A stretch of 64,000 nt of DNA, from positions 1-64,000 of the forward strand of contig JAAYVD010000023.1 of NCBI GenBank assembly GCA_012517355.1, read 5' to 3'. Below are positions 1 to 64,000 of the stretch, piece after piece. This DNA is from Candidatus Rifleibacteriota bacterium (GTDB taxonomy: Bacteria > Muiribacteriota > Ozemobacteria > Ozemobacterales > Ozemobacteraceae). Within the stretch, counting starts at the first letter, position 1, and each line of letters starts with the position of its first letter. Position numbers and translations under genes: made by a program. The notes under the pieces were generated by a model. That model saw only the letters and a list, made by a program, of their open reading frames with translations. It had not been told where the DNA came from and did no database searches.

Positions 1-2
1 AG

Positions 3-443
3 AAGGCCTACGAGATGAAGCTGGTCGACCGCCAGATCGAGAAGGCCATGGAGAACCTCAGCGAAGAGGACAAGAAGGACCCCGAGAAGATGAAGCAGTT
101 CACCAAGATGATCGACAAATATCCGCCTTCCGAGGCCGAGCTGCGCTCACAGCTCGAGAAGGAACTCGCCAACGCCAACATGAAGGACGACGAGAAGAAA
201 GCCTACATCGACGGCAAGTGCAAGGAGATGGGCCTGGTCAAGGCCGAGTACACCAACTGCGACCTCGCCTGGATGGAATCCGACGAGAACAAGGACAAGG
301 TCAAGGCCTACGAGGCCGCCAAGCAGCTCTACAACTTCGGCAAGAGCAAGGTCGAGAACCTCCGCATGAAGGAGATGTGCATCGACAACATCAAGACCCT
401 GGAAGACGCCAAGAAGGAAATGGCCAGCACCCAGGGTTCCTGA
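3..443 (+). CDS. 3' end of an unknown highly charged helical protein (partial)
   Basis: The frame is open from base 3 and stops at TGA 441-443, so the start lies left of the window; the ATG at 15 is probably internal. About 146 residues are visible. They are dominated by Lys, Glu and Asp, contain no membrane segment, and look strongly alpha-helical. Three cysteines fall in short motifs (GKCKE, TNCDL, EMCID), with no regular metal-binding spacing. The coding side is supported by high-GC third positions on this strand and by a strong stem-loop about 110 bases after the stop. I do not recognise a family; a cytoplasmic or secreted coiled-coil-like protein would fit. Confidence 0.65.
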   Translation, partial: KAYEMKLVDRQIEKAMENLSEEDKKDPEKMKQFTKMIDKYPPSEAELRSQLEKELANANMKDDEKKAYIDGKCKEMGLVKAEYTNCDLAWMESDENKDKVKAYEAAKQLYNFGKSKVENLRMKEMCIDNIKTLEDAKKEMASTQGS

Positions 444-551
444 CCCCCCCACCGGCGCAAGGCCGGCCGCACCCCTTTGCCGCCATACGGGTGGCGTTGC
501 GGAGCGCGGGTTTCCCCGTCCCCCAGGGGCCCTTCTCCCCCGGCGCCCCCC

Positions 552-580
552 CGCCGGAACGCCCCCCCCGCGTTCCGGCG
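552..580 (+). terminator. Stem-loop after the first gene
   Basis: An 11-bp perfect stem (552-562 with 570-580) surrounds a loop of seven C. It is followed by a short T-containing stretch rather than a long T-run. A second 8-bp stem (614-621 with 631-638) follows. The position between two genes on the same strand suggests a transcription end, but without a T-tract this is tentative. The rest of 444-708 is C-rich and holds no gene. Confidence 0.4.
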
Positions 581-708
581 GCCTGTTTCCAGCCCGGTCC
601 GCCGCGCCCTCCCCCCCCCGGACATCGCCACCGGGGGGCGTTCACCATGATCCGGGGAAATGGTGTACGGTAGAATGGTCCCGGCTCAAACCTCTCGTGG
701 GAGGCTCC

Positions 709-2997
709 ATGCACGCCCATCCGTCATCCTTCCCCCGCACCCTGCTGGCCGGTGTTCTCCTGTGCCTCGCGGCCCTCCTCCTGCCCGCCGCCGCCGGGGC
801 CCGCACCTGGTACGCCATCCGGCCGCCGCAACCCGAGGTGAAGAACGCCCTCTGCACCCTCATCGAGGGCGACGACACCTGGGTCGGCTACGAAGGGTTC
901 GGCCTCGTTCTGTACAACTACTACGGCGAGCCGCAGCTGATCCTGACTCCGAAGGAAGGGCTGCCCGGCCCCACCGTCACCGACCTCGTCCGCCGCGACA
1001 AGGAACTCTGGATCGGCACCGCCGACGGCCTGGTCAGCCGGCACGAGGGCGGGGCCATGCGCGTGTTCACCACCGATCTCGGCCTTCCCGACAACGGCAT
1101 CACCTGCCTGGCCGTCCACGGCGCCACCCTGTATGCGGGCACCATGAAGGGGCTGGCCGTCTTCCGCGGCGGCGGCTTCACCGTCATCGGCGAGGAACAG
1201 GGACTGCCCTCGGCGCACGTCACCGACCTCTGTTCCAGCGAGAAGGGGCTGCTGGTGGCCACCACCAAAGGCTGGGCGATCGTGCGCGGCGACGCCGTCG
1301 AAAGCCATTCCTCCGCCACCGATCCCCTGCCGTGCGAATGGATCACCGCCATCGCCTACTACCGGTTCAAGGATTTCAAGCTCGGTTCCACCTCGACCAC
1401 CGGCGACGAATGGATCGTCCTCGGCACGGCCGGCGAAGGCATGTACCGCTACAACAGCGGCGTTTACAAGCCCCCCGAGGGCGGGGAGCTGGTCGGCCCC
1501 GGGCTGCCCTGGATCACCCGCCTCGTCTACGAGCCCGTCGAGCGCAAGCTCTGGGTCGGCGGCAAGACCGGCCTGGCGATCGAGGACGTGGTCGCCAACA
1601 CCTGGGAGCGGTTCGACACCCAGAACTCGGAACTCCCCTCCGACGAGATCAACGACATCAGCCTGCGCGTGATCGACGAGCCGATCCGCGACTACGAACT
1701 GCTCAACGCTTCCGGCCTCCCCCAGATCCGGGGCCAGGAATGCCCCTGCGCCACCTGCGCCCGCGAACTGGCCTCGCCAAAACCCAAGCCTTGCCAGAGT
1801 TGCTGGGAGGTCACTCTCCCCCGCAAACCGAAGATCCACCACAAGATCCAGACCTGGGCCGGCATCGGCACCCCCCAAGGGGCCTGCGTGTACTACAACA
1901 AGAACATGCCCCACGTCGGCCAGTCGAACTTCTACGCCTACCTCGCCAACAAGGGATGGAAGACCGTCGGCCTGGGGAAGGGGGAATACATCTTCGCCGG
2001 CGTCTACCCGCCCGGCGCGGCCGAAGGGTTCCTGTTCGTCTTCGCCCAGACCGCCGTCCGGTTCCAGCCCTTCGGCTGCAACCCGCCCACCGCCCAGTAC
2101 ACCACCGAAATCAACACTCTGACCACCGACCACCGGGGCAATCCCACGGTCGGGGGGCGGAGCGTCATCGGCGGCGGGGTGGGCATTCTCGACTACCAGA
2201 AGGACATCTGGGAGATCCTGGCCGGGGCGAAGGGGCTGACCGACACCAACGTGACCGCGTTCTGGCGCGACGGCACCGACCTGCTCGTCGGCACCGGCGG
2301 GATGGGCAATTCCGGCAGCCTCTTCCGCCTGAAAGACGGATCGTTCACGAAATTCCCCACCGCCGGGCTGCCCGTCGAGGGATCGACCAGCCTCTTCCCT
2401 TCACCGGTGACCGCGGTCTGCGCCGACGACAGGAAGGTCTACGTGGGCACCAGGAAGAGCGGCGTCTACACGTTCGAGGACGACGGCTGGACCCGCATGG
2501 AATCCCTGCACACCAAGGCCCTGTCGACCGACGAGATCCAGGCCCTGGCCTGCCGCAACGGGGTCTTGTACGTCGGCACGAAACGTGGTATCGACGCGTT
2601 CTGCGCGGGGGCCACCTCGCACGTCGACATCACCGGTCTCAGCGCCCAGACCAACGAGGTCGAGGCCCTCCTGTGGGACGACTCGGAAGGCGACACCGAC
2701 AAGCTCGTCCTCTGGGTCGGCCACAAGGACGGCCTCCTGCGCATCAGCATGGCCCAGGGGGTCATGGTCCACGGCGGGAAGGATAGGAGCCGGGGCGAGG
2801 GAGGGTTCCTGTGGCCCTCCACCCCGCCGATGGGCGTTCCCGTCTTCGGCTGGACCTGGGTCGGCAACCCCAAGGAGGGAATGGTGGACGTCTGCCCCTT
2901 CGACGGACTGCCGGGCAACCACGTCACCTGCCTGCTCAACGACGACCTCAACCTCTGGATCGGCACCGACAACGGCCTCTGCCGCATCAGGAAGTGA
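709..2997 (+). CDS. Secreted two-component-regulator-type beta-propeller protein
   Basis: A 762-residue protein with an N-terminal signal peptide (positive start, Leu-rich core, AAAGA cleavage region near residue 31). The rest is built of repeated propeller blades ending in motifs such as LWIGTADGL, LYAGTMKGL, LWVGGKTGL, VYVGTRKSG, LYVGTKRGI and LWIGTDNGL, typical of the Reg_prop blades found in sensor kinase ectodomains. No kinase or membrane anchor follows, so this is a free exported propeller. A Cys cluster interrupts the blades: C345, C347 and C350, then C362 and C365, suggesting a metal site or disulfides. I chose ATG 709 over GTG 697 because the GGGAGG ribosome site (about 699-704) lies between them. 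The ligand is unknown. Confidence 0.85.
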   Translation: MHAHPSSFPRTLLAGVLLCLAALLLPAAAGARTWYAIRPPQPEVKNALCTLIEGDDTWVGYEGFGLVLYNYYGEPQLILTPKEGLPGPTVTDLVRRDKELWIGTADGLVSRHEGGAMRVFTTDLGLPDNGITCLAVHGATLYAGTMKGLAVFRGGGFTVIGEEQGLPSAHVTDLCSSEKGLLVATTKGWAIVRGDAVESHSSATDPLPCEWITAIAYYRFKDFKLGSTSTTGDEWIVLGTAGEGMYRYNSGVYKPPEGGELVGPGLPWITRLVYEPVERKLWVGGKTGLAIEDVVANTWERFDTQNSELPSDEINDISLRVIDEPIRDYELLNASGLPQIRGQECPCATCARELASPKPKPCQSCWEVTLPRKPKIHHKIQTWAGIGTPQGACVYYNKNMPHVGQSNFYAYLANKGWKTVGLGKGEYIFAGVYPPGAAEGFLFVFAQTAVRFQPFGCNPPTAQYTTEINTLTTDHRGNPTVGGRSVIGGGVGILDYQKDIWEILAGAKGLTDTNVTAFWRDGTDLLVGTGGMGNSGSLFRLKDGSFTKFPTAGLPVEGSTSLFPSPVTAVCADDRKVYVGTRKSGVYTFEDDGWTRMESLHTKALSTDEIQALACRNGVLYVGTKRGIDAFCAGATSHVDITGLSAQTNEVEALLWDDSEGDTDKLVLWVGHKDGLLRISMAQGVMVHGGKDRSRGEGGFLWPSTPPMGVPVFGWTWVGNPKEGMVDVCPFDGLPGNHVTCLLNDDLNLWIGTDNGLCRIRK

Positions 2998-3046
2998 CCG
3001 CCGGTCCGGAGGGGCCGGGACAAAACCCTGGCATGGCGACACCCGC

Positions 3047-3165
3047 CTCGGGATTGCAGGGGAAACGGGGAAGGGAGGGAAATGGGCGAAGGACGTCAGA
3101 CCATGCTGGCGTGGCAGCGATGATCCAGGGTTGAATGGGAGGGGGAAAGCAGGACCCTTTCCCTT
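3047..3165 (+). repeat. Dispersed intergenic repeat, copy 1
   Basis: This stretch resembles the reverse complement of about 41060-41155. A core of about 29 bases, CTCGGGATTGCAGGGGAAAC followed by GGGGAAGGG, is identical. The similarity then continues with gaps through matching GCTGGCGTGG-type and GGGTTG-type blocks. It lies in the 280-base gap between two convergent genes. There is no ORF with a ribosome site in it. Function unknown. Confidence 0.6.
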
Positions 3166-3203
3166 GCGCGAACTGCGCAAACCCGCCAGGGGCACTGGCG
3201 GGT
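3164..3203. terminator. Two adjacent stem-loops between convergent genes
   Basis: TTGCGC (3164-3169) pairs with GCGCAA (3175-3180). ACCCGCCAG (3181-3189) pairs with CTGGCGGGT (3195-3203). They sit between the plus-strand propeller gene and the minus-strand Cys-rich gene, where a two-way transcription end would be expected. Neither is followed by a T-run. Confidence 0.35.
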
Positions 3204-3277
3204 CTGGCGGGGGGTTGGGGGGAGCCTGGCCGCGGAGGGCGCCAGGCCAGAAGGAACGGGAAGGGTCGGCCGGCGGG

Positions 3278-3463
3278 TCAGCCGGCGGGGCAGAGGAGAC
3301 GGGCGTTCGGGCCGAGGGTGCGCAGGTCGTATTGGAACGCGGGATGCAGAGTGCTCTGCCGGAAGATGCAGGCTTCCGGGCGGCAGGGGGTGCGCAGGAT
3401 CGAGAACCGGGCGCATTCCTTGCATTCGGGCTGGCAGGTGGCCTGGACCGGGGTCGGTTTCAT
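3278..3463 (-). CDS. Small Cys-rich protein next to a radical SAM gene
   Basis: A 61-residue ORF 73 bases downstream of, and on the same strand as, the radical SAM gene. An excellent ribosome site, AAGGGAGG, lies 7 bases before the ATG at 3463, which is the main reason to accept so short a gene. It has six cysteines, C10, C14, C17, C27, C32 and C58. The first three have CX3CX2C spacing, as in 4Fe-4S sites, although the residue before the third Cys is Glu rather than the usual aromatic. There is no signal peptide or membrane segment. It could be a small metal-binding protein or a peptide substrate of the neighbouring enzyme. No family recognised. Confidence 0.6.
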   Translation of the reverse strand: MKPTPVQATCQPECKECARFSILRTPCRPEACIFRQSTLHPAFQYDLRTLGPNARLLCPAG

Positions 3464-3536
3464 GCGATCGCCTCCCTTGATGTGGTGGACTCTACCTCAC
3501 CAGGATCATCGGCACTTCGTGCCGTTTTCTTTACCC

Positions 3537-4409
3537 CTAGAACAGCAAACTCCCGACGTCGTCCCACCTCGAGTAGAGCTTGCAGTCGGGCCGCAGGATC
3601 AGGTATTTCACCGTGTCCTTGGCCTCGACCGCCATGCAGTCGTCGTCGATGACCGTGCCGATTCCCTGCACCGAGTATTTCACCGCCCCGAAGGGCAGGA
3701 CCTCGAGCTTGCGGCCCGCCTGCTGGATGTATTCCCGGATGGCCGCGATCTTGTCCGGGGCGCACCGGTTCTGGTCGATCCAGGCATCTTCGGGAGTATC
3801 ATGTTTTGGAGAGTTGTACAACACACGGAACGTGATCTGGCTTGCCCCCAGCTCGCCCGCACGGGCGAAGATCTCCTCGGGCGTCTTGCCATCGTAGACC
3901 CGGGTCATGTTGAGACTCAGCCGCAACGCGAAATCGAAATGGCGGATCTGCTCGCACAACGAGTCGATGTCGACCTCGTGCCCCGTTGCCGTCCGGTTGA
4001 TCTCGGCGTTCCCCTTCGACGAAAACAGGTCGGCCACCGACAGGGAGACGGTGTTGACCCAGACGGTGTTGCGCAAAAACCGCAGGTAGGCCTGGTCCAG
4101 CGTGGTGCCGCTGGTCTGGATCTCGATCCACCGGAACGGCTTGCGCAGCTTCTTGTTGATGATGCTGAACGTCTCGAGATACCGCCGGTTCAGCAGCGGT
4201 TCCCCCTCGCCGGTCAGGATGATGACGTTGCAGCCGTTGTCCCGCGCGAATTCCAGCCGCCGCTCGAAATCCTCGAGGTAGAGGTCGTAGAGCGGTTTGT
4301 TGGCATCGAGCTGGTTGGCATACCGCTCGCGACGCATGTGCGAGACGCAGAACCGGCACCGGTTCAGGCACGGGGCGGGCACATCGAGCGACAACGACTG
4401 GATGATCAT
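3537..4409 (-). CDS. Radical SAM protein of unknown substrate
   Basis: A 290-residue radical SAM enzyme. The 4Fe-4S motif is at C14, C18 and C21 (CLNRCRFC), very close to the N-terminus. It is followed by the glycine-rich SAM segment ILTGEGEPLLNRRYLE, as in MoaA/PqqE-like and organic-radical-activating members. There is no SPASM-type Cys cluster at the C-terminus. The core LSLNMTRVYDGKTPEEIF and the LGASQITFRVLYNS strand fit a TIM-barrel radical SAM fold. The start at 4409 is supported by GGAGG 6 bases upstream. It probably forms a two-gene unit with the Cys-rich ORF downstream. Substrate and product cannot be named. Confidence 0.85.
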   Translation of the reverse strand: MIIQSLSLDVPAPCLNRCRFCVSHMRRERYANQLDANKPLYDLYLEDFERRLEFARDNGCNVIILTGEGEPLLNRRYLETFSIINKKLRKPFRWIEIQTSGTTLDQAYLRFLRNTVWVNTVSLSVADLFSSKGNAEINRTATGHEVDIDSLCEQIRHFDFALRLSLNMTRVYDGKTPEEIFARAGELGASQITFRVLYNSPKHDTPEDAWIDQNRCAPDKIAAIREYIQQAGRKLEVLPFGAVKYSVQGIGTVIDDDCMAVEAKDTVKYLILRPDCKLYSRWDDVGSLLF

Positions 4410-4678
4410 CTCTCACCTCCACGGGGGTGGCCTCACGGGTATCCGCCAAGCCTCCCCACGAGGGTAGCAGATCCCCTCCCCGACGCCAAGCAACAGGGGA
4501 ATCGGGACCTGAACGCCTATCCAACCACAGGAACACCCTGCCGCGACCGACAACCCTTGCCCACGACCAGCCTTCCCTGGGGCCCAGGCCGACCACGTCC
4601 CCTGCCCCCACGATCGGTCGGGACCCGCCTCCGGTGTCAGGGCAGACGCAAGGTTGAAAACGGCATGGTCAGCCGAGA

Positions 4679-4808
4679 CGCAAGGCCTGGGCGGCCCGCG
4701 AAGCGAACGGCCCGCCAGCCGAACGCTCCGCGTTCGGCTGGCAGACAAAACGGGTCCAGGGGCCTGTGGGCCCCTTGCGAAGTGGTCGGGAGGAGCGGCG
4801 CTCCTCCC
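4679..4808. repeat. Cluster of strong stem-loops upstream of glnS
   Basis: An outer 7-bp pair CGCAAGG (4679-4685)/CCTTGCG (4773-4779) encloses a 12-bp perfect hairpin (4714-4725 with 4731-4742) and a 6-bp hairpin (4759-4764 with 4769-4774). A further 9-bp hairpin (4788-4796 with 4800-4808) follows. The arrangement resembles the palindromic units at 30895-31060 in style but not clearly in sequence. It sits in the 550-base gap 4410-4959, which otherwise holds no gene apart from the glnS promoter. Confidence 0.6.
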
Positions 4809-4853
4809 GCTTTGACAGCGGTTCCAAGGTTCGCTTTCGCCCTGCCCCCGGTC

Positions 4854-4882
4854 TTGGAATGCCCGGCGGAATGTGCTAGGAT
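4854..4882 (+). promoter_or_regulatory. Predicted glnS promoter
   Basis: A -35 TTGGAA (4854-4859), a 17-base spacer and an extended -10 TGTGC-TAGGAT (TAGGAT 4877-4882). The start of glnS is 77 bases beyond the -10. The extended -10 wording recurs before several other genes in the window. Confidence 0.6.
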
Positions 4883-4959
4883 ACCCGCTGTCCGCCCCGC
4901 CCGCCGGTCGGCGCCCCACCGCCAGGGCCGGGGAATCCATCCAGCGAGGGTAACCGCAC

Positions 4960-6675
4960 ATGTCCGATCCCACTCCCGTCAGCAAGCCGTCCAATTTCAT
5001 CCGCGACATCATCGAGGAAGACAACCGCTCGGGCAAGCACCAGGGCCGCGTCTGCACCCGCTTCCCCCCCGAGCCGAACGGCTACCTGCACATCGGGCAC
5101 GCCAAGTCCATCTGCCTGAACTTCGGCCTGGCACGCGATTACCACGGCACCTGCCACCTGCGGTTCGACGACACCAACCCCGCCAAGGAAGACACCGAAT
5201 ACGTCGACTCCATCATGGACAACGTCCGGTGGCTCGGCTTCGACTGGGGCCAGAACCTGTTCTACGCCTCCGATTACTACGAGAAGTGCTTCGAATACGC
5301 CGTCCACCTGATCCGCAAGGGCAAGGCCTACGTCTGCGACCTCTCCGCCGACCAGACCCGCGAATACCGCGGCACCCTGACCCAGCCCGGCCGCAACAGC
5401 CCCTTCCGCGACCGTTCCGTCGAGGAGAACCTCGGCCTGTTCCAGCGCATGCGCCAGGGGGAGTTCCCCGACGGCGCCCGCACCCTGCGCGCGAAGATCG
5501 ACATGGCCTCCCCCAACCTGAACATGCGCGACCCGGTCATGTACCGCATCCTTCACACCGATCACCACCGCACCGGCAACAAGTGGTGCATCTACCCGAT
5601 GTACGATTTCGCCCACCCCCTCGGCGACGCCATCGAGAAGATCACCCACTCCATCTGCACCCTCGAGTTCGAGGACCACCGCCCCCTCTACGACTGGTTC
5701 GTGCGCGAGTGCGAGACCCCGGCGGTCCCCCGCCAGATCGAGTTCGCCCGCCTGAACCTCACCTACACCGTGATGAGCAAGCGCAAGCTCCTCAAGCTGG
5801 TGAAGGAAAAACACGTCCGCGGCTGGGACGACCCTCGCATGCCGACCATCAGCGGATTGCGCCGGCGCGGCTACACCCCCGAGGCAATCCGCGCCTTCGC
5901 CGAGGCCATCGGCGTCGCCAAGGCCAACAGCACCGTCGACATCGCCCTCCTCGAGAACTGCCTGCGGGAAGACCTGAACAAGCGGGCCCAGCGCGTCATG
6001 GCCGTCCTCCAGCCCATCCGCCTGGTCATCGAGAACTACCCCGCCGGCCAGGTCGAGCAGCTCGACGCCGTCAACAACCCCGAGGACCCCGCCGCCGGGT
6101 CCCGCCAGATCCCCTTCTCGCGCGAACTCTACATCGACGCCGAGGACTTCCGCGAGGTGCCGCCGAAGGGCTACTACCGCCTGTCGCCGGGCAAGGAGGT
6201 CCGCCTCAAGTTCGCCTACTACGTCACCTGCACCAGCGTCGTGAAAGACCCGCAGACCGGTGCCATCACCGAAGTGCGCTGCACCTACGACCCCGCCACC
6301 CGGGGCGGCACCTCCACCGACGGCCGCAAGGTCAAGGGCACCCTCCACTGGGTCTCCGCCGCCCACGCCCTGCCCGCCGAGATCCGGCTCTACGAAAGCC
6401 TGTTCACCCGCCCCGACCCCGAAGGCGTCGAGGGAACCGACTTCCTCGCCTTCTTCAACCCCACCTCCGAGGTGGTGATCCCCAAGGCGTTCGTCGAGCC
6501 CTTCCTGGCCTCCGTCAAGCCCGGAACCCCGTTGCAGTTCGAGCGCACCGGCTACTTCTGCCCCGACCTCGGCGACTGGCGTCCCGACCGCCTCGTCTTC
6601 AACCGGAGCGTCGGCCTGCGCGACACCTGGGCCAAGGTCGAGAAGAAGACCCGCGATCAGCCCGCCCACCCCTGA
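4960..6675 (+). CDS. glnS: Glutaminyl-tRNA synthetase
   Basis: A 571-residue class I synthetase that charges tRNA-Gln with glutamine in the cytoplasm. The GlnRS-specific [12 protein letters not shown] signature has HIGH at residues 44-47, and the KMSKS-like VMSKR is at 271-275. The length is close to the 554 residues of E. coli GlnRS. The C-terminal anticodon-binding beta-barrels are present ([24 protein letters not shown]-type segment as FERTGYF). Having GlnRS suggests that direct glutaminylation is used, at least in part, rather than only the GatCAB route. A ribosome site GAGGG lies about 8 bases before the ATG. The STAS gene starts 3 bases after the stop. Confidence 0.96.
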
Positions 6676-6678
6676 GCG

Positions 6679-7026
6679 ATGCCCAACCTCCAACTGACGA
6701 CCCAGGTCCAGGAAGGCATCCACGTCATCCGGGCCACGGGGTATGTCGACGGCGAAGGCGGGGAAACCCTCCGCCTCGCTGTCGAGTCGGCCTTCGCCCA
6801 GGGCAGTCAGCGGTTCCTGCTGAACTTCGTCAGCGCCCCGGTCATCAACAGCCAGGGCATCTCGATCATCTTCCAGGTGGTCGAGACCATCGTCGACCAG
6901 CACCGGGGGCGGGTCGCCTTCGTCGGCCTGAGCAAGACCGCCTTCATGGTCTTCCGCAACGTCGGCCTCCTGGGCTTCGGCAACGCCTTCGAAACCGAGG
7001 CGGAAGCCCTGAAGGAACTGGCCTGA
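6679..7026 (+). CDS. STAS-domain protein (anti-sigma-factor-antagonist-like)
   Basis: A 115-residue single STAS domain, the fold used by SpoIIAA-type anti-anti-sigma factors. It has the usual beta1 start (LTTQVQEGIHVIRATGYVD) and the loop-helix VINSQGISIIFQVVE at residues 55-69. In SpoIIAA the motif is DSSG, with the second Ser phosphorylated by the partner kinase. Here it reads N57-S58-Q59-G60, so the phosphorylatable position is Gln. The protein may therefore be constitutively in one state or be a non-regulatory STAS. It begins 3 bases after glnS, so probably shares its transcript. No anti-sigma kinase gene is nearby. Confidence 0.85.
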   Translation: MPNLQLTTQVQEGIHVIRATGYVDGEGGETLRLAVESAFAQGSQRFLLNFVSAPVINSQGISIIFQVVETIVDQHRGRVAFVGLSKTAFMVFRNVGLLGFGNAFETEAEALKELA

Positions 7027-7123
7027 ACCGCTGATCCCACGCGGCCGCCGCCAGGCGAGCCCGGCTTTCTCGCGGGCCAGGGCGAACGGGCCTGAACCGA
7101 TGATGCCGCGCGGCCGCCGCCGC
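7018..7123 (+). repeat. Imperfect direct repeat over the STAS gene end
   Basis: A block of about 36 bases starting GGCCTGAACCG and running to GCGGCCGCCGCC occurs at 7018-7053 and again at 7088-7123, with a 70-base period. The first copy contains the stop codon of the STAS gene, so the duplication starts in coding sequence. The spacer carries no gene. Confidence 0.7.
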
Positions 7124-7181
7124 TTGGCACAGCCCCCGCCAGAGGCGGGACGCCGTCGCCCGCCGCATCCCCCCGCCGGGG

Positions 7182-8273
7182 TCAGGCCGCCGTCGCCGGC
7201 CAGGGCTGCCCGTGGCGGGCGGCCAGGTCCCGGGGGGACTGTCCCGCCGTGTCGGTCAGGGCGGGGTCGGCCCCCCGCCCGATCAGAAAGGCCAGGAAAT
7301 CGGCTCCGGCCCCAAGCAACACGGCCATGTGCAGCGGCGTCCGCCCCGCCCGGTTGCGCAGGTTGGGATCGGCCCCCCGGCTGAGCAGGATCTCGGCGCA
7401 CCGGTGGTCCTTCCGCCAGGCGGCCCAGTGCAAAGGGCCCCACCCTTCCTTGTCCTGCGCATCGGGGGCCGCCCCTCGCCCGAGGAAATACTCCACCAGT
7501 TCGGCGTTGCCCATGAACACCGCGTGATGCAGCGGGGCCTCCCCGTCGTCGTCCCGCCAGTCGAGGTTGGCGCCCTGCCGCAACGCCAGGCTGGCCAGGG
7601 CGCGGGTCCCCCGGATGGCCAGGGCATGCAGGATCCCCTTCGCCCGGCGGTCGACCGCCAGGACGTCGGCCCCCCGCGTCAACAGATAGGCGACCAGCCG
7701 TTCCTGGGCGGCGGCGGCCGCCGCCAGCAACGGAGTCTGCCCGGCGGCGTTGTCGCGGTCGAGATCGGCCCCCTTGTCGAGCAGCAGGCGGACCACCTCC
7801 AGGTGGCCGTGGCGCACCGCCTTGAACAGGGGCGACTCCTCGGCCGGGTCGAGGGGCTCGAGGGCCACGCGGCACCCGAGCAGGAAATGCACGCACTCCA
7901 TGCGGCCCGCCCCGGCCGCCAGGTGCAGGGGGGTCTGCCCGTCGCGGTCCCGCTCCTCGAAATTGGCCCCGGCCCCCGCCATCCGCTCCAGCAGGCCCCG
8001 TTCGCCCCGCGCCGCGGCGAGATGGACGGGCGTCTGCCCCTGGGCGTCCTTCACGCGGGCGTCGCCGCCGGCATCGATCAGGAAACCGGCGATCTCGGTC
8101 TCCCCTTCCAGGATCGCCAGGTGCAAAGGGCTGCCCAGCGTGGTGTGCGACAGGACGGCCGCCGGAGGATGCCGGCGGCAGATCTCCTTCACCTGGGCCA
8201 GGTCACCCGCCCGGATGGCAGGGAAGATGTCCTCCGGCGGGATGACCCCGAGCATCCGCCAGAAACCGCTCAT
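7182..8273 (-). CDS. Ankyrin-repeat protein
   Basis: A 363-residue protein made of about ten ankyrin repeats from residue 40 to the end. Successive units start GSPLHLAILEG, GQTPVHLAAARG, GQTPLHLAAGAG, ESPLFKAVRHG, GQTPLLAAAAA, GEAPLHHAVFMG, WGPLHWAAWRK, GRTPLHMAVLLG and GQSPRDLAARHG. A 40-residue N-terminal helical region precedes them. There is no signal peptide, so it is probably a cytoplasmic protein-protein interaction scaffold. The ATG at 8273 overlaps the stop of the upstream lipoprotein gene by four bases (ATGA), indicating translational coupling. No enzymatic domain is visible. Confidence 0.9.
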   Translation of the reverse strand: MSGFWRMLGVIPPEDIFPAIRAGDLAQVKEICRRHPPAAVLSHTTLGSPLHLAILEGETEIAGFLIDAGGDARVKDAQGQTPVHLAAARGERGLLERMAGAGANFEERDRDGQTPLHLAAGAGRMECVHFLLGCRVALEPLDPAEESPLFKAVRHGHLEVVRLLLDKGADLDRDNAAGQTPLLAAAAAAQERLVAYLLTRGADVLAVDRRAKGILHALAIRGTRALASLALRQGANLDWRDDDGEAPLHHAVFMGNAELVEYFLGRGAAPDAQDKEGWGPLHWAAWRKDHRCAEILLSRGADPNLRNRAGRTPLHMAVLLGAGADFLAFLIGRGADPALTDTAGQSPRDLAARHGQPWPATAA

Positions 8274-9031
8274 GGGGCTGGCGTCTTTTCCGGGAAGATG
8301 AACCGGTAGCCGGCGATGACCGTCCGGCCCGATTCGAGGCGCATGGTGACGGTCGACACCGTGGTCTTGCCGGTGAAGACGACGTAATCCATGATCGCCT
8401 GTCCCGCGGCATTGCTCCGGGCCAGGTCGAATTCGGTGAGCTTGACCCCGTCGAGCCAGAAGGAGACCCGCCCGGGATCTTCGTATTGACGGTAGTCCCA
8501 GAGGTCGAAGATCACCCGCGTCATGGTGCCCACCACGTTGACCACCGCCCCCGCCTGGCCGCACGTGGCCATGTACCACCCCTGCCGGGTGTTGGCGCGG
8601 ATCAGGGTCCAGGAACCCACGTAGAAGACGGGGTAGTGGTAGTTGCCCTTGACGTCGATGTTTTCAGGCTGGAGGACGCCGTTGACATACCCGCGCGCAT
8701 CCAGGTCGAGCGCCATCGATTCCTCGGTGCCGGGATTCGTTCCGACATTCTCGATCGGCACGGGAACGGTGTGCTCGCCCCCGCACCCGGCCAGCCAGGC
8801 GGCTGCCAGCACCGCCAGCAGAAGGGAACCCGCCGCCCGGACCCAGCAGTCGGAGGCGGGGAAACCCGCCCCCCGGCCCCGACCGACACGGGGTCGGCGA
8901 GGCACCCTTGCCGCCAGGCATGGCCGCCCGGCACCACCGGTGCGCGCCCCCGAAGACAGCCGGCCCGCGCCCTGACAGGGGGCCGGCCCGGGGCGTTCCA
9001 ACGCTCGCAGGGTCTGGAAGGGGGCGCTCAT
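8270..9031 (-). CDS. Putative lipoprotein
   Basis: The mature part (from about residue 83) follows a hydrophobic segment ending in a lipobox, AAWLAGC, so this is most likely a membrane-anchored lipoprotein of about 170 residues. It contains several aromatic-rich strands (YHYPVFYVGSW, VIFDLWDYRQYEDPG, MRLESGRTVIAGYRFIFP), suggesting a beta-sandwich. No family recognised. The only in-frame ATG is at 9031, with GGAG about 10 bases upstream. That gives an unusually long Arg- and Pro-rich leader of about 60 residues before the hydrophobic core, so the start may be wrong or the leader may have been altered by inserted palindromic DNA. It is the middle gene of a three-gene unit. Confidence 0.65.
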   Translation of the reverse strand: MSAPFQTLRALERPGPAPCQGAGRLSSGARTGGAGRPCLAARVPRRPRVGRGRGAGFPASDCWVRAAGSLLLAVLAAAWLAGCGGEHTVPVPIENVGTNPGTEESMALDLDARGYVNGVLQPENIDVKGNYHYPVFYVGSWTLIRANTRQGWYMATCGQAGAVVNVVGTMTRVIFDLWDYRQYEDPGRVSFWLDGVKLTEFDLARSNAAGQAIMDYVVFTGKTTVSTVTMRLESGRTVIAGYRFIFPEKTPAP

Positions 9032-9047
9032 GCGGGGTTCTCTCCAG

Positions 9048-9956
9048 TCATGATCCGCAGAACCACAAGGTGAACTTCTCCTCGAACCCGACGGGGTGGT
9101 AGCTCAACTTGGCGGTCCGCAGACCTTCCAGGCCCAGGTCGGTCTCGCGGTTGATCAGCTTCACTGCGGCCGGCAGCCGGTTGGCCAGCGACCAGTTCAG
9201 GAACTGGTACATGCCCTTCAGGATGCGCTCGGCCTTCTCGAGGGTCACCACCCAGCACCCGTCGTGCACCGGGCTGGCGAAGGTCACCCCGGCCAGGCGG
9301 CCATCCACACGGGCCAACAGGGCCATCCCTCCCATGCGGGTCAGGTGGGGAAGGGCGCGCCGGGCGGCCAGGGCCTCGAGATGCACCGTCTCGTCGGCGA
9401 CCGGGAATCCGGCATACCAATGGTCGAGGTAGGCCAGCACCTCGGCGTGATGGGCGGGCGTCATCTCCTCGACGACCGGCTTCATCTCTTCCAGGACCCG
9501 GTTGACGAAGTTCTTCTTCTGGTGGAACTTGCGCCCCGCCAGCTCGGCCAGTTCCCCGCGATCGTACAGGTAGTCGTAATCGCCCCGCCGCTCCTCCGCC
9601 CGGCACAGGGGAACGGCCGCGACGATCTCCTCCTTGATCCGCCGGGGGACGAACGGGAGCGACAGCGGGCCGCCGGTGCGGGAGAGATGGCTCAGCAGGG
9701 CTTCGAGCGGAGCGAGGATCGGCCCTTCGCCGAGCGGGGGAAGGTACAGGCGCGAACCGCCCGGCCCCTCGACGCTCAGCACCAGGTGGTCGCCGAGCCG
9801 GCTGATCTGTGCGGGATGCTCCAGATACCATCCGAACAGGTTGTAGAAGGAATAGTCGGCGGAATGGATGCCGCGGCGGCCGAGGATCCCCGCGATCAGT
9901 GGCTGATGGCAGAAATCGAGAGGGGCGGCGGCGGGAAAGGTCGGCAAAACGTCCAT
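9048..9956 (-). CDS. DUF2156 (LPG-synthase C-terminal-like) protein
   Basis: A 302-residue protein matching the DUF2156 family, related to the C-terminal aminoacyl-transferring domain of phosphatidylglycerol lysyltransferases, with two GNAT-like folds. The diagnostic segment is DYDYLYDRGELAELAGRKFH followed by QKKNFVNR, near residues 125-155. A second GNAT-like half covers GMALLARVDGRLAGVTFAS to the C-terminus. There are no membrane segments, so unlike MprF it is a soluble stand-alone domain. The acceptor is unknown. It starts in a 94-base region divergent from the OYE-type reductase gene and leads the minus-strand unit with the lipoprotein and ankyrin genes. Confidence 0.85.
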   Translation of the reverse strand: MDVLPTFPAAAPLDFCHQPLIAGILGRRGIHSADYSFYNLFGWYLEHPAQISRLGDHLVLSVEGPGGSRLYLPPLGEGPILAPLEALLSHLSRTGGPLSLPFVPRRIKEEIVAAVPLCRAEERRGDYDYLYDRGELAELAGRKFHQKKNFVNRVLEEMKPVVEEMTPAHHAEVLAYLDHWYAGFPVADETVHLEALAARRALPHLTRMGGMALLARVDGRLAGVTFASPVHDGCWVVTLEKAERILKGMYQFLNWSLANRLPAAVKLINRETDLGLEGLRTAKLSYHPVGFEEKFTLWFCGS

Positions 9957-10015
9957 GGATAGTTCATCCTACCACAGGAAAACCCGGAGATCCAGCCCGG
10001 GAAGGGGCTTGCTCC

Positions 10016-10044
10016 TTGACCTGCCCGAAAGGGTCCGATATCAT
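10016..10044 (+). promoter_or_regulatory. Promoter of the OYE-type reductase, predicting a leaderless mRNA
   Basis: TTGACC (10016-10021), a 17-base spacer and TATCAT (10039-10044). The expected transcription start, 6-8 bases after the -10, coincides with the ATG at 10051. No Shine-Dalgarno sequence is visible before that ATG. Confidence 0.65.
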
Positions 10045-10050
10045 GACGCC

Positions 10051-11148
10051 ATGCCACCCACTCCCTTCGAGAGCCTGACGATCCGCGGAGTCACCCTGAA
10101 GAACCGCTTCGTAGCGGCCCCCATGGCCACCCAGTATGCCGACCGCCGCGGTCACGTCAACGACACCATGGTCTCCTACTACACCCACCTCGCCCTGACC
10201 GGGGTCGCCCTGGTGGTCGTCGAAGGCGCCCTCATCTCCCCGGAAGGCCCCGGCTGGTCCCGGGAACTGGAGGTCTTCACCCCCGCCGCGGTGCCCGGCC
10301 TGTCCCAGCTCGCCGAGACCATCCGCGAACGCGGCGCCATCCCCTTCCTGCAGCTCCACCACGCCGGCCGCCAGGGCCTGCCCTCGCGCGACCACTCGCA
10401 GATGGTCGCCCCGTCCGCCATCCCCTGCCCCATCCTCGACCGGCCGGTGCGCGCCCTCACCGTGCCCGAGATCCAGGACCTGGTCCTGAAGTTCACCGAG
10501 GCCGCCCGCCTCGCCCGCCTGGCGGGGTTCGCCGGCGTCGAACTGCACGGGGCGCACGGCTACCTGCTCCACCAGTTCGTCTCCCCCCTCACCAACCGGC
10601 GCGACGACGAATACGGCCTCCAACGCAACGCCGCCAGCCGGTTCCCCCTCGAAGTGGTCCAGGCCATCCGCAGCGCCTTCCCCGACCTGCTCATCTCCTA
10701 CCGCATGAGCGCCCGCGACTACCTGCCCCGCGGCCTGAACCTGCCCGTCTCCTGCCTGCTGGCCCAGGCCCTGGAAGGGGCCGGCGCCGACCTGATCAGC
10801 GTCTCGGGCGGCATGTACGCCTCGCTGCACGGCCCCGAATCGGTCGTCGGGCCCGCCACCCCCTACGGGGTGTTCCGCGACGACGCCCGCGACATCCGCG
10901 AGGCCGTCTCCATCCCCGTCGCCGTGGTCGGAAAGATCCAGTCCCCCGCCCTCGCCCACGAGATCATCGCCAACCAGGACGCGCACCTGGTCGTCCTCGG
11001 CCGGCCGCTGCTGCGCGACCCCCAATGGGTCCAGAAGGCCCGCGGGCTCGACCGGGAACCGGTCCGGGCCTGCCTGTTGTGCCAGCGCTGCCGCTTCCAC
11101 GGCCGCGGCTGCCCCGACGGCGCCAGCCTCCCCACCTGGATTTCCTGA
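10051..11148 (+). CDS. NADH:flavin oxidoreductase, Old Yellow Enzyme family
   Basis: A 365-residue FMN-binding TIM barrel of the OYE family, which reduces activated C=C bonds with NAD(P)H. Hallmarks are the N-terminal LKNRFVAAPMAT, the LHHAGRQG strand, the active-site strand GVELHGAHGYLLHQFVSPLTNRR and the C-terminal VVLGRPLLRDP phosphate-binding loop. The C-terminus carries four closely spaced cysteines (CLLCQRC, then six residues, then C), reminiscent of the iron-sulfur binding stretch of 2,4-dienoyl-CoA reductase-type enzymes. The second half of those fused enzymes (FAD/NAD domains) is missing. ATG 10051 aligns with the family start. SppA follows 40 bases later on the same strand. Confidence 0.9.
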   Translation: MPPTPFESLTIRGVTLKNRFVAAPMATQYADRRGHVNDTMVSYYTHLALTGVALVVVEGALISPEGPGWSRELEVFTPAAVPGLSQLAETIRERGAIPFLQLHHAGRQGLPSRDHSQMVAPSAIPCPILDRPVRALTVPEIQDLVLKFTEAARLARLAGFAGVELHGAHGYLLHQFVSPLTNRRDDEYGLQRNAASRFPLEVVQAIRSAFPDLLISYRMSARDYLPRGLNLPVSCLLAQALEGAGADLISVSGGMYASLHGPESVVGPATPYGVFRDDARDIREAVSIPVAVVGKIQSPALAHEIIANQDAHLVVLGRPLLRDPQWVQKARGLDREPVRACLLCQRCRFHGRGCPDGASLPTWIS

Positions 11149-11188
11149 TCCGCATGCCGGGCATGCCATTCCCCACGAGGAGAAACCC

Positions 11189-12205
11189 ATGAACCGCCGC
11201 CTGTCCCTCCTGCTGCTCGTCCTCGTCGCCACCGCCACCCTGGCCACGGCCCCCGCCGCCGACGCCCAGGGCCTGTTCGACCTGTTCGGCATGGGCCCCG
11301 CCGACAAGGGCGAGACCAAACACCGCACCGAGTACGTCGAGGGTGACCGCGACGCCGACGACGAGGTTTTGCTCGTCAAGATCCAAGGCCTGATCACCGA
11401 CGGCGAGGAGGAGGAGCGCACCCCCTTCGACATCCGCAAGAGCATGATGGAAAAGCTCGACAAGGACCTCGAGGCCGCCACCAAGCTCGACAAGGTCAAG
11501 GCCATCCTGCTCGAGATCAACTCCCCGGGCGGCGAAGTCACCACCAGCGACATCATCCATCACAAACTGTCGAAGATGAAGGCGTTGAAAAAGCCCATCG
11601 TCGCGCTGATCGGCATGCTGGGCGCCTCGGGCGGCTACTACGTGGCCTGCGCCGCCGACCGGATCCTCGCCCACCCCACCTCGATCGTCGGCAGCATCGG
11701 CGTCATCATGCAGGCCGCCAACCTCGAAAAGCTGGCCGACCTCGTCGGCTTCAAGCACATCGCCCTGAAATCCGAACGCACCCCGAAAAAGGACATCCTG
11801 TCCCCCTTCCGGCCCATGACCGAAGAAGAGCGGAAGATGCTCATGTCGATCGTCGACGGGATGTACGACCGGTTCGTCCAGATCGTGGCCACCGGCCGCA
11901 ACAAGCCGGTCGAGGAGATCACCAAACTCGCCGACGGCAGCCTGTACAACGCCGACCAGGCCCTGGCTAACGGGCTGATCGACGCCATCGGCTACCGCGA
12001 GGATGCCCTGGCCCAGGCCATCGAGCTGGCCGGTCTGAAAACCGCCAAGCTGGTCAAGCGCAAGACCAAGAAGGGCCTGACCGAGCTGCTGGGCGACCTC
12101 GCCGAGATGAACTCCGGCGCCCCCGCCTTCCTGGCCTGGATGCAAGGCCTGCTGGCCACCTCGGACGTACCGGTCCTGAAGTATCAGACATCTGTGGGGA
12201 GGTGA
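11189..12205 (+). CDS. sppA: Signal peptide peptidase SppA (S49 family)
   Basis: A 338-residue S49 serine protease that degrades leftover signal peptides at the membrane. It has an N-terminal signal/anchor (residues 5-26), the LLEINSPGGEVTTSD strand, nucleophile S147 in GASGGYYVA, and general base K194 in LKSERTPKKD. This Ser/Lys pair and its spacing match the short, Bacillus-type SppA rather than the double-length E. coli form. The typical SPFRPMTEEER helix follows. A strong ribosome site, GAGGAGAAA, precedes the ATG. It is likely co-transcribed with the reductase upstream. Confidence 0.93.
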   Translation: MNRRLSLLLLVLVATATLATAPAADAQGLFDLFGMGPADKGETKHRTEYVEGDRDADDEVLLVKIQGLITDGEEEERTPFDIRKSMMEKLDKDLEAATKLDKVKAILLEINSPGGEVTTSDIIHHKLSKMKALKKPIVALIGMLGASGGYYVACAADRILAHPTSIVGSIGVIMQAANLEKLADLVGFKHIALKSERTPKKDILSPFRPMTEEERKMLMSIVDGMYDRFVQIVATGRNKPVEEITKLADGSLYNADQALANGLIDAIGYREDALAQAIELAGLKTAKLVKRKTKKGLTELLGDLAEMNSGAPAFLAWMQGLLATSDVPVLKYQTSVGR

Positions 12206-12210
12206 CCTGA

Positions 12211-12356
12211 ACCCCTCTCCCGGCCGGGCGACCGCAGGCTTTCCCACTCCGGGTCACTTCCACTCCCAGAGGTCTTGCCGCCGGGGACCCGCACCCGACT
12301 CCGGGCCGGGAGACCATGGGCTTTCCCTCCCCGGGCCACGCCGGCACCCAGGGGTC
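12211..12356 (+). repeat. 64-base imperfect direct repeat
   Basis: Two copies, 12211-12274 and 12293-12356, share the blocks GGCCGGG-GACC, GGGCTTTCCC-type, CCGGG-CAC and AGGGGTC-type, spaced 82 bases apart. They fill most of the 330-base gap between sppA and the giant cyclase gene. No ORF with a ribosome site is visible in either copy. The remainder of the gap (12357-12535) shows nothing recognisable. Confidence 0.65.
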
Positions 12357-12535
12357 ATCCCGTCCCGGTCGGCGTTCCGGGCAACCCGGTGGGAACCATG
12401 GAACCCGTTCGGCTCCTCACCGGAATGGGATTCCGGGGTGCCGGTCGCCCAGGTTGCCGCAGAGCCTGAGCAGGGACATGGCAGATTCCGGCCCAGGAAA
12501 ACCACGACAGGCTGCCTGGAGAGGCTGAACCCGCG

Positions 12536-15500
12536 ATGACCGTTCCTTCCACCGGGGCCCCCGTCCCGCCGGTCCGGCCTTCCCCCTCGGCCCGCCTGCC
12601 GGGCGGTTGGCGGCTGCCGCTCCTCCTGTCCGTCCTTCCCGTGCTTTTCCTCGCCTACGAAGCCGACCGGCAGGCGGTCCTCGACCGGGAGGAGGCCGCC
12701 CGCCGGACCCTGGAACGGACCGCTCCGGCCGCCCGCCTGCTGCGGGACGGCTCCGCCCCGGGGTTTCCCGCCCGGTTCCTGGCCAGGCGCCTGAAGCAGG
12801 CCTGGGAAACCATCGACCAACCCGATGCCCCGACGGCCGCCCGGGCGGCCTCCCTGACCGCCTTGCTCCCCCGCCTGCAACGGGGCTTCCCCGATCCGGT
12901 CCAGGTCTGGGCGGTCGTCCTCCCGGGAGCCGACCCGGCCCTTCCCCCTGAGCCCCTCACCGGCCCCGGCCTGGCCACCCACCAGCGGACCCTGTTCACC
13001 CGCCTCCTGACCGACGTCCTGCAGCAGGAGGCCGGGACGGCCCGCCCGTTCGACGGCCGGGCCTGGGAATCCCGCTTGCGGGGCGTGTTCAGCTTCGGCT
13101 GCCTCCCCACCCTGTTCCAGGAACCGCAGGAGGGCAGTTCTCTGCCGGTGGTGTTCGCCCGCCAGCATGGCCAGCTGGTCTGGCAGACCTGCCGCCAAGG
13201 CTCCCGACTCCTTGGGGCGTTCGTCGTCATCCTCACCCCGCCGCCGGGAAAGGTCCAGCTCGCGGGGCTCCGGTTCCTGGCCGCCCGCTGGCGGGGTGCC
13301 GACCTGTTCCCCGCCTTCCTGCCGATGCCTGCCGAACCGGGGCCAGCTTCCGGCACACCCATGGGACCACCGGCCTGCCGACTCCCCGGGGTCGCCCCAC
13401 GGCTGGCCCGCTGGCTGCGGCGATCCGGCATCGGCCATTCCCCCAACCCCGGCGACCTGCGCGGCCGGCTTCACCTGCCCTGGCGGGGTGTCGACCGTCT
13501 GGAGCCGCTTGGCCCCTGGTGGATCCGGGTCTGTCCCCTCGATCCCGAGACCGGCCGGCTGGGCGTCCTGCTCGTCCGCCGCCCCCCGGTCCGCCCGGGA
13601 TGGCTGCAGGGGGCCGCCCGCCTGTCGCTGGGCATCTGGGTCCTGGCCTGGCTCTGGGCCGGCGGGCGACGATGGCGGGACGGCACCTGGCCCCAGCCCG
13701 GCCTCCGCGCCGCCCTCTTCCTCTGGTTCGGTGGCCTGGCCGCCGTGCCCATGCTGGCCGGCCTCGTCGCCGGGACCCGGTTCGCCGCCGCCCACCAGCG
13801 GAACCTGCAGGACGGCCTGGCGCGAACCCTCACCGCCCGCCTCGAGACGGTGGCGCAGGCGGCCACCGGCCTCTGGACCACCCAGGAGAAGATCTGCCGG
13901 GCCGTCCTCAACGACCCCTGGGAAGACGGCGCCACCCTCCTCGACCGTCTCGAGCGGCACCCCCTCGCGTCCGATACCCCTCCCCCCGCGATCCTCGAAG
14001 CCCGGCGACGGGTCCGGGCCGCCGGGGTCGCGGCCGACTCGGTGGTGGTCTTCCTGCCCGACGGCCGCCACTGGACCGAAGGAGCCACCGGTTCCCGCGA
14101 GCGCGACCTGGAAGCCAGCCTTCCCCTGCTGCAGCGGTTCTGGGCCGAGGATTTCCGGCCTCCGGAGGCCGACACGGCGTCCGACGAGGGAGGGACCGGG
14201 CTGGACTGGAACGTGAACCAGGTGTTCCGCGGCCGTGGGCAGACCGCCCGCGACCAGGTCGACCGGCTCTGGATCGGGCGGCGGCGGTTCATGGGCTTCG
14301 CCAGCCCGCTGCGGCGCGCCGGGCAGTTGCGGTTCGTGGTGGGTTTCATCTGGGACATGCATCCGGCCATCCGCCTCCACCTGGAGGAACACCTGCGGGC
14401 CAGCCCCCCCGAACCTCCCCTGGAAGGGATCGCCGCCTTCGCCGAACGGGGGTTGGGTTGGGAACCCATCGCCCGGTCCGGGGCAACGGGGGAACTCGGC
14501 CAGCTCGTCGGGCTGGCCACCTCGGGACAGCCGCGACCCCGGGCCCTGGCCGGGGGCACCGCCGTGGGCGTGGCCTTCCCCCTGCCTGGCTACCCCGGCT
14601 TCTGCCTCGCCGCCCGCGCCCCCCTCGCCGGGATCCGCGCCGCCGTGGCCCGCGAACGGGCTCTGCTGGCCGGCCTGCTCGCGGTGCTCCTGGCCGTCCT
14701 GGTCCTGGTCGGCCAGTTCCTGGCCACCTGGCTGGCCGGCCCGATGGTCCGGATGGCCCGCGCCCTCGAGGCCATCGCGGCTGGCCGCCTGGAGACGGGC
14801 GTCGCCGAGCCCCGCCCCGACGAACTGGGTCAGACCAGCCAGATCCTGGACCGCATGATCGCGGAACTCAGGACCCGGCGCGATATCACTCCCTTCGTCC
14901 CTCCGCCGGTCCTGGCCGCGGTGGCCGGCGGCAACCTGCGGGAGGCGGTGGCGGGACGCCGGGAACGGGTGGTGGTGCTGACCTCCGACATGCGTGAGTT
15001 CACCACCCTCAGCGAAACGCACCCCCCGGGGGAGGTGTTCCGCACCCTCAACACGCATCTGGCGGCCATGGCTGCGGCAATCCAGGACCACGGGGGAACG
15101 ATCGACCGCTTCATCGGGGATGCCGTGGTTGCCGTGTTCACCGGCACCCGTGGCGGGCCGGCCGCCCGCCGGGCGGTGGCTGCGGCCCGCGCCATGCGCC
15201 GGGCCCACCTGGAAATCCAGGGGGAACGCCGGGGGCAGGCCCGGTTCCCCTACGAGATCGGCATCGGGATCGACATCGGAGAGGTGGTGAGCGGCGTCGT
15301 CGGGGACGGCGAGGTCCGCCTCGATTTCACCGTCCTCGGGGAAGTGGTGGCACAGGCCGCCGAACTGGAAAACCTGTCCCGGACCGGCTCCCGGACCCGG
15401 ATCGTGCTGTCGGCCGCCCTGGTTCGCGACCTTCCGGACATCCCCGCCGTCCCCCTGTCCGCCCTGGGCGCGGAAATCATCGCCCTGGACCAACTCCCGC

Positions 15501-18500
15501 CAGGCGAGGAGGAAGCCGAACCCACCGTTTCCCGCAACGCCGGGGGCCCGGCCGATTCGATGGCGGAAGGGCTTCCCCCCTGCCGCCACGAAGAGCCGGG
15601 CGAACCGTCCGTGTCGCGCCACGCCGGGGGGCTCTCCCCTGCCCCGGAACCGCGGTTCGCCTGGTCGCTCGCCTGGGGGATGGCCCTCTGGCTGATTGTC
15701 GGACTGGGCCTGGCCGGGGGCTGGCACCGCTGGCTGGAAACCCGCAGCGAACGGTCCCGGCACGACGTGGAAGCCCTTCTGGCGGCCGATGTCCAGGATC
15801 TGTCGCCGTTCACCCGCCCCGACCTGGCCGCCACCTTCCGCCTCCAGGAAGCCTTCCCGCCCGTCATCCCCGGCGAAGCCTCCTATTCTCTCCCGCTGTT
15901 CCCCGATCGCCTCCGCAGCCGCCTGGAGCTCTGGGAGAAAGCCTTTCCGGGCATGTATTGGGCGTGGCTGCCCATTCCCGCCCAGGGTGAACCGCTATCC
16001 GCCCGGTTCGACCAGGTCGTGTCGGAAACCGGCTCCCGCCGCCTTCCCGGGATCGACCGCGACCGCACCCCCCCATCATGGGAGGCCCTCGACGTGGGCG
16101 GCGCCCTCCCGACCGGCCGCCTGGACATGGCTTCCGACGGCTCCTGGACCATGACCGCCGGCGGGGCGGGCCTGGGCGGCTACTGGGACGACGCATTCCT
16201 GGCCTTCCGCCCCGGCCCCCTCGACCGCCTGACCGCCCGGGTCAGGGTCGCGGCGGGCCCCGCCCGACCCGGAACCGCCGGACTCATGGTCCGGAACAGC
16301 CTGTTCGGCAACGCGCCGATGCTCTTCCTCGGCGTGGAGCCGGGCGGGGTGACCGTCGTCCGGCGCTCCGACCCCGATGACGCCGCCGAAACGTGGGGCT
16401 ATCCCCGACCCCTTCCGGCCGCCGGGACCTGGCTGCGCCTCGCCCGGGTCGCTCCCGATGCCGTTTGCGGTCAGGTGTCCGACGACGGCCAGCTCTGGTC
16501 CACCCTCGGAACCTGGACTTTCCCTCTGGACGGGGACACCCTCTGGGGTTTGTCCGGGTGCGCGCGCCTCGAACCCGACACCTCCGCCTGGCCGTCCTGG
16601 CCGGGGTTCTCCGTCGGCGGCCGGCTGCCCCCCGCCGTCTCTTCGGCCGACCTGCGCCACCTGCTGTTCCTCCTGTGGCGCGAGATGTACGGCGCCATTT
16701 CCCATGCCAGTGACGTCCCCGCCGACAGCGAGGCCTGGATCGCCCACCGGCTCCCCCTCATCCTCGGACTGTACAACCGGCCGTTCACCACCCTGCGGAC
16801 GGCCCAGGGAACCGCCCTCCCGGCCTCCCCCCCCGGAGGGCCGCGACTCCTTTTCCAGACCCCCGTCCTGACCGACGGTTCCCTGTTCGCTCCCGAGGAC
16901 AGCGCCTTCCGCGACGACCCCGGTCGCACCCCGGGTTCACGCTTCGATCCCGACCGGCTCCAGGAGCGGCAGGAAACCCACCGCCGGATCCGGGGGGTCC
17001 TGTTCCTCTCGTTCCCCGCCGACCGGGCGCCAGGCGTCCCGTCCCTCCCCTGGCTGCTCCGCCGCCTGCAGCGCCGGGGGGCGGAAGCCGCCCTGTTCCC
17101 CGCCCCCACCGCCCCGGGCCCCTGGCCGGTCACCACCCCACCGCCCGCCCAGGCCACGGTTCCCGCCACTCCCGCCCCCTCCTCGGCCATCACCCAGGCC
17201 ATTTCCCAGGCTCCCTCCCTCCCGGTGCCCTCCCAGCCAACCAACGCGCCACCGGCCAACGGAACCCAGGCAGAACCCTCTCCAGCCACCACCCCTCCGC
17301 CGCCCATCGCCGCCACTCCAGGCTGGCCCGCCGTTCTTCCCGTGACCGTCCCCCCCCTGTCGGGAACGCCGCAATCGACCGCCGTGGCCGGCTGGGTGAC
17401 TTGCCCCGGGCCTCCGCTGTCCGGCCCGGGCCCGGACCTGGCCGTGGTGGTGGCCCGCCCCCTGCCAGCGCCCTTGGCGTGGTATGTGGTGCCGGTCTTC
17501 GGCGCGGGCGCCTGGCTGGCGGCCGGATGGTGGCTCTGGCGGCGGCTCGGCGCCCAGTCTCCGCGGTTCCTTCCCCTCCGGCGGCAGCTGTTGGGTGGCT
17601 TTGTGGTGGCCGTCTTCCCCGCCCTCGTGTTGGCGGCCCTGACCCTCGAGCGGTCGCACCTCGCCCAGAAAACCCGCCTGGAAGCGGATGTCCGGGCCGA
17701 GCTGGCCACCCGGCTGGAAGCTCTCGACGCCTCCTCCGACCTGACCCGCGCCTGGACCACGAACCTCTTGCGCCAGGTCCTTGCCGACCCCACCCTGGCC
17801 GACTCCTGCGGGACCGGAACCGACGGCGCCCCCCACCGCACCACCGGGCCCGCCCGCCTGCAGGCCGCCTTCTTCCATCTCCTGGCCCGGGGGCTGCCGC
17901 TGGGAGACCTCTCGGCTTCCAACATCGACGGCCGGTGGGCCCACTTCAACCCTGACCACGAGGTCACCAAACGCGACGAGCCACGCCGGATCCTCGGCCA
18001 GCAGATCGCCCGCGAGGTCGCCCGGGCACACGGGTGGCCGGCCGGCACCACCTCGGGTCGCGACATGATGGTGGGGGCCCAGCTCGAGGAGACCCTCGAT
18101 TCCCTCGGCACGAACATGGGCCCCGACATGGCTGCCCGCTTCATGATGGCGCCCGACGTGACCATGGAGTGGTTCATGGGCACCGCCGTCAACGCGTGCA
18201 GCTACCTCGTCACCCTTCCCCCAGCCTCCGGGCCCGCGGTGAGCCTGATCGCCACTTTCCGCCTCCGGGGTCCGCATCGGTCCTGGTTTCTGGAAATGAT
18301 CGCCCCCCGGCGGCGGGGGGCCGCCCCCCGGCTGTCCCTCGTCGATCTCAACACCCCCGCCCACCGGATCGCCCCACCCGTCGACCAGTATGCCCGTTCC
18401 CCCAAGGGCAGGTGGTTGCGGCGGGAATGGGCCCGCCTGACCCCCCCCGCCGACCACCGGTTGGGCCTGCTGGCCCTCGCGCGCGACGCCCCGGTCGGCG

Positions 18501-19495
18501 AGACGCGGCGGGGCGGCCGCCGGGCCCGCCTCGCCCTGGCCACCCCCTTCCGCCACCAGCCGGGCTGGCTGGCCGTCGGGGAGGCCCCGCTCGGCCCCGC
18601 CCTCGCCAGGCTGGAAGACACCTTCCAGGCCCAGCGGGTGCTCCTCTTCGTCCTGTTGTGCCTCACCCTTTGGCTCGCCCGCCAGGTGGCAGACCAGTTC
18701 CTGACCCCCATCGCCCGGCTCGCCACCGCCGCCGACCGGGTCGCCGCCGGTGATTTCTCCGTGCGCATCTCGTGCGGGGAAGGCGGCGAGTTCGGGGCCC
18801 TCACCACCTCGTTCGATCGCATGGCCGAGGCCGCCCAGGAAGGCCGCCTCCTCGGCCGGTTCGTCTCTGACGCCACCCTGGCCACCCTGCGGCAGGGTCA
18901 GCGGGAGGCCTTCCGGGGCGGCGAAACCCGCCAGGCCGTCGTCCTGTTCGTCTCCCTGGCCGGGTTCAAGGATCTGCTGCCGGTCCGTGACCCGCACGAC
19001 CTGATCCGCCTGCTCAACACCGCCCTGACCGCGATGAGCCGGACGGTACGCGAGGAAGGAGGCGACATCGACAAGTTCATCGGCGACAAGCTGCTGGCCT
19101 TCTTCCCCCTCAGCCCCGACGAACCGGCACACCTCACCGTCGCCCGGGCCCTGCGCGCCGCCCTCCACCTGCCGGAACGCCTCGCCACCGCCCTGCCGGA
19201 AACGGCGGTCCGGCCCGCCGCCGGAGTGACCGTCGGCCCCGTCCTGTTCGGCGCGGTGGGCGCCCCCTCGGTGCGGCTGGAGATGACCATCATCGGCGAT
19301 ACCGTCAACCTGGCCGCCCGGCTGGCCGACCTGGCCGCCCACTCGGGCGAGGCGCTCCTGCTCGACGGAACCGCGGCGGCCCTGGCGAGCCCGGAACCGG
19401 CCGGCGCCCCCTGGCGGCTCGAGCCCCTCCCTGCCACCCGTATCAAGGGAAAGCGCCGCGAGGTGGAGATCTTCCGCTGCTGCCCCCCCGCCTGA
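12536..19495 (+). CDS. Giant membrane protein with two complementary class III nucleotide cyclase domains
   Basis: 2319 residues in two similar halves. Half 1: TM near 25-42, a pair of TMs near 359-412, an extracytoplasmic region, TM near 709-735, HAMP about 730-785, cyclase about 808-960. Half 2: TM near 1041-1060, an extracytoplasmic region including a concanavalin-like beta-sandwich (about 1185-1362), a Pro/Ala/Thr-rich linker (1522-1598), TMs near 1647-1705, a second sensor region, TM near 2035-2055, HAMP, cyclase about 2128-2290. Domain 1 has metal ligands D818 and D862 (44 apart) but A939 and E943 replace the catalytic Asn and Arg. Domain 2 has K2180, D2184, T2251, N2258 and R2262 but S2140 replaces the first metal Asp. 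The halves should therefore complement each other at one active site. Start ATG 12536 has GGAGAGG upstream. Substrate, ATP or GTP, is not certain. Confidence 0.9.
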   Translation: MTVPSTGAPVPPVRPSPSARLPGGWRLPLLLSVLPVLFLAYEADRQAVLDREEAARRTLERTAPAARLLRDGSAPGFPARFLARRLKQAWETIDQPDAPTAARAASLTALLPRLQRGFPDPVQVWAVVLPGADPALPPEPLTGPGLATHQRTLFTRLLTDVLQQEAGTARPFDGRAWESRLRGVFSFGCLPTLFQEPQEGSSLPVVFARQHGQLVWQTCRQGSRLLGAFVVILTPPPGKVQLAGLRFLAARWRGADLFPAFLPMPAEPGPASGTPMGPPACRLPGVAPRLARWLRRSGIGHSPNPGDLRGRLHLPWRGVDRLEPLGPWWIRVCPLDPETGRLGVLLVRRPPVRPGWLQGAARLSLGIWVLAWLWAGGRRWRDGTWPQPGLRAALFLWFGGLAAVPMLAGLVAGTRFAAAHQRNLQDGLARTLTARLETVAQAATGLWTTQEKICRAVLNDPWEDGATLLDRLERHPLASDTPPPAILEARRRVRAAGVAADSVVVFLPDGRHWTEGATGSRERDLEASLPLLQRFWAEDFRPPEADTASDEGGTGLDWNVNQVFRGRGQTARDQVDRLWIGRRRFMGFASPLRRAGQLRFVVGFIWDMHPAIRLHLEEHLRASPPEPPLEGIAAFAERGLGWEPIARSGATGELGQLVGLATSGQPRPRALAGGTAVGVAFPLPGYPGFCLAARAPLAGIRAAVARERALLAGLLAVLLAVLVLVGQFLATWLAGPMVRMARALEAIAAGRLETGVAEPRPDELGQTSQILDRMIAELRTRRDITPFVPPPVLAAVAGGNLREAVAGRRERVVVLTSDMREFTTLSETHPPGEVFRTLNTHLAAMAAAIQDHGGTIDRFIGDAVVAVFTGTRGGPAARRAVAAARAMRRAHLEIQGERRGQARFPYEIGIGIDIGEVVSGVVGDGEVRLDFTVLGEVVAQAAELENLSRTGSRTRIVLSAALVRDLPDIPAVPLSALGAEIIALDQLPPGEEEAEPTVSRNAGGPADSMAEGLPPCRHEEPGEPSVSRHAGGLSPAPEPRFAWSLAWGMALWLIVGLGLAGGWHRWLETRSERSRHDVEALLAADVQDLSPFTRPDLAATFRLQEAFPPVIPGEASYSLPLFPDRLRSRLELWEKAFPGMYWAWLPIPAQGEPLSARFDQVVSETGSRRLPGIDRDRTPPSWEALDVGGALPTGRLDMASDGSWTMTAGGAGLGGYWDDAFLAFRPGPLDRLTARVRVAAGPARPGTAGLMVRNSLFGNAPMLFLGVEPGGVTVVRRSDPDDAAETWGYPRPLPAAGTWLRLARVAPDAVCGQVSDDGQLWSTLGTWTFPLDGDTLWGLSGCARLEPDTSAWPSWPGFSVGGRLPPAVSSADLRHLLFLLWREMYGAISHASDVPADSEAWIAHRLPLILGLYNRPFTTLRTAQGTALPASPPGGPRLLFQTPVLTDGSLFAPEDSAFRDDPGRTPGSRFDPDRLQERQETHRRIRGVLFLSFPADRAPGVPSLPWLLRRLQRRGAEAALFPAPTAPGPWPVTTPPPAQATVPATPAPSSAITQAISQAPSLPVPSQPTNAPPANGTQAEPSPATTPPPPIAATPGWPAVLPVTVPPLSGTPQSTAVAGWVTCPGPPLSGPGPDLAVVVARPLPAPLAWYVVPVFGAGAWLAAGWWLWRRLGAQSPRFLPLRRQLLGGFVVAVFPALVLAALTLERSHLAQKTRLEADVRAELATRLEALDASSDLTRAWTTNLLRQVLADPTLADSCGTGTDGAPHRTTGPARLQAAFFHLLARGLPLGDLSASNIDGRWAHFNPDHEVTKRDEPRRILGQQIAREVARAHGWPAGTTSGRDMMVGAQLEETLDSLGTNMGPDMAARFMMAPDVTMEWFMGTAVNACSYLVTLPPASGPAVSLIATFRLRGPHRSWFLEMIAPRRRGAAPRLSLVDLNTPAHRIAPPVDQYARSPKGRWLRREWARLTPPADHRLGLLALARDAPVGETRRGGRRARLALATPFRHQPGWLAVGEAPLGPALARLEDTFQAQRVLLFVLLCLTLWLARQVADQFLTPIARLATAADRVAAGDFSVRISCGEGGEFGALTTSFDRMAEAAQEGRLLGRFVSDATLATLRQGQREAFRGGETRQAVVLFVSLAGFKDLLPVRDPHDLIRLLNTALTAMSRTVREEGGDIDKFIGDKLLAFFPLSPDEPAHLTVARALRAALHLPERLATALPETAVRPAAGVTVGPVLFGAVGAPSVRLEMTIIGDTVNLAARLADLAAHSGEALLLDGTAAALASPEPAGAPWRLEPLPATRIKGKRREVEIFRCCPPA

Positions 19496-19631
19496 CGAGG
19501 CTTGCCGGCGCGCCACCCCTCCCTCCCCTTGACGCAGGCTGTCGCGGGGCTCAGAATCCGGCGCGGCGGCGGTTCACCCGTGGCCGACCCCGCCGAGGGG
19601 GAAGCCTCCTGGGGAAACGCGGCGGCGGCGG

Positions 19632-21014
19632 TCAGTCCGCCCGGTAGTTGTCGAGGGCGGCCTCGATCTCCTCGGCGGTGGCCAGCCCTTCCCCGATCAG
19701 GATGTCGGGCACCGGCTCGCCGGTCTTCAGGTGGCGCAGGTAGACCTGCGACATCGCGTCGTGCCCGAGCCGCTTGGCCAGCACGGTCAGGATGCCCAGC
19801 GAGCCGCGCAGGTTCTCCCGGCACCGCTGCTCGTTCGCTTCCAACCCCTTGATGCACCGGTCGTTGAACAGCCCGATCCCGCGGCGCAGGATGGTCAGCG
19901 ACTCCAGCAGCACGTCCATGATCACCGGCAGGAAGGCGTTCAGCTCGAGCTGCCCCATCTCGGCCGCGTGCGTGATCACCAGGTCGTTGCCGTAGACCTT
20001 CATCGCCACCTGGTTGATCATCTCGCACATCACCGGGTTGACCTTGCCCGGCATGATGCTGCTGCCCTCCTGCACCGCCGGCAACCGGATCTCCCCCAGC
20101 CCCGACCGCGGCCCCGAGGACAGCAGCCGCAGGTCGCTGGCCATCTTGCCCAGGTTGACGGCGAGGGGCTTCAACAGACCCGAGATCTCGGGAAACACGT
20201 CGGCGTTCTGGGTCGCCTCGACCAGATTGTCGGCCCGCGCCAGCCCGATGCCCGTCTCGTCGCGCAGGATGCGCACGAACTCGAACTGGAACTTGCGCGA
20301 AGCGTTGATGCCCGTGCCGACCGCCGTGCCGCCGATGTTGACCACCCGCAGCCGCTCCTCGACCCGGTAGAGCCGCCAGCGATCGCGCGAGATCGATTCC
20401 GCCCAGGCCGAAAATTCTGCGCCGAGCGTCACCGGAACCGCGTCCTGGAGCTGCGTGCGACCGATCTTCAGGATGTGCGCGAACTCGGCTTCCTTCTTCT
20501 GCAGACTCTCCTGCAGCCTGGCCACCTCGTCGACCAGGTCCCGCAGTTCCCAGATCGCGGCGATCCGCACCGCGGTGGGGAACACGTCGTTGGTGCTCTG
20601 GCCCAGGTTCACGTCGTCGGTCGGATGGACCGGGCTGTAGCTGCCCAGCCGCGACCCGACCAGCTCGTTGGCCCGGTTGGCGACGATCTCGTTGGCGCAC
20701 ATGTTGGTGGCCGTCCCCGCCCCGCCCTGCAGCGGATCGATGATGAACTCGGCATCGAACCGGCCGTTGGCCATCTCGTCGCAGGCTTTCTCGATGATGC
20801 CCACCTTGACCTTGTCGAGACCCCCCAACTGCCCGTGCGCCAGCGCGGCCGATTTCTTGATCAACGCCAGCGCCCGGATCATCGACCGGTGGATGCGCCG
20901 GCCCGACACCGAGAAGTTCTCGGCGGCGCGCACCGCGTGGATGCCGTAGTAGGCCTCCACCGGCACCTCCCGCTCCCCGAGGAAGTCGCGTTCGACCCTG
21001 GTTTCCGCTTTCAT
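19632..21014 (-). CDS. aspA: Aspartate ammonia-lyase
   Basis: A 460-residue member of the fumarase/aspartase superfamily converting aspartate to fumarate and ammonium. It has the superfamily signature GSSIMPGKVNPV, the substrate-loop segment STNDVFPTA, and TATNMCANEIVANRA. The N-terminus RVERDFLGEREVPVEAYYG-type is characteristic of aspartase rather than fumarase. Start ATG 21014 lies 2 bases after the hydE stop, so the two genes are translationally linked and aspA is the last gene of the hydrogenase operon. Its placement with hydrogenase maturases suggests ammonium or fumarate supply linked to that pathway, an inference only. The gap 19496-19631 to the convergent cyclase gene shows nothing clear. 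Confidence 0.93.
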   Translation of the reverse strand: MKAETRVERDFLGEREVPVEAYYGIHAVRAAENFSVSGRRIHRSMIRALALIKKSAALAHGQLGGLDKVKVGIIEKACDEMANGRFDAEFIIDPLQGGAGTATNMCANEIVANRANELVGSRLGSYSPVHPTDDVNLGQSTNDVFPTAVRIAAIWELRDLVDEVARLQESLQKKEAEFAHILKIGRTQLQDAVPVTLGAEFSAWAESISRDRWRLYRVEERLRVVNIGGTAVGTGINASRKFQFEFVRILRDETGIGLARADNLVEATQNADVFPEISGLLKPLAVNLGKMASDLRLLSSGPRSGLGEIRLPAVQEGSSIMPGKVNPVMCEMINQVAMKVYGNDLVITHAAEMGQLELNAFLPVIMDVLLESLTILRRGIGLFNDRCIKGLEANEQRCRENLRGSLGILTVLAKRLGHDAMSQVYLRHLKTGEPVPDILIGEGLATAEEIEAALDNYRAD

Positions 21015-21016
21015 GC

Positions 21017-22075
21017 TCAGTAGACCCGCCTCCGGATGTGCCCCTGGCCGGTATTGACCGTGCGGCCCAGGCCGACGATCATCCGCTCCACGCACGTTCT
21101 ACACGCCCCGGCGTCGTCCGTCAAACAGATCTTGCCGGGATAGAGCTGATACTCCTCGCGATGGGTCATCGGCGAGACGTTCGGCATCACCACGTTGGCC
21201 CCGGCCCGCAGCGCCTTCTGACGCCCCTGCGGGTCGATGCTGCCCATCGCCGTCGTGGCCGGCAGAAACGCATCGGGCAGATACAGCCGCAGCAGGGCCA
21301 GGAAGGTCAGGCAGGCCGCCAGGGTCCCGCCCGGCGCCCCCGCCAACGGCGTGGCCGGATGGGGAATGAACGGCCCGATCCCGACCATCTCCGGCCGCAG
21401 GGCCCGCAGATACTCGAGATCGCGACCCAGGCTGGCCCCGTCCTGGCCCGGCAGGCCGACCAGGATGCCGCTGCCCACCTGGTAGCCCAGCTCCTTCAGG
21501 TCCTGCAGGCAACGATGCCGGTTCTCCCAGGTGGAGTGTGGGTGGAACCGCGCATACAAGGCGGGGTCGGCCGTCTCGATGCGCAGCAGGTACCGGTCCG
21601 CCCCCGCCGCCTTGAACGCGGCATACGCTTCGCGCGGCCATTCCCCGATCGACAGGGTCAACGCCACGTCGTGTCGCTCCTTGACCGCCCCAATGATGCC
21701 GCACAGGTCGTCGGCCGTGTAGCCCGGATCCTCGCCCGACTGCAACACGAAACTCCGGTAGCCCATCGCCACCGCCCCCCCGATGGTGTCGACGATCTCC
21801 TCACGGGTCAGGCGGTACCGCGGCAACCCGGCATTCAGCGCGGAGATGCCGCAATAGGCGCACTGGCACCGGCAGACGTTGCTGAATTCGACGATGCCGC
21901 GCAAAAACACCTCGTCCCCCAACACCCGCCGCCGCACCTCGTCGGCCATCCCGAACAGCCGCTCCCGATGCGGGTCGAAGGCCGGGGAAAACACGAACCC
22001 GGCCTGTTCCGGCGTCAGGGCTGCCCGCGTCTCCAAACTCTGCCAGAGCATTTCCAGGTCCATCCGTTCCGCCAT
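21017..22075 (-). CDS. hydE: [FeFe] hydrogenase H-cluster radical SAM maturase HydE
   Basis: A 352-residue radical SAM protein of the HydE type, involved in building the diiron subcluster of [FeFe] hydrogenase. The CX3CX2C motif is C68-C72-C75 within NVCRCQCAYCGIS, followed by YRLTREEIVDTI and the QSGEDPGYT loop typical of HydE. The C-terminal Cys pair (GACRTC) resembles the auxiliary cluster site. Start ATG 22075 is preferred over upstream in-frame codons because AAGGGGTGAG lies just before it and the family length is about 350. It follows hydG in the operon after an unusual 461-base purine-rich gap and is followed 2 bases later by aspA. Confidence 0.93.
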   Translation of the reverse strand: MAERMDLEMLWQSLETRAALTPEQAGFVFSPAFDPHRERLFGMADEVRRRVLGDEVFLRGIVEFSNVCRCQCAYCGISALNAGLPRYRLTREEIVDTIGGAVAMGYRSFVLQSGEDPGYTADDLCGIIGAVKERHDVALTLSIGEWPREAYAAFKAAGADRYLLRIETADPALYARFHPHSTWENRHRCLQDLKELGYQVGSGILVGLPGQDGASLGRDLEYLRALRPEMVGIGPFIPHPATPLAGAPGGTLAACLTFLALLRLYLPDAFLPATTAMGSIDPQGRQKALRAGANVVMPNVSPMTHREEYQLYPGKICLTDDAGACRTCVERMIVGLGRTVNTGQGHIRRRVY

Positions 22076-22089
22076 CCGACTCACCCCTT

Positions 22090-22530
22090 CACCCTTCGAT
22101 TCCGCCTTGCCGATCGGCCCGGCGACTCCCCTCGCCCTTCCCCTGCGCCCTCGCCCTCTTTCCTTCGCCCTCTTTCCTTCATCCTTGGTTCTCCTCACCA
22201 GGCTTTTTCAACCAGCGCAAGCCACGCCTTCCCACCTGTCACGCCCCCCACCCTCTCCCCTTCTCCCGCTTCCCCCCTTCCCCTGCGCCCTCGCCCTTGT
22301 TCCCTTGTCCTCGCTTCTTCTCCTCGTGTCTTCTCCTTCTTTCTTCTCCTTCTTTCTTCTCGTTCTAACTTCTCCTTCTAACTTCTCCTTCTAACTTCTC
22401 CTTCTTGCTTCTCCTTACTTTCTTCTCCTTCTTTCTTCTCCTTTGTTTCTCCTCCTTCTTTCTTCTCCGTTGCTTCTTCTCCTCGCCTTTTCTCCTCGTT
22501 CCAAAAGTCCAAGCTCCCCTCCTTTCCTCC
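22090..22530 (-). repeat. Homopurine/homopyrimidine tract between hydG and hydE
   Basis: On the plus strand 22250-22530 is almost pure C and T, with tandem units such as TTCTCCTTCTAACTTCTCC repeated around 22350-22430. On the transcribed minus strand it is nearly pure A and G. Two longer direct repeats, beginning CCTTCCCCTGCGCCCTCGCC, lie at about 22135 and 22276. It falls between co-oriented operon genes and contains no ORF with a ribosome site. Mirror-like purine tracts of this type can form triplex DNA and slip during replication. Confidence 0.85.
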
Positions 22531-22536
22531 GCCCGG

Positions 22537-23928
22537 TCAGTAGGGGATGTCTCGCTCGCCTTTCTTGATGCGGGCCCGCCAGTCCTGCATCCGCCGCCGC
22601 ATCTCCGGATCGGCCTGACGCTCGATGAACTCCCCCAGACGCCGCTCGGCCACCGCCCGCGTCTCCTCCGACGCGTAGTCCTCGAGGTATTCCTGCAGCG
22701 TGGCCACGGCGTTCAACGAACAGAAGGTGTCGATGTGCTGGTGCTTCGCCATCTCCTGGAACTTCCCCCCGGTGCGCCCCTTCCGGTAACACCCGGTACA
22801 GAAACTGGGAATGTAGGAATCCTGGCACACCTCCCGGATCACCTCGTCGAGCGACCGGTGATCCTGCACCGCGAACTGCGGGACCGTCCCCTCGCCTTCG
22901 GCATACCCACCGGGATTGGTGATGGAGGCGGCCGACATCTGCGACACCCCGACCCGCAGCAACTCCCGGCGCAGCGCGGCCGATTCCCGCGTCGACAGGA
23001 TGATGCCCGTATACGGCACCGCCAGCCGCAGGATGGCTGTGACCTTGATCAGATCCCCATCGGAAACCTTCCACGGGGTCGTCTCGTAGACGTCCGTCCC
23101 CTCGGCCGGCTCCAGTCGCGGAATCGAAATGGTGTGCGGCCCGATCCCGAACTCCCGCTCGAGCCAGGCGATGTGCTCCATCAGTGCCAGCACCTCGAAC
23201 CGGTGGTCGTACAGACCGAACAGCACACCCATCCCGAAATCGTCGATGCCCGCGCGGATACACCGGTCGAAAACGTGCAACCGGTTCCCCATGTCGCTCT
23301 TGGGCCCCTTCGGATGCATCTTCTGGTAGGTCTCCGGATGGTAGGTCTCCTGGAAACACTGGGAGGTCCCGATCCCCACCTCCTTCAGCAACCGGAAACT
23401 GTCGATGTCGAGCGGGGCGCAGTTGACGTTCACCCGCCGGATGTTGCCCTTCGGAGTCGTCACCGAGTAGATCGCCGCCATCTGGTCGGCCAGGTCGCGC
23501 GCCGTCAGCAGGGGGTCCTCCCCCGCGACCATCAGGACCCGCTTGTGCCCCATGGCGATGATGGCTTCCGTCTCCCGCCGGACCTCGTCGAGCGACAACC
23601 GCCGCCGGGGGGTGTTCGACCGGCTCCGGAAGCCACAATACAGGCACTCGTTGGTGCAGTGGCTCGAGGTGTAGAGCGGCGCGAACAGGACCAGTCGGGG
23701 GCCGTAGATGGCTTCCTTGACCCTGATGGCGACCGCCGCCAGGGCCTGCCGGTCCTCGGGGGTGTCGACCCGCAGCAGGAAGGCGATCTCCTCCTGCGTC
23801 AGGCCTTCCAACCGTCCGGCCTTGTCCAGCACCTCGGCGAACCGCCCCCGGTCGAACGCCGGAGCGCTCCGCAGCAAGGCATCCACCCGCCCGGGATCGA
23901 AAATTTCGGTATGTGCGAAAGTGGTCAT
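22537..23928 (-). CDS. hydG: [FeFe] hydrogenase H-cluster radical SAM maturase HydG
   Basis: A 463-residue tyrosine-cleaving radical SAM enzyme that supplies CO and cyanide for the H-cluster. The SAM cluster cysteines are C91, C95 and C98 (CTNECLYC). The C-terminal auxiliary cluster motif SFCTGCYRKGRTGGKF, followed by FCSLNA, is diagnostic of HydG and separates it from ThiH. ATG 23928 has AGGGAGA 8 bases upstream and gives a family-typical length. It starts 37 bases after the hydA stop, in the operon hydCBA-hydGE-aspA. HydF, the scaffold GTPase, is not in this window and must be encoded elsewhere if the hydrogenase is active. Confidence 0.96.
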   Translation of the reverse strand: MTTFAHTEIFDPGRVDALLRSAPAFDRGRFAEVLDKAGRLEGLTQEEIAFLLRVDTPEDRQALAAVAIRVKEAIYGPRLVLFAPLYTSSHCTNECLYCGFRSRSNTPRRRLSLDEVRRETEAIIAMGHKRVLMVAGEDPLLTARDLADQMAAIYSVTTPKGNIRRVNVNCAPLDIDSFRLLKEVGIGTSQCFQETYHPETYQKMHPKGPKSDMGNRLHVFDRCIRAGIDDFGMGVLFGLYDHRFEVLALMEHIAWLEREFGIGPHTISIPRLEPAEGTDVYETTPWKVSDGDLIKVTAILRLAVPYTGIILSTRESAALRRELLRVGVSQMSAASITNPGGYAEGEGTVPQFAVQDHRSLDEVIREVCQDSYIPSFCTGCYRKGRTGGKFQEMAKHQHIDTFCSLNAVATLQEYLEDYASEETRAVAERRLGEFIERQADPEMRRRMQDWRARIKKGERDIPY

Positions 23929-23965
23929 GACTCGTTCTCCCTGGGCTTGGGGACCCCCCACAGCC

Positions 23966-25708
23966 CTACCAGTATTTGCTGCGCGGAAAGAAGCGCGTGT
24001 GCAGGATCTCCCGACATTTCGGACCGTCGGGCTTGCCGAGGAACTCTTCATACACGGTCTGGACGGCCGGGTTGTCGAGGGGCCGGCGCAGGGGCTTGCC
24101 CTGGTTTTCCCGCCACAGGGCGGAAGCCCGCGCCGAGCGGACCTCGAAGGTGGTCGCGCGCGACTGGCCCCCACCCCCCACGCACCCGCCCGGACATCCC
24201 ATCAGTTCGAGAAAGACGAAGCCCGCCGGATTGCCGGCCTTGACCTCGTCCAGCAGGGCGCGGGCTGCTCCCAGGCCGCTGGCGGCCGCCACCGCGAAGG
24301 CTTTGTCACCCACCTGGAGGCGGGCCCGCCGGGTTTCCGCCATGCCGCGGATGCCGTCATACTCGCCCGCTGTGGCCGCCGGGGCGCCCAGGATCCCGCG
24401 CACCGTCTCGAAGGTGGCCTCGAGAACACCTCCCGTCGCCCCGAACGAGGTTCCCGGCCCGGAAGCCGTTCCCATGGGGGAGTCGAAACTCTCCTCGGGA
24501 AGGGTGCCGAACCCGATCCCCCCCTCCCGGATCAGCCGCGCCAGCTCCCGGTTCGTCAGGACGTAGTCCACGTCCCGCCCCGCGCCGGTCTTCATTTCGG
24601 TCCGGGCGGCTTCGAACTTCTTGGCGGTGCAGGGCATGACCGACACCACCCTGATGTGGCGCGGGTCGAGCCCCCGGCTGGCCGCGAAAAAACTCTTGGC
24701 GAGCGCGCCGAACATCTGGTGGGGCGACTTGCAGACCGACAGGTGGGGCAACAGGTCAGGGAAGAAATGCTCGACGAACTTGACCAGGCCGGGGCTGCAG
24801 CTCGAGATCAGCGGCAGCGGCCCTCCCTGGCGCAGCCGCCGCACCAGTTCGTGCCCTTCCTCGACCGCCACCAGGTCCGCCGCGAAACTGGTGTCGAACA
24901 CGTACCGGAACCCCAGCCGCCGCAGCGCCGCCACCACCTGCCCGGTCATGATCGTCCCGGGCGGGCGGCCGAACTCCTCCCCCAGGGAAACACGCGTGGC
25001 CGGCGCCACCTGGGCGATCACCGTCAACCCAGGGTCCCCGAGCGCTTCCCAGATGGCATCGAGATCGTGCTGCTCGTGCAGCGCTCCCACCGGGCAGGCC
25101 AGGATGCACTGCCCGCACCCCACGCAGGGCGACTCCCCCAGCCCCCCCGCGAATGGGCTGGTCACCTGCGTTTTCCCGCCCCGGAACGCGAACCCGATCG
25201 CCTCGACGGTCTGCACCGACCGGCAGACGTGCACGCACCGACCGCACAGCAGGCACTTGTTGGGGTCGCGGACCAGCGCGGGATGCGAGGAATCGGGGAA
25301 GAACCCCTCCTTGGGACCCCGGGGGAAATACCGCACCCGGATCCCCGACTCGTGGGCCAGCTTCCGCAGCTCGCAATCCTCGCTGCGGTCGCAAGTGGTG
25401 CAATCGTCGGGATGGCTGGCCAGCAGCAGTTCGACCAGCATCCGCCGCGTTCGCCGCACCACCGCCGAGGAGGTTTCCACGACCATGCCCTCGGCCACCT
25501 GGGTCTCGCAGGCCGGCTTCAGATCACGCTCTCCCTTGACCTCCACCACGCACACCCGGCAGAAACCGTGGTGCTCCCGGGCCTGCCGGGAACACAACCG
25601 CGGAATGGCCACCCGGATGGAGGCGGCCGCCTCCGCGATGGTGGTTCCCCGCTCGACCTGCAGGGGACTGCCGTTGATGACCAGGTTCACCTTCCCGTTG
25701 TTGCCCAT
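23966..25708 (-). CDS. hydA: [FeFe] hydrogenase catalytic subunit HydA
   Basis: A 580-residue catalytic subunit. Domain order: 2Fe-2S domain (C39, C50, C53, C67), His-ligated 4Fe-4S (H99, C103, C106, C112), two 4Fe-4S ferredoxin sites (152-162 and 195-205), then the H-cluster domain. The motifs are L1 ISSCSPGLV (301-309), L2 MPCTAKKFEA (C360) and L3 ELMGCPGGCVGGGGQ (C505, C509). L1 departs from the consensus TSCCPxW: the second Cys, normally a ligand of the H-cluster cubane, is S305, and the Trp is Leu. ATG 25708 sits 11 bases after the hydB stop and gives a start matching the 2Fe-2S domain. Together with hydB and hydC it forms a trimeric NAD-linked enzyme. Confidence 0.93.
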   Translation of the reverse strand: MGNNGKVNLVINGSPLQVERGTTIAEAAASIRVAIPRLCSRQAREHHGFCRVCVVEVKGERDLKPACETQVAEGMVVETSSAVVRRTRRMLVELLLASHPDDCTTCDRSEDCELRKLAHESGIRVRYFPRGPKEGFFPDSSHPALVRDPNKCLLCGRCVHVCRSVQTVEAIGFAFRGGKTQVTSPFAGGLGESPCVGCGQCILACPVGALHEQHDLDAIWEALGDPGLTVIAQVAPATRVSLGEEFGRPPGTIMTGQVVAALRRLGFRYVFDTSFAADLVAVEEGHELVRRLRQGGPLPLISSCSPGLVKFVEHFFPDLLPHLSVCKSPHQMFGALAKSFFAASRGLDPRHIRVVSVMPCTAKKFEAARTEMKTGAGRDVDYVLTNRELARLIREGGIGFGTLPEESFDSPMGTASGPGTSFGATGGVLEATFETVRGILGAPAATAGEYDGIRGMAETRRARLQVGDKAFAVAAASGLGAARALLDEVKAGNPAGFVFLELMGCPGGCVGGGGQSRATTFEVRSARASALWRENQGKPLRRPLDNPAVQTVYEEFLGKPDGPKCREILHTRFFPRSKYW

Positions 25709-25719
25709 CCGCCTTCCGC

Positions 25720-27042
25720 CTATTTCCAGCAGACCTGCCGGGGACATTCCTGCCGCTCGAAATGGGCGGCGAATTCATCCGGGAACAGCCGCAAGGCACT
25801 GGTGATGGCCACCCCTGCCGACCGGCCCAGGCCGCAGGCCGAAGCCCGCGAAATCGTCTCGACCAACGGCTCCAGCAACGCGAAGGGGCGGGGGGGCGGC
25901 ACCTCCCGCCAGGCGTCCCGCCGCCCTTCGCCCGCGGTTTTTCGACGGGGTCCGGAGATGTCCTCCAGGATCTCCCGCAACCTGGCGGTTCCTTCCCGGC
26001 AGGGCGTGCAGCGGCCGCAGGATTCCTGTTCGAAAAAGGCGGCCAGGCGCTGGGCGACCTGCACGAAACAGCACCGGTCGGAAAAAACGATGACCGCCCC
26101 GGAGCTCAGACAGGTGCCGTACCGCTCGAGACCCTCCTGCGAAACGGGGGCGTCGAAGTCCCTCGCCGGTAGGAAGCCCGAGACCGCCCCCCCGGGCAGC
26201 ACCGCCACGATCTCCTCGCCCGGCCGGGCCCCCCCGGCCAGCTCCAGGACCCGCCGCAACGGGGTTCCCGTCGGCACCTCGTAGACACCGGGGTGGCGGA
26301 TGTGCCCGCTGACGCTCAAAACCCTCGTCCCCGGCTCTGCCGGAAGCCCGATACCACGAAACCAATCGGCCCCGCGATCGATTATGAAGGGGACATTGGC
26401 CAGCGTCTCCACGTTGGAGACCAGGGTCGGATGGCCCTGGAACCCTCTTTCGACCGGGTAGGGCGGCCGGACCCGGGGATGCCCCCGACGCCCCTCGGCC
26501 GATTCCAGCAGGGCGGTCTCCTCGCCGCAGCAGAAAACTCCCGCTCCGATCTCCACCCGCAGCTCGAAAGCGAACCCCCGGCCAAGGATGTCCGTTCCCA
26601 CGAGCCCCTGTTCCGTCATCTGCCCGACCGCCTCCTGGAACCGGCAGCGGGTGTCCTTCGCCCCCTTGCGGATGATGCAGATCCCGTGCCGGGCGCCGGC
26701 GGCGAAACCCGCCAGCAGGATCCCTTCCAGGATCAAAAAGGGGCTCCCCTGCAGAAGCCGACCGTCCTTGAACGCGCCCGGCCCTCCCTCCTCGCCGTTC
26801 ATCACCACGTATCTTTCGGGGTCGGCCGCCTGGGCCATGGCCTCCACCTTCAGCCCGGAGGGGTAACAACTGCCACCCCGCCCGCGCAGTCCGGAGCGGC
26901 TGATCTCGGCGCGCACTTCCGCCGGACTGAGGGACCGCAGGGCTTTGGTCAGAGCGGCAAACCCGCCCGCCCGCCGGTATCCGTCCAGGCTTTGCACGCC
27001 TGGAACCGCCAGATGGTCCAGGAGGAATTCCCGCCCGGTCAT
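25720..27042 (-). CDS. hydB: NuoF-like NAD(H)/FMN subunit HydB of [FeFe] hydrogenase
   Basis: A 440-residue homologue of NuoF, the flavin subunit that exchanges electrons with NAD(H). The FMN/NAD site GLRGRGGSCYPSGLK is at 51-65, the NADH-binding GAGVFCCGEETALLE at 166-180, and 4Fe-4S ligands C342, C345, C348 and C403. Unlike classical bifurcating HydB proteins of about 600 residues, it lacks the N-terminal thioredoxin-like 2Fe-2S domain and a complete C-terminal two-cluster ferredoxin domain; only ECPRQVC remains at the end. The start ATG overlaps the hydC stop by four bases. A shortened HydB raises the question whether this enzyme is truly bifurcating or simply NAD-linked. Confidence 0.93.
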   Translation of the reverse strand: MTGREFLLDHLAVPGVQSLDGYRRAGGFAALTKALRSLSPAEVRAEISRSGLRGRGGSCYPSGLKVEAMAQAADPERYVVMNGEEGGPGAFKDGRLLQGSPFLILEGILLAGFAAGARHGICIIRKGAKDTRCRFQEAVGQMTEQGLVGTDILGRGFAFELRVEIGAGVFCCGEETALLESAEGRRGHPRVRPPYPVERGFQGHPTLVSNVETLANVPFIIDRGADWFRGIGLPAEPGTRVLSVSGHIRHPGVYEVPTGTPLRRVLELAGGARPGEEIVAVLPGGAVSGFLPARDFDAPVSQEGLERYGTCLSSGAVIVFSDRCCFVQVAQRLAAFFEQESCGRCTPCREGTARLREILEDISGPRRKTAGEGRRDAWREVPPPRPFALLEPLVETISRASACGLGRSAGVAITSALRLFPDEFAAHFERQECPRQVCWK

Positions 27043-27524
27043 GCGGATTCCCCTTCGAGGCCGTTGCGGGCCACCTTTTGCAGCAGGTCGGGAATCCGTT
27101 CCCGCGTCATTCCCCCAAAAACCGTGTCATTGATCTTGATGGCCGGCGCCTGGTCACAGGCTCCCAGGCAAGCCACAGGGCGGAAGAGGAACAACCCGTC
27201 CCTGGTGGTTTCGCCGTCGCGGATGCGCAGGTGCCGCCGGATGGCCTCCCGCAACCCAGCGCCCCCACAGATTTCGCAGACGACACTGGTACAGCACCGG
27301 ATGGTGTATCGGGCCCGCGCCTTCAGGTGGAAATGCGGATAGAAGGAGGCGATTCCGAACACCTCGCTCTTGGCCATCCGGAACCCTTCCGCCAGCATGG
27401 AGAGGATAGGATCGGAGAGATAGCCGAGGGTGTCCTGGATCTCATACATCGCCTGAATCAACCGGGACCGGTCGTGGTCGTGCCGGTCGATGATTCCTTT
27501 GACAACGTCGAACGGGTCCGCCAT
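27039..27524 (-). CDS. hydC: NuoE-like 2Fe-2S subunit HydC of [FeFe] hydrogenase
   Basis: A 161-residue homologue of NuoE, the thioredoxin-like 2Fe-2S subunit. It has the helical N-terminus (IQAMYEIQDTLGYLSD, SEVFGIASFYPHF) and cluster ligands in CCTSVVC and CLGACDQAP. It is the first gene of the hydrogenase operon. ATG 27524 is preceded by AGGAGGG with 7-base spacing. A close-to-consensus promoter lies directly upstream, leaving a 5' leader of only about 13 bases. It forms the trimer with HydB and HydA. Confidence 0.94.
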   Translation of the reverse strand: MADPFDVVKGIIDRHDHDRSRLIQAMYEIQDTLGYLSDPILSMLAEGFRMAKSEVFGIASFYPHFHLKARARYTIRCCTSVVCEICGGAGLREAIRRHLRIRDGETTRDGLFLFRPVACLGACDQAPAIKINDTVFGGMTRERIPDLLQKVARNGLEGESA

Positions 27525-27543
27525 GGAGTCCCTCCTATTGTGA

Positions 27544-27572
27544 AAAATAGCACTTTTTCGGCGACCCGTCAA
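27544..27572 (-). promoter_or_regulatory. Hydrogenase operon promoter
   Basis: Read on the minus strand: TTGACG (27572-27567), a 17-base spacer and TATTTT (27549-27544), with TGC directly before the -10. It lies just before hydC and should drive all six genes to aspA. Confidence 0.75.
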
Positions 27573-27639
27573 GAGAATGCCCCGAATCAGGGAGCCTCTT
27601 TGCAATCGACAACCCGATCAAAACGATGGAACATGGCCT

Positions 27640-27945
27640 TAAACAAAGATCCTCACGCGTTCTTTGCTTGTGAAAAGTTTCCCTTTTTGGTGCGCCTCCG
27701 ACGCCTCGGCGAGCGACGCCGGCTCCTCTCGCCGGGAAAATTCCTTGGCGAAGGGCGGAGCCTTTGGCATGATCGGTTTTCCCCTCGGGAAAACAAATCA
27801 GCGCTTATCTGATCTGCGTTTCCCGTTGGTCCATCCCTTTGTCACGGATGCATTTTCCTGGGCCAGGACAACCCCGCCCGGATTCCTCGGGACTGGAACC
27901 CCCCGAGCCGCATAACCTTGGATTGGCCAGCCATTGGCCGGCTTT
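27640..27945. other. Gene-free divergent region with several hairpins
   Basis: Between the hydrogenase promoter and the promoter at 28026 this stretch is less GC-rich than its surroundings. It contains an 8-bp hairpin (27776-27783 with 27787-27794), a short hairpin followed by five T (27925-27947), and several GCC/GGC-containing palindromes around 27705-27760. No ORF with a ribosome site is seen. It might hold a small RNA or upstream regulator sites, but nothing is recognisable. Confidence 0.3.
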
Positions 27946-28025
27946 TTCTTCCCGTCATTCCCCCCGTCCACGCCGCCGGACAACGAGCGTTTTCGACAAC
28001 GGCCCGGGAATTCCGCTTCCAGGCA

Positions 28026-28053
28026 TTGCGGTTTTCCGATCGTCTGCTATAAT
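28026..28053 (+). promoter_or_regulatory. Strong promoter of the SGQ-repeat secreted protein
   Basis: A perfect -10 TATAAT (28048-28053) with extended TGC before it, and a weak -35 TTGCGG (28026-28031) at 16 bases. It leaves a 5' leader of about 160 bases to the ATG at 28224. Confidence 0.75.
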
Positions 28054-28059
28054 TGATCT

Positions 28060-28223
28060 CAAGGTGTTGGGTACACCTGGGGTTTTACGGGTTAGGTTTC
28101 TGTAACGGGTTCTGGTTCAAGGTTTTTGGGTAGGGTGTCCTCAAGGGTTGTTCTCAAGGTTTTTTGGGTTCGTGGGTAGGTTGCCAAGGGTTATCGGGTA
28201 AACCAATTCAGGAGTGACTTAGT
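28060..28223 (+). promoter_or_regulatory. G/T-rich 5' leader with repeated motif
   Basis: This transcribed leader is strikingly rich in G and T and poor in C. The sequence TCAAGGTTTTTGGGT occurs at 28117-28131 and, with one extra T, at 28154-28169. CAAGGGTT occurs twice more. Many GGG runs are evenly spread. The leader may influence stability or translation of the abundant message downstream. It is not a riboswitch class I recognise. Confidence 0.45.
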
Positions 28224-30227
28224 ATGAGGAATCAGACGATCAAACTTCTCTCCAAGGTCATGGCCGTGGTCCTGATCGCCACCTTCGCGTTCGAAGCTCC
28301 GTTGCTCGCCGCGTACGAGAGCATCAACGTGAACGTCGCCGGTCAGAACGTCGCGGTCACCCCCGGCCAGTGGGTTACGGTGAAACAGGGAACCCAGACC
28401 GTCCACTACAACGTCCGCTACATGGATGGCAAGCCGGTCGCCCTCGAAATGAGCCAGTACATGAAGCTCATCTTCGGCGGCGAATCCGCTGCGGCTGCCA
28501 CCACCGCGGCCTCCTCCCAGGCGGCCACCTCCGGAGCCACCTCCCAGGCCACCACCGCTGGGACCTCCAAGGTAACCACCACCGGGACCTCCAAGGTGAC
28601 CACCCCCTCCTCCGGGAACCTGGTCTCCCAGTCCCAGAGCACCGCCGGCACGGGCAAGCTCGGCACCGTCGCTGACAACAGCGCCGCCGCCGCCGCTGGC
28701 GTCGAGCCCTCCGTCGCCGCCCCCCAGACCATGCAGGCGGATGCGGCCACCTCCGGCGCTGCCCAGAGCGGCACCAAGTCCTCCGGCTCCTGGATCAAGA
28801 ACGAGCTCAGCGAATACGGCTCCAAGATCAAGGACAGCTTCCAGAGCGGGAAGGAGACCGGCAACAACTTCGGCACCAAGACCGTCGACGGCGCCAAGAA
28901 CGGCCTCGGCAAGGTCGGTACCGCGGTGAAGAGCACCGGCTCCAAGATCGGCGACCTTCTGCGTGGCGCCAAGGAACGCATCGCCAAGATCTTCCACAAG
29001 AACACCCCCGCCAAGACCGACGCCGCCAAGGGTGGCGACGCCAGCCAGTCCGGCCAGAGCGGTCAGTCCGGCGACCAGGGCCAGAGCGGCCAGAGCGGCC
29101 AGTCCGAACAGGGCAGCCAGGCCGGTCAGTCCGAGCAGTCCGGTCAGTCCGGCCAGAGCGGCCAGTCCGAACAGGGCAGCCAGGCCGGTCAGTCCGAACA
29201 GTCCGGTCAGGTCTCCCAGGGTCAGGAAGGCGCCCCCGCCACCGGTGACGCCGGTCAGTCCGGTCAGTCCGGCCAGGCCAGCGGTGAGAAGAAGCCCGGC
29301 TTCTTCGACAAGACCGGTGAGAAGTTCAAGGCCGGTTACTCCAAGGGCAAGGAAATGGTCGGCCAGGGCGTCACCAACGTCAAGGAAAGCCTGAAGTCCG
29401 GCTTCAGCCCCAAGAACCTCCTCATGACCGCCGGGATCACCGTGGGTGTCGACCTCGCCACCCAGATCATCAAGGGTGAGAAACCCTCCCTCAAGAAGGC
29501 CCTCAAGACCGTCGTTTCCGCCGAGTTCGCCGGTGGCGTGGTCGGCTCCGTGACCGGCGCCGCGGCCGGCAGCTTCTTCGTCCCCTTCCTGAGCGCCGTG
29601 CCCGTCGTCGGTGGCGTCCTCTCCGCCCTCGCCCCCACCTTCGGCTCCATCGTCGGCGGCTCCGTGGGTGCCTACCTCGCCGGTGACCTGAAGAACGGCC
29701 GGTTCAGCATCAAGCAGGCCTTCAAGAGCATCGACTGGGTCGGCGTGGCCGGCCAGACCGTGGGCTCCACCCTCGGCACCATGCTCGGCTCCATGATCTT
29801 CCCGCCGTTCGGCACCATCATCGGCGGCATCGTGGGCGGCATGGTCGGCAACTGGGCCGCGCACAAGATCGCCGGTCTCTTCGGGAAGGGCGGCTCGACC
29901 AACGTCGCCATGCCCGTCGGCTCCAATCCTCTCGCCGGTGACGCCGGCCAGGGCAGCGTGACCATCGGTTCCGTGGCTGGCAGCAGCGAGATCCCGGTGT
30001 CGGGTGACGCCGCCTCCTCCGCCGAAGTCACGATCGCCGGTGACGCCGCCGAGACCGTCGGGACCTACGCCTCCGAAGTCCAGCTGGCCTACGCCAAGTA
30101 CCAGGAACTCTATCGCCTCTACAACGAGCTCCTGGCCCAGGGTCGCCAGGCTGACGCGGTGAAGGTCGCCGCCGAGATGAACAAGGCCAAGGCCGAGTAC
30201 GACGCCCTCAAGGCCAAGTCCAAGTAA
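28224..30227 (+). CDS. Secreted low-complexity protein with SGQ repeats and glycine-zipper segments
   Basis: A 667-residue exported protein: signal peptide (residues 1-29), a small beta domain (ESINVNVAGQNVAVTPGQW, about 31-90), a Ser/Thr/Ala-rich stretch, Lys-rich helices, then about 80 residues of SGQ/SEQ repeats (roughly 275-355). Two long glycine-zipper hydrophobic blocks follow (about 425-490 and 505-550: GGVVGSVTGAAAGS, GTIIGGIVGGMVG). A C-terminal helix (AYAKYQELYRLYNELLAQGRQ) ends the protein. At DNA level a 60-base unit repeats at 29088 and 29151. A strong extended -10 promoter and a near-ideal terminator frame it as a single-gene unit, suggesting high expression. Possibly an envelope or matrix protein. 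No family recognised. Confidence 0.85.
   Translation: MRNQTIKLLSKVMAVVLIATFAFEAPLLAAYESINVNVAGQNVAVTPGQWVTVKQGTQTVHYNVRYMDGKPVALEMSQYMKLIFGGESAAAATTAASSQAATSGATSQATTAGTSKVTTTGTSKVTTPSSGNLVSQSQSTAGTGKLGTVADNSAAAAAGVEPSVAAPQTMQADAATSGAAQSGTKSSGSWIKNELSEYGSKIKDSFQSGKETGNNFGTKTVDGAKNGLGKVGTAVKSTGSKIGDLLRGAKERIAKIFHKNTPAKTDAAKGGDASQSGQSGQSGDQGQSGQSGQSEQGSQAGQSEQSGQSGQSGQSEQGSQAGQSEQSGQVSQGQEGAPATGDAGQSGQSGQASGEKKPGFFDKTGEKFKAGYSKGKEMVGQGVTNVKESLKSGFSPKNLLMTAGITVGVDLATQIIKGEKPSLKKALKTVVSAEFAGGVVGSVTGAAAGSFFVPFLSAVPVVGGVLSALAPTFGSIVGGSVGAYLAGDLKNGRFSIKQAFKSIDWVGVAGQTVGSTLGTMLGSMIFPPFGTIIGGIVGGMVGNWAAHKIAGLFGKGGSTNVAMPVGSNPLAGDAGQGSVTIGSVAGSSEIPVSGDAASSAEVTIAGDAAETVGTYASEVQLAYAKYQELYRLYNELLAQGRQADAVKVAAEMNKAKAEYDALKAKSK
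29041..29290 (+). repeat. Coding minisatellite (Ser-Gly-Gln repeats)
   Basis: In-frame 9-base-like units (variants of AGTCCGGTC/AGAGCGGCC) encode SGQ. A 60-base higher-order unit at 29088-29147 is repeated at 29151-29210 with one base change. This should be prone to length variation between strains. Confidence 0.85.
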
Positions 30228-30245
30228 TCAAATCCCCGCAACGGG

Positions 30246-30278
30246 AAACCCCGGGAACTTCGGTTCCCGGGGTTTTTT
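30246..30278 (+). terminator. Intrinsic terminator
   Basis: A perfect stem CCCCGGGAAC (30249-30258)/GTTCCCGGGG (30263-30272) with a TTCG tetraloop, flanked by A upstream and followed by six T. It lies 20 bases after the stop of the secreted repeat protein. Confidence 0.95.
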
Positions 30279-30327
30279 CTTGGCGAAAAACCGACCACGC
30301 CACGGGGTCGTGTAGATCAAGGCAGTC

Positions 30328-30525
30328 ATGCCCCAAACCGTGGAACCGAAGGGGAAGGGAAGAAAACGGGGAATCGGCGAACCGGGCTGTCATCCGATCG
30401 GAAGAGAAATCGACGATGCCCTCTGCCAGGGTGAATGCCAGGCAAAGATGCCCGAAACCCTGGAACCACAGGGAAAGAGGAGAATAGGGAGAAGCGGCGA
30501 ACGGGGCTGTCCACCGGTCGGGAAG
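30328..30525 (+). repeat. Imperfect direct repeat, about 75 bases, 121-base period
   Basis: Copy 1 starts at 30328 and copy 2 at 30449. Both run ATGCCC-AAACC-TGGAACC, then a purine-rich block, then GGCGAAC-GGGCTGTC and a CCG-TCGG-type end. They lie in the 850-base region 30228-31078, which has no supportable gene. Apart from this repeat and the palindromic units at 30895-31060, nothing else is recognisable there. Confidence 0.65.
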
Positions 30526-30894
30526 GCCGGAAGACAGGCATATGCGGAAAGCCGCAGGAAGAAGGAGCCACCCGGTTTCCGACCAAGACGCAACGAGGCC
30601 GACCCGATCCCACCCGATTCGCGGTGTCTGGAAGGGCGAAACGCCCGGGCCGAGGTCGCAAAACGTTCCCTTCCCCATCACCGGATCTACTCCCCTTTCC
30701 CATGGGCGGGCCTTCCATGACAACCTCGGACGGGAAAGCGATCGCCCCAATTCCACAGGGATGGACACGGGTGACAACGAACCTTTCCGCTTTTCATGCG
30801 CGCTATCTGCGGCAAAAAAGCGGGCCGATCATTTCCCTATTCCATGGAATTCAGGGAGAGGGCAGAGAACCAGGCCAGCGGCAAAGAAGGGGGG

Positions 30895-31060
30895 ACCCCG
30901 TTGCGATGCGCGAAACGGGCCTTTCGTTCCGCCAATCGTGGCGGCGCAAAGGGGTATTTCCGGCATCGGGGTCGGTCGGCCCTTTTGCGCTGTGCGAAAC
31001 TCGCGTTTCGCGCCGCCATCCATGGCGGCAAAAGGGCACTTCCGAAGTCGTGTCGGTCGG
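30895..31060 (+). repeat. Two tandem palindromic elements (units A and B)
   Basis: Unit A (30895-30979) and unit B (30980-31060) share the order: outer arm, GCGAAAC..GTTTCGC-type hairpin, GCCGCCA..TGGCGGC hairpin, complementary outer arm, then ACTTCCG-type sequence and an end GTCGGTCGG. In B the outer arms are CCCTTTTGC and GCAAAAGGG. A third copy lies inverted at 60847-60930. Each could fold as a three-stem structure, resembling REP/BIME or miniature mobile elements. Confidence 0.8.
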
Positions 31061-31078
31061 AAACGGTGGCGCGACCGG

Positions 31079-31660
31079 TCAGTAGCTGTTGACGACGTCT
31101 TCCGTGTTGCGCCAGCGGGGGTCGAGGTTGGCGGTGACCGCCTCGCGGATCGTGACCAGGAGCGTCTGCTGGTGGGACAGCGGCTTGGTCATCCCCTCGG
31201 GCACCAGTTCCACCTCGAGGTCGATGCTCCACTGCTCGACGCTCAACTTGCTGATGTTCAGCTTCTTCACGTATTTGCAGAGCAGGCGGTTGGTGTTGCT
31301 GGCCGTGCGGGTCAGGTTCGGCAGGGCCACCTCGTAATCGACCTTCATCCAGGACATGCCTTCGGGGACGACCATCGTCCAGCCGTTGCCGGTGGGCTGG
31401 AAATCGGTGGTCACCGTGGGTGAGGCCGTCGAACCGCTGCCGACCGTGGTGACCTTGGCCCGCGAGGTGGAAATGTCCTTTTCCATCTGCCGCAGGATCA
31501 CCTCGGCCATGTTCTTCAGCTCGCCCTTGGCCTTGGCCATGGTGGCGGTGTGGCGGGTGGCGCTCAGCAGGCCGTAGATGCCGCCGGCAATGATGATGGT
31601 GAGGGCGGCGGCGATCAGCACCTCGACCAGGGTCACCCCCCGCCCGGTTCGGCTGGTCAT
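31079..31660 (-). CDS. Prepilin-type pseudopilin (GspJ/PilW-like)
   Basis: A 193-residue protein with a class III prepilin signal: short positive leader, then G-VTLVEVLIAAALTIIIAGGIYGLL, with Glu at position 5 of the mature form. The globular part has the long N-terminal helix and beta-strands of minor pseudopilins. It is the last gene of a four-gene set. Its ATG overlaps the stop of the preceding pseudopilin gene by four bases. Likely a minor tip component of a type II secretion or type IV pilus-like filament. The prepilin peptidase is not in this window. Confidence 0.85.
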   Translation of the reverse strand: MTSRTGRGVTLVEVLIAAALTIIIAGGIYGLLSATRHTATMAKAKGELKNMAEVILRQMEKDISTSRAKVTTVGSGSTASPTVTTDFQPTGNGWTMVVPEGMSWMKVDYEVALPNLTRTASNTNRLLCKYVKKLNISKLSVEQWSIDLEVELVPEGMTKPLSHQQTLLVTIREAVTANLDPRWRNTEDVVNSY

Positions 31661-32091
31661 GGTTTGATGATCAAAAAGGTCAGTTCTTCCGGGGCGTGCG
31701 GCTTCCCGTTCGTCGAGGTCCAGACCACCGATCCCTTGACCTCGATGACCGACCCCGGCGTGGCAAACCGGGCCTTGACGGTCATCTCGAAATCCTTGTA
31801 GGTCTTCTGGACGTTCAGGACCTCCCCGACGGTATTGGTGAACAATCCGCCCGGAAGGTCGACCAGCGTGGTGCTGCCACCGAGGGGATCGGAAACGTCC
31901 TTGAAGGGCTTGGCAACCACCTCGGCCCGCATCGATTCGAGGATCTTGCGTGCCATCGACAGCTTCGTCGAATCGACTTCCTTCGCCGCTCCCGCGCTGA
32001 GGGCGCGGTAAAGGGGAATGGCGGCCAGCAGGAACATCAAGGTGGCCACCACGATTTCCAGAATGGTCAAGCCGCGGAAGCGGACGGTCAC
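31657..32091 (-). CDS. Prepilin-type pseudopilin (GspI/PilV-like)
   Basis: A 144-residue protein beginning at GTG 32091, with AGGGAGA just upstream. The short leader VTVRFRG is followed by LTILEIVVATLMFLLAAIPLY, the class III prepilin hydrophobic helix with Glu5. It starts 8 bases after the large upstream gene and overlaps the following gene by four bases. It is probably a minor pseudopilin acting with its neighbours. The upstream in-frame extension to 32358 is inside the neighbouring gene and is not the start. Confidence 0.82.
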   Translation of the reverse strand: MTVRFRGLTILEIVVATLMFLLAAIPLYRALSAGAAKEVDSTKLSMARKILESMRAEVVAKPFKDVSDPLGGSTTLVDLPGGLFTNTVGEVLNVQKTYKDFEMTVKARFATPGSVIEVKGSVVWTSTNGKPHAPEELTFLIIKP

Positions 32092-32099
32092 GTGTCTCC

Positions 32100-34589
32100 C
32101 TATTGTTTCAGGAATTCGAATCGGGACCACTTCTTCCCGACCGACACATGATACCTCTTCGGCTCGTATTTGCCAACATCCCGGATCACGGACAGCGGGG
32201 AGATCCGGCAGGCGGGCCCGTTGTAGAAGACCTCCAGGCTGTGGCAGAAACTCCGTTGGAAATCGTTGGTCACCAGGTTGCCGTCGATCACCAATCCGTG
32301 CCCTGCCGCGGTATAGACCGACGAGTTGGAATAACACGCGGCTTCGATCCGGTGGCATGCCCCGGTGACGTTCAGCGCTCCCTGCCGGGCGATCAGCCCG
32401 AACACCGTTTCCCCTGGGGCACCTTGCCGCTTGACGTCCTTCGTGGCCGTGATGTTGCCCTTCACGACGAGCAGCCCCTTTCCCTTCACCTTGAACTCGG
32501 AACCGGGGGCGTTGCCGATGTTCAGGTTCCCTTTCACATAGGTCACCCCGGTACAGTCGTAGACCCCCCCGGAAAAGCGCTCGGCATCGGCCCAGAACTG
32601 ACCTTCGTCCTCGTAGAAATGGTCCGCCTTCTTGGCATACTGCAGCGTGCTGTAGAGGTTGGCCGGCATGAAGGTGTAGTCGACGGGGTCCCAGCGGCAG
32701 GAACCGTCATAACTCGGAAGGCCGGGCAGACCATACGGCTTTTCCAGATTCTTGTAGTCGATGTACGTCCGGGTGATGTCTTTGGGGGAGCTGTCCTGTC
32801 CTCGTGGATCGACCCGAACCTTGACATTGGCGTGACGCATGTCCAGGTAGGCTTCTCCCTTGAGGCCAAGAGGATACTCGAAGTGGCCATCGCCGAATAG
32901 AAGGGTTGGGGCGGTCAGGGCGTCGCAAAAGTCGAGAAGGTTCTTCAGCGTTTCCACCCCGTAGGGGTTGTACGGAGACCAAACCCGGTTGAGATGCTTG
33001 ACCACCGGGAAATCCACCTCGTGGACGGGGGACTTGTCCTTCCACTGGAACATGGGAACCAGTTGGAAGGGTTTGGCGACGAACTTGTTGCCAGCCAAGG
33101 CATTGTACTCGGTGAGGGTGGGTTCGTCCTTCGTCCCCAGGAAGGTGTTGATCGTCATTTTCCCGTTGGCATTCACCCGAAGCATGCCGGGCACCTGACA
33201 GGTGGAATCGGCCCCTGAACTGCCCCCGCTCAGACCATCCAGGGTGTCGTATTTCTTCTGGGGGATGTGGTGGATGGAGATGGTGGCGATGCCGATCGCC
33301 GGGGTGCTCTCGTTCGGAGGGGCTTCATACCACTTGATGGGAGTGCCGAGGCCCATGGAGAAGTCCTCGTTGACGAGGTCGGAATTGGCCACGAAGAACG
33401 TGTATTCCGGCCCCACCGGCTGGATGTCGGAGACCTTGAACTCACGGTCGGCGATCAGGGTCCGCAGGATGGTCTTTCCGCCGGCCCCCTGGGGTTTGTA
33501 CTCGACCTCGACGGTCACCCGGAGCATCAGGCCTTTCTCCACGACCTGAGGGGGTGAAAAGGGAGAGCCGCCGTTGATCTTGCCCTTGATCGCTCCGGGA
33601 ATGGCGCTGTACCCGTTGTTGGCTGCACTGTTGAACACCGTCGCCCCCCAGTCGCGGCTCAGATCGGTGCTTCCCATGATCATGTCGAGAATGGAGGAAA
33701 GGGCCAGGGGACGGGCCCCGATATCGACGTATTTTTTGAAGACCTCTTCGAAATCGATCTCCTTCGACTCATCGATGTCATGGCCCGGACACTCCACCCT
33801 GATGCGGGCCCGGACCTTGGTGGCCGACAACTTGGTGAGGTACACCGTGGCATCAACCAGGCCGGAGAAGATACCGGCATCGACATCGATCTCATGCTGG
33901 TCCTGGGTGGTCACGTTCAATGGATTCAGAGTCGTGTTGGGGAGGTAGAACTGGAAATCGATGACACCCACCAGTTGGGACAAAGCCCCATAACTCGGGG
34001 CGGTCGGCGTGAGCTTGTCGAGCATCTTGGCGGAATCGCCCTGGGCCGGGGCATGCTTCACCGAGACGGCGGCAACCTGGTAATCGTCTTTCTTCGAGCT
34101 GAAAGCCTCCGCCTGGATCACTTCCACATCGACGTTCAGCTTGGTCACATGGGAGGTGCCTCCCATCTCGGTGATCAGGCTCTGGGCGGCTTCCAGGCCC
34201 TCGGTCGTGGGGTTGGCCACCAGGTCGAACGTGAGAGGCGTGGAATACGGATCGATGTCGAGCGGGACGTTCGCCTTGCCACTGGCGTCGCCAGACTTGA
34301 AGTTGGATGCCCCGTCGAACACCAGAGGATAGCGGAACAAGGGATAGAAGTTCGCCTCGCTGGGATCGTTCATCGTGTCTTTGATCCGCCGGAGAACGAG
34401 TTCGGCGACTGACTCGGCCAGGGCTTCCGCCCGCTTTTCGTTGCTCATGATGCGGGTCGTGAAATGCCGGGCGATGTTCCCCCGGAAAAACCCCAGCACG
34501 ATCACCAGGATGACCGAGATCACCCCGATCACGATCAGGTAGGCCGAACCCTTTCGGAAAGACCGTTGGCGTTCAAAACTCCGGATCAT
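32100..34589 (-). CDS. Large PilX/GspK-like membrane-anchored protein
   Basis: An 829-residue protein with one N-terminal membrane helix (RKGSAYLIVIGVISVILVIVLGFFRG, residues 12-37), then a long extracytoplasmic region. The start resembles PilX/GspK-type minor pilins (basic patch, Gly, helix), although the usual Glu5 is not obvious. The C-terminal 200 residues contain parallel-beta-like strands (VTYVKGNLNIGN, GLLVVKGNITATKD, FGLIARQGALNVTG, HGLVIDGNLVTND), as in polymer-forming or right-handed beta-helix domains. ATG 34589 overlaps the end of the upstream gene by 17 bases and has GGAGAGGG upstream. With the two pseudopilin genes it probably forms a lineage-specific tip complex. Confidence 0.75.
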   Translation of the reverse strand: MIRSFERQRSFRKGSAYLIVIGVISVILVIVLGFFRGNIARHFTTRIMSNEKRAEALAESVAELVLRRIKDTMNDPSEANFYPLFRYPLVFDGASNFKSGDASGKANVPLDIDPYSTPLTFDLVANPTTEGLEAAQSLITEMGGTSHVTKLNVDVEVIQAEAFSSKKDDYQVAAVSVKHAPAQGDSAKMLDKLTPTAPSYGALSQLVGVIDFQFYLPNTTLNPLNVTTQDQHEIDVDAGIFSGLVDATVYLTKLSATKVRARIRVECPGHDIDESKEIDFEEVFKKYVDIGARPLALSSILDMIMGSTDLSRDWGATVFNSAANNGYSAIPGAIKGKINGGSPFSPPQVVEKGLMLRVTVEVEYKPQGAGGKTILRTLIADREFKVSDIQPVGPEYTFFVANSDLVNEDFSMGLGTPIKWYEAPPNESTPAIGIATISIHHIPQKKYDTLDGLSGGSSGADSTCQVPGMLRVNANGKMTINTFLGTKDEPTLTEYNALAGNKFVAKPFQLVPMFQWKDKSPVHEVDFPVVKHLNRVWSPYNPYGVETLKNLLDFCDALTAPTLLFGDGHFEYPLGLKGEAYLDMRHANVKVRVDPRGQDSSPKDITRTYIDYKNLEKPYGLPGLPSYDGSCRWDPVDYTFMPANLYSTLQYAKKADHFYEDEGQFWADAERFSGGVYDCTGVTYVKGNLNIGNAPGSEFKVKGKGLLVVKGNITATKDVKRQGAPGETVFGLIARQGALNVTGACHRIEAACYSNSSVYTAAGHGLVIDGNLVTNDFQRSFCHSLEVFYNGPACRISPLSVIRDVGKYEPKRYHVSVGKKWSRFEFLKQ

Positions 34590-35496
34590 GATAAAAAGCC
34601 CTCTCCGCTTCCTCGATATCCTTGCGCACGGCGGCGGCAATCCTCGCCCGTGACTTGTCCGAGGTGGCGTGTTCCTTCCGCATCCGTTCCTCGATGATCG
34701 AATCGAGGATCCCCAGGTCTTTGGAGGCCCGCAGCAGTTTTCCCCGGTCCTCGAACAGTTTCCGCATCCCCTCGGTCTTCTTCAACCCCAGAGCGCTGAG
34801 GTCCTCTGACTCGACCAGCCCGGCCTGGGCGGTGACCAACTCGATGTAGCGGTCGAGATCCTTGTTCTTGCGGGCGGCCTCGGCCGCGTAATCCAGGGTC
34901 ACATAGCGGGTGACCGGCGTGGACAGCGGATCTTCGAGAGCCTTCTGATACTGCCGCAGGGCCTCCCCATAATCCTTGTTCTCGAAGGCTTTGTGGCCAA
35001 GGTGCAGGGGAAGGATCATCCGCAACCGGTAGACCTCCCTCGTCTCACTGGCCAGGCTCGTGTCCTGGACGTGCTTGAGCCCCCACTCCCGGCTTTCCTC
35101 CATGACGCGCTTGCGGAACCCCTGGATCTCCCGGAACATCGCCTCCAGTTCCGCCTTGGAACTGGTCGTCTGCCGCTCTTCGTCAGAGCCCATCGGCAAA
35201 GGCGCGGGCCCACCAGGGCCACTTCGACCGGGGCGGCCGGCGACGGCGGAACCGGGGCCATGACCGGCACCCGGCGTTCCCGGTCGGCCGTCCCCACCCG
35301 GCGGCGCTTTGCCGCCCGGGCCGCCAGTACCGGTCCCTGTGCCGGTGCGGTGCGCCACCCCCGGCTGGGCCGGGCCTTGCCCGTCGGCCGGCCCCCCGTC
35401 GGAAACGATGGCGTTGGTACAGGACCGGAGCACCAACAGGCCCAGGACCATGCAGACGACCACGACGGTCACGATCGCCCACTTCTGGTCTTCCAT
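34573..35496 (-). CDS. Single-pass membrane protein with Gly/Pro linker and TPR-like helices
   Basis: A 307-residue protein: an N-terminal membrane helix (WAIVTVVVVCMVLGLLVL, residues 6-23), a 75-residue Gly/Pro/Thr-rich linker (about 32-103), then an all-helical region including one clear TPR-like motif (LGHKAFENKDYGEALRQYQKALED). The ATG at 35496 has GAGGAAG upstream. It is the first gene of the pseudopilin set and overlaps the next gene. The topology suggests a bitopic assembly or scaffold factor for the pilin-like apparatus. No specific family recognised. Confidence 0.75.
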   Translation of the reverse strand: MEDQKWAIVTVVVVCMVLGLLVLRSCTNAIVSDGGPADGQGPAQPGVAHRTGTGTGTGGPGGKAPPGGDGRPGTPGAGHGPGSAVAGRPGRSGPGGPAPLPMGSDEERQTTSSKAELEAMFREIQGFRKRVMEESREWGLKHVQDTSLASETREVYRLRMILPLHLGHKAFENKDYGEALRQYQKALEDPLSTPVTRYVTLDYAAEAARKNKDLDRYIELVTAQAGLVESEDLSALGLKKTEGMRKLFEDRGKLLRASKDLGILDSIIEERMRKEHATSDKSRARIAAAVRKDIEEAERAFYHDPEF

Positions 35497-35573
35497 TGCT
35501 TCCTCTCTATTCTATGAAGGGATTCACAAGAGGGTTTCAGGTTTTCCCGGGCAAGACCGGAAGCCCTGCCTCC

Positions 35574-35584
35574 AAACTAGCACA
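35574..35584 (-). promoter_or_regulatory. Extended -10 element before the pseudopilin set
   Basis: On the minus strand TGTGC-TAGTTT (TAGTTT = 35579-35574), the same wording as other extended -10 boxes here. No good -35 is visible. It lies between the TPR/TerB-like gene and the first gene of the set. Confidence 0.45.
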
Positions 35585-35611
35585 GAACGGGCCGGGCGAC
35601 CAGGAGGGGGT

Positions 35612-37441
35612 TCACTTGCCCGGCCGGAAGGAAGCCTCGATGGCGGCCACCTCGTCGGGCATCAGCAGCAGGGCCTCGGCGACCGTCTCCAGGAGCCGCC
35701 GTTCGGAGACCTCCAGGACCTTGTCCTCGAGCGCCTTGGCATACAACCGGCGGTAGAGGGCCGCCGTATCGACCGGGCCGGCCTGCGGGGCCACCTGGCA
35801 GGCGGCCCGCTGCCGGGTCTCGGCCAGGATGGCCTCGAACCGGGCCGGATCGATCAACAGCCGGTCGCGCACCGCCCGCAGGAGTTCCCCCTCCGTGCGG
35901 TCGAGGATGCCGTCGGCCAGGATCTCCTCGAGCAGGATGCGGAACACGCTTTCGACCGTCAACCGCGCCTCCGCCGGGAAGGGGGAGATCGGCCGCGGCA
36001 CCCGGGCCAGGATCCCGGAAAGTGGGCCGGGAACCGGCATCTGGTCCAGGTCCTCGACCAGGTAGGGAGCGAGCACGACCCGGGCCTGGACCCACGACAC
36101 CGTGCCGTCGGGCTGCGTCTGCTTCCACGAGGTGGGTTCGGGCGTGTATTCCAGGACCTCGACGTCCTCCCTGCCCTCGCACCAGGCCACCCGGATGGAC
36201 TCCCCTTCGTCGACCATCACCTTGCGCACCGGCCCGTCCTCCCAGGCGATCCGGTGCTCGCCGGTGAGGACTTCGCCCAGTTCCCAGGGGGTGACCCCCG
36301 TCTCCTGGTCGACCTGGACCCGCACCCCGCCACGGCGGGATTCAACCCGGAGACGGCCCACCAGCCTGAGTTCGCGGGGGACGTTGCCGTGCCTGAGCCC
36401 GGTGAACTTCTCCTGGCACCGTTTGGCCATGTCGGTCAGGCCGGCCCGCCAGAACAGCCTGGCCAGGCCGAACCAGGTCTCGGGCACGCCTGGAAAGGCG
36501 CGATGGATAAACAGGAACACCTGCACCGCCGTCTCGATCGCCCCGCTTTCCAGGGCCGCGTGGGCGCATTGCAGCAGCAGGCGGGGGTTGTCCTGGTCGT
36601 AGCGGGCCGCCTCGGCGAAGTCCCGCAGGGCCTCCTCGCTGCGCCCCAGCCGGCCCAGGACAGTGCCCCGGTTGACGAACCCCGGCAGGCTCTTGGGGTT
36701 GGCGACCAGGGCCTGGTGGGCCGCGGCCAGCCCGGAGTGCGGGTTGGGGTCGATCAGGGCCAGGAAGGCCCAAGGCAGGTCGTAGGTGGGGTCGGTGGCG
36801 GTGGCGGCCAGGTAGCACCCGAGGGGCCAGTCTGGGATGCGGGCGTTTTCCAGGTGCGCCCCGACCACCAAAAGGGCATGGGACCGCCGGCGAAGGTCGC
36901 CGGGGGTGCCGGCGGGGCAGGCGGCCAGATGGTCGCGGATGGGGGCCAGCTGGGGGTTGGCCCAGAGGCCGATCTGCCGGGTGAGGAGCGCCACCCAGGC
37001 CTCGGGGTTCGCCGACGCCTCGGCGACCGGGACGGGGCAGGCCGGCAGGGAAATCGTGCCCTCGGCGGTGAACCGGATGGACGGCGGGTTGGTGGCCAGG
37101 CGAAGGGCCATGGACAGCGACCGCCCGGCTTGGGAAAGGCCGGGGTCGGCCATTTTGGCCAGGTCCTCGGCGATGAACCCGATGTACAGCCCGTGCGGAC
37201 CGGAAGCCAGTTCCGGCCGCTTCTTCAGGTGCTCCATCAGCCGGTCGCCGAGCGCCCGGTAGAACTCGGCCCGGGTCTCCATGTCCCGGGGGCACATGAA
37301 CGAGGCCCGCAGCAGGGTCAGGTAGTCCGGGCGGCGGTCCTCCGCGAAGGCCTCCTCGAAGGCCGCCAGGATTTCCTTCTGCTTCTCCTCTTCGCGCGGG
37401 ATGCGGGTGACCAGGAGCATCCACAGGCTCTCTCTCTTCAT
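35612..37441 (-). CDS. TPR protein with C-terminal TerB-like domain
   Basis: A 609-residue soluble protein. The middle (about 210-360) contains TPR repeats (SLPGFVNRGTVLGRLGRSEE, NPRLLLQCAHAALESGAIE, VPETWFGLARLFWRAGLTD). A beta-rich segment follows (about 370-470). The C-terminus has two helical blocks with acidic loops (ILADGILDRTEGELLRAVRD and KALEDKVLEVSERRLLETVAEAL), typical of TerB-like domains. ATG 37441 has GGAGG close upstream. There is no signal peptide. It lies upstream of the pseudopilin set on the same strand and could belong to the same system, but function is unknown. Confidence 0.75.
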   Translation of the reverse strand: MKRESLWMLLVTRIPREEEKQKEILAAFEEAFAEDRRPDYLTLLRASFMCPRDMETRAEFYRALGDRLMEHLKKRPELASGPHGLYIGFIAEDLAKMADPGLSQAGRSLSMALRLATNPPSIRFTAEGTISLPACPVPVAEASANPEAWVALLTRQIGLWANPQLAPIRDHLAACPAGTPGDLRRRSHALLVVGAHLENARIPDWPLGCYLAATATDPTYDLPWAFLALIDPNPHSGLAAAHQALVANPKSLPGFVNRGTVLGRLGRSEEALRDFAEAARYDQDNPRLLLQCAHAALESGAIETAVQVFLFIHRAFPGVPETWFGLARLFWRAGLTDMAKRCQEKFTGLRHGNVPRELRLVGRLRVESRRGGVRVQVDQETGVTPWELGEVLTGEHRIAWEDGPVRKVMVDEGESIRVAWCEGREDVEVLEYTPEPTSWKQTQPDGTVSWVQARVVLAPYLVEDLDQMPVPGPLSGILARVPRPISPFPAEARLTVESVFRILLEEILADGILDRTEGELLRAVRDRLLIDPARFEAILAETRQRAACQVAPQAGPVDTAALYRRLYAKALEDKVLEVSERRLLETVAEALLLMPDEVAAIEASFRPGK

Positions 37442-37541
37442 GGGCCCTCCGGTTGGTTCGATCGCGCGGGGGAATGCCCCGCCGCTTTCTGTCATGGTAC
37501 ACCGGGCACCCGGGGAATACAAACCGCTCTCCCGGGCCGGG

Positions 37542-37570
37542 TTGCTTCTTCGGGGCCGCCGGGGTATCCT
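37542..37570 (+). promoter_or_regulatory. Predicted ferritin promoter
   Basis: TTGCTT (37542-37547), a 17-base spacer and TATCCT (37565-37570), 50 bases before the ferritin ATG. No Fur-like palindrome is recognised. Confidence 0.55.
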
Positions 37571-37619
37571 TGCCTCCAGCGCGGTTCCGGCGCCCATCGA
37601 CACCCTGAAGGAGACGGAC

Positions 37620-38141
37620 ATGTTGAGCAAGACCATGGCGAAAGCCATCAGCCAGCAGATCACCAAGGAGTTCTATTCGGCCTACCTGTACCTCGGCATG
37701 GGGTCATACTTCGAAAGCGAGACCCTGCCAGGGTTCGCCAACTGGATGCGGATCCAGGCGCAGGAGGAAAGCGCCCACGCGATGATCTTCTTCAACTACC
37801 TGGCCAACCAGGGTCACCGGGCAGATCTCGGCGCCATCGAGGCCCCGCCCCAGGAGTATTCCTCCCCTCTCGACGTCTTCAAAAAGACCCTCGCCCACGA
37901 GCGCGAGGTCACCAAGTCCGTCTATCACCTCATGGAAATCGCGGTGGGGGAAAAGGATTTCGCCACCCAGAAGTTCCTCGACTGGTTCATCACCGAACAG
38001 GTCGAGGAGGAGGCCAACGCCAACACCCTGATCGGCAAGCTCGAGCGCATCAAGAACAGCTCGGAAGGCTTGTTCATGATCGACAACGAACTGAAGACCC
38101 GCGTCTTCACCCTGCCCGCCCCACTCGCCACGGGGGCCTGA
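37620..38141 (+). CDS. ftnA: Ferritin (bacterial non-heme type)
   Basis: A 173-residue four-helix-bundle ferritin that oxidises Fe(II) and stores it as a mineral core. The ferroxidase ligands sit in ITKEFYSAYLYLGM (helix A), QAQEESAHAMIFF (helix B) and ITEQVEEEANANTLIG (helix D). The absence of a heme-binding Met in the bacterioferritin context places it in the FtnA group. ATG 37620 follows AAGGAG by 7 bases. Its own promoter and the divergent neighbour indicate a single-gene unit. In an anaerobe it would protect iron-sulfur enzymes such as the hydrogenase during oxygen exposure. Confidence 0.93.
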   Translation: MLSKTMAKAISQQITKEFYSAYLYLGMGSYFESETLPGFANWMRIQAQEESAHAMIFFNYLANQGHRADLGAIEAPPQEYSSPLDVFKKTLAHEREVTKSVYHLMEIAVGEKDFATQKFLDWFITEQVEEEANANTLIGKLERIKNSSEGLFMIDNELKTRVFTLPAPLATGA

Positions 38142-38144
38142 CCG

Positions 38145-38283
38145 GCTCTGACCCGGCGCCAGACCCTGCCCGCGTCCGACCCTGCCGGCGTCCGACATCG
38201 CCCGGTCCGACCCGGAATCCGCGATGGCTCAGGGAAAGCCGGTCCGCACCACCCGGCAGGGGCGGACACAGGGGTCCGCCCCT
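38145..38283 (+). repeat. Short tandem GTCCGAC repeats and a strong stem-loop
   Basis: Just after the ferritin gene, GTCCGACCCTGCC-like units of about 16-18 bases occur about four times (38155-38215). A perfect 10-bp hairpin follows (38258-38267 with 38274-38283). The hairpin may end the ferritin transcript, but there is no T-run. The rest of 38284-38510 holds only the promoter region of the next gene. Confidence 0.5.
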
Positions 38284-38373
38284 GCGGCGGCCGCAGGCTG
38301 GCTGGCAGCCATTCCGAGGCACCACCGTCTTTCCTCATCGCGGTTCCTCGGTCCGACACCGGTGGTTCCTGGC

Positions 38374-38402
38374 TTGACAGTCCGTGCTATTCTCGGCAGA
38401 AT
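38374..38402 (+). promoter_or_regulatory. Promoter region of the GAF-PAS cyclase gene
   Basis: Two overlapping options: TTGACA (38374-38379) with CAGAAT (38397-38402) at 17 bases, or the extended -10 CGTGC-TATTCT (TATTCT 38388-38393), which matches the recurrent motif. Either gives a leader of about 100 bases. Confidence 0.5.
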
Positions 38403-38510
38403 GACCGGTGGTCGTCGGCCCGGGTTGATGCACCCACAAAGGCACTCCCCGTCTGCCCTGGCCCGCAGCCCGAGACCCGTTATGGGAACCCATTCCTTGC
38501 GGAGGATCTT

Positions 38511-40931
38511 ATGACCGGCGGTGAACCTCCTTCCCCCGCCCCCGTCCCATCCCCCGATCCGGCCGCTGCCGCCCAGACCGGGTCGCACCTGGAGACCATC
38601 GCCACCAGCCGCTTCGACAGCGAGGCCATGGCCGGCACCATCGACAGCCTGCCTCCCACCGAGCGTCGCGCCTTCCTCCATCGCCTGCTCGACACCCTCA
38701 AGGAGCGCAACACCCTCCTCGAGGTCAACGACGAACTAGGCCGCCAGCTCGAACTGGGGCCCCTGATCCAGGCCATCGTCTTCCATATCACCGACATCCT
38801 GCAGGCCGACCGCAGCTCCCTGTTCCTCATCGACCACCGCACCAAGGAACTCTGGTCCAAGGTCGCCCAGGGCCTCCAGTTCTCCGAGATCCGGTTCCCC
38901 ATCACCGTGGGACTGGCCGGTCACGTGGTCCGCTCCGGTGAGACCCTCAACATCGACGACGTCTACACCCACCCCCTGTTCAACCAGGAGATCGACAAGA
39001 AGACCGGCTACCGCACCCGGACCATGCTCTGCATGCCGATCCGCAACCGGGAACGCGCCATCATCGGCGTCGTGCAGGTCATCAACAAGAAGGCCGGCCT
39101 GTTCACGACGCGCGACATCGAGCTCCTCGAGTCGCTCACCCGCATGCTCTCGCTCACCCTCGAAAACGCCATCCTCTACGAGAACGTGCGCAGTTCCCAG
39201 AAGAAGATCGAGGCCCTGCTCAACGTCGCCAACGCCCTCTCCTCCTCGCTCGACCTCCAGAGCCTGATCCAGACCATCATGGGAAAGGCGGCCGAACTGC
39301 TCAACGCCGACCGCTCGACCCTCTTTCTGATCGACAAGGAGACCGACGAGCTGTGGTCGTCGGTGGCCTCCGGGGCCGAGGTCAAGGAGATCCGCTTCCC
39401 CAAGCACCTCGGCATCGCCGGCCGCGTGGCCACCGAAGGGGCAACCCTCAATATCCCCGACGCCTACGAGTATCCCGGCTTCAATCGGGACATCGACAAG
39501 AAGACCGGCTACCGCACCAAGACCATCCTGTGCATGCCGATCCGCGGCATCGACGACCAGGTCATCGGCGTCACCCAGGTCATCAACAAGGCCGCCGGCA
39601 CCTTCGACCGCAACGACGAGGACCTGCTCGGCGCCTTCTCCGCCCAGGCCGCCGTCTCCCTCGAAAACTCGCAGTTGTACCAGAAGACCATCACCATGAA
39701 GAAATATCTCGAGGCGATCCTGGCCTCGCTGACCAACGGCGTCATCACCCTCGACCACAAGCGGCGGGTGGCCAAGGTCAACCCCACCGCCTGCCGCATC
39801 CTGGGCGTGACCGGGGAAGAGGCCCTGCTGGGCCGCCCGGTGGCCGAGGTCCTGGGCCAGGCGAACCAGGGCCTCATCAACGAGGTCGAAAAGGTCTTCG
39901 CCGCCGGCACCCAGAGCGCCCTCTACGACACCGACCTGAAGGTGGCCACGGGCGACAGCCACAGCGTCAACTTCGTGGCGGTTCCCCTGACCGGGGAGGA
40001 AGGAAAGTCGCTCGGCGTCGTCATCGTGCTCGAGGACATCACCAAGGAGAAGCGGGTCAAGTCGAACCTCACCCGCTACATGTCGAAGGACCTCGTCGAG
40101 AAGGTCACCAGCGGCTCCGGCCAACTGGAACTGGGCGGGCAACGCCGCGAGGTCACCATCCTGTTCTCCGACATCCGCAGCTACACGACCCTGACCGAGA
40201 AACTCGGCTCCAACGAGATCGTCGAGATGCTCAACGAGTATTTCTCCTACATGGTCGATGCCATCTTCAAGTTCGACGGGGTGCTCGACAAGTTCATCGG
40301 CGACGCCATCATGGCCGTCTTCGGGGCCCCCGTGCCCCTGCCCGACCACGCCTTCCGGTCGGTCTGCGCCGCCCTCGAGATGAAGAAGGCCCTGGCCACC
40401 TTCAACGCCCAACGGATCGCGGCCGGCAAGGTCCCCATCCAGATCGGCATCGGCATCTCCACCGGCGAGGTGCTGTGCGGCAACATCGGCTCGGCCAAGC
40501 GCATGGAGTACACCGCCATCGGCGACGGGGTGAACCTGTCCTCCCGCCTCGAGTCGGCCACCAAGCTGTACCGCGCCCTCACCCTCCTTTCCGAGTTCAC
40601 CTACGAACAGGTGAAAGGCCGTGTCTTCTGCCGCGAGCTCGATTTCATCAGGGTCAAGGGCAAGAACAAGCCGGTCCGCATCTATGAACTCCTCGGCGAG
40701 ACCGAGGACCAGCTCGACGCCGACCGGCGCCGGTGCGTCGACCTCTACAACCAGGGCCACCGGCTGTTCTTCCGGCGCGAGTTCGCCGCCGCCCACGACC
40801 GCTTCCAGGAGGCCCTGACCCACCACGCCGACGACCTGCCCTCGAGCCTCTACCTCGGCCGCTGCAAGGCCTGCCTCGACCAGCCCCCACCCCCCGACTG
40901 GGACGGCGTCTACGACCTGAAGGAGAAGTGA
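38511..40931 (+). CDS. Cytoplasmic GAF-GAF-PAS class III adenylate/guanylate cyclase
   Basis: 806 residues with no membrane segment. Two tandem GAF domains (about 75-225 and 245-395) both carry an NKFDE-like stretch (NIDDVYTHPLFNQEIDKKTG; PGFNRDIDKKTG) as in CyaB1/CyaB2 and phosphodiesterases. Then a PAS domain (about 400-520), a class III cyclase domain (about 545-705) and a C-terminal TPR-like tail. All catalytic residues are present: metal ligands D554 and D598, K594, T668, N675 and R679. It should therefore work as an ordinary homodimer, a useful contrast to the giant two-domain protein. ATG 38511 has GGAGG upstream. The GAF domains probably bind a cyclic nucleotide for feedback. Confidence 0.93.
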   Translation: MTGGEPPSPAPVPSPDPAAAAQTGSHLETIATSRFDSEAMAGTIDSLPPTERRAFLHRLLDTLKERNTLLEVNDELGRQLELGPLIQAIVFHITDILQADRSSLFLIDHRTKELWSKVAQGLQFSEIRFPITVGLAGHVVRSGETLNIDDVYTHPLFNQEIDKKTGYRTRTMLCMPIRNRERAIIGVVQVINKKAGLFTTRDIELLESLTRMLSLTLENAILYENVRSSQKKIEALLNVANALSSSLDLQSLIQTIMGKAAELLNADRSTLFLIDKETDELWSSVASGAEVKEIRFPKHLGIAGRVATEGATLNIPDAYEYPGFNRDIDKKTGYRTKTILCMPIRGIDDQVIGVTQVINKAAGTFDRNDEDLLGAFSAQAAVSLENSQLYQKTITMKKYLEAILASLTNGVITLDHKRRVAKVNPTACRILGVTGEEALLGRPVAEVLGQANQGLINEVEKVFAAGTQSALYDTDLKVATGDSHSVNFVAVPLTGEEGKSLGVVIVLEDITKEKRVKSNLTRYMSKDLVEKVTSGSGQLELGGQRREVTILFSDIRSYTTLTEKLGSNEIVEMLNEYFSYMVDAIFKFDGVLDKFIGDAIMAVFGAPVPLPDHAFRSVCAALEMKKALATFNAQRIAAGKVPIQIGIGISTGEVLCGNIGSAKRMEYTAIGDGVNLSSRLESATKLYRALTLLSEFTYEQVKGRVFCRELDFIRVKGKNKPVRIYELLGETEDQLDADRRRCVDLYNQGHRLFFRREFAAAHDRFQEALTHHADDLPSSLYLGRCKACLDQPPPPDWDGVYDLKEK

Positions 40932-41059
40932 CCGGCCACCCTTTCCGTCGTCCTCGGGCACGAGGGGGGTGAGGGAACCCCCACCCCCACCAGTGGCCGA
41001 AAGCGCCATCGTTCAAGGCTTTGCCTCCCTCACCCGGTTGTCCTCCAGCCAAGGTCGGT

Positions 41060-41155
41060 TTTTTCCCTGTCCCCTTCCAACCCCGGACTGCCTGACCACG
41101 CCAGGATGCCGGCAACCCTCCCCCCCTTCCCCGTTTCCCCTGCAATCCCGAGGGA
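41060..41155 (-). repeat. Dispersed intergenic repeat, copy 2 (inverted)
   Basis: The reverse complement contains the same core of about 29 bases as at 3047-3078 and similar flanks. It lies in the gene-free gap 40932-41309 between convergent genes. The only other structure noted in that gap is a short hairpin at 41207-41221. Confidence 0.6.
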
Positions 41156-41309
41156 TCCGGCACCACGCCACCGCTCCGCTCATAGAGCCTTCTCCCGAAA
41201 CATCGTCGGGCCCTTGGCCCGGTCGCCCCTCCGAAACCGGCAGGAAATACGCGGTTGTACCAGGACCCGGACTGGGCGGAATACCCTTGCCTCGCCAGCT
41301 CCCCCGACG

Positions 41310-43658
41310 TCAGGGAAGCAGCTCGGCGATCGTGGTCTGGCGCTCCTGGCCGGTCACCCGCACCTTGCCGCCAAAGCGGGAGCCCTTCTCCAGACGCGGC
41401 AGGGAGCGGGAACCCCCGACCTGCACGAAGAACTTCCCCGACTGCGGCTTTTCCGCCCGCACCAGGATCCCCTGCCCCGAGGGATCGATGAAGATGACGG
41501 TACCTTCCAGAAACACCTCCGGTCCCGTCTCCCGCCTGGCCGCCGCCGGAGCTCCCCCCGCAGACGGGGCGGCCGGACCGGCCTCTTCCACCGCCGGCGG
41601 GCCGGGCCGGGCCAGCCAGACCACGAGAAGCAGCAGGGCAGCCACGCCCACCCCACCAGCCACCCGGGGAAAAGCGGGGTGCTCCCAGATGGGAGGCCCG
41701 CCCGCCGGGACCGGGGCTGGACGGACTGCCTGCCGCCGGCGCAGGTCCTGGATCGCCGACAACGCATAGGGCGGCGGGAAACTTCCCGCCGGCCGGGCCG
41801 GCGCCGCCGTGTCCGCCTTCTCGAGCCGGGCCAGGAGCTGGTCGGCCGGTTCCGCCGGGGTGGCCAGCGCGTCCGCCAGGGACCGGGTCAGGGTGTTCCA
41901 GAAAGCGGGAAGATGCCCCTGGCGGCGCCGCGCCACGGCCAGCACCGTCCTCAACAGGGCGGGGTCGGGGTGGTTCCCCAGGATGGCCGCCACCTGGTCG
42001 AGATTGCCGGCGTCCTGTTCGACCTCGAGGACTTTCAACAGGAGGTCACGGACCGCGATGAAATCGAAGACCCCGGCCGCCAGGATGGCCAGGCTGCGCT
42101 GTCGGGCCTGCCCGGAGAACATCATGGTTTCGACCTGTTCCAGGGCATGTTTGCGGTCGAACCGGGCGTAGACCCGCAAGGCGGCCGTCCGCACCTCGTC
42201 GGCGGGATGCTGCAACAAGCCCGGGAACTGCGGGACCAGCAGGTCGGGATGCAGGGCGCCGATCGCCTCCACCGCCAGGGCCACCACCCCGGGGTCGGGA
42301 TCCTTGACCAGGGGCAGGATCAGCTCCCCGTCGGCCTTGTTCCGGAGACGCCCGGCGGCGGCAGCCAGAGCGCGCTTTTCCGCCGGGTTCGCCCGGACCA
42401 GGAAGGCGGAAAGGTGGGGACGGGCCACGGCCCACCCCTCGGGGGTCACGGCCCCCAGGAAGGCCAGGCGCTGGTCCGGCGGCAGGTCCGGGAATCCCCG
42501 GGCCGTGGGGCCTTCCCGGGCGCCGGCCTTCCCCAGCGCCTCCGGTGGCCGGCCGCGGCGTGGGGTCGCGGCTCCGCCCGCCTCCTCCGGAGAGGCCGCC
42601 CGCAGCCGGTCCAGGCCTTCCTGGGCGGTGCGCCGGGCCTCGGGGTCGGGAGAGGCGAGCATGGCCAGGAACTGCCGGGTCTGCTGCTCTTCCTGCCGTC
42701 GTCGCCAGGCCTGCCGGAGGGATTCCAGATAGACGTCGGCGGGCTCGGCGATGAGCGAGGCATCGGCCAGGGCCTGCACCACCTCGCGCAACAGGAGTTC
42801 GAAGGCCTCCCGCCCAGGCCCGGCCGTGGTCTCCACGAGGGAGACGAGGAGCCCGGCCACCTCGGGGGAGGGATTGGCCGTCACCAGCGCCCCGGCCTGC
42901 CTGACCAGCTCCGGATCCTTCTCCAGCCCGAGGAACCGGAGCAGGATGTCGCGGATGCTGGAAAACGGGAAGAACACCGCGTGGGCCAGGGCGGACTCCC
43001 GCTCCTGCCGGTCTTCCGAGAACAGGAGCGCCTCGAAATGGCCCAGGGCCTCCTGGGGATCCCAGCGGTAGAGCAGGCGGACCGCCCGGCTGCGGATGCC
43101 TGGGAAGGGGTTGATCAGCAGCGGGACGATGAGTTCCTTCAGGCTCTCCGGATGGATCCGTTCCAGGGCTTCCACCGCGGCCCCGAGCACCCAGGGGTCC
43201 GGGTGGCGGCACAGGTCCTCGAGCGCCCGCCCGTCCTCGAACGAACCGAACCGGCGGAAGAAGGCCAGGAGGTGGGGCAGGGCCGCGGTCGAGAACCCCG
43301 GCCAGTCGGCCGCCCGAAGGGCCATCGCCACCAGCGGCGCCTCCACCAACGTCACCTCCTGGAGCACCAGGACGATCGCCAGTTCGTCCCGCTCGGGAGC
43401 TTCCAGCAGTTCCTCGATCTCCTTGACCCGCCGGCTGGACCCCTCCTGCCCGTCGGCCCCGCGCGGCCCCAGCCGCCGCCGCAAGCGCTCCAGGATGAAG
43501 CGGGTGCGGGCATCCCGCTCTGCCGCCGCCGCCGCCGCCAGGGCCGTCACCTCCCCGGGCTTCCAATCATAGGCGTCGAACCGGCGCAGGGCGGCGAACC
43601 GCACCGCCGGGTCGCGGGAACGGAGATCCTCGAGGAGGCTCCTGATGATCTGATCCAT
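41310..43658 (-). CDS. HEAT-repeat protein with C-terminal membrane helix and exported domain
   Basis: 782 residues. From the N-terminus to about 600 it is built of HEAT/PBS-lyase-like helical repeats (DPAVRFAALRRFDAYD, DPWVLGAAVEALERIHP, FPGIRSRAVRLLYRWDP, DPGVVALAVEAIGALHP, ADEVRTAALRVYARFD). A membrane helix follows near residue 675 (VAGGVGVAALLLLVVWLA). The C-terminal 75 residues form a small beta-rich domain (EVFLEGTVIFIDPSGQGILV). The likely topology is a cytoplasmic repeat scaffold with a short exported tail. Start ATG 43658 was chosen because the promoter lies just upstream and the extension to 43709 would overlap it. Function unknown. Confidence 0.82.
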   Translation of the reverse strand: MDQIIRSLLEDLRSRDPAVRFAALRRFDAYDWKPGEVTALAAAAAAERDARTRFILERLRRRLGPRGADGQEGSSRRVKEIEELLEAPERDELAIVLVLQEVTLVEAPLVAMALRAADWPGFSTAALPHLLAFFRRFGSFEDGRALEDLCRHPDPWVLGAAVEALERIHPESLKELIVPLLINPFPGIRSRAVRLLYRWDPQEALGHFEALLFSEDRQERESALAHAVFFPFSSIRDILLRFLGLEKDPELVRQAGALVTANPSPEVAGLLVSLVETTAGPGREAFELLLREVVQALADASLIAEPADVYLESLRQAWRRRQEEQQTRQFLAMLASPDPEARRTAQEGLDRLRAASPEEAGGAATPRRGRPPEALGKAGAREGPTARGFPDLPPDQRLAFLGAVTPEGWAVARPHLSAFLVRANPAEKRALAAAAGRLRNKADGELILPLVKDPDPGVVALAVEAIGALHPDLLVPQFPGLLQHPADEVRTAALRVYARFDRKHALEQVETMMFSGQARQRSLAILAAGVFDFIAVRDLLLKVLEVEQDAGNLDQVAAILGNHPDPALLRTVLAVARRRQGHLPAFWNTLTRSLADALATPAEPADQLLARLEKADTAAPARPAGSFPPPYALSAIQDLRRRQAVRPAPVPAGGPPIWEHPAFPRVAGGVGVAALLLLVVWLARPGPPAVEEAGPAAPSAGGAPAAARRETGPEVFLEGTVIFIDPSGQGILVRAEKPQSGKFFVQVGGSRSLPRLEKGSRFGGKVRVTGQERQTTIAELLP

Positions 43659-43680
43659 GGTGGAATGGCCTGCTCCCGGC

Positions 43681-43709
43681 AAGGTACCCTTTTTCCGGCA
43701 GGGGATCAA
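43681..43709 (-). promoter_or_regulatory. Promoter of the HEAT-repeat gene
   Basis: Minus strand TTGATC (43709-43704), a 17-base spacer and TACCTT (43686-43681). The start codon is 23 bases beyond the -10. Confidence 0.55.
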
Positions 43710-43761
43710 GCCTTCCCCGCGCTCCAGGTTCCGGCCGACCGGCTTCCCGTCACCTTTTTTC

Positions 43762-43790
43762 TTGACCGGCCGCCGCTTTCGTGCTAGAGT
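43762..43790 (+). promoter_or_regulatory. Promoter of the infC-rpmI-rplT operon
   Basis: TTGACC (43762-43767), a 17-base spacer and an extended -10 CGTGC-TAGAGT (TAGAGT 43785-43790). Transcription would start about 43797, giving a leader of about 130 bases. Confidence 0.75.
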
Positions 43791-43816
43791 AAAGACTCAA
43801 AGCAGGACTTTGTCCT

Positions 43817-43910
43817 CACCTCGAGCGATAGCGAACAGGTTGCCGCGGCCTCCGGGCCGTAGCGTCCGTTATCGTCGAGGGTGGCAGAGACTGCTGCCCT
43901 CGAAATTTTT
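43817..43910 (+). promoter_or_regulatory. infC leader with mutually exclusive hairpins (attenuator)
   Basis: A terminator hairpin, 43875-43887 pairing with 43891-43903 (13 bp with two wobble pairs, loop AGA), is followed by AA and five T. An alternative stem pairs 43817-43833 with 43867-43883 with small bulges, and so uses up the left arm of the terminator. This looks like transcription attenuation of the IF3-L35-L20 operon, as known for L20-type leaders in other bacteria. The controlling protein here is inferred. Confidence 0.7.
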
Positions 43911-43925
43911 CTGGGAGGTAGGAGT

Positions 43926-44441
43926 ATCAAAGAGAACGTTCGTATCAACCGGATGATCAGGGTCCCGCAGGTGCGCCTGATCGACGACACCGGAACCATG
44001 GTTGGAGTCGTTCCCATCCAGGATGCCCTCCGGATGTCGGAAGAACGTGGCTACGACCTGGTCGAGGTCGCCGCCGGAGCCCAGCCCCCCGTCTGCCGGA
44101 TGATGGATTTCGGCCAGTTCAAGTACGAGCTGGCGAAGAAGCAGAAGGAAGCCAAGAAGAAGCAGAAGGTCATCAGACTCAAGGAGGTCAAGGTCCGCCC
44201 AAAGACCGACGAGGGCGATCTGCAGACCAAGTGCAACCGCATCCGCGACTTCCTGGGGGATGGCGACAAGGTCAAGGTTTCGGTGTTCTTCAAAGGCCGC
44301 GAGCGAGCCCACATGGAAATCGGGTTCAAAGTGGTCGAACGGATGAAGGTCATCCTGGGTGAAGAAGCCGGAATCGAAAAGGATGCCGCCATCGAGGGCA
44401 ATACGATCACGATGATTCTCCAGAATCCCAAGAAGAAATAA
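43926..44441 (+). CDS. infC: Translation initiation factor IF-3 (AUC start)
   Basis: A 171-residue IF-3, which checks the initiator tRNA-start codon pairing on the 30S subunit. The typical N-domain (VRINRMIRVPQVRLID), linker (FKYELAKKQKEAKKKQK) and C-domain (KTDEGDLQTKCNRIRDFL, KVKVSVFFKGRE) are present. The start is set by GGGAGG (43913-43918) 7 bases before ATC 43926, which gives exactly the usual IF-3 N-terminus. The in-frame GTG at 43881 would translate the terminator and the ribosome site and is rejected. A rare start codon is characteristic of infC and allows IF-3 to repress its own synthesis. Confidence 0.92.
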   Translation: MKENVRINRMIRVPQVRLIDDTGTMVGVVPIQDALRMSEERGYDLVEVAAGAQPPVCRMMDFGQFKYELAKKQKEAKKKQKVIRLKEVKVRPKTDEGDLQTKCNRIRDFLGDGDKVKVSVFFKGRERAHMEIGFKVVERMKVILGEEAGIEKDAAIEGNTITMILQNPKKK

Positions 44442-44477
44442 GCAAACCAGTTCGGAATCTCACCCAGGAGGTAGCCC

Positions 44478-44675
44478 ATGCCCAAGATGAAGAACCACAG
44501 CGGGGCGTCCAAGCGCTTCAAAGTCACCGGAAACGGCAAATACCGCCGGTACCAGTCCTACGGGAAACACATCCTGACCAAGAAATCCAGCAAACGGAAA
44601 CGCGGATACCGCCAGTCGCAGCTGATCGAAAAGTGCCAGCAGAAGACGCTGCGCGACCTGCTGCCCTATTCCTGA
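44478..44675 (+). CDS. rpmI: 50S ribosomal protein L35
   Basis: A 65-residue basic protein beginning [18 protein letters not shown], matching L35 throughout, including the [12 protein letters not shown] segment. AGGAGG lies about 7 bases before the ATG. It is the second gene of the classical infC-rpmI-rplT operon, 36 bases after infC. Confidence 0.97.
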
Positions 44676-44751
44676 CCCCAGGCTCGGGTTCGCTTCCCGA
44701 TTCCTGACGTCCGCTCCACGGACGGACACCGACTGACCCGGAGGTACATGT

Positions 44752-45114
44752 ATGCCACGATCAAAGAGTTCATCCAATTCCCGCCGCAAGGTGAAAAAGC
44801 TGTACCAGATGGCCAAAGGCTACTGGGGCGCTCACCGTCATGTCAAAAAAACCGCCAAGGAAACCGTCAACAAAGCCCTGCATCACGCCTTCACCGACCG
44901 GCACGACCGCCGGCAGAACATGCGCTCCCTGTGGATCATGCGCATCAACGCCGCCTGCCGCCTGAACGACATCTCCTACAGCGTGTTCATCGGCGGCCTG
45001 AAGAAGGCCGGCATCGGCCTCAACCGCAAGGTCCTCGCCGACATGGCCGTCAAGGACCCCGAGGCCTTCAAGAACGTCGTCACCATGGCCAAATCCCAGG
45101 CGGCCACCGCCTGA
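44752..45114 (+). CDS. rplT: 50S ribosomal protein L20
   Basis: A 120-residue L20, an early 23S rRNA-binding assembly protein and in several bacteria the autoregulator of this operon. The basic N-terminal extension ([20 protein letters not shown]) and the C-terminal globular domain ([21 protein letters not shown]) are typical. Two ATGs overlap at 44748 and 44752; only 44752 is in the L20 frame. CGGAGG lies about 9 bases upstream. The attenuator before infC is a plausible L20 target. Confidence 0.97.
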
Positions 45115-45198
45115 CAATGACCTCCCACCTGCCTTCCTCCACCGGCCGCCGCCGGGGGTTCGCCTTCTTCATGGCCTGAACCCGGGGTCGGCACGTCA

Positions 45199-45230
45199 AA
45201 CGCCCGGGGCAACCCGGGCGTTTTCCTTTG
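45199..45230 (+). terminator. Intrinsic terminator after rplT
   Basis: AACGCCCGGG (45199-45208), a GCAA tetraloop, CCCGGGCGTT (45213-45222), then a T-rich tail (TTCCTTT). It ends the IF3-L35-L20 operon. Confidence 0.9.
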
Positions 45231-45275
45231 GCGCCACCACCCGGTCCGCACGCCGACCGCCCCCCACCCCTGACC

Positions 45276-45286
45276 TGTGCTATAAT
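45276..45286 (+). promoter_or_regulatory. Extended -10 promoter of the RNA methyltransferase-pheST unit
   Basis: TGTGC followed by a perfect TATAAT (45281-45286), with no recognisable -35. The GTG start at 45320 lies 34 bases downstream. Confidence 0.65.
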
Positions 45287-45319
45287 TCCTGCCCGTCGGA
45301 CCCCACGCCCGGAGAACCC

Positions 45320-46087
45320 GTGAAACGCCTCGAATCCCTGCAGAACCCACTCGTGAAAGCCGCCCTGGCCCTCCATCGGCCCGGCAGCCGCCCGCGCGGC
45401 GAGATCCTGGTCGAAGGGGAAAAACTGGTGCGCGAAGCCCTCCAGTCGGGCGCCGAGGTGGGCACCCTGTTCGTGACCGCGGAAGCGGCAGCCGCCTGGT
45501 CCGACCAGGCCGACCGGCTGGCCATCGTCACCCCCGCCGTGATGCGCCGCCTGTCCCAGCTCGAATGTCCTCCCACCGCCCTCGCCGTGGTCGTCCCGCG
45601 CGCCGCCCCCGACCTGGAGCGGGTGCTGGCCACCGCCACCACCCTGGTGGTGCTCGACCGGGTCCAGGACCCGGGCAACCTCGGCACCATCCTGCGCACC
45701 GCCGAGGGCTTCACCGCCGGCGGGGTGCTGCTGCTGCGGGGAAGCTGCTCGCCCGGCAACCCCAAGGTCACCCGGGCCGCCATGGGCTCCTCTTTCCGGG
45801 TGCCCACCCTCGCCGACCTCGACGGGGCCGACCTCCTGCCCCGCCTCCGCCGGGCCGGCTTCGCCTGCCTGGCCACCGGCGACGGCGGCACGGACCTGCG
45901 CGCCTTTCCGTTCCCGCCCCGGGTCGCCCTGTTCCTGGGCGCGGAGGGCACCGGCCTCGCCCCCGCCCTGCGCGACGGCTGCGACCACCGCCTCACCATT
46001 CCCATGCCCGGCCCCATCGACTCGTTCAACGTGGCCATCGCCACCGCCGTCTGTCTCTACGAGCGGCTTCGCCAGACGCCGCCCTGA
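45320..46087 (+). CDS. TrmH/SpoU-family RNA 2'-O-methyltransferase
   Basis: A 255-residue SPOUT-fold methyltransferase using SAM. An N-terminal substrate-binding domain (NPLVKAALALHRPGSRPRGEILVEGEKLV) resembles RlmB/TsnR-type enzymes. The catalytic domain has all three motifs: DRVQDPGNLGTILRTA, LFLGAEGTGL and IPMPGPIDSFNVAIATAV, the last being the trefoil-knot SAM site (usually SLNVSVA). The target is probably a 23S rRNA ribose, but the exact nucleotide cannot be named. GTG start with GGAGA upstream. It is followed 28 bases later by pheS, so probably shares a transcript with pheST. Confidence 0.88.
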   Translation: MKRLESLQNPLVKAALALHRPGSRPRGEILVEGEKLVREALQSGAEVGTLFVTAEAAAAWSDQADRLAIVTPAVMRRLSQLECPPTALAVVVPRAAPDLERVLATATTLVVLDRVQDPGNLGTILRTAEGFTAGGVLLLRGSCSPGNPKVTRAAMGSSFRVPTLADLDGADLLPRLRRAGFACLATGDGGTDLRAFPFPPRVALFLGAEGTGLAPALRDGCDHRLTIPMPGPIDSFNVAIATAVCLYERLRQTPP

Positions 46088-46115
46088 CCGCCCAATCCAC
46101 CAGCGAGGAACGCAC

Positions 46116-47129
46116 ATGTCCGACCAGTCAGAAATCCTGTGGAACCAGTTCGAGGAAGAACGCCGCCAGGCCGCCAGCAGCAAGGATGCCGAAGCCCTGC
46201 GGGTCAAGTATCTCGGCAAGAAGGGCCCCGTCTCCGCTCTCCTCAAGAACCTGGGGGCCCTTCCCCCCGACCAGCGCAAAGCCGCCGGCGAGGCCATCAA
46301 CCGGCTGAAGGCCCGACTCGAGGAATCGGTCGAGGCCCTGATGCAGGAATGGTCCGGCCGCGAGGAGGAGGCGAAGCTCAAGACCGACCTCCCCGACCCC
46401 TCCCTTCCGGGAACCGCCCTGCCGCTGGGCACCCTGCACCCGGTCACCCAGATCGGCCTGGAGGTCGCCGCCATCTTCGTGTCGATGGGGTTCTTCCTGG
46501 CCGAGGGCCCCGAAGCCGAGGACGAATACTACAACTTCGAGGCCTTGAACGTTCCCAAACACCACCCTGCCCGCGACATGCAGGACACCTTCTACCTCGA
46601 AAACGGCCAGGTGCTGCGCACCCAGACCTCGCCGGTGCAGATCCGCACGATGGAGACCATCAAACCGCCCTTCAAGATGGTCGCCCTGGGCAAGGTCTAC
46701 CGCCGCGACAGCGACATCACCCATTCGCCAATGTTCTCCCAGATGGAAGGCCTGGTCGTCGGCGAGAACGTGACCATGGCCGATCTCAAGGGCACCCTGG
46801 CCGCCTTCGCCGAAAAGATGTTCGGCAAACGGCTCACCCGGTTCCGGGCCAGCTACTTCCCCTTCACCGAGCCTTCGGCCGAGATGGACGTGCAGTGCAT
46901 CTTCTGCGAGGGAAAGGGCTGCCGGGTCTGCAAGAACACCGGCTGGATGGAGATCCTCGGCTGCGGCATGGTCAATCCGCGCGTGTTCGAGGCGGTCAAA
47001 TACGACCCCGAGAAATACACCGGGTTCGCCTTCGGCATGGGCATCGAACGCATGGCCATGCAGCGGTTCGGCATCCACGACATCCGGCTGCTGTTCAATT
47101 CCGACGTCCGCTTCCTGCGGCAATTCTGA
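46116..47129 (+). CDS. pheS: Phenylalanyl-tRNA synthetase alpha subunit
   Basis: A 337-residue catalytic alpha subunit of the alpha2-beta2 class II enzyme. It has an N-terminal coiled-coil region for tRNA binding (about 1-90), motif 2 (VALGKVYRRDSDITHSPMFSQMEG) and motif 3 (GFAFGMGIERMAMQRFGI). Four cysteines, CIFC and CRVC, form the small zinc-ribbon-like insert CIFCEGKGCRVCKNTGW found in many bacterial PheS. pheT begins 10 bases after the stop. Confidence 0.97.
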   Translation: MSDQSEILWNQFEEERRQAASSKDAEALRVKYLGKKGPVSALLKNLGALPPDQRKAAGEAINRLKARLEESVEALMQEWSGREEEAKLKTDLPDPSLPGTALPLGTLHPVTQIGLEVAAIFVSMGFFLAEGPEAEDEYYNFEALNVPKHHPARDMQDTFYLENGQVLRTQTSPVQIRTMETIKPPFKMVALGKVYRRDSDITHSPMFSQMEGLVVGENVTMADLKGTLAAFAEKMFGKRLTRFRASYFPFTEPSAEMDVQCIFCEGKGCRVCKNTGWMEILGCGMVNPRVFEAVKYDPEKYTGFAFGMGIERMAMQRFGIHDIRLLFNSDVRFLRQF

Positions 47130-47139
47130 GGAGGAACCC

Positions 47140-49521
47140 GTGAAAATCCTGTTGAGCTGGCTCCGCGACTACATCGACATCCAGGTCCCCCCCCAGAAGA
47201 TCGCCGATGCCCTCCTGATGGCCGGCATCGAGGTGGAAGCCATTCACGAGCCCGGCAAGCACCTCCGGAAGGTGGTCGTCGGCCAGGTGCTGACCCGCGA
47301 CAAGCACCCCAACGCCGACAAGCTGTCGCTCTGCACCGTCGACGTCGGCACCGGCACCCCCCTGCAGATCGTCTGCGGAGCCCCCAATCACCAGGCGGGC
47401 GACAAGGTGCCCACCGCCCTGGTCGGCGCCGTCCTGCCCTCCGGGTTCGAGATCCGGGTGGCCAAGATCCGGGGCGTCGAATCCTCGGGCATGCTCTGCA
47501 GCAAGAAGGAACTCGGCATCTCCGACGACCACTCGGGCCTCTACATCCTGCCCCCCGACGCCAAGGTCGGCGAGGACATCGTCAAGACCCTCGGCATGGA
47601 CGACGTGACCTTCGAGATCAGCGTCACCCCGAACCGGGGCGACGTGCTGTCTCACCTGGGCATCGCCCGCGACCTGTCGGCCCTGTTCAACCTGCCGCTG
47701 CACCGCAACTCCCTCGACGAGGCGACCGGCGAGGACGACGTCCGCGCCCTGACCTCGGTCACCCTCGACGAGCCCGATCTCTGCCCCCGGTACGGGGCGC
47801 GGCTGGTCCGCGACGTCGAGGTGGGGGAAAGCCCCCGCTGGCTGAAGGACCGCCTCGAGAAGGTCGGCATCCGCAGCATCAACAGCGTGGTCGACATCAC
47901 CAACTACGTCATGCTCGACATCGGGCATCCCATGCATGCCTTCGACTTCGACCGGCTGGCCGGCCACCGCATCGTCGTGCGCCGGGCCGCCCCGGGCGAG
48001 AAGCTGCAGAGCCTCGACGCCGTCCACCGCACCCTCGACCCCTCCATGCTGGTCATCGCCGACGCGCAGAAGCCGGTGGCCATCGCCGGCGTCATGGGCG
48101 GCGAGGAAACCGGCGTCACCACGACGACCCGCAACGTCCTGCTCGAAGCGGCCTGTTTCGACCCGGTCTGCATCCGGAAAACCGCCAAGACCCTCGGCAT
48201 GATGTCCGACTCGTCCTACCGGTTCGAGCGCGGCACCAACATCGACAACGTGCCCATCGCCCTGAACCTGGCCGCCCGCCTGATCAAGGACCTCGCGGGG
48301 GGCCGGCCGGCCGCCGGCCTGATCGACGCCTTCCCCGCCCCGCCCCCCCTCAAGCGGATCCTCCTGCGCACCCGGCGCGTGGCCCGCGTCCTCGGCATCG
48401 ACCTGAAACCGGCGCAGATCGAGACGCTGCTGCTGCGCCTGAAGTTCGAGGTCACCCGCAACGGCGAGGAGATCTGGGTCGGGGTGCCCCCCTTCCGCCA
48501 CGACATCGACCAGGAAGCCGACCTGATCGAGGAGGTGGCCCGCCTGTACGGCTACGAACACATCCCGGTGACCCTGCCGGCCCTCTTCTCCCAGCCCGTC
48601 CTGCCCACCCCGCTGCAGAAGCTGGTCCGCCGGACCCGCGATTACCTGGTCGACCAGGGCTTCCACGAGATCATCTCCTACAGCTTCATCCCGGCCTCCA
48701 TTCCCCCCATCCTGCGCGAAGGCCCCCCCCTGCCCCTCAAGAACCCCTTGTCCGACGAGCAGGCCCACCTCCGCACCAGCCTGCTGTGGGGCATGATCGA
48801 TGCCCTCACCCGCAATATCTTCTCCGACGAGTACGAGTTGCGCTTCTTCGAGACCGGCCGGGTCTTCCAGCCCGATGCCTCCGGTTTCACCCGCGAAGCC
48901 GACCGCCTCTGCCTCGGCTGCTGCGGTCCCGCCAACCCCGTGGACTGGCGGCACAGCCGGGAACCCTTCGACCTGTTCCGCCTCAAGGGCCTGTTGAGCC
49001 GCATCGGCGCCCTGGTGCCCACCGACCTGGAGTTCGCGCGCGGGACCCACCCCGCCCTCCACCCCGCCCGCCAGTTCGAGGTGACCATGGGCAACCGGCG
49101 GCTGGGCGTGGTCGGACAGATCCACCCCCAGCTCCGGACCAACAAGAAGATTCCCGAGGACTGGTTCGTGGCCGAGCTCGACCTGACCGCCCTCGCCGCG
49201 GCCAAGCCCGCGCGGCGTCTCATGCAGCCGATTCCGGAGTTCCCGGCCATCCGGCGCGACCTGGCCATCCTCCTGCCGAAGACCGGTTCCTACCAGGCCG
49301 TCCGCCAGATCGTCCAGGAGGCGGGGGGTGAGATCCTTGAAAAGTGCACCCTGTTTGATATATACGAAGGGAAGGGAATCGATCCCGACCGGCGATCCCT
49401 GGCCCTGGGACTCACCTTCCGAGCGAAAGACCGTACCCTGAAGGACGAGGAGATCCAGCCGCGGGTCGATGCCATGGTGAAAAAGATCACGGAACGCTTG
49501 CAGGGGAAATTGCGGGACTGA
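47140..49521 (+). CDS. pheT: Phenylalanyl-tRNA synthetase beta subunit
   Basis: A 793-residue beta subunit. It contains the tRNA-binding OB fold (about 40-150: VVVGQVLTRDKHPNADKLSLC), the B3/B4 editing region (about 210-390), the B5 DNA-binding-like domain (about 400-475), the catalytic-like core, and the C-terminal FDX-ACB anticodon-binding domain (FPAIRRDLAILLPKTG to LQGKLRD). The start is GTG 47140 with GAGGAGG upstream. Length is in the usual range of about 795-800. The next gene begins 3 bases after the stop. Confidence 0.97.
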   Translation: MKILLSWLRDYIDIQVPPQKIADALLMAGIEVEAIHEPGKHLRKVVVGQVLTRDKHPNADKLSLCTVDVGTGTPLQIVCGAPNHQAGDKVPTALVGAVLPSGFEIRVAKIRGVESSGMLCSKKELGISDDHSGLYILPPDAKVGEDIVKTLGMDDVTFEISVTPNRGDVLSHLGIARDLSALFNLPLHRNSLDEATGEDDVRALTSVTLDEPDLCPRYGARLVRDVEVGESPRWLKDRLEKVGIRSINSVVDITNYVMLDIGHPMHAFDFDRLAGHRIVVRRAAPGEKLQSLDAVHRTLDPSMLVIADAQKPVAIAGVMGGEETGVTTTTRNVLLEAACFDPVCIRKTAKTLGMMSDSSYRFERGTNIDNVPIALNLAARLIKDLAGGRPAAGLIDAFPAPPPLKRILLRTRRVARVLGIDLKPAQIETLLLRLKFEVTRNGEEIWVGVPPFRHDIDQEADLIEEVARLYGYEHIPVTLPALFSQPVLPTPLQKLVRRTRDYLVDQGFHEIISYSFIPASIPPILREGPPLPLKNPLSDEQAHLRTSLLWGMIDALTRNIFSDEYELRFFETGRVFQPDASGFTREADRLCLGCCGPANPVDWRHSREPFDLFRLKGLLSRIGALVPTDLEFARGTHPALHPARQFEVTMGNRRLGVVGQIHPQLRTNKKIPEDWFVAELDLTALAAAKPARRLMQPIPEFPAIRRDLAILLPKTGSYQAVRQIVQEAGGEILEKCTLFDIYEGKGIDPDRRSLALGLTFRAKDRTLKDEEIQPRVDAMVKKITERLQGKLRD

Positions 49522-49524
49522 GCC

Positions 49525-49860
49525 ATGATGCTCAACGAGTTGTACCTGTACTTCGGGCAGATCGACCACTGCCTCATCCCTACCCTCCTGGCGGTCTTCC
49601 TGTTTTTCGGGGGCTGGATGGCCCTCACCTGGAGCAACGCCGCCAAGATCGGCATGAAGGACACCCCCGCGGGAGATTGGGTCCAGATCATCTTCTGCGG
49701 CGTCGTCTGCTTCATCTGCGCAGTGTCCTGCTTCGGGTTCCTGTTCTTTGCCGAAAACACCGAGAATTTCCTGGACGCCCTCGGTCTGTTTGGCCTGATC
49801 AAGGGCCTCGCCGTCTACGTACAGAGGGCCATCCTGTGGTGTTTCCGGCTGGTCCGGTGA
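49525..49860 (+). CDS. Small membrane protein of unknown function
   Basis: 111 residues with two clear membrane helices (LIPTLLAVFLFFGGWMALTW, about 18-37, and WVQIIFCGVVCFICAVSCFGFLFF, about 52-75) and a third amphipathic or hydrophobic segment near the C-terminus. It begins 3 bases after pheT and ends just before a strong terminator, so it is the last gene of the pheST transcript. The start MMLNELYLYF and the charged middle give no family match that I recognise. Confidence 0.75.
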   Translation: MMLNELYLYFGQIDHCLIPTLLAVFLFFGGWMALTWSNAAKIGMKDTPAGDWVQIIFCGVVCFICAVSCFGFLFFAENTENFLDALGLFGLIKGLAVYVQRAILWCFRLVR

Positions 49861-49871
49861 CCGCCACCCCG

Positions 49872-49904
49872 CGGGGAAGCCGAGACCCGGCTTCCCCGTT
49901 TTCT
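49872..49904 (+). terminator. Intrinsic terminator after the pheST unit
   Basis: An 11-bp stem CGGGGAAGCCG (49872-49882)/CGGCTTCCCCG (49888-49898) with loop AGACC, followed by TTTTCTTTTTC. Confidence 0.95.
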
Positions 49905-49984
49905 TTTTCTTCCGGGGCCAATCCGGGCGGCCCCCCTTCCGTTCTCGCAGGAGAGCAACAACCTATCAACGTGGAGGAGCGAAC

Positions 49985-52318
49985 ATGCTGAGGCATCTGG
50001 TGCGACTGGTCCTTGTGGTGTCCTGTTGTCTGGGGTGGCTGGCCGGGCCGGTCCTGGCCGACGGGATGATCATCCCCTTCGAACCGGGCGACCCCGTCCG
50101 GCCCCGGGTCATCTTCCGGCCCCCCGAGCCCGATCAGAGTTTCACCGTGCCCCTGTCGGTGACTCGGCACCGCGTGACGGTCGACATCAAGGACGTGGCC
50201 GCCTCCACCAAGGTCGATCAGGCGTTCTACAACCACCTGAACCGCACCATCGAGGGGCTGTATATCTTCCCCCTGCCGGTGGGCGCCTCCATCAGCGGGT
50301 TCGCCATGGACATCGAAGGCCGCATGACCAAGGGGGAACTGCTCGACGCGGACAAGGCGCGCAACATCTACGAGGACATCGTCCGCCAGATGCGTGACCC
50401 CGGCCTGCTCGAGTTCATGGGCACCGGCCTGTTCAAGACCCGCATCTACCCGATCGAAGGCCTGAAGGAGAAACAGGTCAAGATCGAGTACCAGGAGGCC
50501 CTGAAAACCGAAGGGAACCTCATCCGCTACGTCTATCCCCTGAACATCGAACGGTTCTCGCAGGAACCGATGAAGGACGTCTCGCTCGAGATCAAGATCA
50601 CCTCGAAAACCCCGATCACGACCATCTATTCCCCGACCCACTCGGTTTCCATCAAGAAACACGGCGACAACGAGGCCACCATCGGGTTCGAGGCCGACTC
50701 GGTCAGGCCCGACAAGGATTTCGTCCTCTACTACGCGGTCTCGCAGAAGGACCTGTCGATGTCCCTGCTGACCCACCGGCCCGACCCGTCGGAAGACGGC
50801 ACCTTCATGCTGATGCTCTCCCCGCGGTCGGAACTGCAGATGAAGCAGGCCCCCGCCATCGACGTGGCCCTGGTCATGGACACGTCCGGCAGCATGGCCG
50901 GCCCCAAGATGGACCAGGCCCGCAAGTCGCTGGAATACTGCGTCAACGCCCTCCAGAAGGGGAACCGCTTCTTCCTCGAATCGTTCGCCACCGAGGTCGA
51001 CTCGTACAAGACCGAGCTGGTCGAGATGGATGACCAGGTACGGGTCGGCGCCCTCGAATACGTCAAGCGCCTGGAACCGGTCGGCGGCACCAACATCTCC
51101 GAAGCCCTCCTGCGCGCCGTCGAGGCCCTGAAGAAGAAGGGCGGCGACCGACCCGCCTTCGTCATCTTCATCACCGACGGCAAACCGACCGCCGGCCTGA
51201 CCGAGCCCGAGGAGATCCTGCGCGAAGTGAAGAAGGCCAACGACGGCAAGATCCGCATCTTCAGCTTCGGCGTCGGCGACCAGCTCAACGCCACCCTGCT
51301 CGACCAGCTGGCCGAACAGAACGGCGGCACCTCCGACTACGTCGGCGAGTCCGAGGACATCGAGGCCAAGGTCTCGACCCTGTTCAGCAAGCTCACCCAC
51401 CCGGTGATGACCGACCCCAGCCTCGAGATCCGCAACGTCGATGTCTCCCAGATCTACCCGCAGCGCGTCCCCGACATCTTCAAGGGCACCAACCTGATGA
51501 TCACCGGCCGCTACCGCAAGCCCGGCGACGCCCTCATCTCCCTCTCGGGAACCATCGACGGCCAGCCGGTCAAGCTCGACTACGAGGCCACCTTCCCCGA
51601 GCGCGAGACCGAGAACGGCTTCGTCGCCCGCATCTGGGCCACCCGCAAGATCGGCTTCCTCCTCGAGCAGATCCGCAAGTCCGGCGCCGACCAGGAGCTG
51701 AAGGACGAGATCGTCATGCTCGCCAAGCGATACGGCATCCTGACCCCCTTCACCTCCTTCCTCGTCCTCGAGGACAAGGAGATCAGCCGCGGCCCGAACC
51801 TGCGCCGCGCCATGATGCCCGAAGAGTCCCTTGGCGCACCCCCCAGCCCGGCGTTCGAGGAGGCCAGGTCCCGCTTCTCGGCCGACGGCCTGAGCTCCAA
51901 GAGTGAGGGTGCCGACGCCGTCGATGCCTCTCGCGAAATGCAGGCCATGAAGGCCGCGGACGCCCCCGCTGCCGCCCCCTCCATGGCCCCGGGCGCCGCC
52001 GGCGGCGGCTACTCCGGCCGCCTGCGCGCCGTGCGCGGCGCGACCCCGGCCGGCGGCTTGAAGGCCCCCCCCACCAAGATGGTCGGCGAGCGCACCTTCT
52101 ACCAGCTCGACGGCAAATGGGTCGACAGCCAGGTGAAGGGCGAGAAGGCCGATCTGGTCGTGAAGGCCTACTCCGATGCCTACTTCGCCCTGCTCGCCAA
52201 GCACCCCACCCTGGGCAAGTTCCTGGCCGTGGGCGACCGGGTCGTCCTGGTCATCGACGGCAAGACCGTCGAGATCAGCCCCGACTCGGGGGTCACCGAC
52301 CAGGGCGACCTGTTCTAG
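49985..52318 (+). CDS. Secreted VIT and von Willebrand factor A domain protein
   Basis: 777 residues. A signal peptide (1-25) is followed by a VIT domain (about 45-165: KVDQAFYNHLNRTIEGLYIFPLP), then a VWA domain (about 290-465) with a complete MIDAS: D299-T-S-G-S303, a Thr-containing loop (GGTNISEAL) and FITDGKP. The C-terminal third is lower in complexity (Ala/Pro/Ser-rich, about 610-690) and ends in a small domain (RTFYQLDGKWVDSQ). This is the architecture of inter-alpha-trypsin-inhibitor heavy-chain-like bacterial proteins, metal-dependent adhesins or envelope scaffolds. GGAGGAG precedes the ATG. A strong stem-loop follows, so it is probably a single-gene unit. Confidence 0.92.
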   Translation: MLRHLVRLVLVVSCCLGWLAGPVLADGMIIPFEPGDPVRPRVIFRPPEPDQSFTVPLSVTRHRVTVDIKDVAASTKVDQAFYNHLNRTIEGLYIFPLPVGASISGFAMDIEGRMTKGELLDADKARNIYEDIVRQMRDPGLLEFMGTGLFKTRIYPIEGLKEKQVKIEYQEALKTEGNLIRYVYPLNIERFSQEPMKDVSLEIKITSKTPITTIYSPTHSVSIKKHGDNEATIGFEADSVRPDKDFVLYYAVSQKDLSMSLLTHRPDPSEDGTFMLMLSPRSELQMKQAPAIDVALVMDTSGSMAGPKMDQARKSLEYCVNALQKGNRFFLESFATEVDSYKTELVEMDDQVRVGALEYVKRLEPVGGTNISEALLRAVEALKKKGGDRPAFVIFITDGKPTAGLTEPEEILREVKKANDGKIRIFSFGVGDQLNATLLDQLAEQNGGTSDYVGESEDIEAKVSTLFSKLTHPVMTDPSLEIRNVDVSQIYPQRVPDIFKGTNLMITGRYRKPGDALISLSGTIDGQPVKLDYEATFPERETENGFVARIWATRKIGFLLEQIRKSGADQELKDEIVMLAKRYGILTPFTSFLVLEDKEISRGPNLRRAMMPEESLGAPPSPAFEEARSRFSADGLSSKSEGADAVDASREMQAMKAADAPAAAPSMAPGAAGGGYSGRLRAVRGATPAGGLKAPPTKMVGERTFYQLDGKWVDSQVKGEKADLVVKAYSDAYFALLAKHPTLGKFLAVGDRVVLVIDGKTVEISPDSGVTDQGDLF

Positions 52319-52338
52319 CCCGCTCTACCGGCCCCTTC

Positions 52339-52374
52339 ACGGCCGCCGGCCCCGTTCCGGGCCGGCGGCCGTCT
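52339..52374 (+). terminator. Strong stem-loop after the VIT/VWA gene
   Basis: A perfect 14-bp stem (52339-52352 with 52359-52372) with a six-base loop CGTTCC, followed by TCTCCCATT rather than a T-run. It is likely a terminator or an mRNA 3' end stabiliser. Confidence 0.6.
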
Positions 52375-52416
52375 CCCATTCCCCCGGCCTTTCCCGGCAT
52401 GAATTCCGGCCCGGGC

Positions 52417-52427
52417 TGTGCTATCAT
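52417..52427 (+). promoter_or_regulatory. Extended -10 promoter of the nucleoside transporter gene
   Basis: TGTGC-TATCAT (TATCAT 52422-52427), no clear -35. The GTG start is 34 bases downstream, the same spacing as at 45281. Confidence 0.55.
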
Positions 52428-52460
52428 GCCGCCAATCCCCAAGGGAAGGAAGAAGACCCC

Positions 52461-53753
52461 GTGGAAAAGTTCCTCAGCCTGACCGGCATCGCGATCCAGA
52501 TCCTCATCTGCTACGCCCTCTCCACCAACCGCAAGGCGATCAACTGGCGCCTGGTCGCCATGGGCATCGGCCTGCAGGCCGTGTTCGCCTGGCTCATCAT
52601 CGTCACCGGACCCGGCAAGGCGTTCTTCGCCATGATGAACGACGTCATCGTCACCATCCTCAACTTCACCGGGGAAGGGGCGAAGTTCGTCTTTGGCAAC
52701 CTCGCCGACGCTGGCGCCGAGAAGGGGGCCGGCTTCATCTTCGCCACGCAGGTGCTGCCCACCATCATCTTCTTCTCCTCGTTCATGACCATCCTGTATC
52801 ACCTGGGCATCATGCAGAAACTCGTCTACGCCATCGCCGTGGTCATGCAAAGGACCATGAAGACCTCGGGCGCCGAGTCGCTGAGCGCCGCCGCCAACAT
52901 CTTCGTCGGCCAGACCGAGGCCCCCCTCGTCATCAAACCGTTCGTCGGCAAGATGACCCTGTCGGAACTGAACTGCATCATGGTCGGTGGCATGGCCACC
53001 ATCGCCGGCGGCGTCATGGCCGCCTACGTCGGCATGATGAAGGACAAGTTCCCCGAGATCGCCGGCCACCTGATGGCCGCCTCGGTCATGTCGGCCCCCG
53101 CCGCCATGGTCTTCGCCAAGATCATGGTTCCCGAGACCGAGGTGCCCGAAACCTCGGGAAGCTGCGAACTGAAGGTCGAGAAGATCGACCAGAACGTCAT
53201 CGACGCCGCCGCCCGCGGCGCCTCCGAAGGCATGAGCCTCGCCCTCAACGTCGCCGCCATGCTGATCGCCTTCATCGCCATCATCGCCATGGGCAACTCC
53301 GCCTGGCAGTTCCTCTGCAAGGGCGTCACCGGCGTCTCCGGTCTCGACCTCGGCGCCATCAACACCCTCGAAAAACTGATGGGCTGGGTCAACGCCCCCC
53401 TGGCCTGGATGATGGGCGTCGCCCGGGAAGACCTGCTGGTGGCCGGCCAGCTGCTCGGCGAGAAGACGGTTCTGAACGAGTTCGTGGCCTACGCCCACCT
53501 CGGCGACATCGTCAACGGCACCTTCCTCCGCGACGGCGTGCCCGTGGTGGTGCAGAAACGCACCTGGGTCATCCTCACCTACGCCTGCTGCGGCTTTGCC
53601 AACTTCGGATCGATCGGCATCCAGCTCGGCGGCATCGGCGGCCTCGCCCCCCACCGGCGCGGCGACCTCGCCAACCTCGGCATCCGCGCCCTCATCGCCG
53701 GCACCTTCGCCAGCTACCAGACCGCCAACATCGCCGGCATCCTCGTCGAGTAG
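52461..53753 (+). CDS. Concentrative nucleoside transporter (CNT/NupC family)
   Basis: A 430-residue inner-membrane symporter for nucleosides, driven by H+ or Na+. It has many membrane helices and the CNT core motifs: GQTEAPLVIKPFVGKMTLSEL (the first re-entrant loop region) and CGFANFGSIGIQLGGIGGLAP near the C-terminus, where the second nucleoside-contact motif lies. The start GTG 52461 is preceded by GGAAGGA and gives the usual MEKFLSL N-terminus. It is followed after 8 bases by the DUF1186 gene. Confidence 0.93.
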   Translation: MEKFLSLTGIAIQILICYALSTNRKAINWRLVAMGIGLQAVFAWLIIVTGPGKAFFAMMNDVIVTILNFTGEGAKFVFGNLADAGAEKGAGFIFATQVLPTIIFFSSFMTILYHLGIMQKLVYAIAVVMQRTMKTSGAESLSAAANIFVGQTEAPLVIKPFVGKMTLSELNCIMVGGMATIAGGVMAAYVGMMKDKFPEIAGHLMAASVMSAPAAMVFAKIMVPETEVPETSGSCELKVEKIDQNVIDAAARGASEGMSLALNVAAMLIAFIAIIAMGNSAWQFLCKGVTGVSGLDLGAINTLEKLMGWVNAPLAWMMGVAREDLLVAGQLLGEKTVLNEFVAYAHLGDIVNGTFLRDGVPVVVQKRTWVILTYACCGFANFGSIGIQLGGIGGLAPHRRGDLANLGIRALIAGTFASYQTANIAGILVE

Positions 53754-53761
53754 CCATCCCG

Positions 53762-54796
<1,035 letters not shown>

Positions 54797-54915
54797 CCCG
54801 GCACCCCCAGTGGGCGGCCGCGGCGCCGCCGGCAGCCTCACCCCCCGCCGTCCGTCGGCTTGCTCCCCAGGACCCACCCGCCTTTCCGGCCGGATCCAGA
54901 AGGGGGGCGACTCCC

Positions 54916-55184
54916 ACTGACCCCGAGATCAAGGCCGACCTGGTCGCCCGCCTCGCCGACCGCTTCGCGCTCTCCAAAACCCTCGCCACCGCGGTCGTCC
55001 GGGGCATCCTCGACGATCTCACCGCCGCCCTCCTCGCCGACGGCCCATCGAGCTCCGCCGCTTCGGAGTGTTCAAAGTCATCCGCCAGGCCCCCCGCGAG
55101 AGAATGACTATGGGGAAAGGTGAAATCGTCGAAGAGACCCGGAAAGCCCGCGACAACCCGCCAAGCAGTTCACCTACGACCTGA
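54916..55184 (+). pseudogene. Broken HU/IHF-like DNA-binding protein gene
   Basis: In one frame the translation IKADLVARLADRFALSKTLA and onward to LLADG matches the N-terminal helices of HU-family proteins. At about 55043-55047 the homology moves to another frame, IELRRFGVFKV, the next HU strand pair, so at least one base is missing. The expected start codon position (54916-54918) reads ACT although a good purine-rich ribosome site lies before it. The DNA-binding arm and C-terminal helix are not recognisable beyond about 55100. Together these indicate a decayed gene, unless the sequence has an indel error. Confidence 0.6.
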
Positions 55185-55340
55185 GGGCAGTTTACCAGGC
55201 CCCAAAAGTGAGGAGCGGCAAACCGACATGGAATTCGTTTCCCCTCCCCGGAGAATGAAGGCTCAGGCGTGAGGGGAAACCCCGACCCTCTCCTCACGCC
55301 GGGGATGGTTGCCGCCTAGCTGACGAAGGCCTGAGCGGCC

Positions 55341-56021
55341 TCAGGAGGTGACCCCCGGCAGGTCAGTGAGGATGCGATCGCGGCTGGCCGGCCCGAGGTC
55401 GTCGACCACCAGGTCGGCCGGCGAGAGGTCCTGCCGTCCCGACGCCGGGTTCCGCACCCCGACGCAGAACATACCGGCCGCCTTGGCGGCGCGCACCCCG
55501 TTGCCGGAGTCCTCGACGACCGCGCACCGGGCGGGTTCGTGCCCACCCAGGCGGGCCGCCTGCAGGAAGATGTCGGGCGCGGGCTTGCCGTTGGTCACCT
55601 CGTCACCTGCCACCGACGCCCCGAAGAAGGGCCGCAACCCGGTCCTTTCCAGAACGCAGTCCACGTTTTTCCGGGGGGTGGAGGAGGCCAGCCCGAGGAA
55701 GACTCCCCGGCGGGACAACCCTTCCAGCAGGTCCCGCGCCCCCGCAATGGGATCCAATCGCGCCTGCGACAGCAAAAACCGGTGGAAGGCTTCGGTCTCC
55801 TGGGCCGCCAGGTCCACCGCGGTCTCGGGGAGCCGGTACCGGACCCGCACCTTCTCCCACATGGTCACCATGCCCATTCCCGCGTAACATTCGAAATCCG
55901 CCCGGGTGATGGCGATCCCCCGCTCCGCGAAGAACCGCCGGTTGACCTCGAAATACCAGGGCTCGGAGTCGATGAGGACCCCATCCATGTCAAAAATAAC
56001 CATGTTGTACAAAGCCCTCAT
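55341..56021 (-). CDS. HAD-family hydrolase (beta-phosphoglucomutase-like)
   Basis: A 226-residue HAD hydrolase with a small alpha-helical cap (type C1). Motif I is FDMDGVLIDSEP (nucleophile and acid/base Asp near residues 10-12), motif II LASST, motif III lysine in NGKPAPDIF, motif IV VVEDSGNGVRAA. These fit beta-phosphoglucomutase or sugar-phosphate phosphatases such as YniC/GPH-like enzymes. ATG 56021 has GGGGAGG 5 bases upstream. It starts 41 bases after phoU and is the last gene of the phosphate operon, so a phosphatase role there is plausible. Confidence 0.88.
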   Translation of the reverse strand: MRALYNMVIFDMDGVLIDSEPWYFEVNRRFFAERGIAITRADFECYAGMGMVTMWEKVRVRYRLPETAVDLAAQETEAFHRFLLSQARLDPIAGARDLLEGLSRRGVFLGLASSTPRKNVDCVLERTGLRPFFGASVAGDEVTNGKPAPDIFLQAARLGGHEPARCAVVEDSGNGVRAAKAAGMFCVGVRNPASGRQDLSPADLVVDDLGPASRDRILTDLPGVTS

Positions 56022-56062
56022 GCCGCCTCCCCGGACCACGCCGGATCGCTGTTCCCGCCGGC

Positions 56063-56734
56063 TCATTCCAGGCCGAGGCCGCGGTGCCGGACGTCGAGCC
56101 CCTTCTTCATGAAGATGGCCACCTCCGCCAGGTTGCAGGCCATGTCGGCAACCTGTTCGAGGGACCGGGCGACCGCCAGGAAGTTCAGGTGGAGGTCGAT
56201 CGCCCCCGGGTCTTTCTTCATCTCCTGCCGCAACCACTGGAACAGCGCCTCGAACGCGTCGTCAATCGTGTCGTCCCCCAGGAAGACGGCGTCGGCCAGC
56301 TCCTCGTTCAGCGAGTCGAGCACCATGCAGCCGTCGCGGAACAGGCTCCTGACCATCACCTGCAGCTCGTAGACGGCGGGCGGATACTCGCGACAGCCGA
56401 GTTCCCGCAGGTCCATGATCCGGCGGCACATGGCGCAGATCTGGTCGCCGGCCCGCTCGTAATCGGAGGTCAGCTTGATGGCCCCGATCAGCCGCCGCAG
56501 ATCGGAAGCCGTCGGCTGGTAGAGGGCGATGATCTTCCACGCCAGGTCGTCGATCTTGATCTGGAAGCGGTTCACGTCCGTCTCCAGGTCGAAGATCCGG
56601 TCGAAATCCTCCTTGGCCAGCACCGCCAGCGGTTTCAAGGCCAGGTCGAGCATGCCGAGAACGGCCTGGGTCATCTCCAGGATCTTCTCCCGCAGTTCCT
56701 GGATCTCGTCGTCCATGTGCCGCTTGATGATCAT
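56063..56734 (-). CDS. phoU: Phosphate transport regulator PhoU
   Basis: A 223-residue all-helical protein with two PhoU three-helix bundles. It links Pst transport to the PhoR/PhoB two-component system. Typical elements are the N-terminal DDEIQELREKILEMTQAVLGML helix, LETDVNRFQIKIDDLAWKIIALYQP, and the acidic metal-binding patches TSDYERAGDQ and ARSLEQVADMACNLAE. It lies 25 bases after pstB1, in standard pst operon order. Confidence 0.94.
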   Translation of the reverse strand: MIIKRHMDDEIQELREKILEMTQAVLGMLDLALKPLAVLAKEDFDRIFDLETDVNRFQIKIDDLAWKIIALYQPTASDLRRLIGAIKLTSDYERAGDQICAMCRRIMDLRELGCREYPPAVYELQVMVRSLFRDGCMVLDSLNEELADAVFLGDDTIDDAFEALFQWLRQEMKKDPGAIDLHLNFLAVARSLEQVADMACNLAEVAIFMKKGLDVRHRGLGLE

Positions 56735-56759
56735 GGGCTGCTCCTTGCCCGGCCGTCCG

Positions 56760-57518
56760 TCAGCCGAACTTGCCGGTGATGTAGTCTTCGGTGCGGGGAT
56801 CCCGCGGGTTCCGGAAGACCCGGGTGGTCTGGTCGAACTCGATGAGTTCCCCCAGCAGCATGTAGCCGGTCACGTCCGAGATCCGGGCCGCCTGCTGCAT
56901 CGAGTGGGTGACGATCACGATGGTGTACTGCTGCTTGAGCCGCAGGATCAGCTCCTCGACCTTCTCGGTGCCGAGCGGGTCGAGTGAGGAACACGGCTCG
57001 TCCATCAGCAGGATCTTCGGTTGGATGGCGATCGCCCGGGCAATGCACAGCCGCTGCTGGAAATCGGGGGACAGGGACAGGGCGTTCTCGTCGAGCCGGT
57101 CGGCCAGGTCCTTCCACAGGTCGACCGCCCGCAGGCTTTCTTCCACGGCCTGCCCGAGCCGGGCGCGGTCAGCCACCCCGGCGATGCGGAAGCCGAAGAC
57201 GAGGTTGTCGAAGACCGAGGCGGGAAAGGGGTTGGGATGCTGGAAGACCATGCCCACCTCGCGCCGCAACTCGGTCACGTCGAACCGCGGATCGAAGATG
57301 TCCCGGCCCAGCACCCGCAACAGCCCGGTGGCGCGGGTCTCGGTCACCAGGTCGCTCATCCGGTTGAGGACCCGCAGCAGGGTCGACTTGCCGCACCCCG
57401 ACGGCCCGATCAGCGCCGTCACCCGGTTGGCCTCGATCTCCAGGGAGATCTCCTTCAGCGCCTGGAAGGTGCCATAGTAGAAGTTCAGGCTGCGGGCCTC
57501 GACGACCGGCTGGTTCAT
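56760..57518 (-). CDS. pstB: Phosphate ABC transporter ATP-binding protein (PstB1, degenerate signature)
   Basis: A 252-residue ABC ATPase energising phosphate import. Walker A is GPSGCGKST (38-46), Q-loop Q93, Walker B with catalytic E174, D-loop SSLDP, H-loop H205. The ABC signature, however, reads LSPDFQQRL (149-157) instead of LSGGQQQRL, so the Gly-Gly that contacts the ATP gamma-phosphate is lost. The ATG overlaps the stop of the second pstB by four bases. The two are therefore co-translated and likely pair. Confidence 0.93.
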   Translation of the reverse strand: MNQPVVEARSLNFYYGTFQALKEISLEIEANRVTALIGPSGCGKSTLLRVLNRMSDLVTETRATGLLRVLGRDIFDPRFDVTELRREVGMVFQHPNPFPASVFDNLVFGFRIAGVADRARLGQAVEESLRAVDLWKDLADRLDENALSLSPDFQQRLCIARAIAIQPKILLMDEPCSSLDPLGTEKVEELILRLKQQYTIVIVTHSMQQAARISDVTGYMLLGELIEFDQTTRVFRNPRDPRTEDYITGKFG

Positions 57519-58309
57519 CCGAACCTCCCCGAGATGTAGTCGTCGGTCCGGTCGTCCACGGGGTTCGTGAACACCTGCTGGGTCGGCCCCTCCTCGACCA
57601 GCTTCGCCATCAGGAAGAAGGCGGTGCGGTCAGCCAGCCGGGCGGCCTGCTTGGTGTTGTTGGTGACCAGGATGCAGGTGGTGCGGTGCTTCATCGCCAC
57701 GAGTGCCTCTTCGATGCGGGCCGTGGAGATGGGGTCGAGGGCGGAACACGGCTCGTCGAGCAGCAGCAGCTTCGGGCGCAGGGCCAGGGTGCGGGCCAGG
57801 GCCAGCCGCTGCTTCTGCCCCCCCGACAGCCGGTTGGCGTTCAGGCTCAGGCGGTCCTTGACCTCGTCCCACAGGTTGGCGGCCCGCAGCGTCTCCTCGA
57901 CGATGGCGTCGAGCTCCCCGCGCGAGGTCACCCCCGCCAGGCGCGGCCCGAAGGTCACGTTGTCGGCGATCGACAGGTCGAGGGCCTGGGGCTTGTCGAA
58001 GCAGAACCCCACCTCCCGGCGCAACTGGTACGGGTCGCGCCCCGGGTCGAAGATCTCCTTCCCCTCGAACCGCAGACTGCCCTCGACCTGGCCGGGAGCG
58101 GTCACCTCCTGCAGGCGGTTGATCAGCCGCAGGAAGGTGGATTTCCCCGAGCGGCTCGGGCCGATGATGCCGAAGATGGTTCCCCTCTCGACCCCCAACG
58201 TGATGCCCTCGAGAGCCTTCTGACCCGGCCCCTTGGCGGAGGGAGGATAGGTGAACGACAGGCCGGTCGCCTCCAGGATCAGGTCGCGCGGGCGCGCTTC
58301 GGGGGTCAT
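57515..58309 (-). CDS. Second PstB-type ATP-binding protein (PstB2, altered Q and H loops)
   Basis: A 264-residue ABC ATPase with intact Walker A GPSRSGKST (50-58), Walker B/Glu (E186) and a canonical signature LSGGQKQRL (161-169). The Q-loop glutamine is D105 (FCFDKP) and the H-loop histidine is N217 (LVTNNT), so its own nucleotide site should be poorly active. It begins with ATGA overlapping the pstA stop and ends with ATGA overlapping pstB1. With PstB1 it probably makes a heterodimer. The longer in-frame extension upstream to 59092 runs through pstA in another frame and is not real. Confidence 0.9.
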   Translation of the reverse strand: MTPEARPRDLILEATGLSFTYPPSAKGPGQKALEGITLGVERGTIFGIIGPSRSGKSTFLRLINRLQEVTAPGQVEGSLRFEGKEIFDPGRDPYQLRREVGFCFDKPQALDLSIADNVTFGPRLAGVTSRGELDAIVEETLRAANLWDEVKDRLSLNANRLSGGQKQRLALARTLALRPKLLLLDEPCSALDPISTARIEEALVAMKHRTTCILVTNNTKQAARLADRTAFFLMAKLVEEGPTQQVFTNPVDDRTDDYISGRFG

Positions 58310-59148
58310 CGCGACGACCTCCTGGCCACCAGGACGGCGGCGGCGGTGTTGATCAGCAGGATCATGCCGACCAACGCCAGCGCCGTGGTGTTGGCCATTT
58401 CCATGCTGATGCCCTCGCGGGCCAGCAGGTAGAAGTGCACCGCCATCGACCGCGCCGAATCGAGCGGCGAGGTCGGCATCTCCATCGAGATCCCGGTGGT
58501 GAAGATGACGCAGGCGGTCTCCCCCATCACCCGGCCCAGGGCCAGGATGACGCCGGTGATGATGCCGCGCCGGGCCTGGGGCAGCACGATGTGCCAGATG
58601 ACCTGCGACTTGGTCGCCCCCAGGGAGAAGCCCACCTGGCGAAGCACCGCCGGCACCGCCTTGATGGCCTCCTCGGAGGTGCGGATGATGGTCGGCAGCA
58701 CCATGCAGGCCAGCGTCAGGGCCCCGGACAGGATCGACCAGCCCAGGCCCAGGTGGACGACGAACAGGATGAACCCGAACAGCCCGAAGATGATCGAGGG
58801 GATGCCGGCCAGGCATTCCGCGCCGAACCGGATCACGGTGGTCACCCACCCTTCGCGGGTGTACTCGGTCAGGTAGACGGCGGTGCCGATCCCCAAAGGC
58901 ACCGCGATGGCCAGGGCCAGGACCGCCAGCACCATGGTCGACACCAGGATGGGCAGGATCCCGCCCTCCCGGCCCAGGTCCTTCGGGAAATCGAGGAAGA
59001 AGCCGATCGTGAGCCGGTCCCCGCCGTGCCAGACGAGGTAGGCCAGGATCGCCACCAGCACCGCGACGACCGCCATGGTCATGCCCAGGCACAGCCTCTG
59101 GCCGAGGCGGTTCCAGCGGAGGTTGTCCTGCCGGGTCTCGGGAGTCAT
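58306..59148 (-). CDS. pstA: Phosphate ABC transporter permease PstA
   Basis: A 280-residue inner-membrane permease with six helices. It carries the EAA-like loop RQVGFSLGATKSQVIWHIVLPQA (coupling helix) and the family segments PSIIFGLFGFILFV and ALGRVMGETACVIF. Its ATG is one base after the pstC stop, and its stop overlaps the next ATG. It pairs with PstC to form the channel. Confidence 0.95.
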   Translation of the reverse strand: MTPETRQDNLRWNRLGQRLCLGMTMAVVAVLVAILAYLVWHGGDRLTIGFFLDFPKDLGREGGILPILVSTMVLAVLALAIAVPLGIGTAVYLTEYTREGWVTTVIRFGAECLAGIPSIIFGLFGFILFVVHLGLGWSILSGALTLACMVLPTIIRTSEEAIKAVPAVLRQVGFSLGATKSQVIWHIVLPQARRGIITGVILALGRVMGETACVIFTTGISMEMPTSPLDSARSMAVHFYLLAREGISMEMANTTALALVGMILLINTAAAVLVARRSSR

Positions 59149-59149
59149 C

Positions 59150-60022
59150 TCACCGCCGCCGCACCAACGCCGTCGCCAGCGCGTTGAGCAGGAAGATCAT
59201 CACGAACAGCACCACCCCGGTGGCAAACAGGGCCTTCTGGTGATCGCCGGCCGCGTAGGCCATCTCGAGCGCGATGTTGCTGGTCAGCGTCCGGCAGGGA
59301 TGCAGCGGGGAGGTCGGCACCACCACCGCGTTGCCGGCGACCATGATGACCGCCATGGTCTCGCCCATGGCCCGCCCCATGCCCAGGACCACCGCCGTGA
59401 CGATGCCCGACCGCGCCGCGGGCACCACCACCCGCGTCACCGCCTGCCATGGAGTGGCGCCCAGGGCCAGGGCCCCCTCCCGGTAGGAGTGCGGAACCGC
59501 CTGCAGGGCGTCAACCGAGATGCTGATCACGGTCGGCAGGATCATCACCCCCAGCACCACCGCCGCGGTCAGCACGGAAAAACCCGACCCGCCGAAGGTT
59601 TCGCGGACGAACGGCACCAGCACGACCACCCCGATGAACCCGTAGACCACCGACGGGATCGCCGCCAGCAGCTCGATGAGCGGCTTCAGCACCACCCGCG
59701 TCGAGGGTTTCGCGAACTCCGACAGGTGGATCGCCGCCAGCAACGACAGGGGCACCCCCAGCAGCAGCGCCCCCAGCGTGACCTGGATGGTCCCCACGAT
59801 CATCGCCAGGATCCCGAACTGGCCCCGGGTGGGGCCCCACTCCAGGCCACCGAGGAACGGCCCCAGCCCCGTCTTCCAGATCAGCGGGACGCCCGCCTGG
59901 AACACGAACAGGATGATCAGGGCCAGGACGAACACGGCGGAAAACGCCACCGCCAGCAGGCCCAGCCGGATGTTCTCCTCCCGGCGCCCCAGGTGGGTCG
60001 ATGACCGCTCAGTGTCCGACAC
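59150..60022 (-). CDS. pstC: Phosphate ABC transporter permease PstC
   Basis: A 290-residue permease. It has membrane helix 1 at about 20-42, PstC-type motifs IPSVVYGFIGVVVLVPFV and GMGRAMGETMAVIMVAGN, and the EAA-like loop SYREGALALGATPWQAVTRVVVPAA. The start overlaps the end of pstS by 14 bases, consistent with tight coupling. Confidence 0.95.
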   Translation of the reverse strand: MSDTERSSTHLGRREENIRLGLLAVAFSAVFVLALIILFVFQAGVPLIWKTGLGPFLGGLEWGPTRGQFGILAMIVGTIQVTLGALLLGVPLSLLAAIHLSEFAKPSTRVVLKPLIELLAAIPSVVYGFIGVVVLVPFVRETFGGSGFSVLTAAVVLGVMILPTVISISVDALQAVPHSYREGALALGATPWQAVTRVVVPAARSGIVTAVVLGMGRAMGETMAVIMVAGNAVVVPTSPLHPCRTLTSNIALEMAYAAGDHQKALFATGVVLFVMIFLLNALATALVRRR

Positions 60023-60953
60023 GGACCAGCCCCTCCTGCGCCAGGATCGGCTCGGTGGCCGAACTCACGGCGAACTCCCACAGTTCCCGGGCCAGGCCCG
60101 CGGGCTCCTCCCGCGCCACCAGCACGAACGGTCGCAGCAGGCGGTAGCTGCCATCACGGACCGTGGTCGCCGTCGGCTCCACCCCGTCGATGGCCAGGGC
60201 CCGCACCGACTCGTTCACCACGCCGAGGGAAACGAACCCGATGGCGTCGGGGTCGCCACGGACCACCTCCCGCACCCCTCCCGAGGAATCCTGCACCAGG
60301 GCGTAGGCATCCGGGCGAAGGTGTTCCTTCCCCCGGGTGAGAACCATCTCGTCGAACGCCCCCCGCGTGCCGGAACCCTCCTCACGGACGATGAGGTGGA
60401 CCTCCCGATCTGGCCCCCCCACGGCCTTCCAGGTGCGAATCCGGCCGGTGAACAGGTCGCGCAGCTGGTCGAGATGCAGCCCGGTGACGACATTCGACGG
60501 ATGGACGATGACCGCGATTCCATCGAGAGCGAGAGGGAACACCCGCAGGGCCGCCTCGTCCGGATGGTCGGCCTTCAAGGCCCGCGACGACATGCCGAAC
60601 GTGGCCGCCCCCGTCACCGCCGCCATGATTCCGGCGCTGCTGCCTCCCCCCTCGACGGTCACCCTGACCCCGGGCCGGGCGCGCCGGAAGGCCTCGACGA
60701 TCTTCTCCATCACCGGCTGGACCGAGGTCGACCCGGCCACCACCAGGCCGTGGCCGCCCGCCTGGCACCCGGCGAGAGCGACCACCAGAACCAACAGGAA
60801 AGCGACGGGCCACCCCCGCCAGATCGCGGTTCGGCTCGGGGCGGGGCTCGACCGGCACGGGGCCGGAAGCGCCCCCTCGCCGCCACGGATGGCGGCGCGA
60901 AACGCCCGTTTCGCGCAACGCAGGGGGGTGGTCATTCGCGCCGACATGTGCAT
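60009..60953 (-). CDS. pstS: Phosphate-binding lipoprotein PstS
   Basis: A PstS-type periplasmic binding protein anchored by a lipobox (VVALAGC). The phosphate-site motif GSTSVQPVMEKI follows, then GGGSSAGIMAAVTGAATFGMSSR, EEGSGTRGAFDEMV and DAIGFVSLGVVNE. I place the start at ATG 60953 (about 314 residues); GTG 60962 and ATG 60947 are alternatives. Unusually, about 35 residues lie between the start and the hydrophobic core, and that stretch is encoded by the palindromic element at 60847-60930. First gene of the pst operon. Confidence 0.9.
   Translation of the reverse strand: MHMSARMTTPLRCAKRAFRAAIRGGEGALPAPCRSSPAPSRTAIWRGWPVAFLLVLVVALAGCQAGGHGLVVAGSTSVQPVMEKIVEAFRRARPGVRVTVEGGGSSAGIMAAVTGAATFGMSSRALKADHPDEAALRVFPLALDGIAVIVHPSNVVTGLHLDQLRDLFTGRIRTWKAVGGPDREVHLIVREEGSGTRGAFDEMVLTRGKEHLRPDAYALVQDSSGGVREVVRGDPDAIGFVSLGVVNESVRALAIDGVEPTATTVRDGSYRLLRPFVLVAREEPAGLARELWEFAVSSATEPILAQEGLVRVGH
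60847..60930 (-). repeat. Palindromic element, unit C, inside the 5' end of pstS
   Basis: On the minus strand it has the same order as units A and B at 30895-31060: GCGCGAAAC..GTTTCGCGC hairpin, GCCGCCA..TGGCGGC hairpin, CGCTTCCGG and a CCGGTCG end. It is read through in frame as the N-terminal leader of PstS. Confidence 0.8.
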
Positions 60954-60960
60954 GGCGGGC

Positions 60961-60989
60961 ACGGTATCAGAAACCTCCCCCCCTGGCAA
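60961..60989 (-). promoter_or_regulatory. Predicted pst operon promoter
   Basis: Minus strand TTGCCA (60989-60984), a 17-base spacer and TACCGT (60966-60961), a weak -10. The predicted start lies close to ATG 60953, so the message could be nearly leaderless. No Pho box is recognised. Confidence 0.4.
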
Positions 60990-61086
60990 GGATCTGATCG
61001 GCGCCGGAGGCCGCCCCCGGACTCCTTTCGGCGGACACCCCGGAGGCACGGAGCGGGAGCGCACCGGGAACCAGCCGGCCGGGTGG

Positions 61087-62334
61087 TCAGGCCGCCCCGG
61101 CGACCGGGCCCGAGGGGACGGCCGGTTCGCGCCCGCCAGAGGGTGGCGGTCCGCCGAGGAAGAACTCGCGGCCCACCGCCTGCACCACCGCCGGGTTCCG
61201 TTCGTAGCAGAGCTGCCGGCGCAGGGCGGATGCGCCGGGGTGGCTGCGCAGGTAGGCGAACAGGTGGACCCGGAACAGCGCCACGCCCTTCGACCCGTGT
61301 TCCATCAGCATTTCCCGCAGGTGGGCGCGGAATACCGCGAACCGCACGGCCGGCTCGTCGGGCAGGGGCCGACCGAGCAGCTCGGCGAACACCCAGGGGC
61401 GGCCGATGGCCGCCCGCCCCACCATGAACCCGCGACACCCGCTGATCCGCTGGATCTCCTCGAGGTCGGCCGGGGAACCGAGGTCGCCGTTGGCGATGAA
61501 CGGCACCTGGCCGCACAGGTCGCCCAACCCCGCCAGGTGCTCCCACTGCGCGCGCCCGCTGTACATGGCCTCCCGCGTGCGGGCGTGCACGGCCACGGCG
61601 GCGACCCCCTGGTCGAGCACCATTTTGGTGAAGTCGCGCACGTTGATCTGCCCCGACGACCATCCCAGCCGGAACTTGACGGTCACCGGCAACGACACGG
61701 CCTGGCGCACCGCCGCGATCACCTGCCCGGCCAGCCGGGGGTTGCGCATCATGGCGGCCCCCGCCCCGGTCTTGACCACCTTGGAGACGGGGCATCCCAT
61801 GTTGATGTCGATCAGGTCGCAGATCTCCCAGGCTTCGATGGCCGCCGCCGCCCGCGCCATGGTCTCCGGGTCGGCCCCGAAGATCTGCACCGCGAACGGC
61901 CGGGGCTGGCCCTGGAAGCGGGTTAGCGCGATGGTGGGCGTCGACCCCAACGTCAAGGCCCGGGCGTTGGCCAGCTCCGACACCGTGAGCCCCGCCCCCA
62001 GCTTCGCGCACAAGGCCCGGAAAGGCCCGTCGGCCACCCCGGCCATCGGGGCCAGGACGAGGCTGTTGGCCAGTTCCACCGGCCCGATGCGGAACCCTGC
62101 CAGGCGGCCCGTCGCCGGCCGGCCGGCCGGAAGCCCCCACTCGGGCTCTGGAACCGGGTGGCCCGGCTGGGCGATTCCGGCCGCCGGCCGCGGGGCGGGC
62201 AACGGCACGGGCGACGGCACGGGCGAGGACACGGGCAGCGGCACGGGCGACGGGGCGGAGGACGGAGCGGGGGTCAGTCCCCCCCCCTCCGCCTGCCCCT
62301 GGCCCCGGATGGGCGGGGAAGAGGGGAGGCTCAT
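61087..62334 (-). CDS. tRNA-dihydrouridine synthase (DusB-like)
   Basis: An FMN-dependent reductase that makes dihydrouridine in tRNA. The TIM barrel begins near residue 85 with LVLAPMAGVADGPFRALC. Further signatures are IDINMGCPVSKVVKTGAGAAMM, containing the catalytic Cys, VHARTREAMYSGRAQW and FIANGDLGS. The C-terminal helical tRNA-binding domain is present. The first 75 residues are an unusual Pro/Ser/Val-rich stretch encoded partly by a 12-base tandem repeat (62204-62260). ATG 62334 overlaps the stop of the upstream GGDEF gene by four bases. The exact target uridine is not predictable. Confidence 0.92.
   Translation of the reverse strand: MSLPSSPPIRGQGQAEGGGLTPAPSSAPSPVPLPVSSPVPSPVPLPAPRPAAGIAQPGHPVPEPEWGLPAGRPATGRLAGFRIGPVELANSLVLAPMAGVADGPFRALCAKLGAGLTVSELANARALTLGSTPTIALTRFQGQPRPFAVQIFGADPETMARAAAAIEAWEICDLIDINMGCPVSKVVKTGAGAAMMRNPRLAGQVIAAVRQAVSLPVTVKFRLGWSSGQINVRDFTKMVLDQGVAAVAVHARTREAMYSGRAQWEHLAGLGDLCGQVPFIANGDLGSPADLEEIQRISGCRGFMVGRAAIGRPWVFAELLGRPLPDEPAVRFAVFRAHLREMLMEHGSKGVALFRVHLFAYLRSHPGASALRRQLCYERNPAVVQAVGREFFLGGPPPSGGREPAVPSGPVAGAA
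62204..62262 (-). repeat. 12-base coding minisatellite in the dus 5' end
   Basis: On the plus strand, units close to GGCACGGGCGAC repeat four to five times. On the coding strand they give the PSPVPLP/SSPVPSP leader of the Dus protein. Confidence 0.8.
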
Positions 62335-64000
62335 TCGGTCATCGTGTCGTTGAAGACGGAGGAGCAGTTCCGGCCGATCTTCTTGCAGTTGTAGAGGGCG
62401 ATGTCCGACTTCTTGATGAGCACCTGCTTGGTCGAGGCATGATCGGGGAAACAGGCGATGCCCAGCGAGATCGTCACGTGCAGGGGCTTGTCCTGACCGG
62501 GGAAGCCGTGCGCCTCGATGTTGCGCCGCAACCGCTCGGCCACCAGCTGTCCACCCGCCGCGTCGGTCTCCGGCAGGATGATGGCGAACTCCTCGCCGCC
62601 GTAGCGCGCAGGGATGTCGACTGTATCGCGCACGGTCTGCTTCAGGATCTTGGCCACCTCCATCAGCACGATGTCGCCCTGCTGGTGGCCGTAGGTGTCG
62701 TTGAACTTCTTGAAATGGTCGATGTCGAACAGGATCAACGCCACCGTCGTGTGGTAGCGCTTGGCGCGCAGGATCTCCTCCTCGAGGCGGGCCTGGAAGT
62801 AGCGGTGGATGAACAGGCGGGTCAGCCCGTCGGTGATGGCCAGTTCGTACAACCGCGCCTGCTCGACCGCCATGGCGGCCTGCTGGGCCAGGGCTTCCAT
62901 CAGCCGCTGGTCGTCGGGGTTGAAGCCGCCCTCGATCTTGTTCACCACGTTGATCACGCCGGTCACCCGGTCACGCACCTTCAGAGGAACGGCGATGAGG
63001 TTCCGGATCTGCTGCTCGTAGTCCACCGTCGAATCGAAGCTCTTGAACAGGGTGCCGTGACACCCCTCGTTGTCGATGATCGAGGTCTGCTTCTCCAGCA
63101 CCGTGCCGGCGACCCCTTCCCCGCTCTTGATGCGGGTGGTGCTCTGCAGGGGCACCCCAGGGTCGATCCCTTCCACGCCCCAGACGATCTTGGTGACCAG
63201 CTCGTCGGTCTGGTCGACCCGCAGCATCATCGAGGCCCGCTCGGCCTTCAACGCCTTGGCGGCCATCTCCAGGATCTGCCGCACCAGCTTGTCGGTGTCG
63301 TTCTGGAAATTCATCGCCTGGCTGGCCTTGAACAGGGTCTCGATCTCGAAGATCTTGCGGTCGAGGGCGTTGCGGCTCTGCTCCAGGGTTCCGATCATGT
63401 CGTTGAAGCGGTTCGCCAGCATGCCGATCTCGTCCTCCGAGGGGATCGCCAACCGATAGGCCAGGTCGCCCGTCGATACCACCTGGGTGCCCTTCATCAA
63501 CTGGTCGAGCCCCGAGGTGATGAACTGGGCCAGCATCACCGACAGCAGGACGCCGGCCAGCATCGCCACCAGCGAGATCAGCAGGATCCGCCGCCGGCTG
63601 GTCGACTGGGCCTCCGACAGGCGGTTGAAGGTGAACTGCAGCACGATCGTGCCGAACCGGGAGGACCCGACCTTGATGGGGGCCACATATTCGACCAGTT
63701 CGGCGTCGTCCATGGCCAGGCGGGTCGGCCGATCAACCGCATCGAAGCGGTCCCGGGCGGCCTGCGCCAGCGTCTCGCCCAGCCGGGTGGCGGTGTCGCC
63801 CCGGACCCGGTGGGCGATGTACTTGCCGTCGAGGTCGAAGATCGAGATCTCGCGGATGTCCTCGCCGCCCAGGATGACCCGTTCGGTGTAGGGAATGAGC
63901 TCGTCGTAGGCTTCCCGGATCATCGGGTCCTGGCAGGCCAGGGCGAGGGTCCCGACCAGCAGCAGGCCGTTCTGGTCCATGCTCTGGGAAAGCAGCAGTT
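62331..64000 (-). CDS. HAMP-GAF-GGDEF diguanylate cyclase (5' end outside the window)
   Basis: The frame stays open to the window edge; the ATG at 63980 is probably internal, because an N-terminal membrane helix would be expected upstream. Visible parts (numbered from that ATG): extracytoplasmic sensor (about 1-125), TM ILLISLVAMLAGVLLSVMLAQ (about 131-151), HAMP (about 151-205), GAF (about 220-375) and GGDEF (about 385-540) with active-site RYGGEEF and the FDIDHFKKFNDTYGHQQGD metal/GTP segment. An RxxD-type inhibitory site is not seen. It makes the second messenger c-di-GMP. The stop overlaps the dus start by four bases. Confidence 0.93.
   Translation of the reverse strand, partial: LLLSQSMDQNGLLLVGTLALACQDPMIREAYDELIPYTERVILGGEDIREISIFDLDGKYIAHRVRGDTATRLGETLAQAARDRFDAVDRPTRLAMDDAELVEYVAPIKVGSSRFGTIVLQFTFNRLSEAQSTSRRRILLISLVAMLAGVLLSVMLAQFITSGLDQLMKGTQVVSTGDLAYRLAIPSEDEIGMLANRFNDMIGTLEQSRNALDRKIFEIETLFKASQAMNFQNDTDKLVRQILEMAAKALKAERASMMLRVDQTDELVTKIVWGVEGIDPGVPLQSTTRIKSGEGVAGTVLEKQTSIIDNEGCHGTLFKSFDSTVDYEQQIRNLIAVPLKVRDRVTGVINVVNKIEGGFNPDDQRLMEALAQQAAMAVEQARLYELAITDGLTRLFIHRYFQARLEEEILRAKRYHTTVALILFDIDHFKKFNDTYGHQQGDIVLMEVAKILKQTVRDTVDIPARYGGEEFAIILPETDAAGGQLVAERLRRNIEAHGFPGQDKPLHVTISLGIACFPDHASTKQVLIKKSDIALYNCKKIGRNCSSVFNDTMTE

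Follow-up and report, generated by a model that had tools for sequence, protein, structure and literature searches.

Predicted C1/C2-like division of catalytic residues in a family of membrane-bound bacterial class III cyclases

Class III nucleotide cyclases assemble their active sites at a dimer interface, where the metal-binding aspartates of one domain meet the lysine, threonine, asparagine and arginine of the other. In the mammalian transmembrane adenylyl cyclases, the C1 domain has both metal aspartates and the C2 domain the substrate-binding and transition-state residues, leaving one active and one degenerate site. These enzymes are single chains formed of a duplicated membrane and cyclase unit, with C1 preceding C2 (M1-C1-M2-C2; PMC9552081). 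Soluble adenylyl cyclase (ADCY10) is also a single C1-C2 chain, of class IIIb-like type. Catalytic residues are likewise shared out between two partners in the heterodimeric guanylyl cyclases, which are eukaryotic, GTP-specific and linked to other sensors: the alpha/beta soluble enzyme has a pseudosymmetric site devoid of key residues (PMC3591389) and the NeoR/RGC rhodopsin cyclases are obligate heterodimers (PMC7655827). According to a 2022 review (PMC9552081), the class III cyclases of bacteria are monomers that form homodimers, a strain may have up to 30 isozymes, and the duplication and fusion behind the membrane C1-C2 cyclases took place in early eukaryotes.

We analysed a window of 64,000 nucleotides from a Candidatus Rifleibacteriota genome (contig JAAYVD010000023.1) that contains one gene with the following features:

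12536..19495, + strand: whole gene for a predicted single-chain pseudo-heterodimeric class III cyclase of 2319 residues; one open frame, with a homologue of the same length in Candidatus Ozemobacter sibiricus (L076/L186)
12536..14716, + strand: membrane and sensor region of half 1 (residues 1-727), with two extracellular-type alpha/beta domains and transmembrane helices, from hydropathy and an AlphaFold2 model of half 1
14717..14872, + strand: HAMP 1 (residues 728-779), Pfam PF00672
14960..15445, + strand: cyclase domain 1 (D1), C1-like, from domain alignment and a residue check by script
15632..18694, + strand: end of the linker, and membrane and sensor region of half 2, homologous to that of half 1, from hhalign of the sensor regions
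18695..18838, + strand: HAMP 2 (residues 2054-2101), Pfam PF00672
18929..19474, + strand: cyclase domain 2 (D2), C2-like, from domain alignment and a residue check by script

We consider it very probable that the gene encodes a membrane-bound class IIIb adenylyl cyclase working as a pseudo-heterodimer, in which a single active site lies between D1 and D2, the second site is dead and two sensors act on one output. The two transmembrane-sensor-HAMP-cyclase halves proposed by an earlier, sequence-only reading are borne out by the single open frame and by a Pfam search that returned two HAMP and two Guanylate_cyc (PF00211) domains, the latter at 85 bits against a curated cut-off of 21.9, which places the protein among the class III nucleotide cyclases.

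A residue check by script reproduced the division of catalytic residues put forward in the same reading. D1 retains both metal aspartates, D818 (14987-14989) and D862 (15119-15121), and carries A939 (15350-15352) and E943 (15362-15364) at the positions of the transition-state asparagine and arginine. It also has T932 at the threonine position and R858 at the lysine position, and its C-terminal segment bearing the phosphate-binding lysine is absent. D2 has S2140 (18953-18955) rather than an aspartate at the first metal position, an aspartate at the second (D2184), and K2180 (19073-19075), T2251 (19286-19288), N2258 (19307-19309), R2262 (19319-19321) and K2304 (19445-19447). The residue spacings equal those of an intact cyclase encoded in the same window (38511-40931), in which D554, K594, D598, T668, N675, R679 and K716 are all present.

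This residue split follows that of C1 and C2 in the mammalian transmembrane enzymes. Unlike them, the window protein is bacterial and has large extracellular-type sensors and HAMP domains instead of six-helix membrane domains and a CTE helix; each half has far fewer predicted transmembrane segments, with large intervening domains and a HAMP ahead of each cyclase domain. Its base-selecting pair is of the class IIIb Lys/Thr type (K2180/T2251 in D2), whereas mammals have Lys/Asp, and the bacterial family has dozens of paralogues, many of them as two genes. The C1-like and C2-like profiles match the C1 and C2 regions of ADCY10, but that enzyme is soluble, with adjacent C1 and C2 domains, a long C-terminal region and neither HAMP nor extracellular sensors, whereas about 1160 residues including transmembrane helices lie between D1 and D2 and the window protein ends soon after D2. 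The closest solved relatives of each domain are the bacterial class IIIb cyclases CyaB of P. aeruginosa, CyaC of Spirulina, OaPAC and bPAC, which, unlike the window protein, are homodimers of complete domains with two sites. The Lys/Thr pair and these nearest relatives point to ATP as the substrate, and we infer cAMP as the product. The sensor regions matched no Pfam family in the window protein or in any of 12 relatives.

The source genome (assembly size 7.1 Mb), whose named relatives are Candidatus Ozemobacter sibiricus and other Riflebacteria/Ozemobacteraceae bins, contains 87 Pfam Guanylate_cyc matches. We extracted the stretches around most of them, aligned the domains and classified these by catalytic residues, as C1-like (both metal aspartates present, Asn/Arg pair absent) or C2-like (Asn/Arg present, first metal aspartate absent). 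Among 88 class III cyclase domains, 31 are C1-like, 29 are C2-like and 28 are complete; the complete domains, with both metal positions and Asn/Arg intact, serve as an internal control from the same pipeline. All but three of the 60 degenerate domains sit in 28 loci, of which 12 are fused genes and 16 are pairs of adjacent genes; every locus has at least one C1-like and at least one C2-like domain. Since the 28 pairs are related by descent, no simple probability is assigned to this pattern. The three degenerate domains without a complementary partner nearby are in C50, C112 and C166. The one in C112 belongs to a lone C2-like gene of 809 residues (L050:5830-8256, G000:C112) with no C1-like neighbour within the extracted stretch, and it may pair with a distant partner. 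One of the 28 loci (L033, G000:C20:7000-23000) has a row of three cyclase genes, the first two C1-like and the last C2-like with histidine at the first metal position. The genome also encodes 24 cNMP-binding domains, which are possible receivers of the signal.

Using an alignment of first domains as the query, we retrieved additional loci in the same family, covering 11 genera, and assembled 56 distinct fused proteins with two cyclase domains from independent assemblies. They were classed by domain position only, so the residue counts are free of circularity. Both metal aspartates are present in 56 of 56 first domains, in which the asparagine position is mostly K, A, R or Q and the arginine position mostly E, A, K or D. 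Second domains have the lysine, the asparagine and the arginine in 56/56, the threonine in 55/56 and the phosphate lysine in 54/55, with arginine in the remaining one. Their first metal position is mostly Gly, Ala, Thr or Ser; the second is Asp in 30/56 and Glu in 23/56 and thus acidic in most, so that the second site appears to have been lost by one aspartate and not two. The retained residues are among the most conserved columns of their own domain, the lost positions fall in its variable part, and the proteins are not near-copies, as median pairwise identity is 41% for first domains and 34% for second domains. The C1-like domain comes first in every fused gene.

The losses are therefore not random, since position alone predicts the retained residues, and the earlier proposal that they are specific and complementary holds as a family trait, seen in 28 loci of the source genome and in 55 of the 56 fused proteins. 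The single exception, a 2054-residue open frame (L261:7380-13541), has both the asparagine and the arginine in its first domain (SIVGEHFNRAAR), through either reversion or retention of an ancestral remnant. The first-domain profile has a C1-like domain as its best match in every one of the family's 24 genomes, and in six genomes from other families of the phylum the best matches examined are complete cyclases. This agrees with a large family, apparently unremarked, that is present throughout the Ozemobacteraceae. Some of its fused double cyclases occur in tandem arrays of two to three genes (L236, G014:C152:12000-31900; L255; L256; L263). The accompanying premise that bacterial class III cyclases are usually homodimers does not extend to this family, in view of the 28 pairs in the source genome, 16 of them as adjacent genes.

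The two halves of the fused proteins align by hhalign over 908 columns (E 6e-63), and the sensor regions alone over 522 columns (E 1e-20; reversed control E 0.34). This homology over their length identifies the protein as a duplicated transmembrane-sensor-HAMP-cyclase unit, and alignment evidence of this strength indicates that the two halves arose by duplication. Trees computed without the catalytic columns place the C1-like domains apart from the C2-like ones, with matched subgroups in each: one of fused proteins that includes the window protein, another of fused proteins, and one of split pairs. In the larger tree some split pairs lie outside these main groups. One fusion event behind every fused gene was not rejected (AU p 0.079 and 0.40), and we therefore do not claim the two fusions that the tree suggests. 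The split partners are co-inherited, with mirrored distance matrices (Mantel r 0.86; top of 2000 permutations 0.51). In most pairs the two genes touch or overlap and are read in different frames, so they are not fused genes broken by one stop codon. Split pairs in reversed order, with the C2-like gene first, were observed at L032 and L034 (related L226, L234), and their C2-like domains lie outside the main C2 group of the larger tree.

To model the relative position of the two domains, we folded the 1200-residue D1-to-D2 span of a homologue (L082) from an input of 14 fused sequences, as a stand-in for the longer span of the window protein (pLDDT 76, pTM 0.54). The top two PDB matches of this model are human AC5 and a Gs-bound membrane adenylyl cyclase (AC9), over about 1200 columns with a large overall rmsd, and further AC9 entries and AC8 appear lower in the list. 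Query-normalised TM-scores are 0.25-0.28 against the AC5/AC9-type enzymes versus 0.13-0.17 against single-domain cyclases. In contrast, half 1 of the window protein alone (AlphaFold2) gave a best TM-score of 0.18, with the AC5/AC9-type enzymes absent from the top 50. The L082 matches fit a superposition of the modeled D1 and D2 together on a C1:C2 dimer.

We infer from these data that D1 and D2 pair and catalyse, and that the two sensors have their signals integrated. D1 would give the two metal-binding aspartates (D818, D862), and D2 the adenine-selecting Lys/Thr (K2180, T2251), the transition-state Asn/Arg (N2258, R2262) and the phosphate-binding lysine (K2304), with the domains pairing head to tail to form one active site. 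Because the metal aspartates and the Lys/Thr/Asn/Arg set are split between the domains, a complete site would form only by D1:D2 pairing, at one site of two, and neither half would be active with a copy of itself; the mirror site would be dead and may be regulatory. As each half has its own diverged sensor within a separate transmembrane-sensor-HAMP module, two inputs would converge on one output and the active site should integrate both. Where one cell has 88 cyclase domains, such complementary losses would also stop paralogues from forming active homodimers. Residue anatomy and homologue conservation support the C1/C2-like pseudo-heterodimer as a predicted family trait, with complementary residues making one site complete and leaving the other incomplete in the window protein and in its relatives. 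Weighing against this reading are the pTM of the L082 model and its large rmsd to AC5/AC9, the exception at L261, and the acidic second metal position of most second domains.

The C1-like and C2-like halves could instead pair between molecules, even of different paralogues, as a combinatorial set and not as fixed intramolecular pairs. If the split pairs are active, the family does use pairing in trans, as 16 of the 28 pairs in the source genome are separate proteins, and the long membrane-spanning stretch that parts D1 from D2 in the window protein also leaves room for it. We nevertheless regard a combinatorial set as unlikely, given that partners are fused or adjacent, that the split ones are co-inherited and that the C1 and C2 subgroups match in the trees, although each of these observations is compatible with cross-pairing too. 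We find it very improbable that the fused protein lacks catalysis and serves as a receptor or regulator, with its cyclase domains acting only as dimerisation modules. Pseudo-enzymes are common and each domain is degenerate alone, yet precisely those residues that one composite site requires stay unchanged across 56 diverged proteins, and the rest drift; a dead protein would not retain two metal aspartates in one domain and Lys/Asn/Arg in the other.

Descent from a fused ancestor shared with the eukaryotic C1-C2 cyclases, either soluble or of the 12-TM type, appears improbable. Within human soluble adenylyl cyclase, the C1-like profile has its best match in the C1 region (chain residues 41-176) and the C2-like profile in the C2 region (265-417), but these matches are biased by the shared catalytic residues, and bacterial single-domain cyclases outscore the human enzyme. 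Moreover, the membrane and sensor parts differ from those of the eukaryotic enzymes, and the Ozemobacteraceae halves are still homologous over their full length, as expected of a separate duplication; the C1/C2 trees consist of bacterial sequences only. Although the source is a metagenome-assembled genome, we attach negligible probability to chance decay or an assembly artefact and reject it, because 28 loci of that genome have the split, as do 55 of the 56 fused proteins drawn from independent assemblies across 11 genera, and the 28 complete cyclases, processed alongside, show no such losses.

Four Spirochaetales loci (L118, L121, L140 and L142) have adjacent genes of about 525 and about 600 residues with the same complementary split, the first gene without Asn/Arg and the second with His in place of the first metal aspartate. 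The L118 and L142 domains cluster together (100/98), inside the ordinary cyclases. Joining the Spirochaetales C1 domains with those of Ozemobacteraceae was rejected (AU p 0.018) and joining the C2 domains was not (AU p 0.08); these p values lean low, as the clades were named after a first tree had been seen. A separate, independent origin of the Spirochaetales split is likely. At L118:6508-9834, the two genes are in the same frame with a single stop codon between them. Elsewhere, a Candidatus Methylomirabilis bin has a C1-like and a C2-like gene side by side, with sizes like those in Ozemobacteraceae (L112:5059-10852); transfer or misbinning is possible for this pair.

Strong sequence evidence thus supports the finding made in the window as real, with a reading that holds on a wider scale than first proposed. 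A search of the open-access literature, outside which most subscription journals lie, returned no paper on cyclases of this phylum and none on natural heterodimeric bacterial class III cyclases, and novelty is provisional for that reason. A bacterial family with 88 cyclase domains and 28 C1/C2 pairs in one genome contrasts with the picture of homodimerizing monomers in the 2022 review. Within it, a change of the kind that gave rise to the eukaryotic enzymes is available in dozens of natural replicates, both fused and split, and one can directly test why such a change took place (insulation, integration of two signals or a spare regulatory site). We give an even chance to a broader scenario in which the mammalian C1/C2 division arose separately in this family and was multiplied there into dozens of two-input cyclases per genome, with cognate-only activity insulating paralogues and each site integrating two different extracellular sensors, and in which Spirochaetales did so independently.

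Several other open frames were observed in the window. Two long ones, 12254-15763 (−) and 16937-19516 (−), of 1169 and 859 residues, run antisense to the cyclase gene and are most likely a by-product of GC-rich codon usage. Those at 19731-26284 (+), 32100-34640 (−), 35309-38377 (+) and 41106-43787 (+), some of which flank the complete cyclase, had no Pfam match at E 0.001. A HAMP-GAF-GGDEF protein, a probable diguanylate cyclase, is encoded at 62331-63980 (−).
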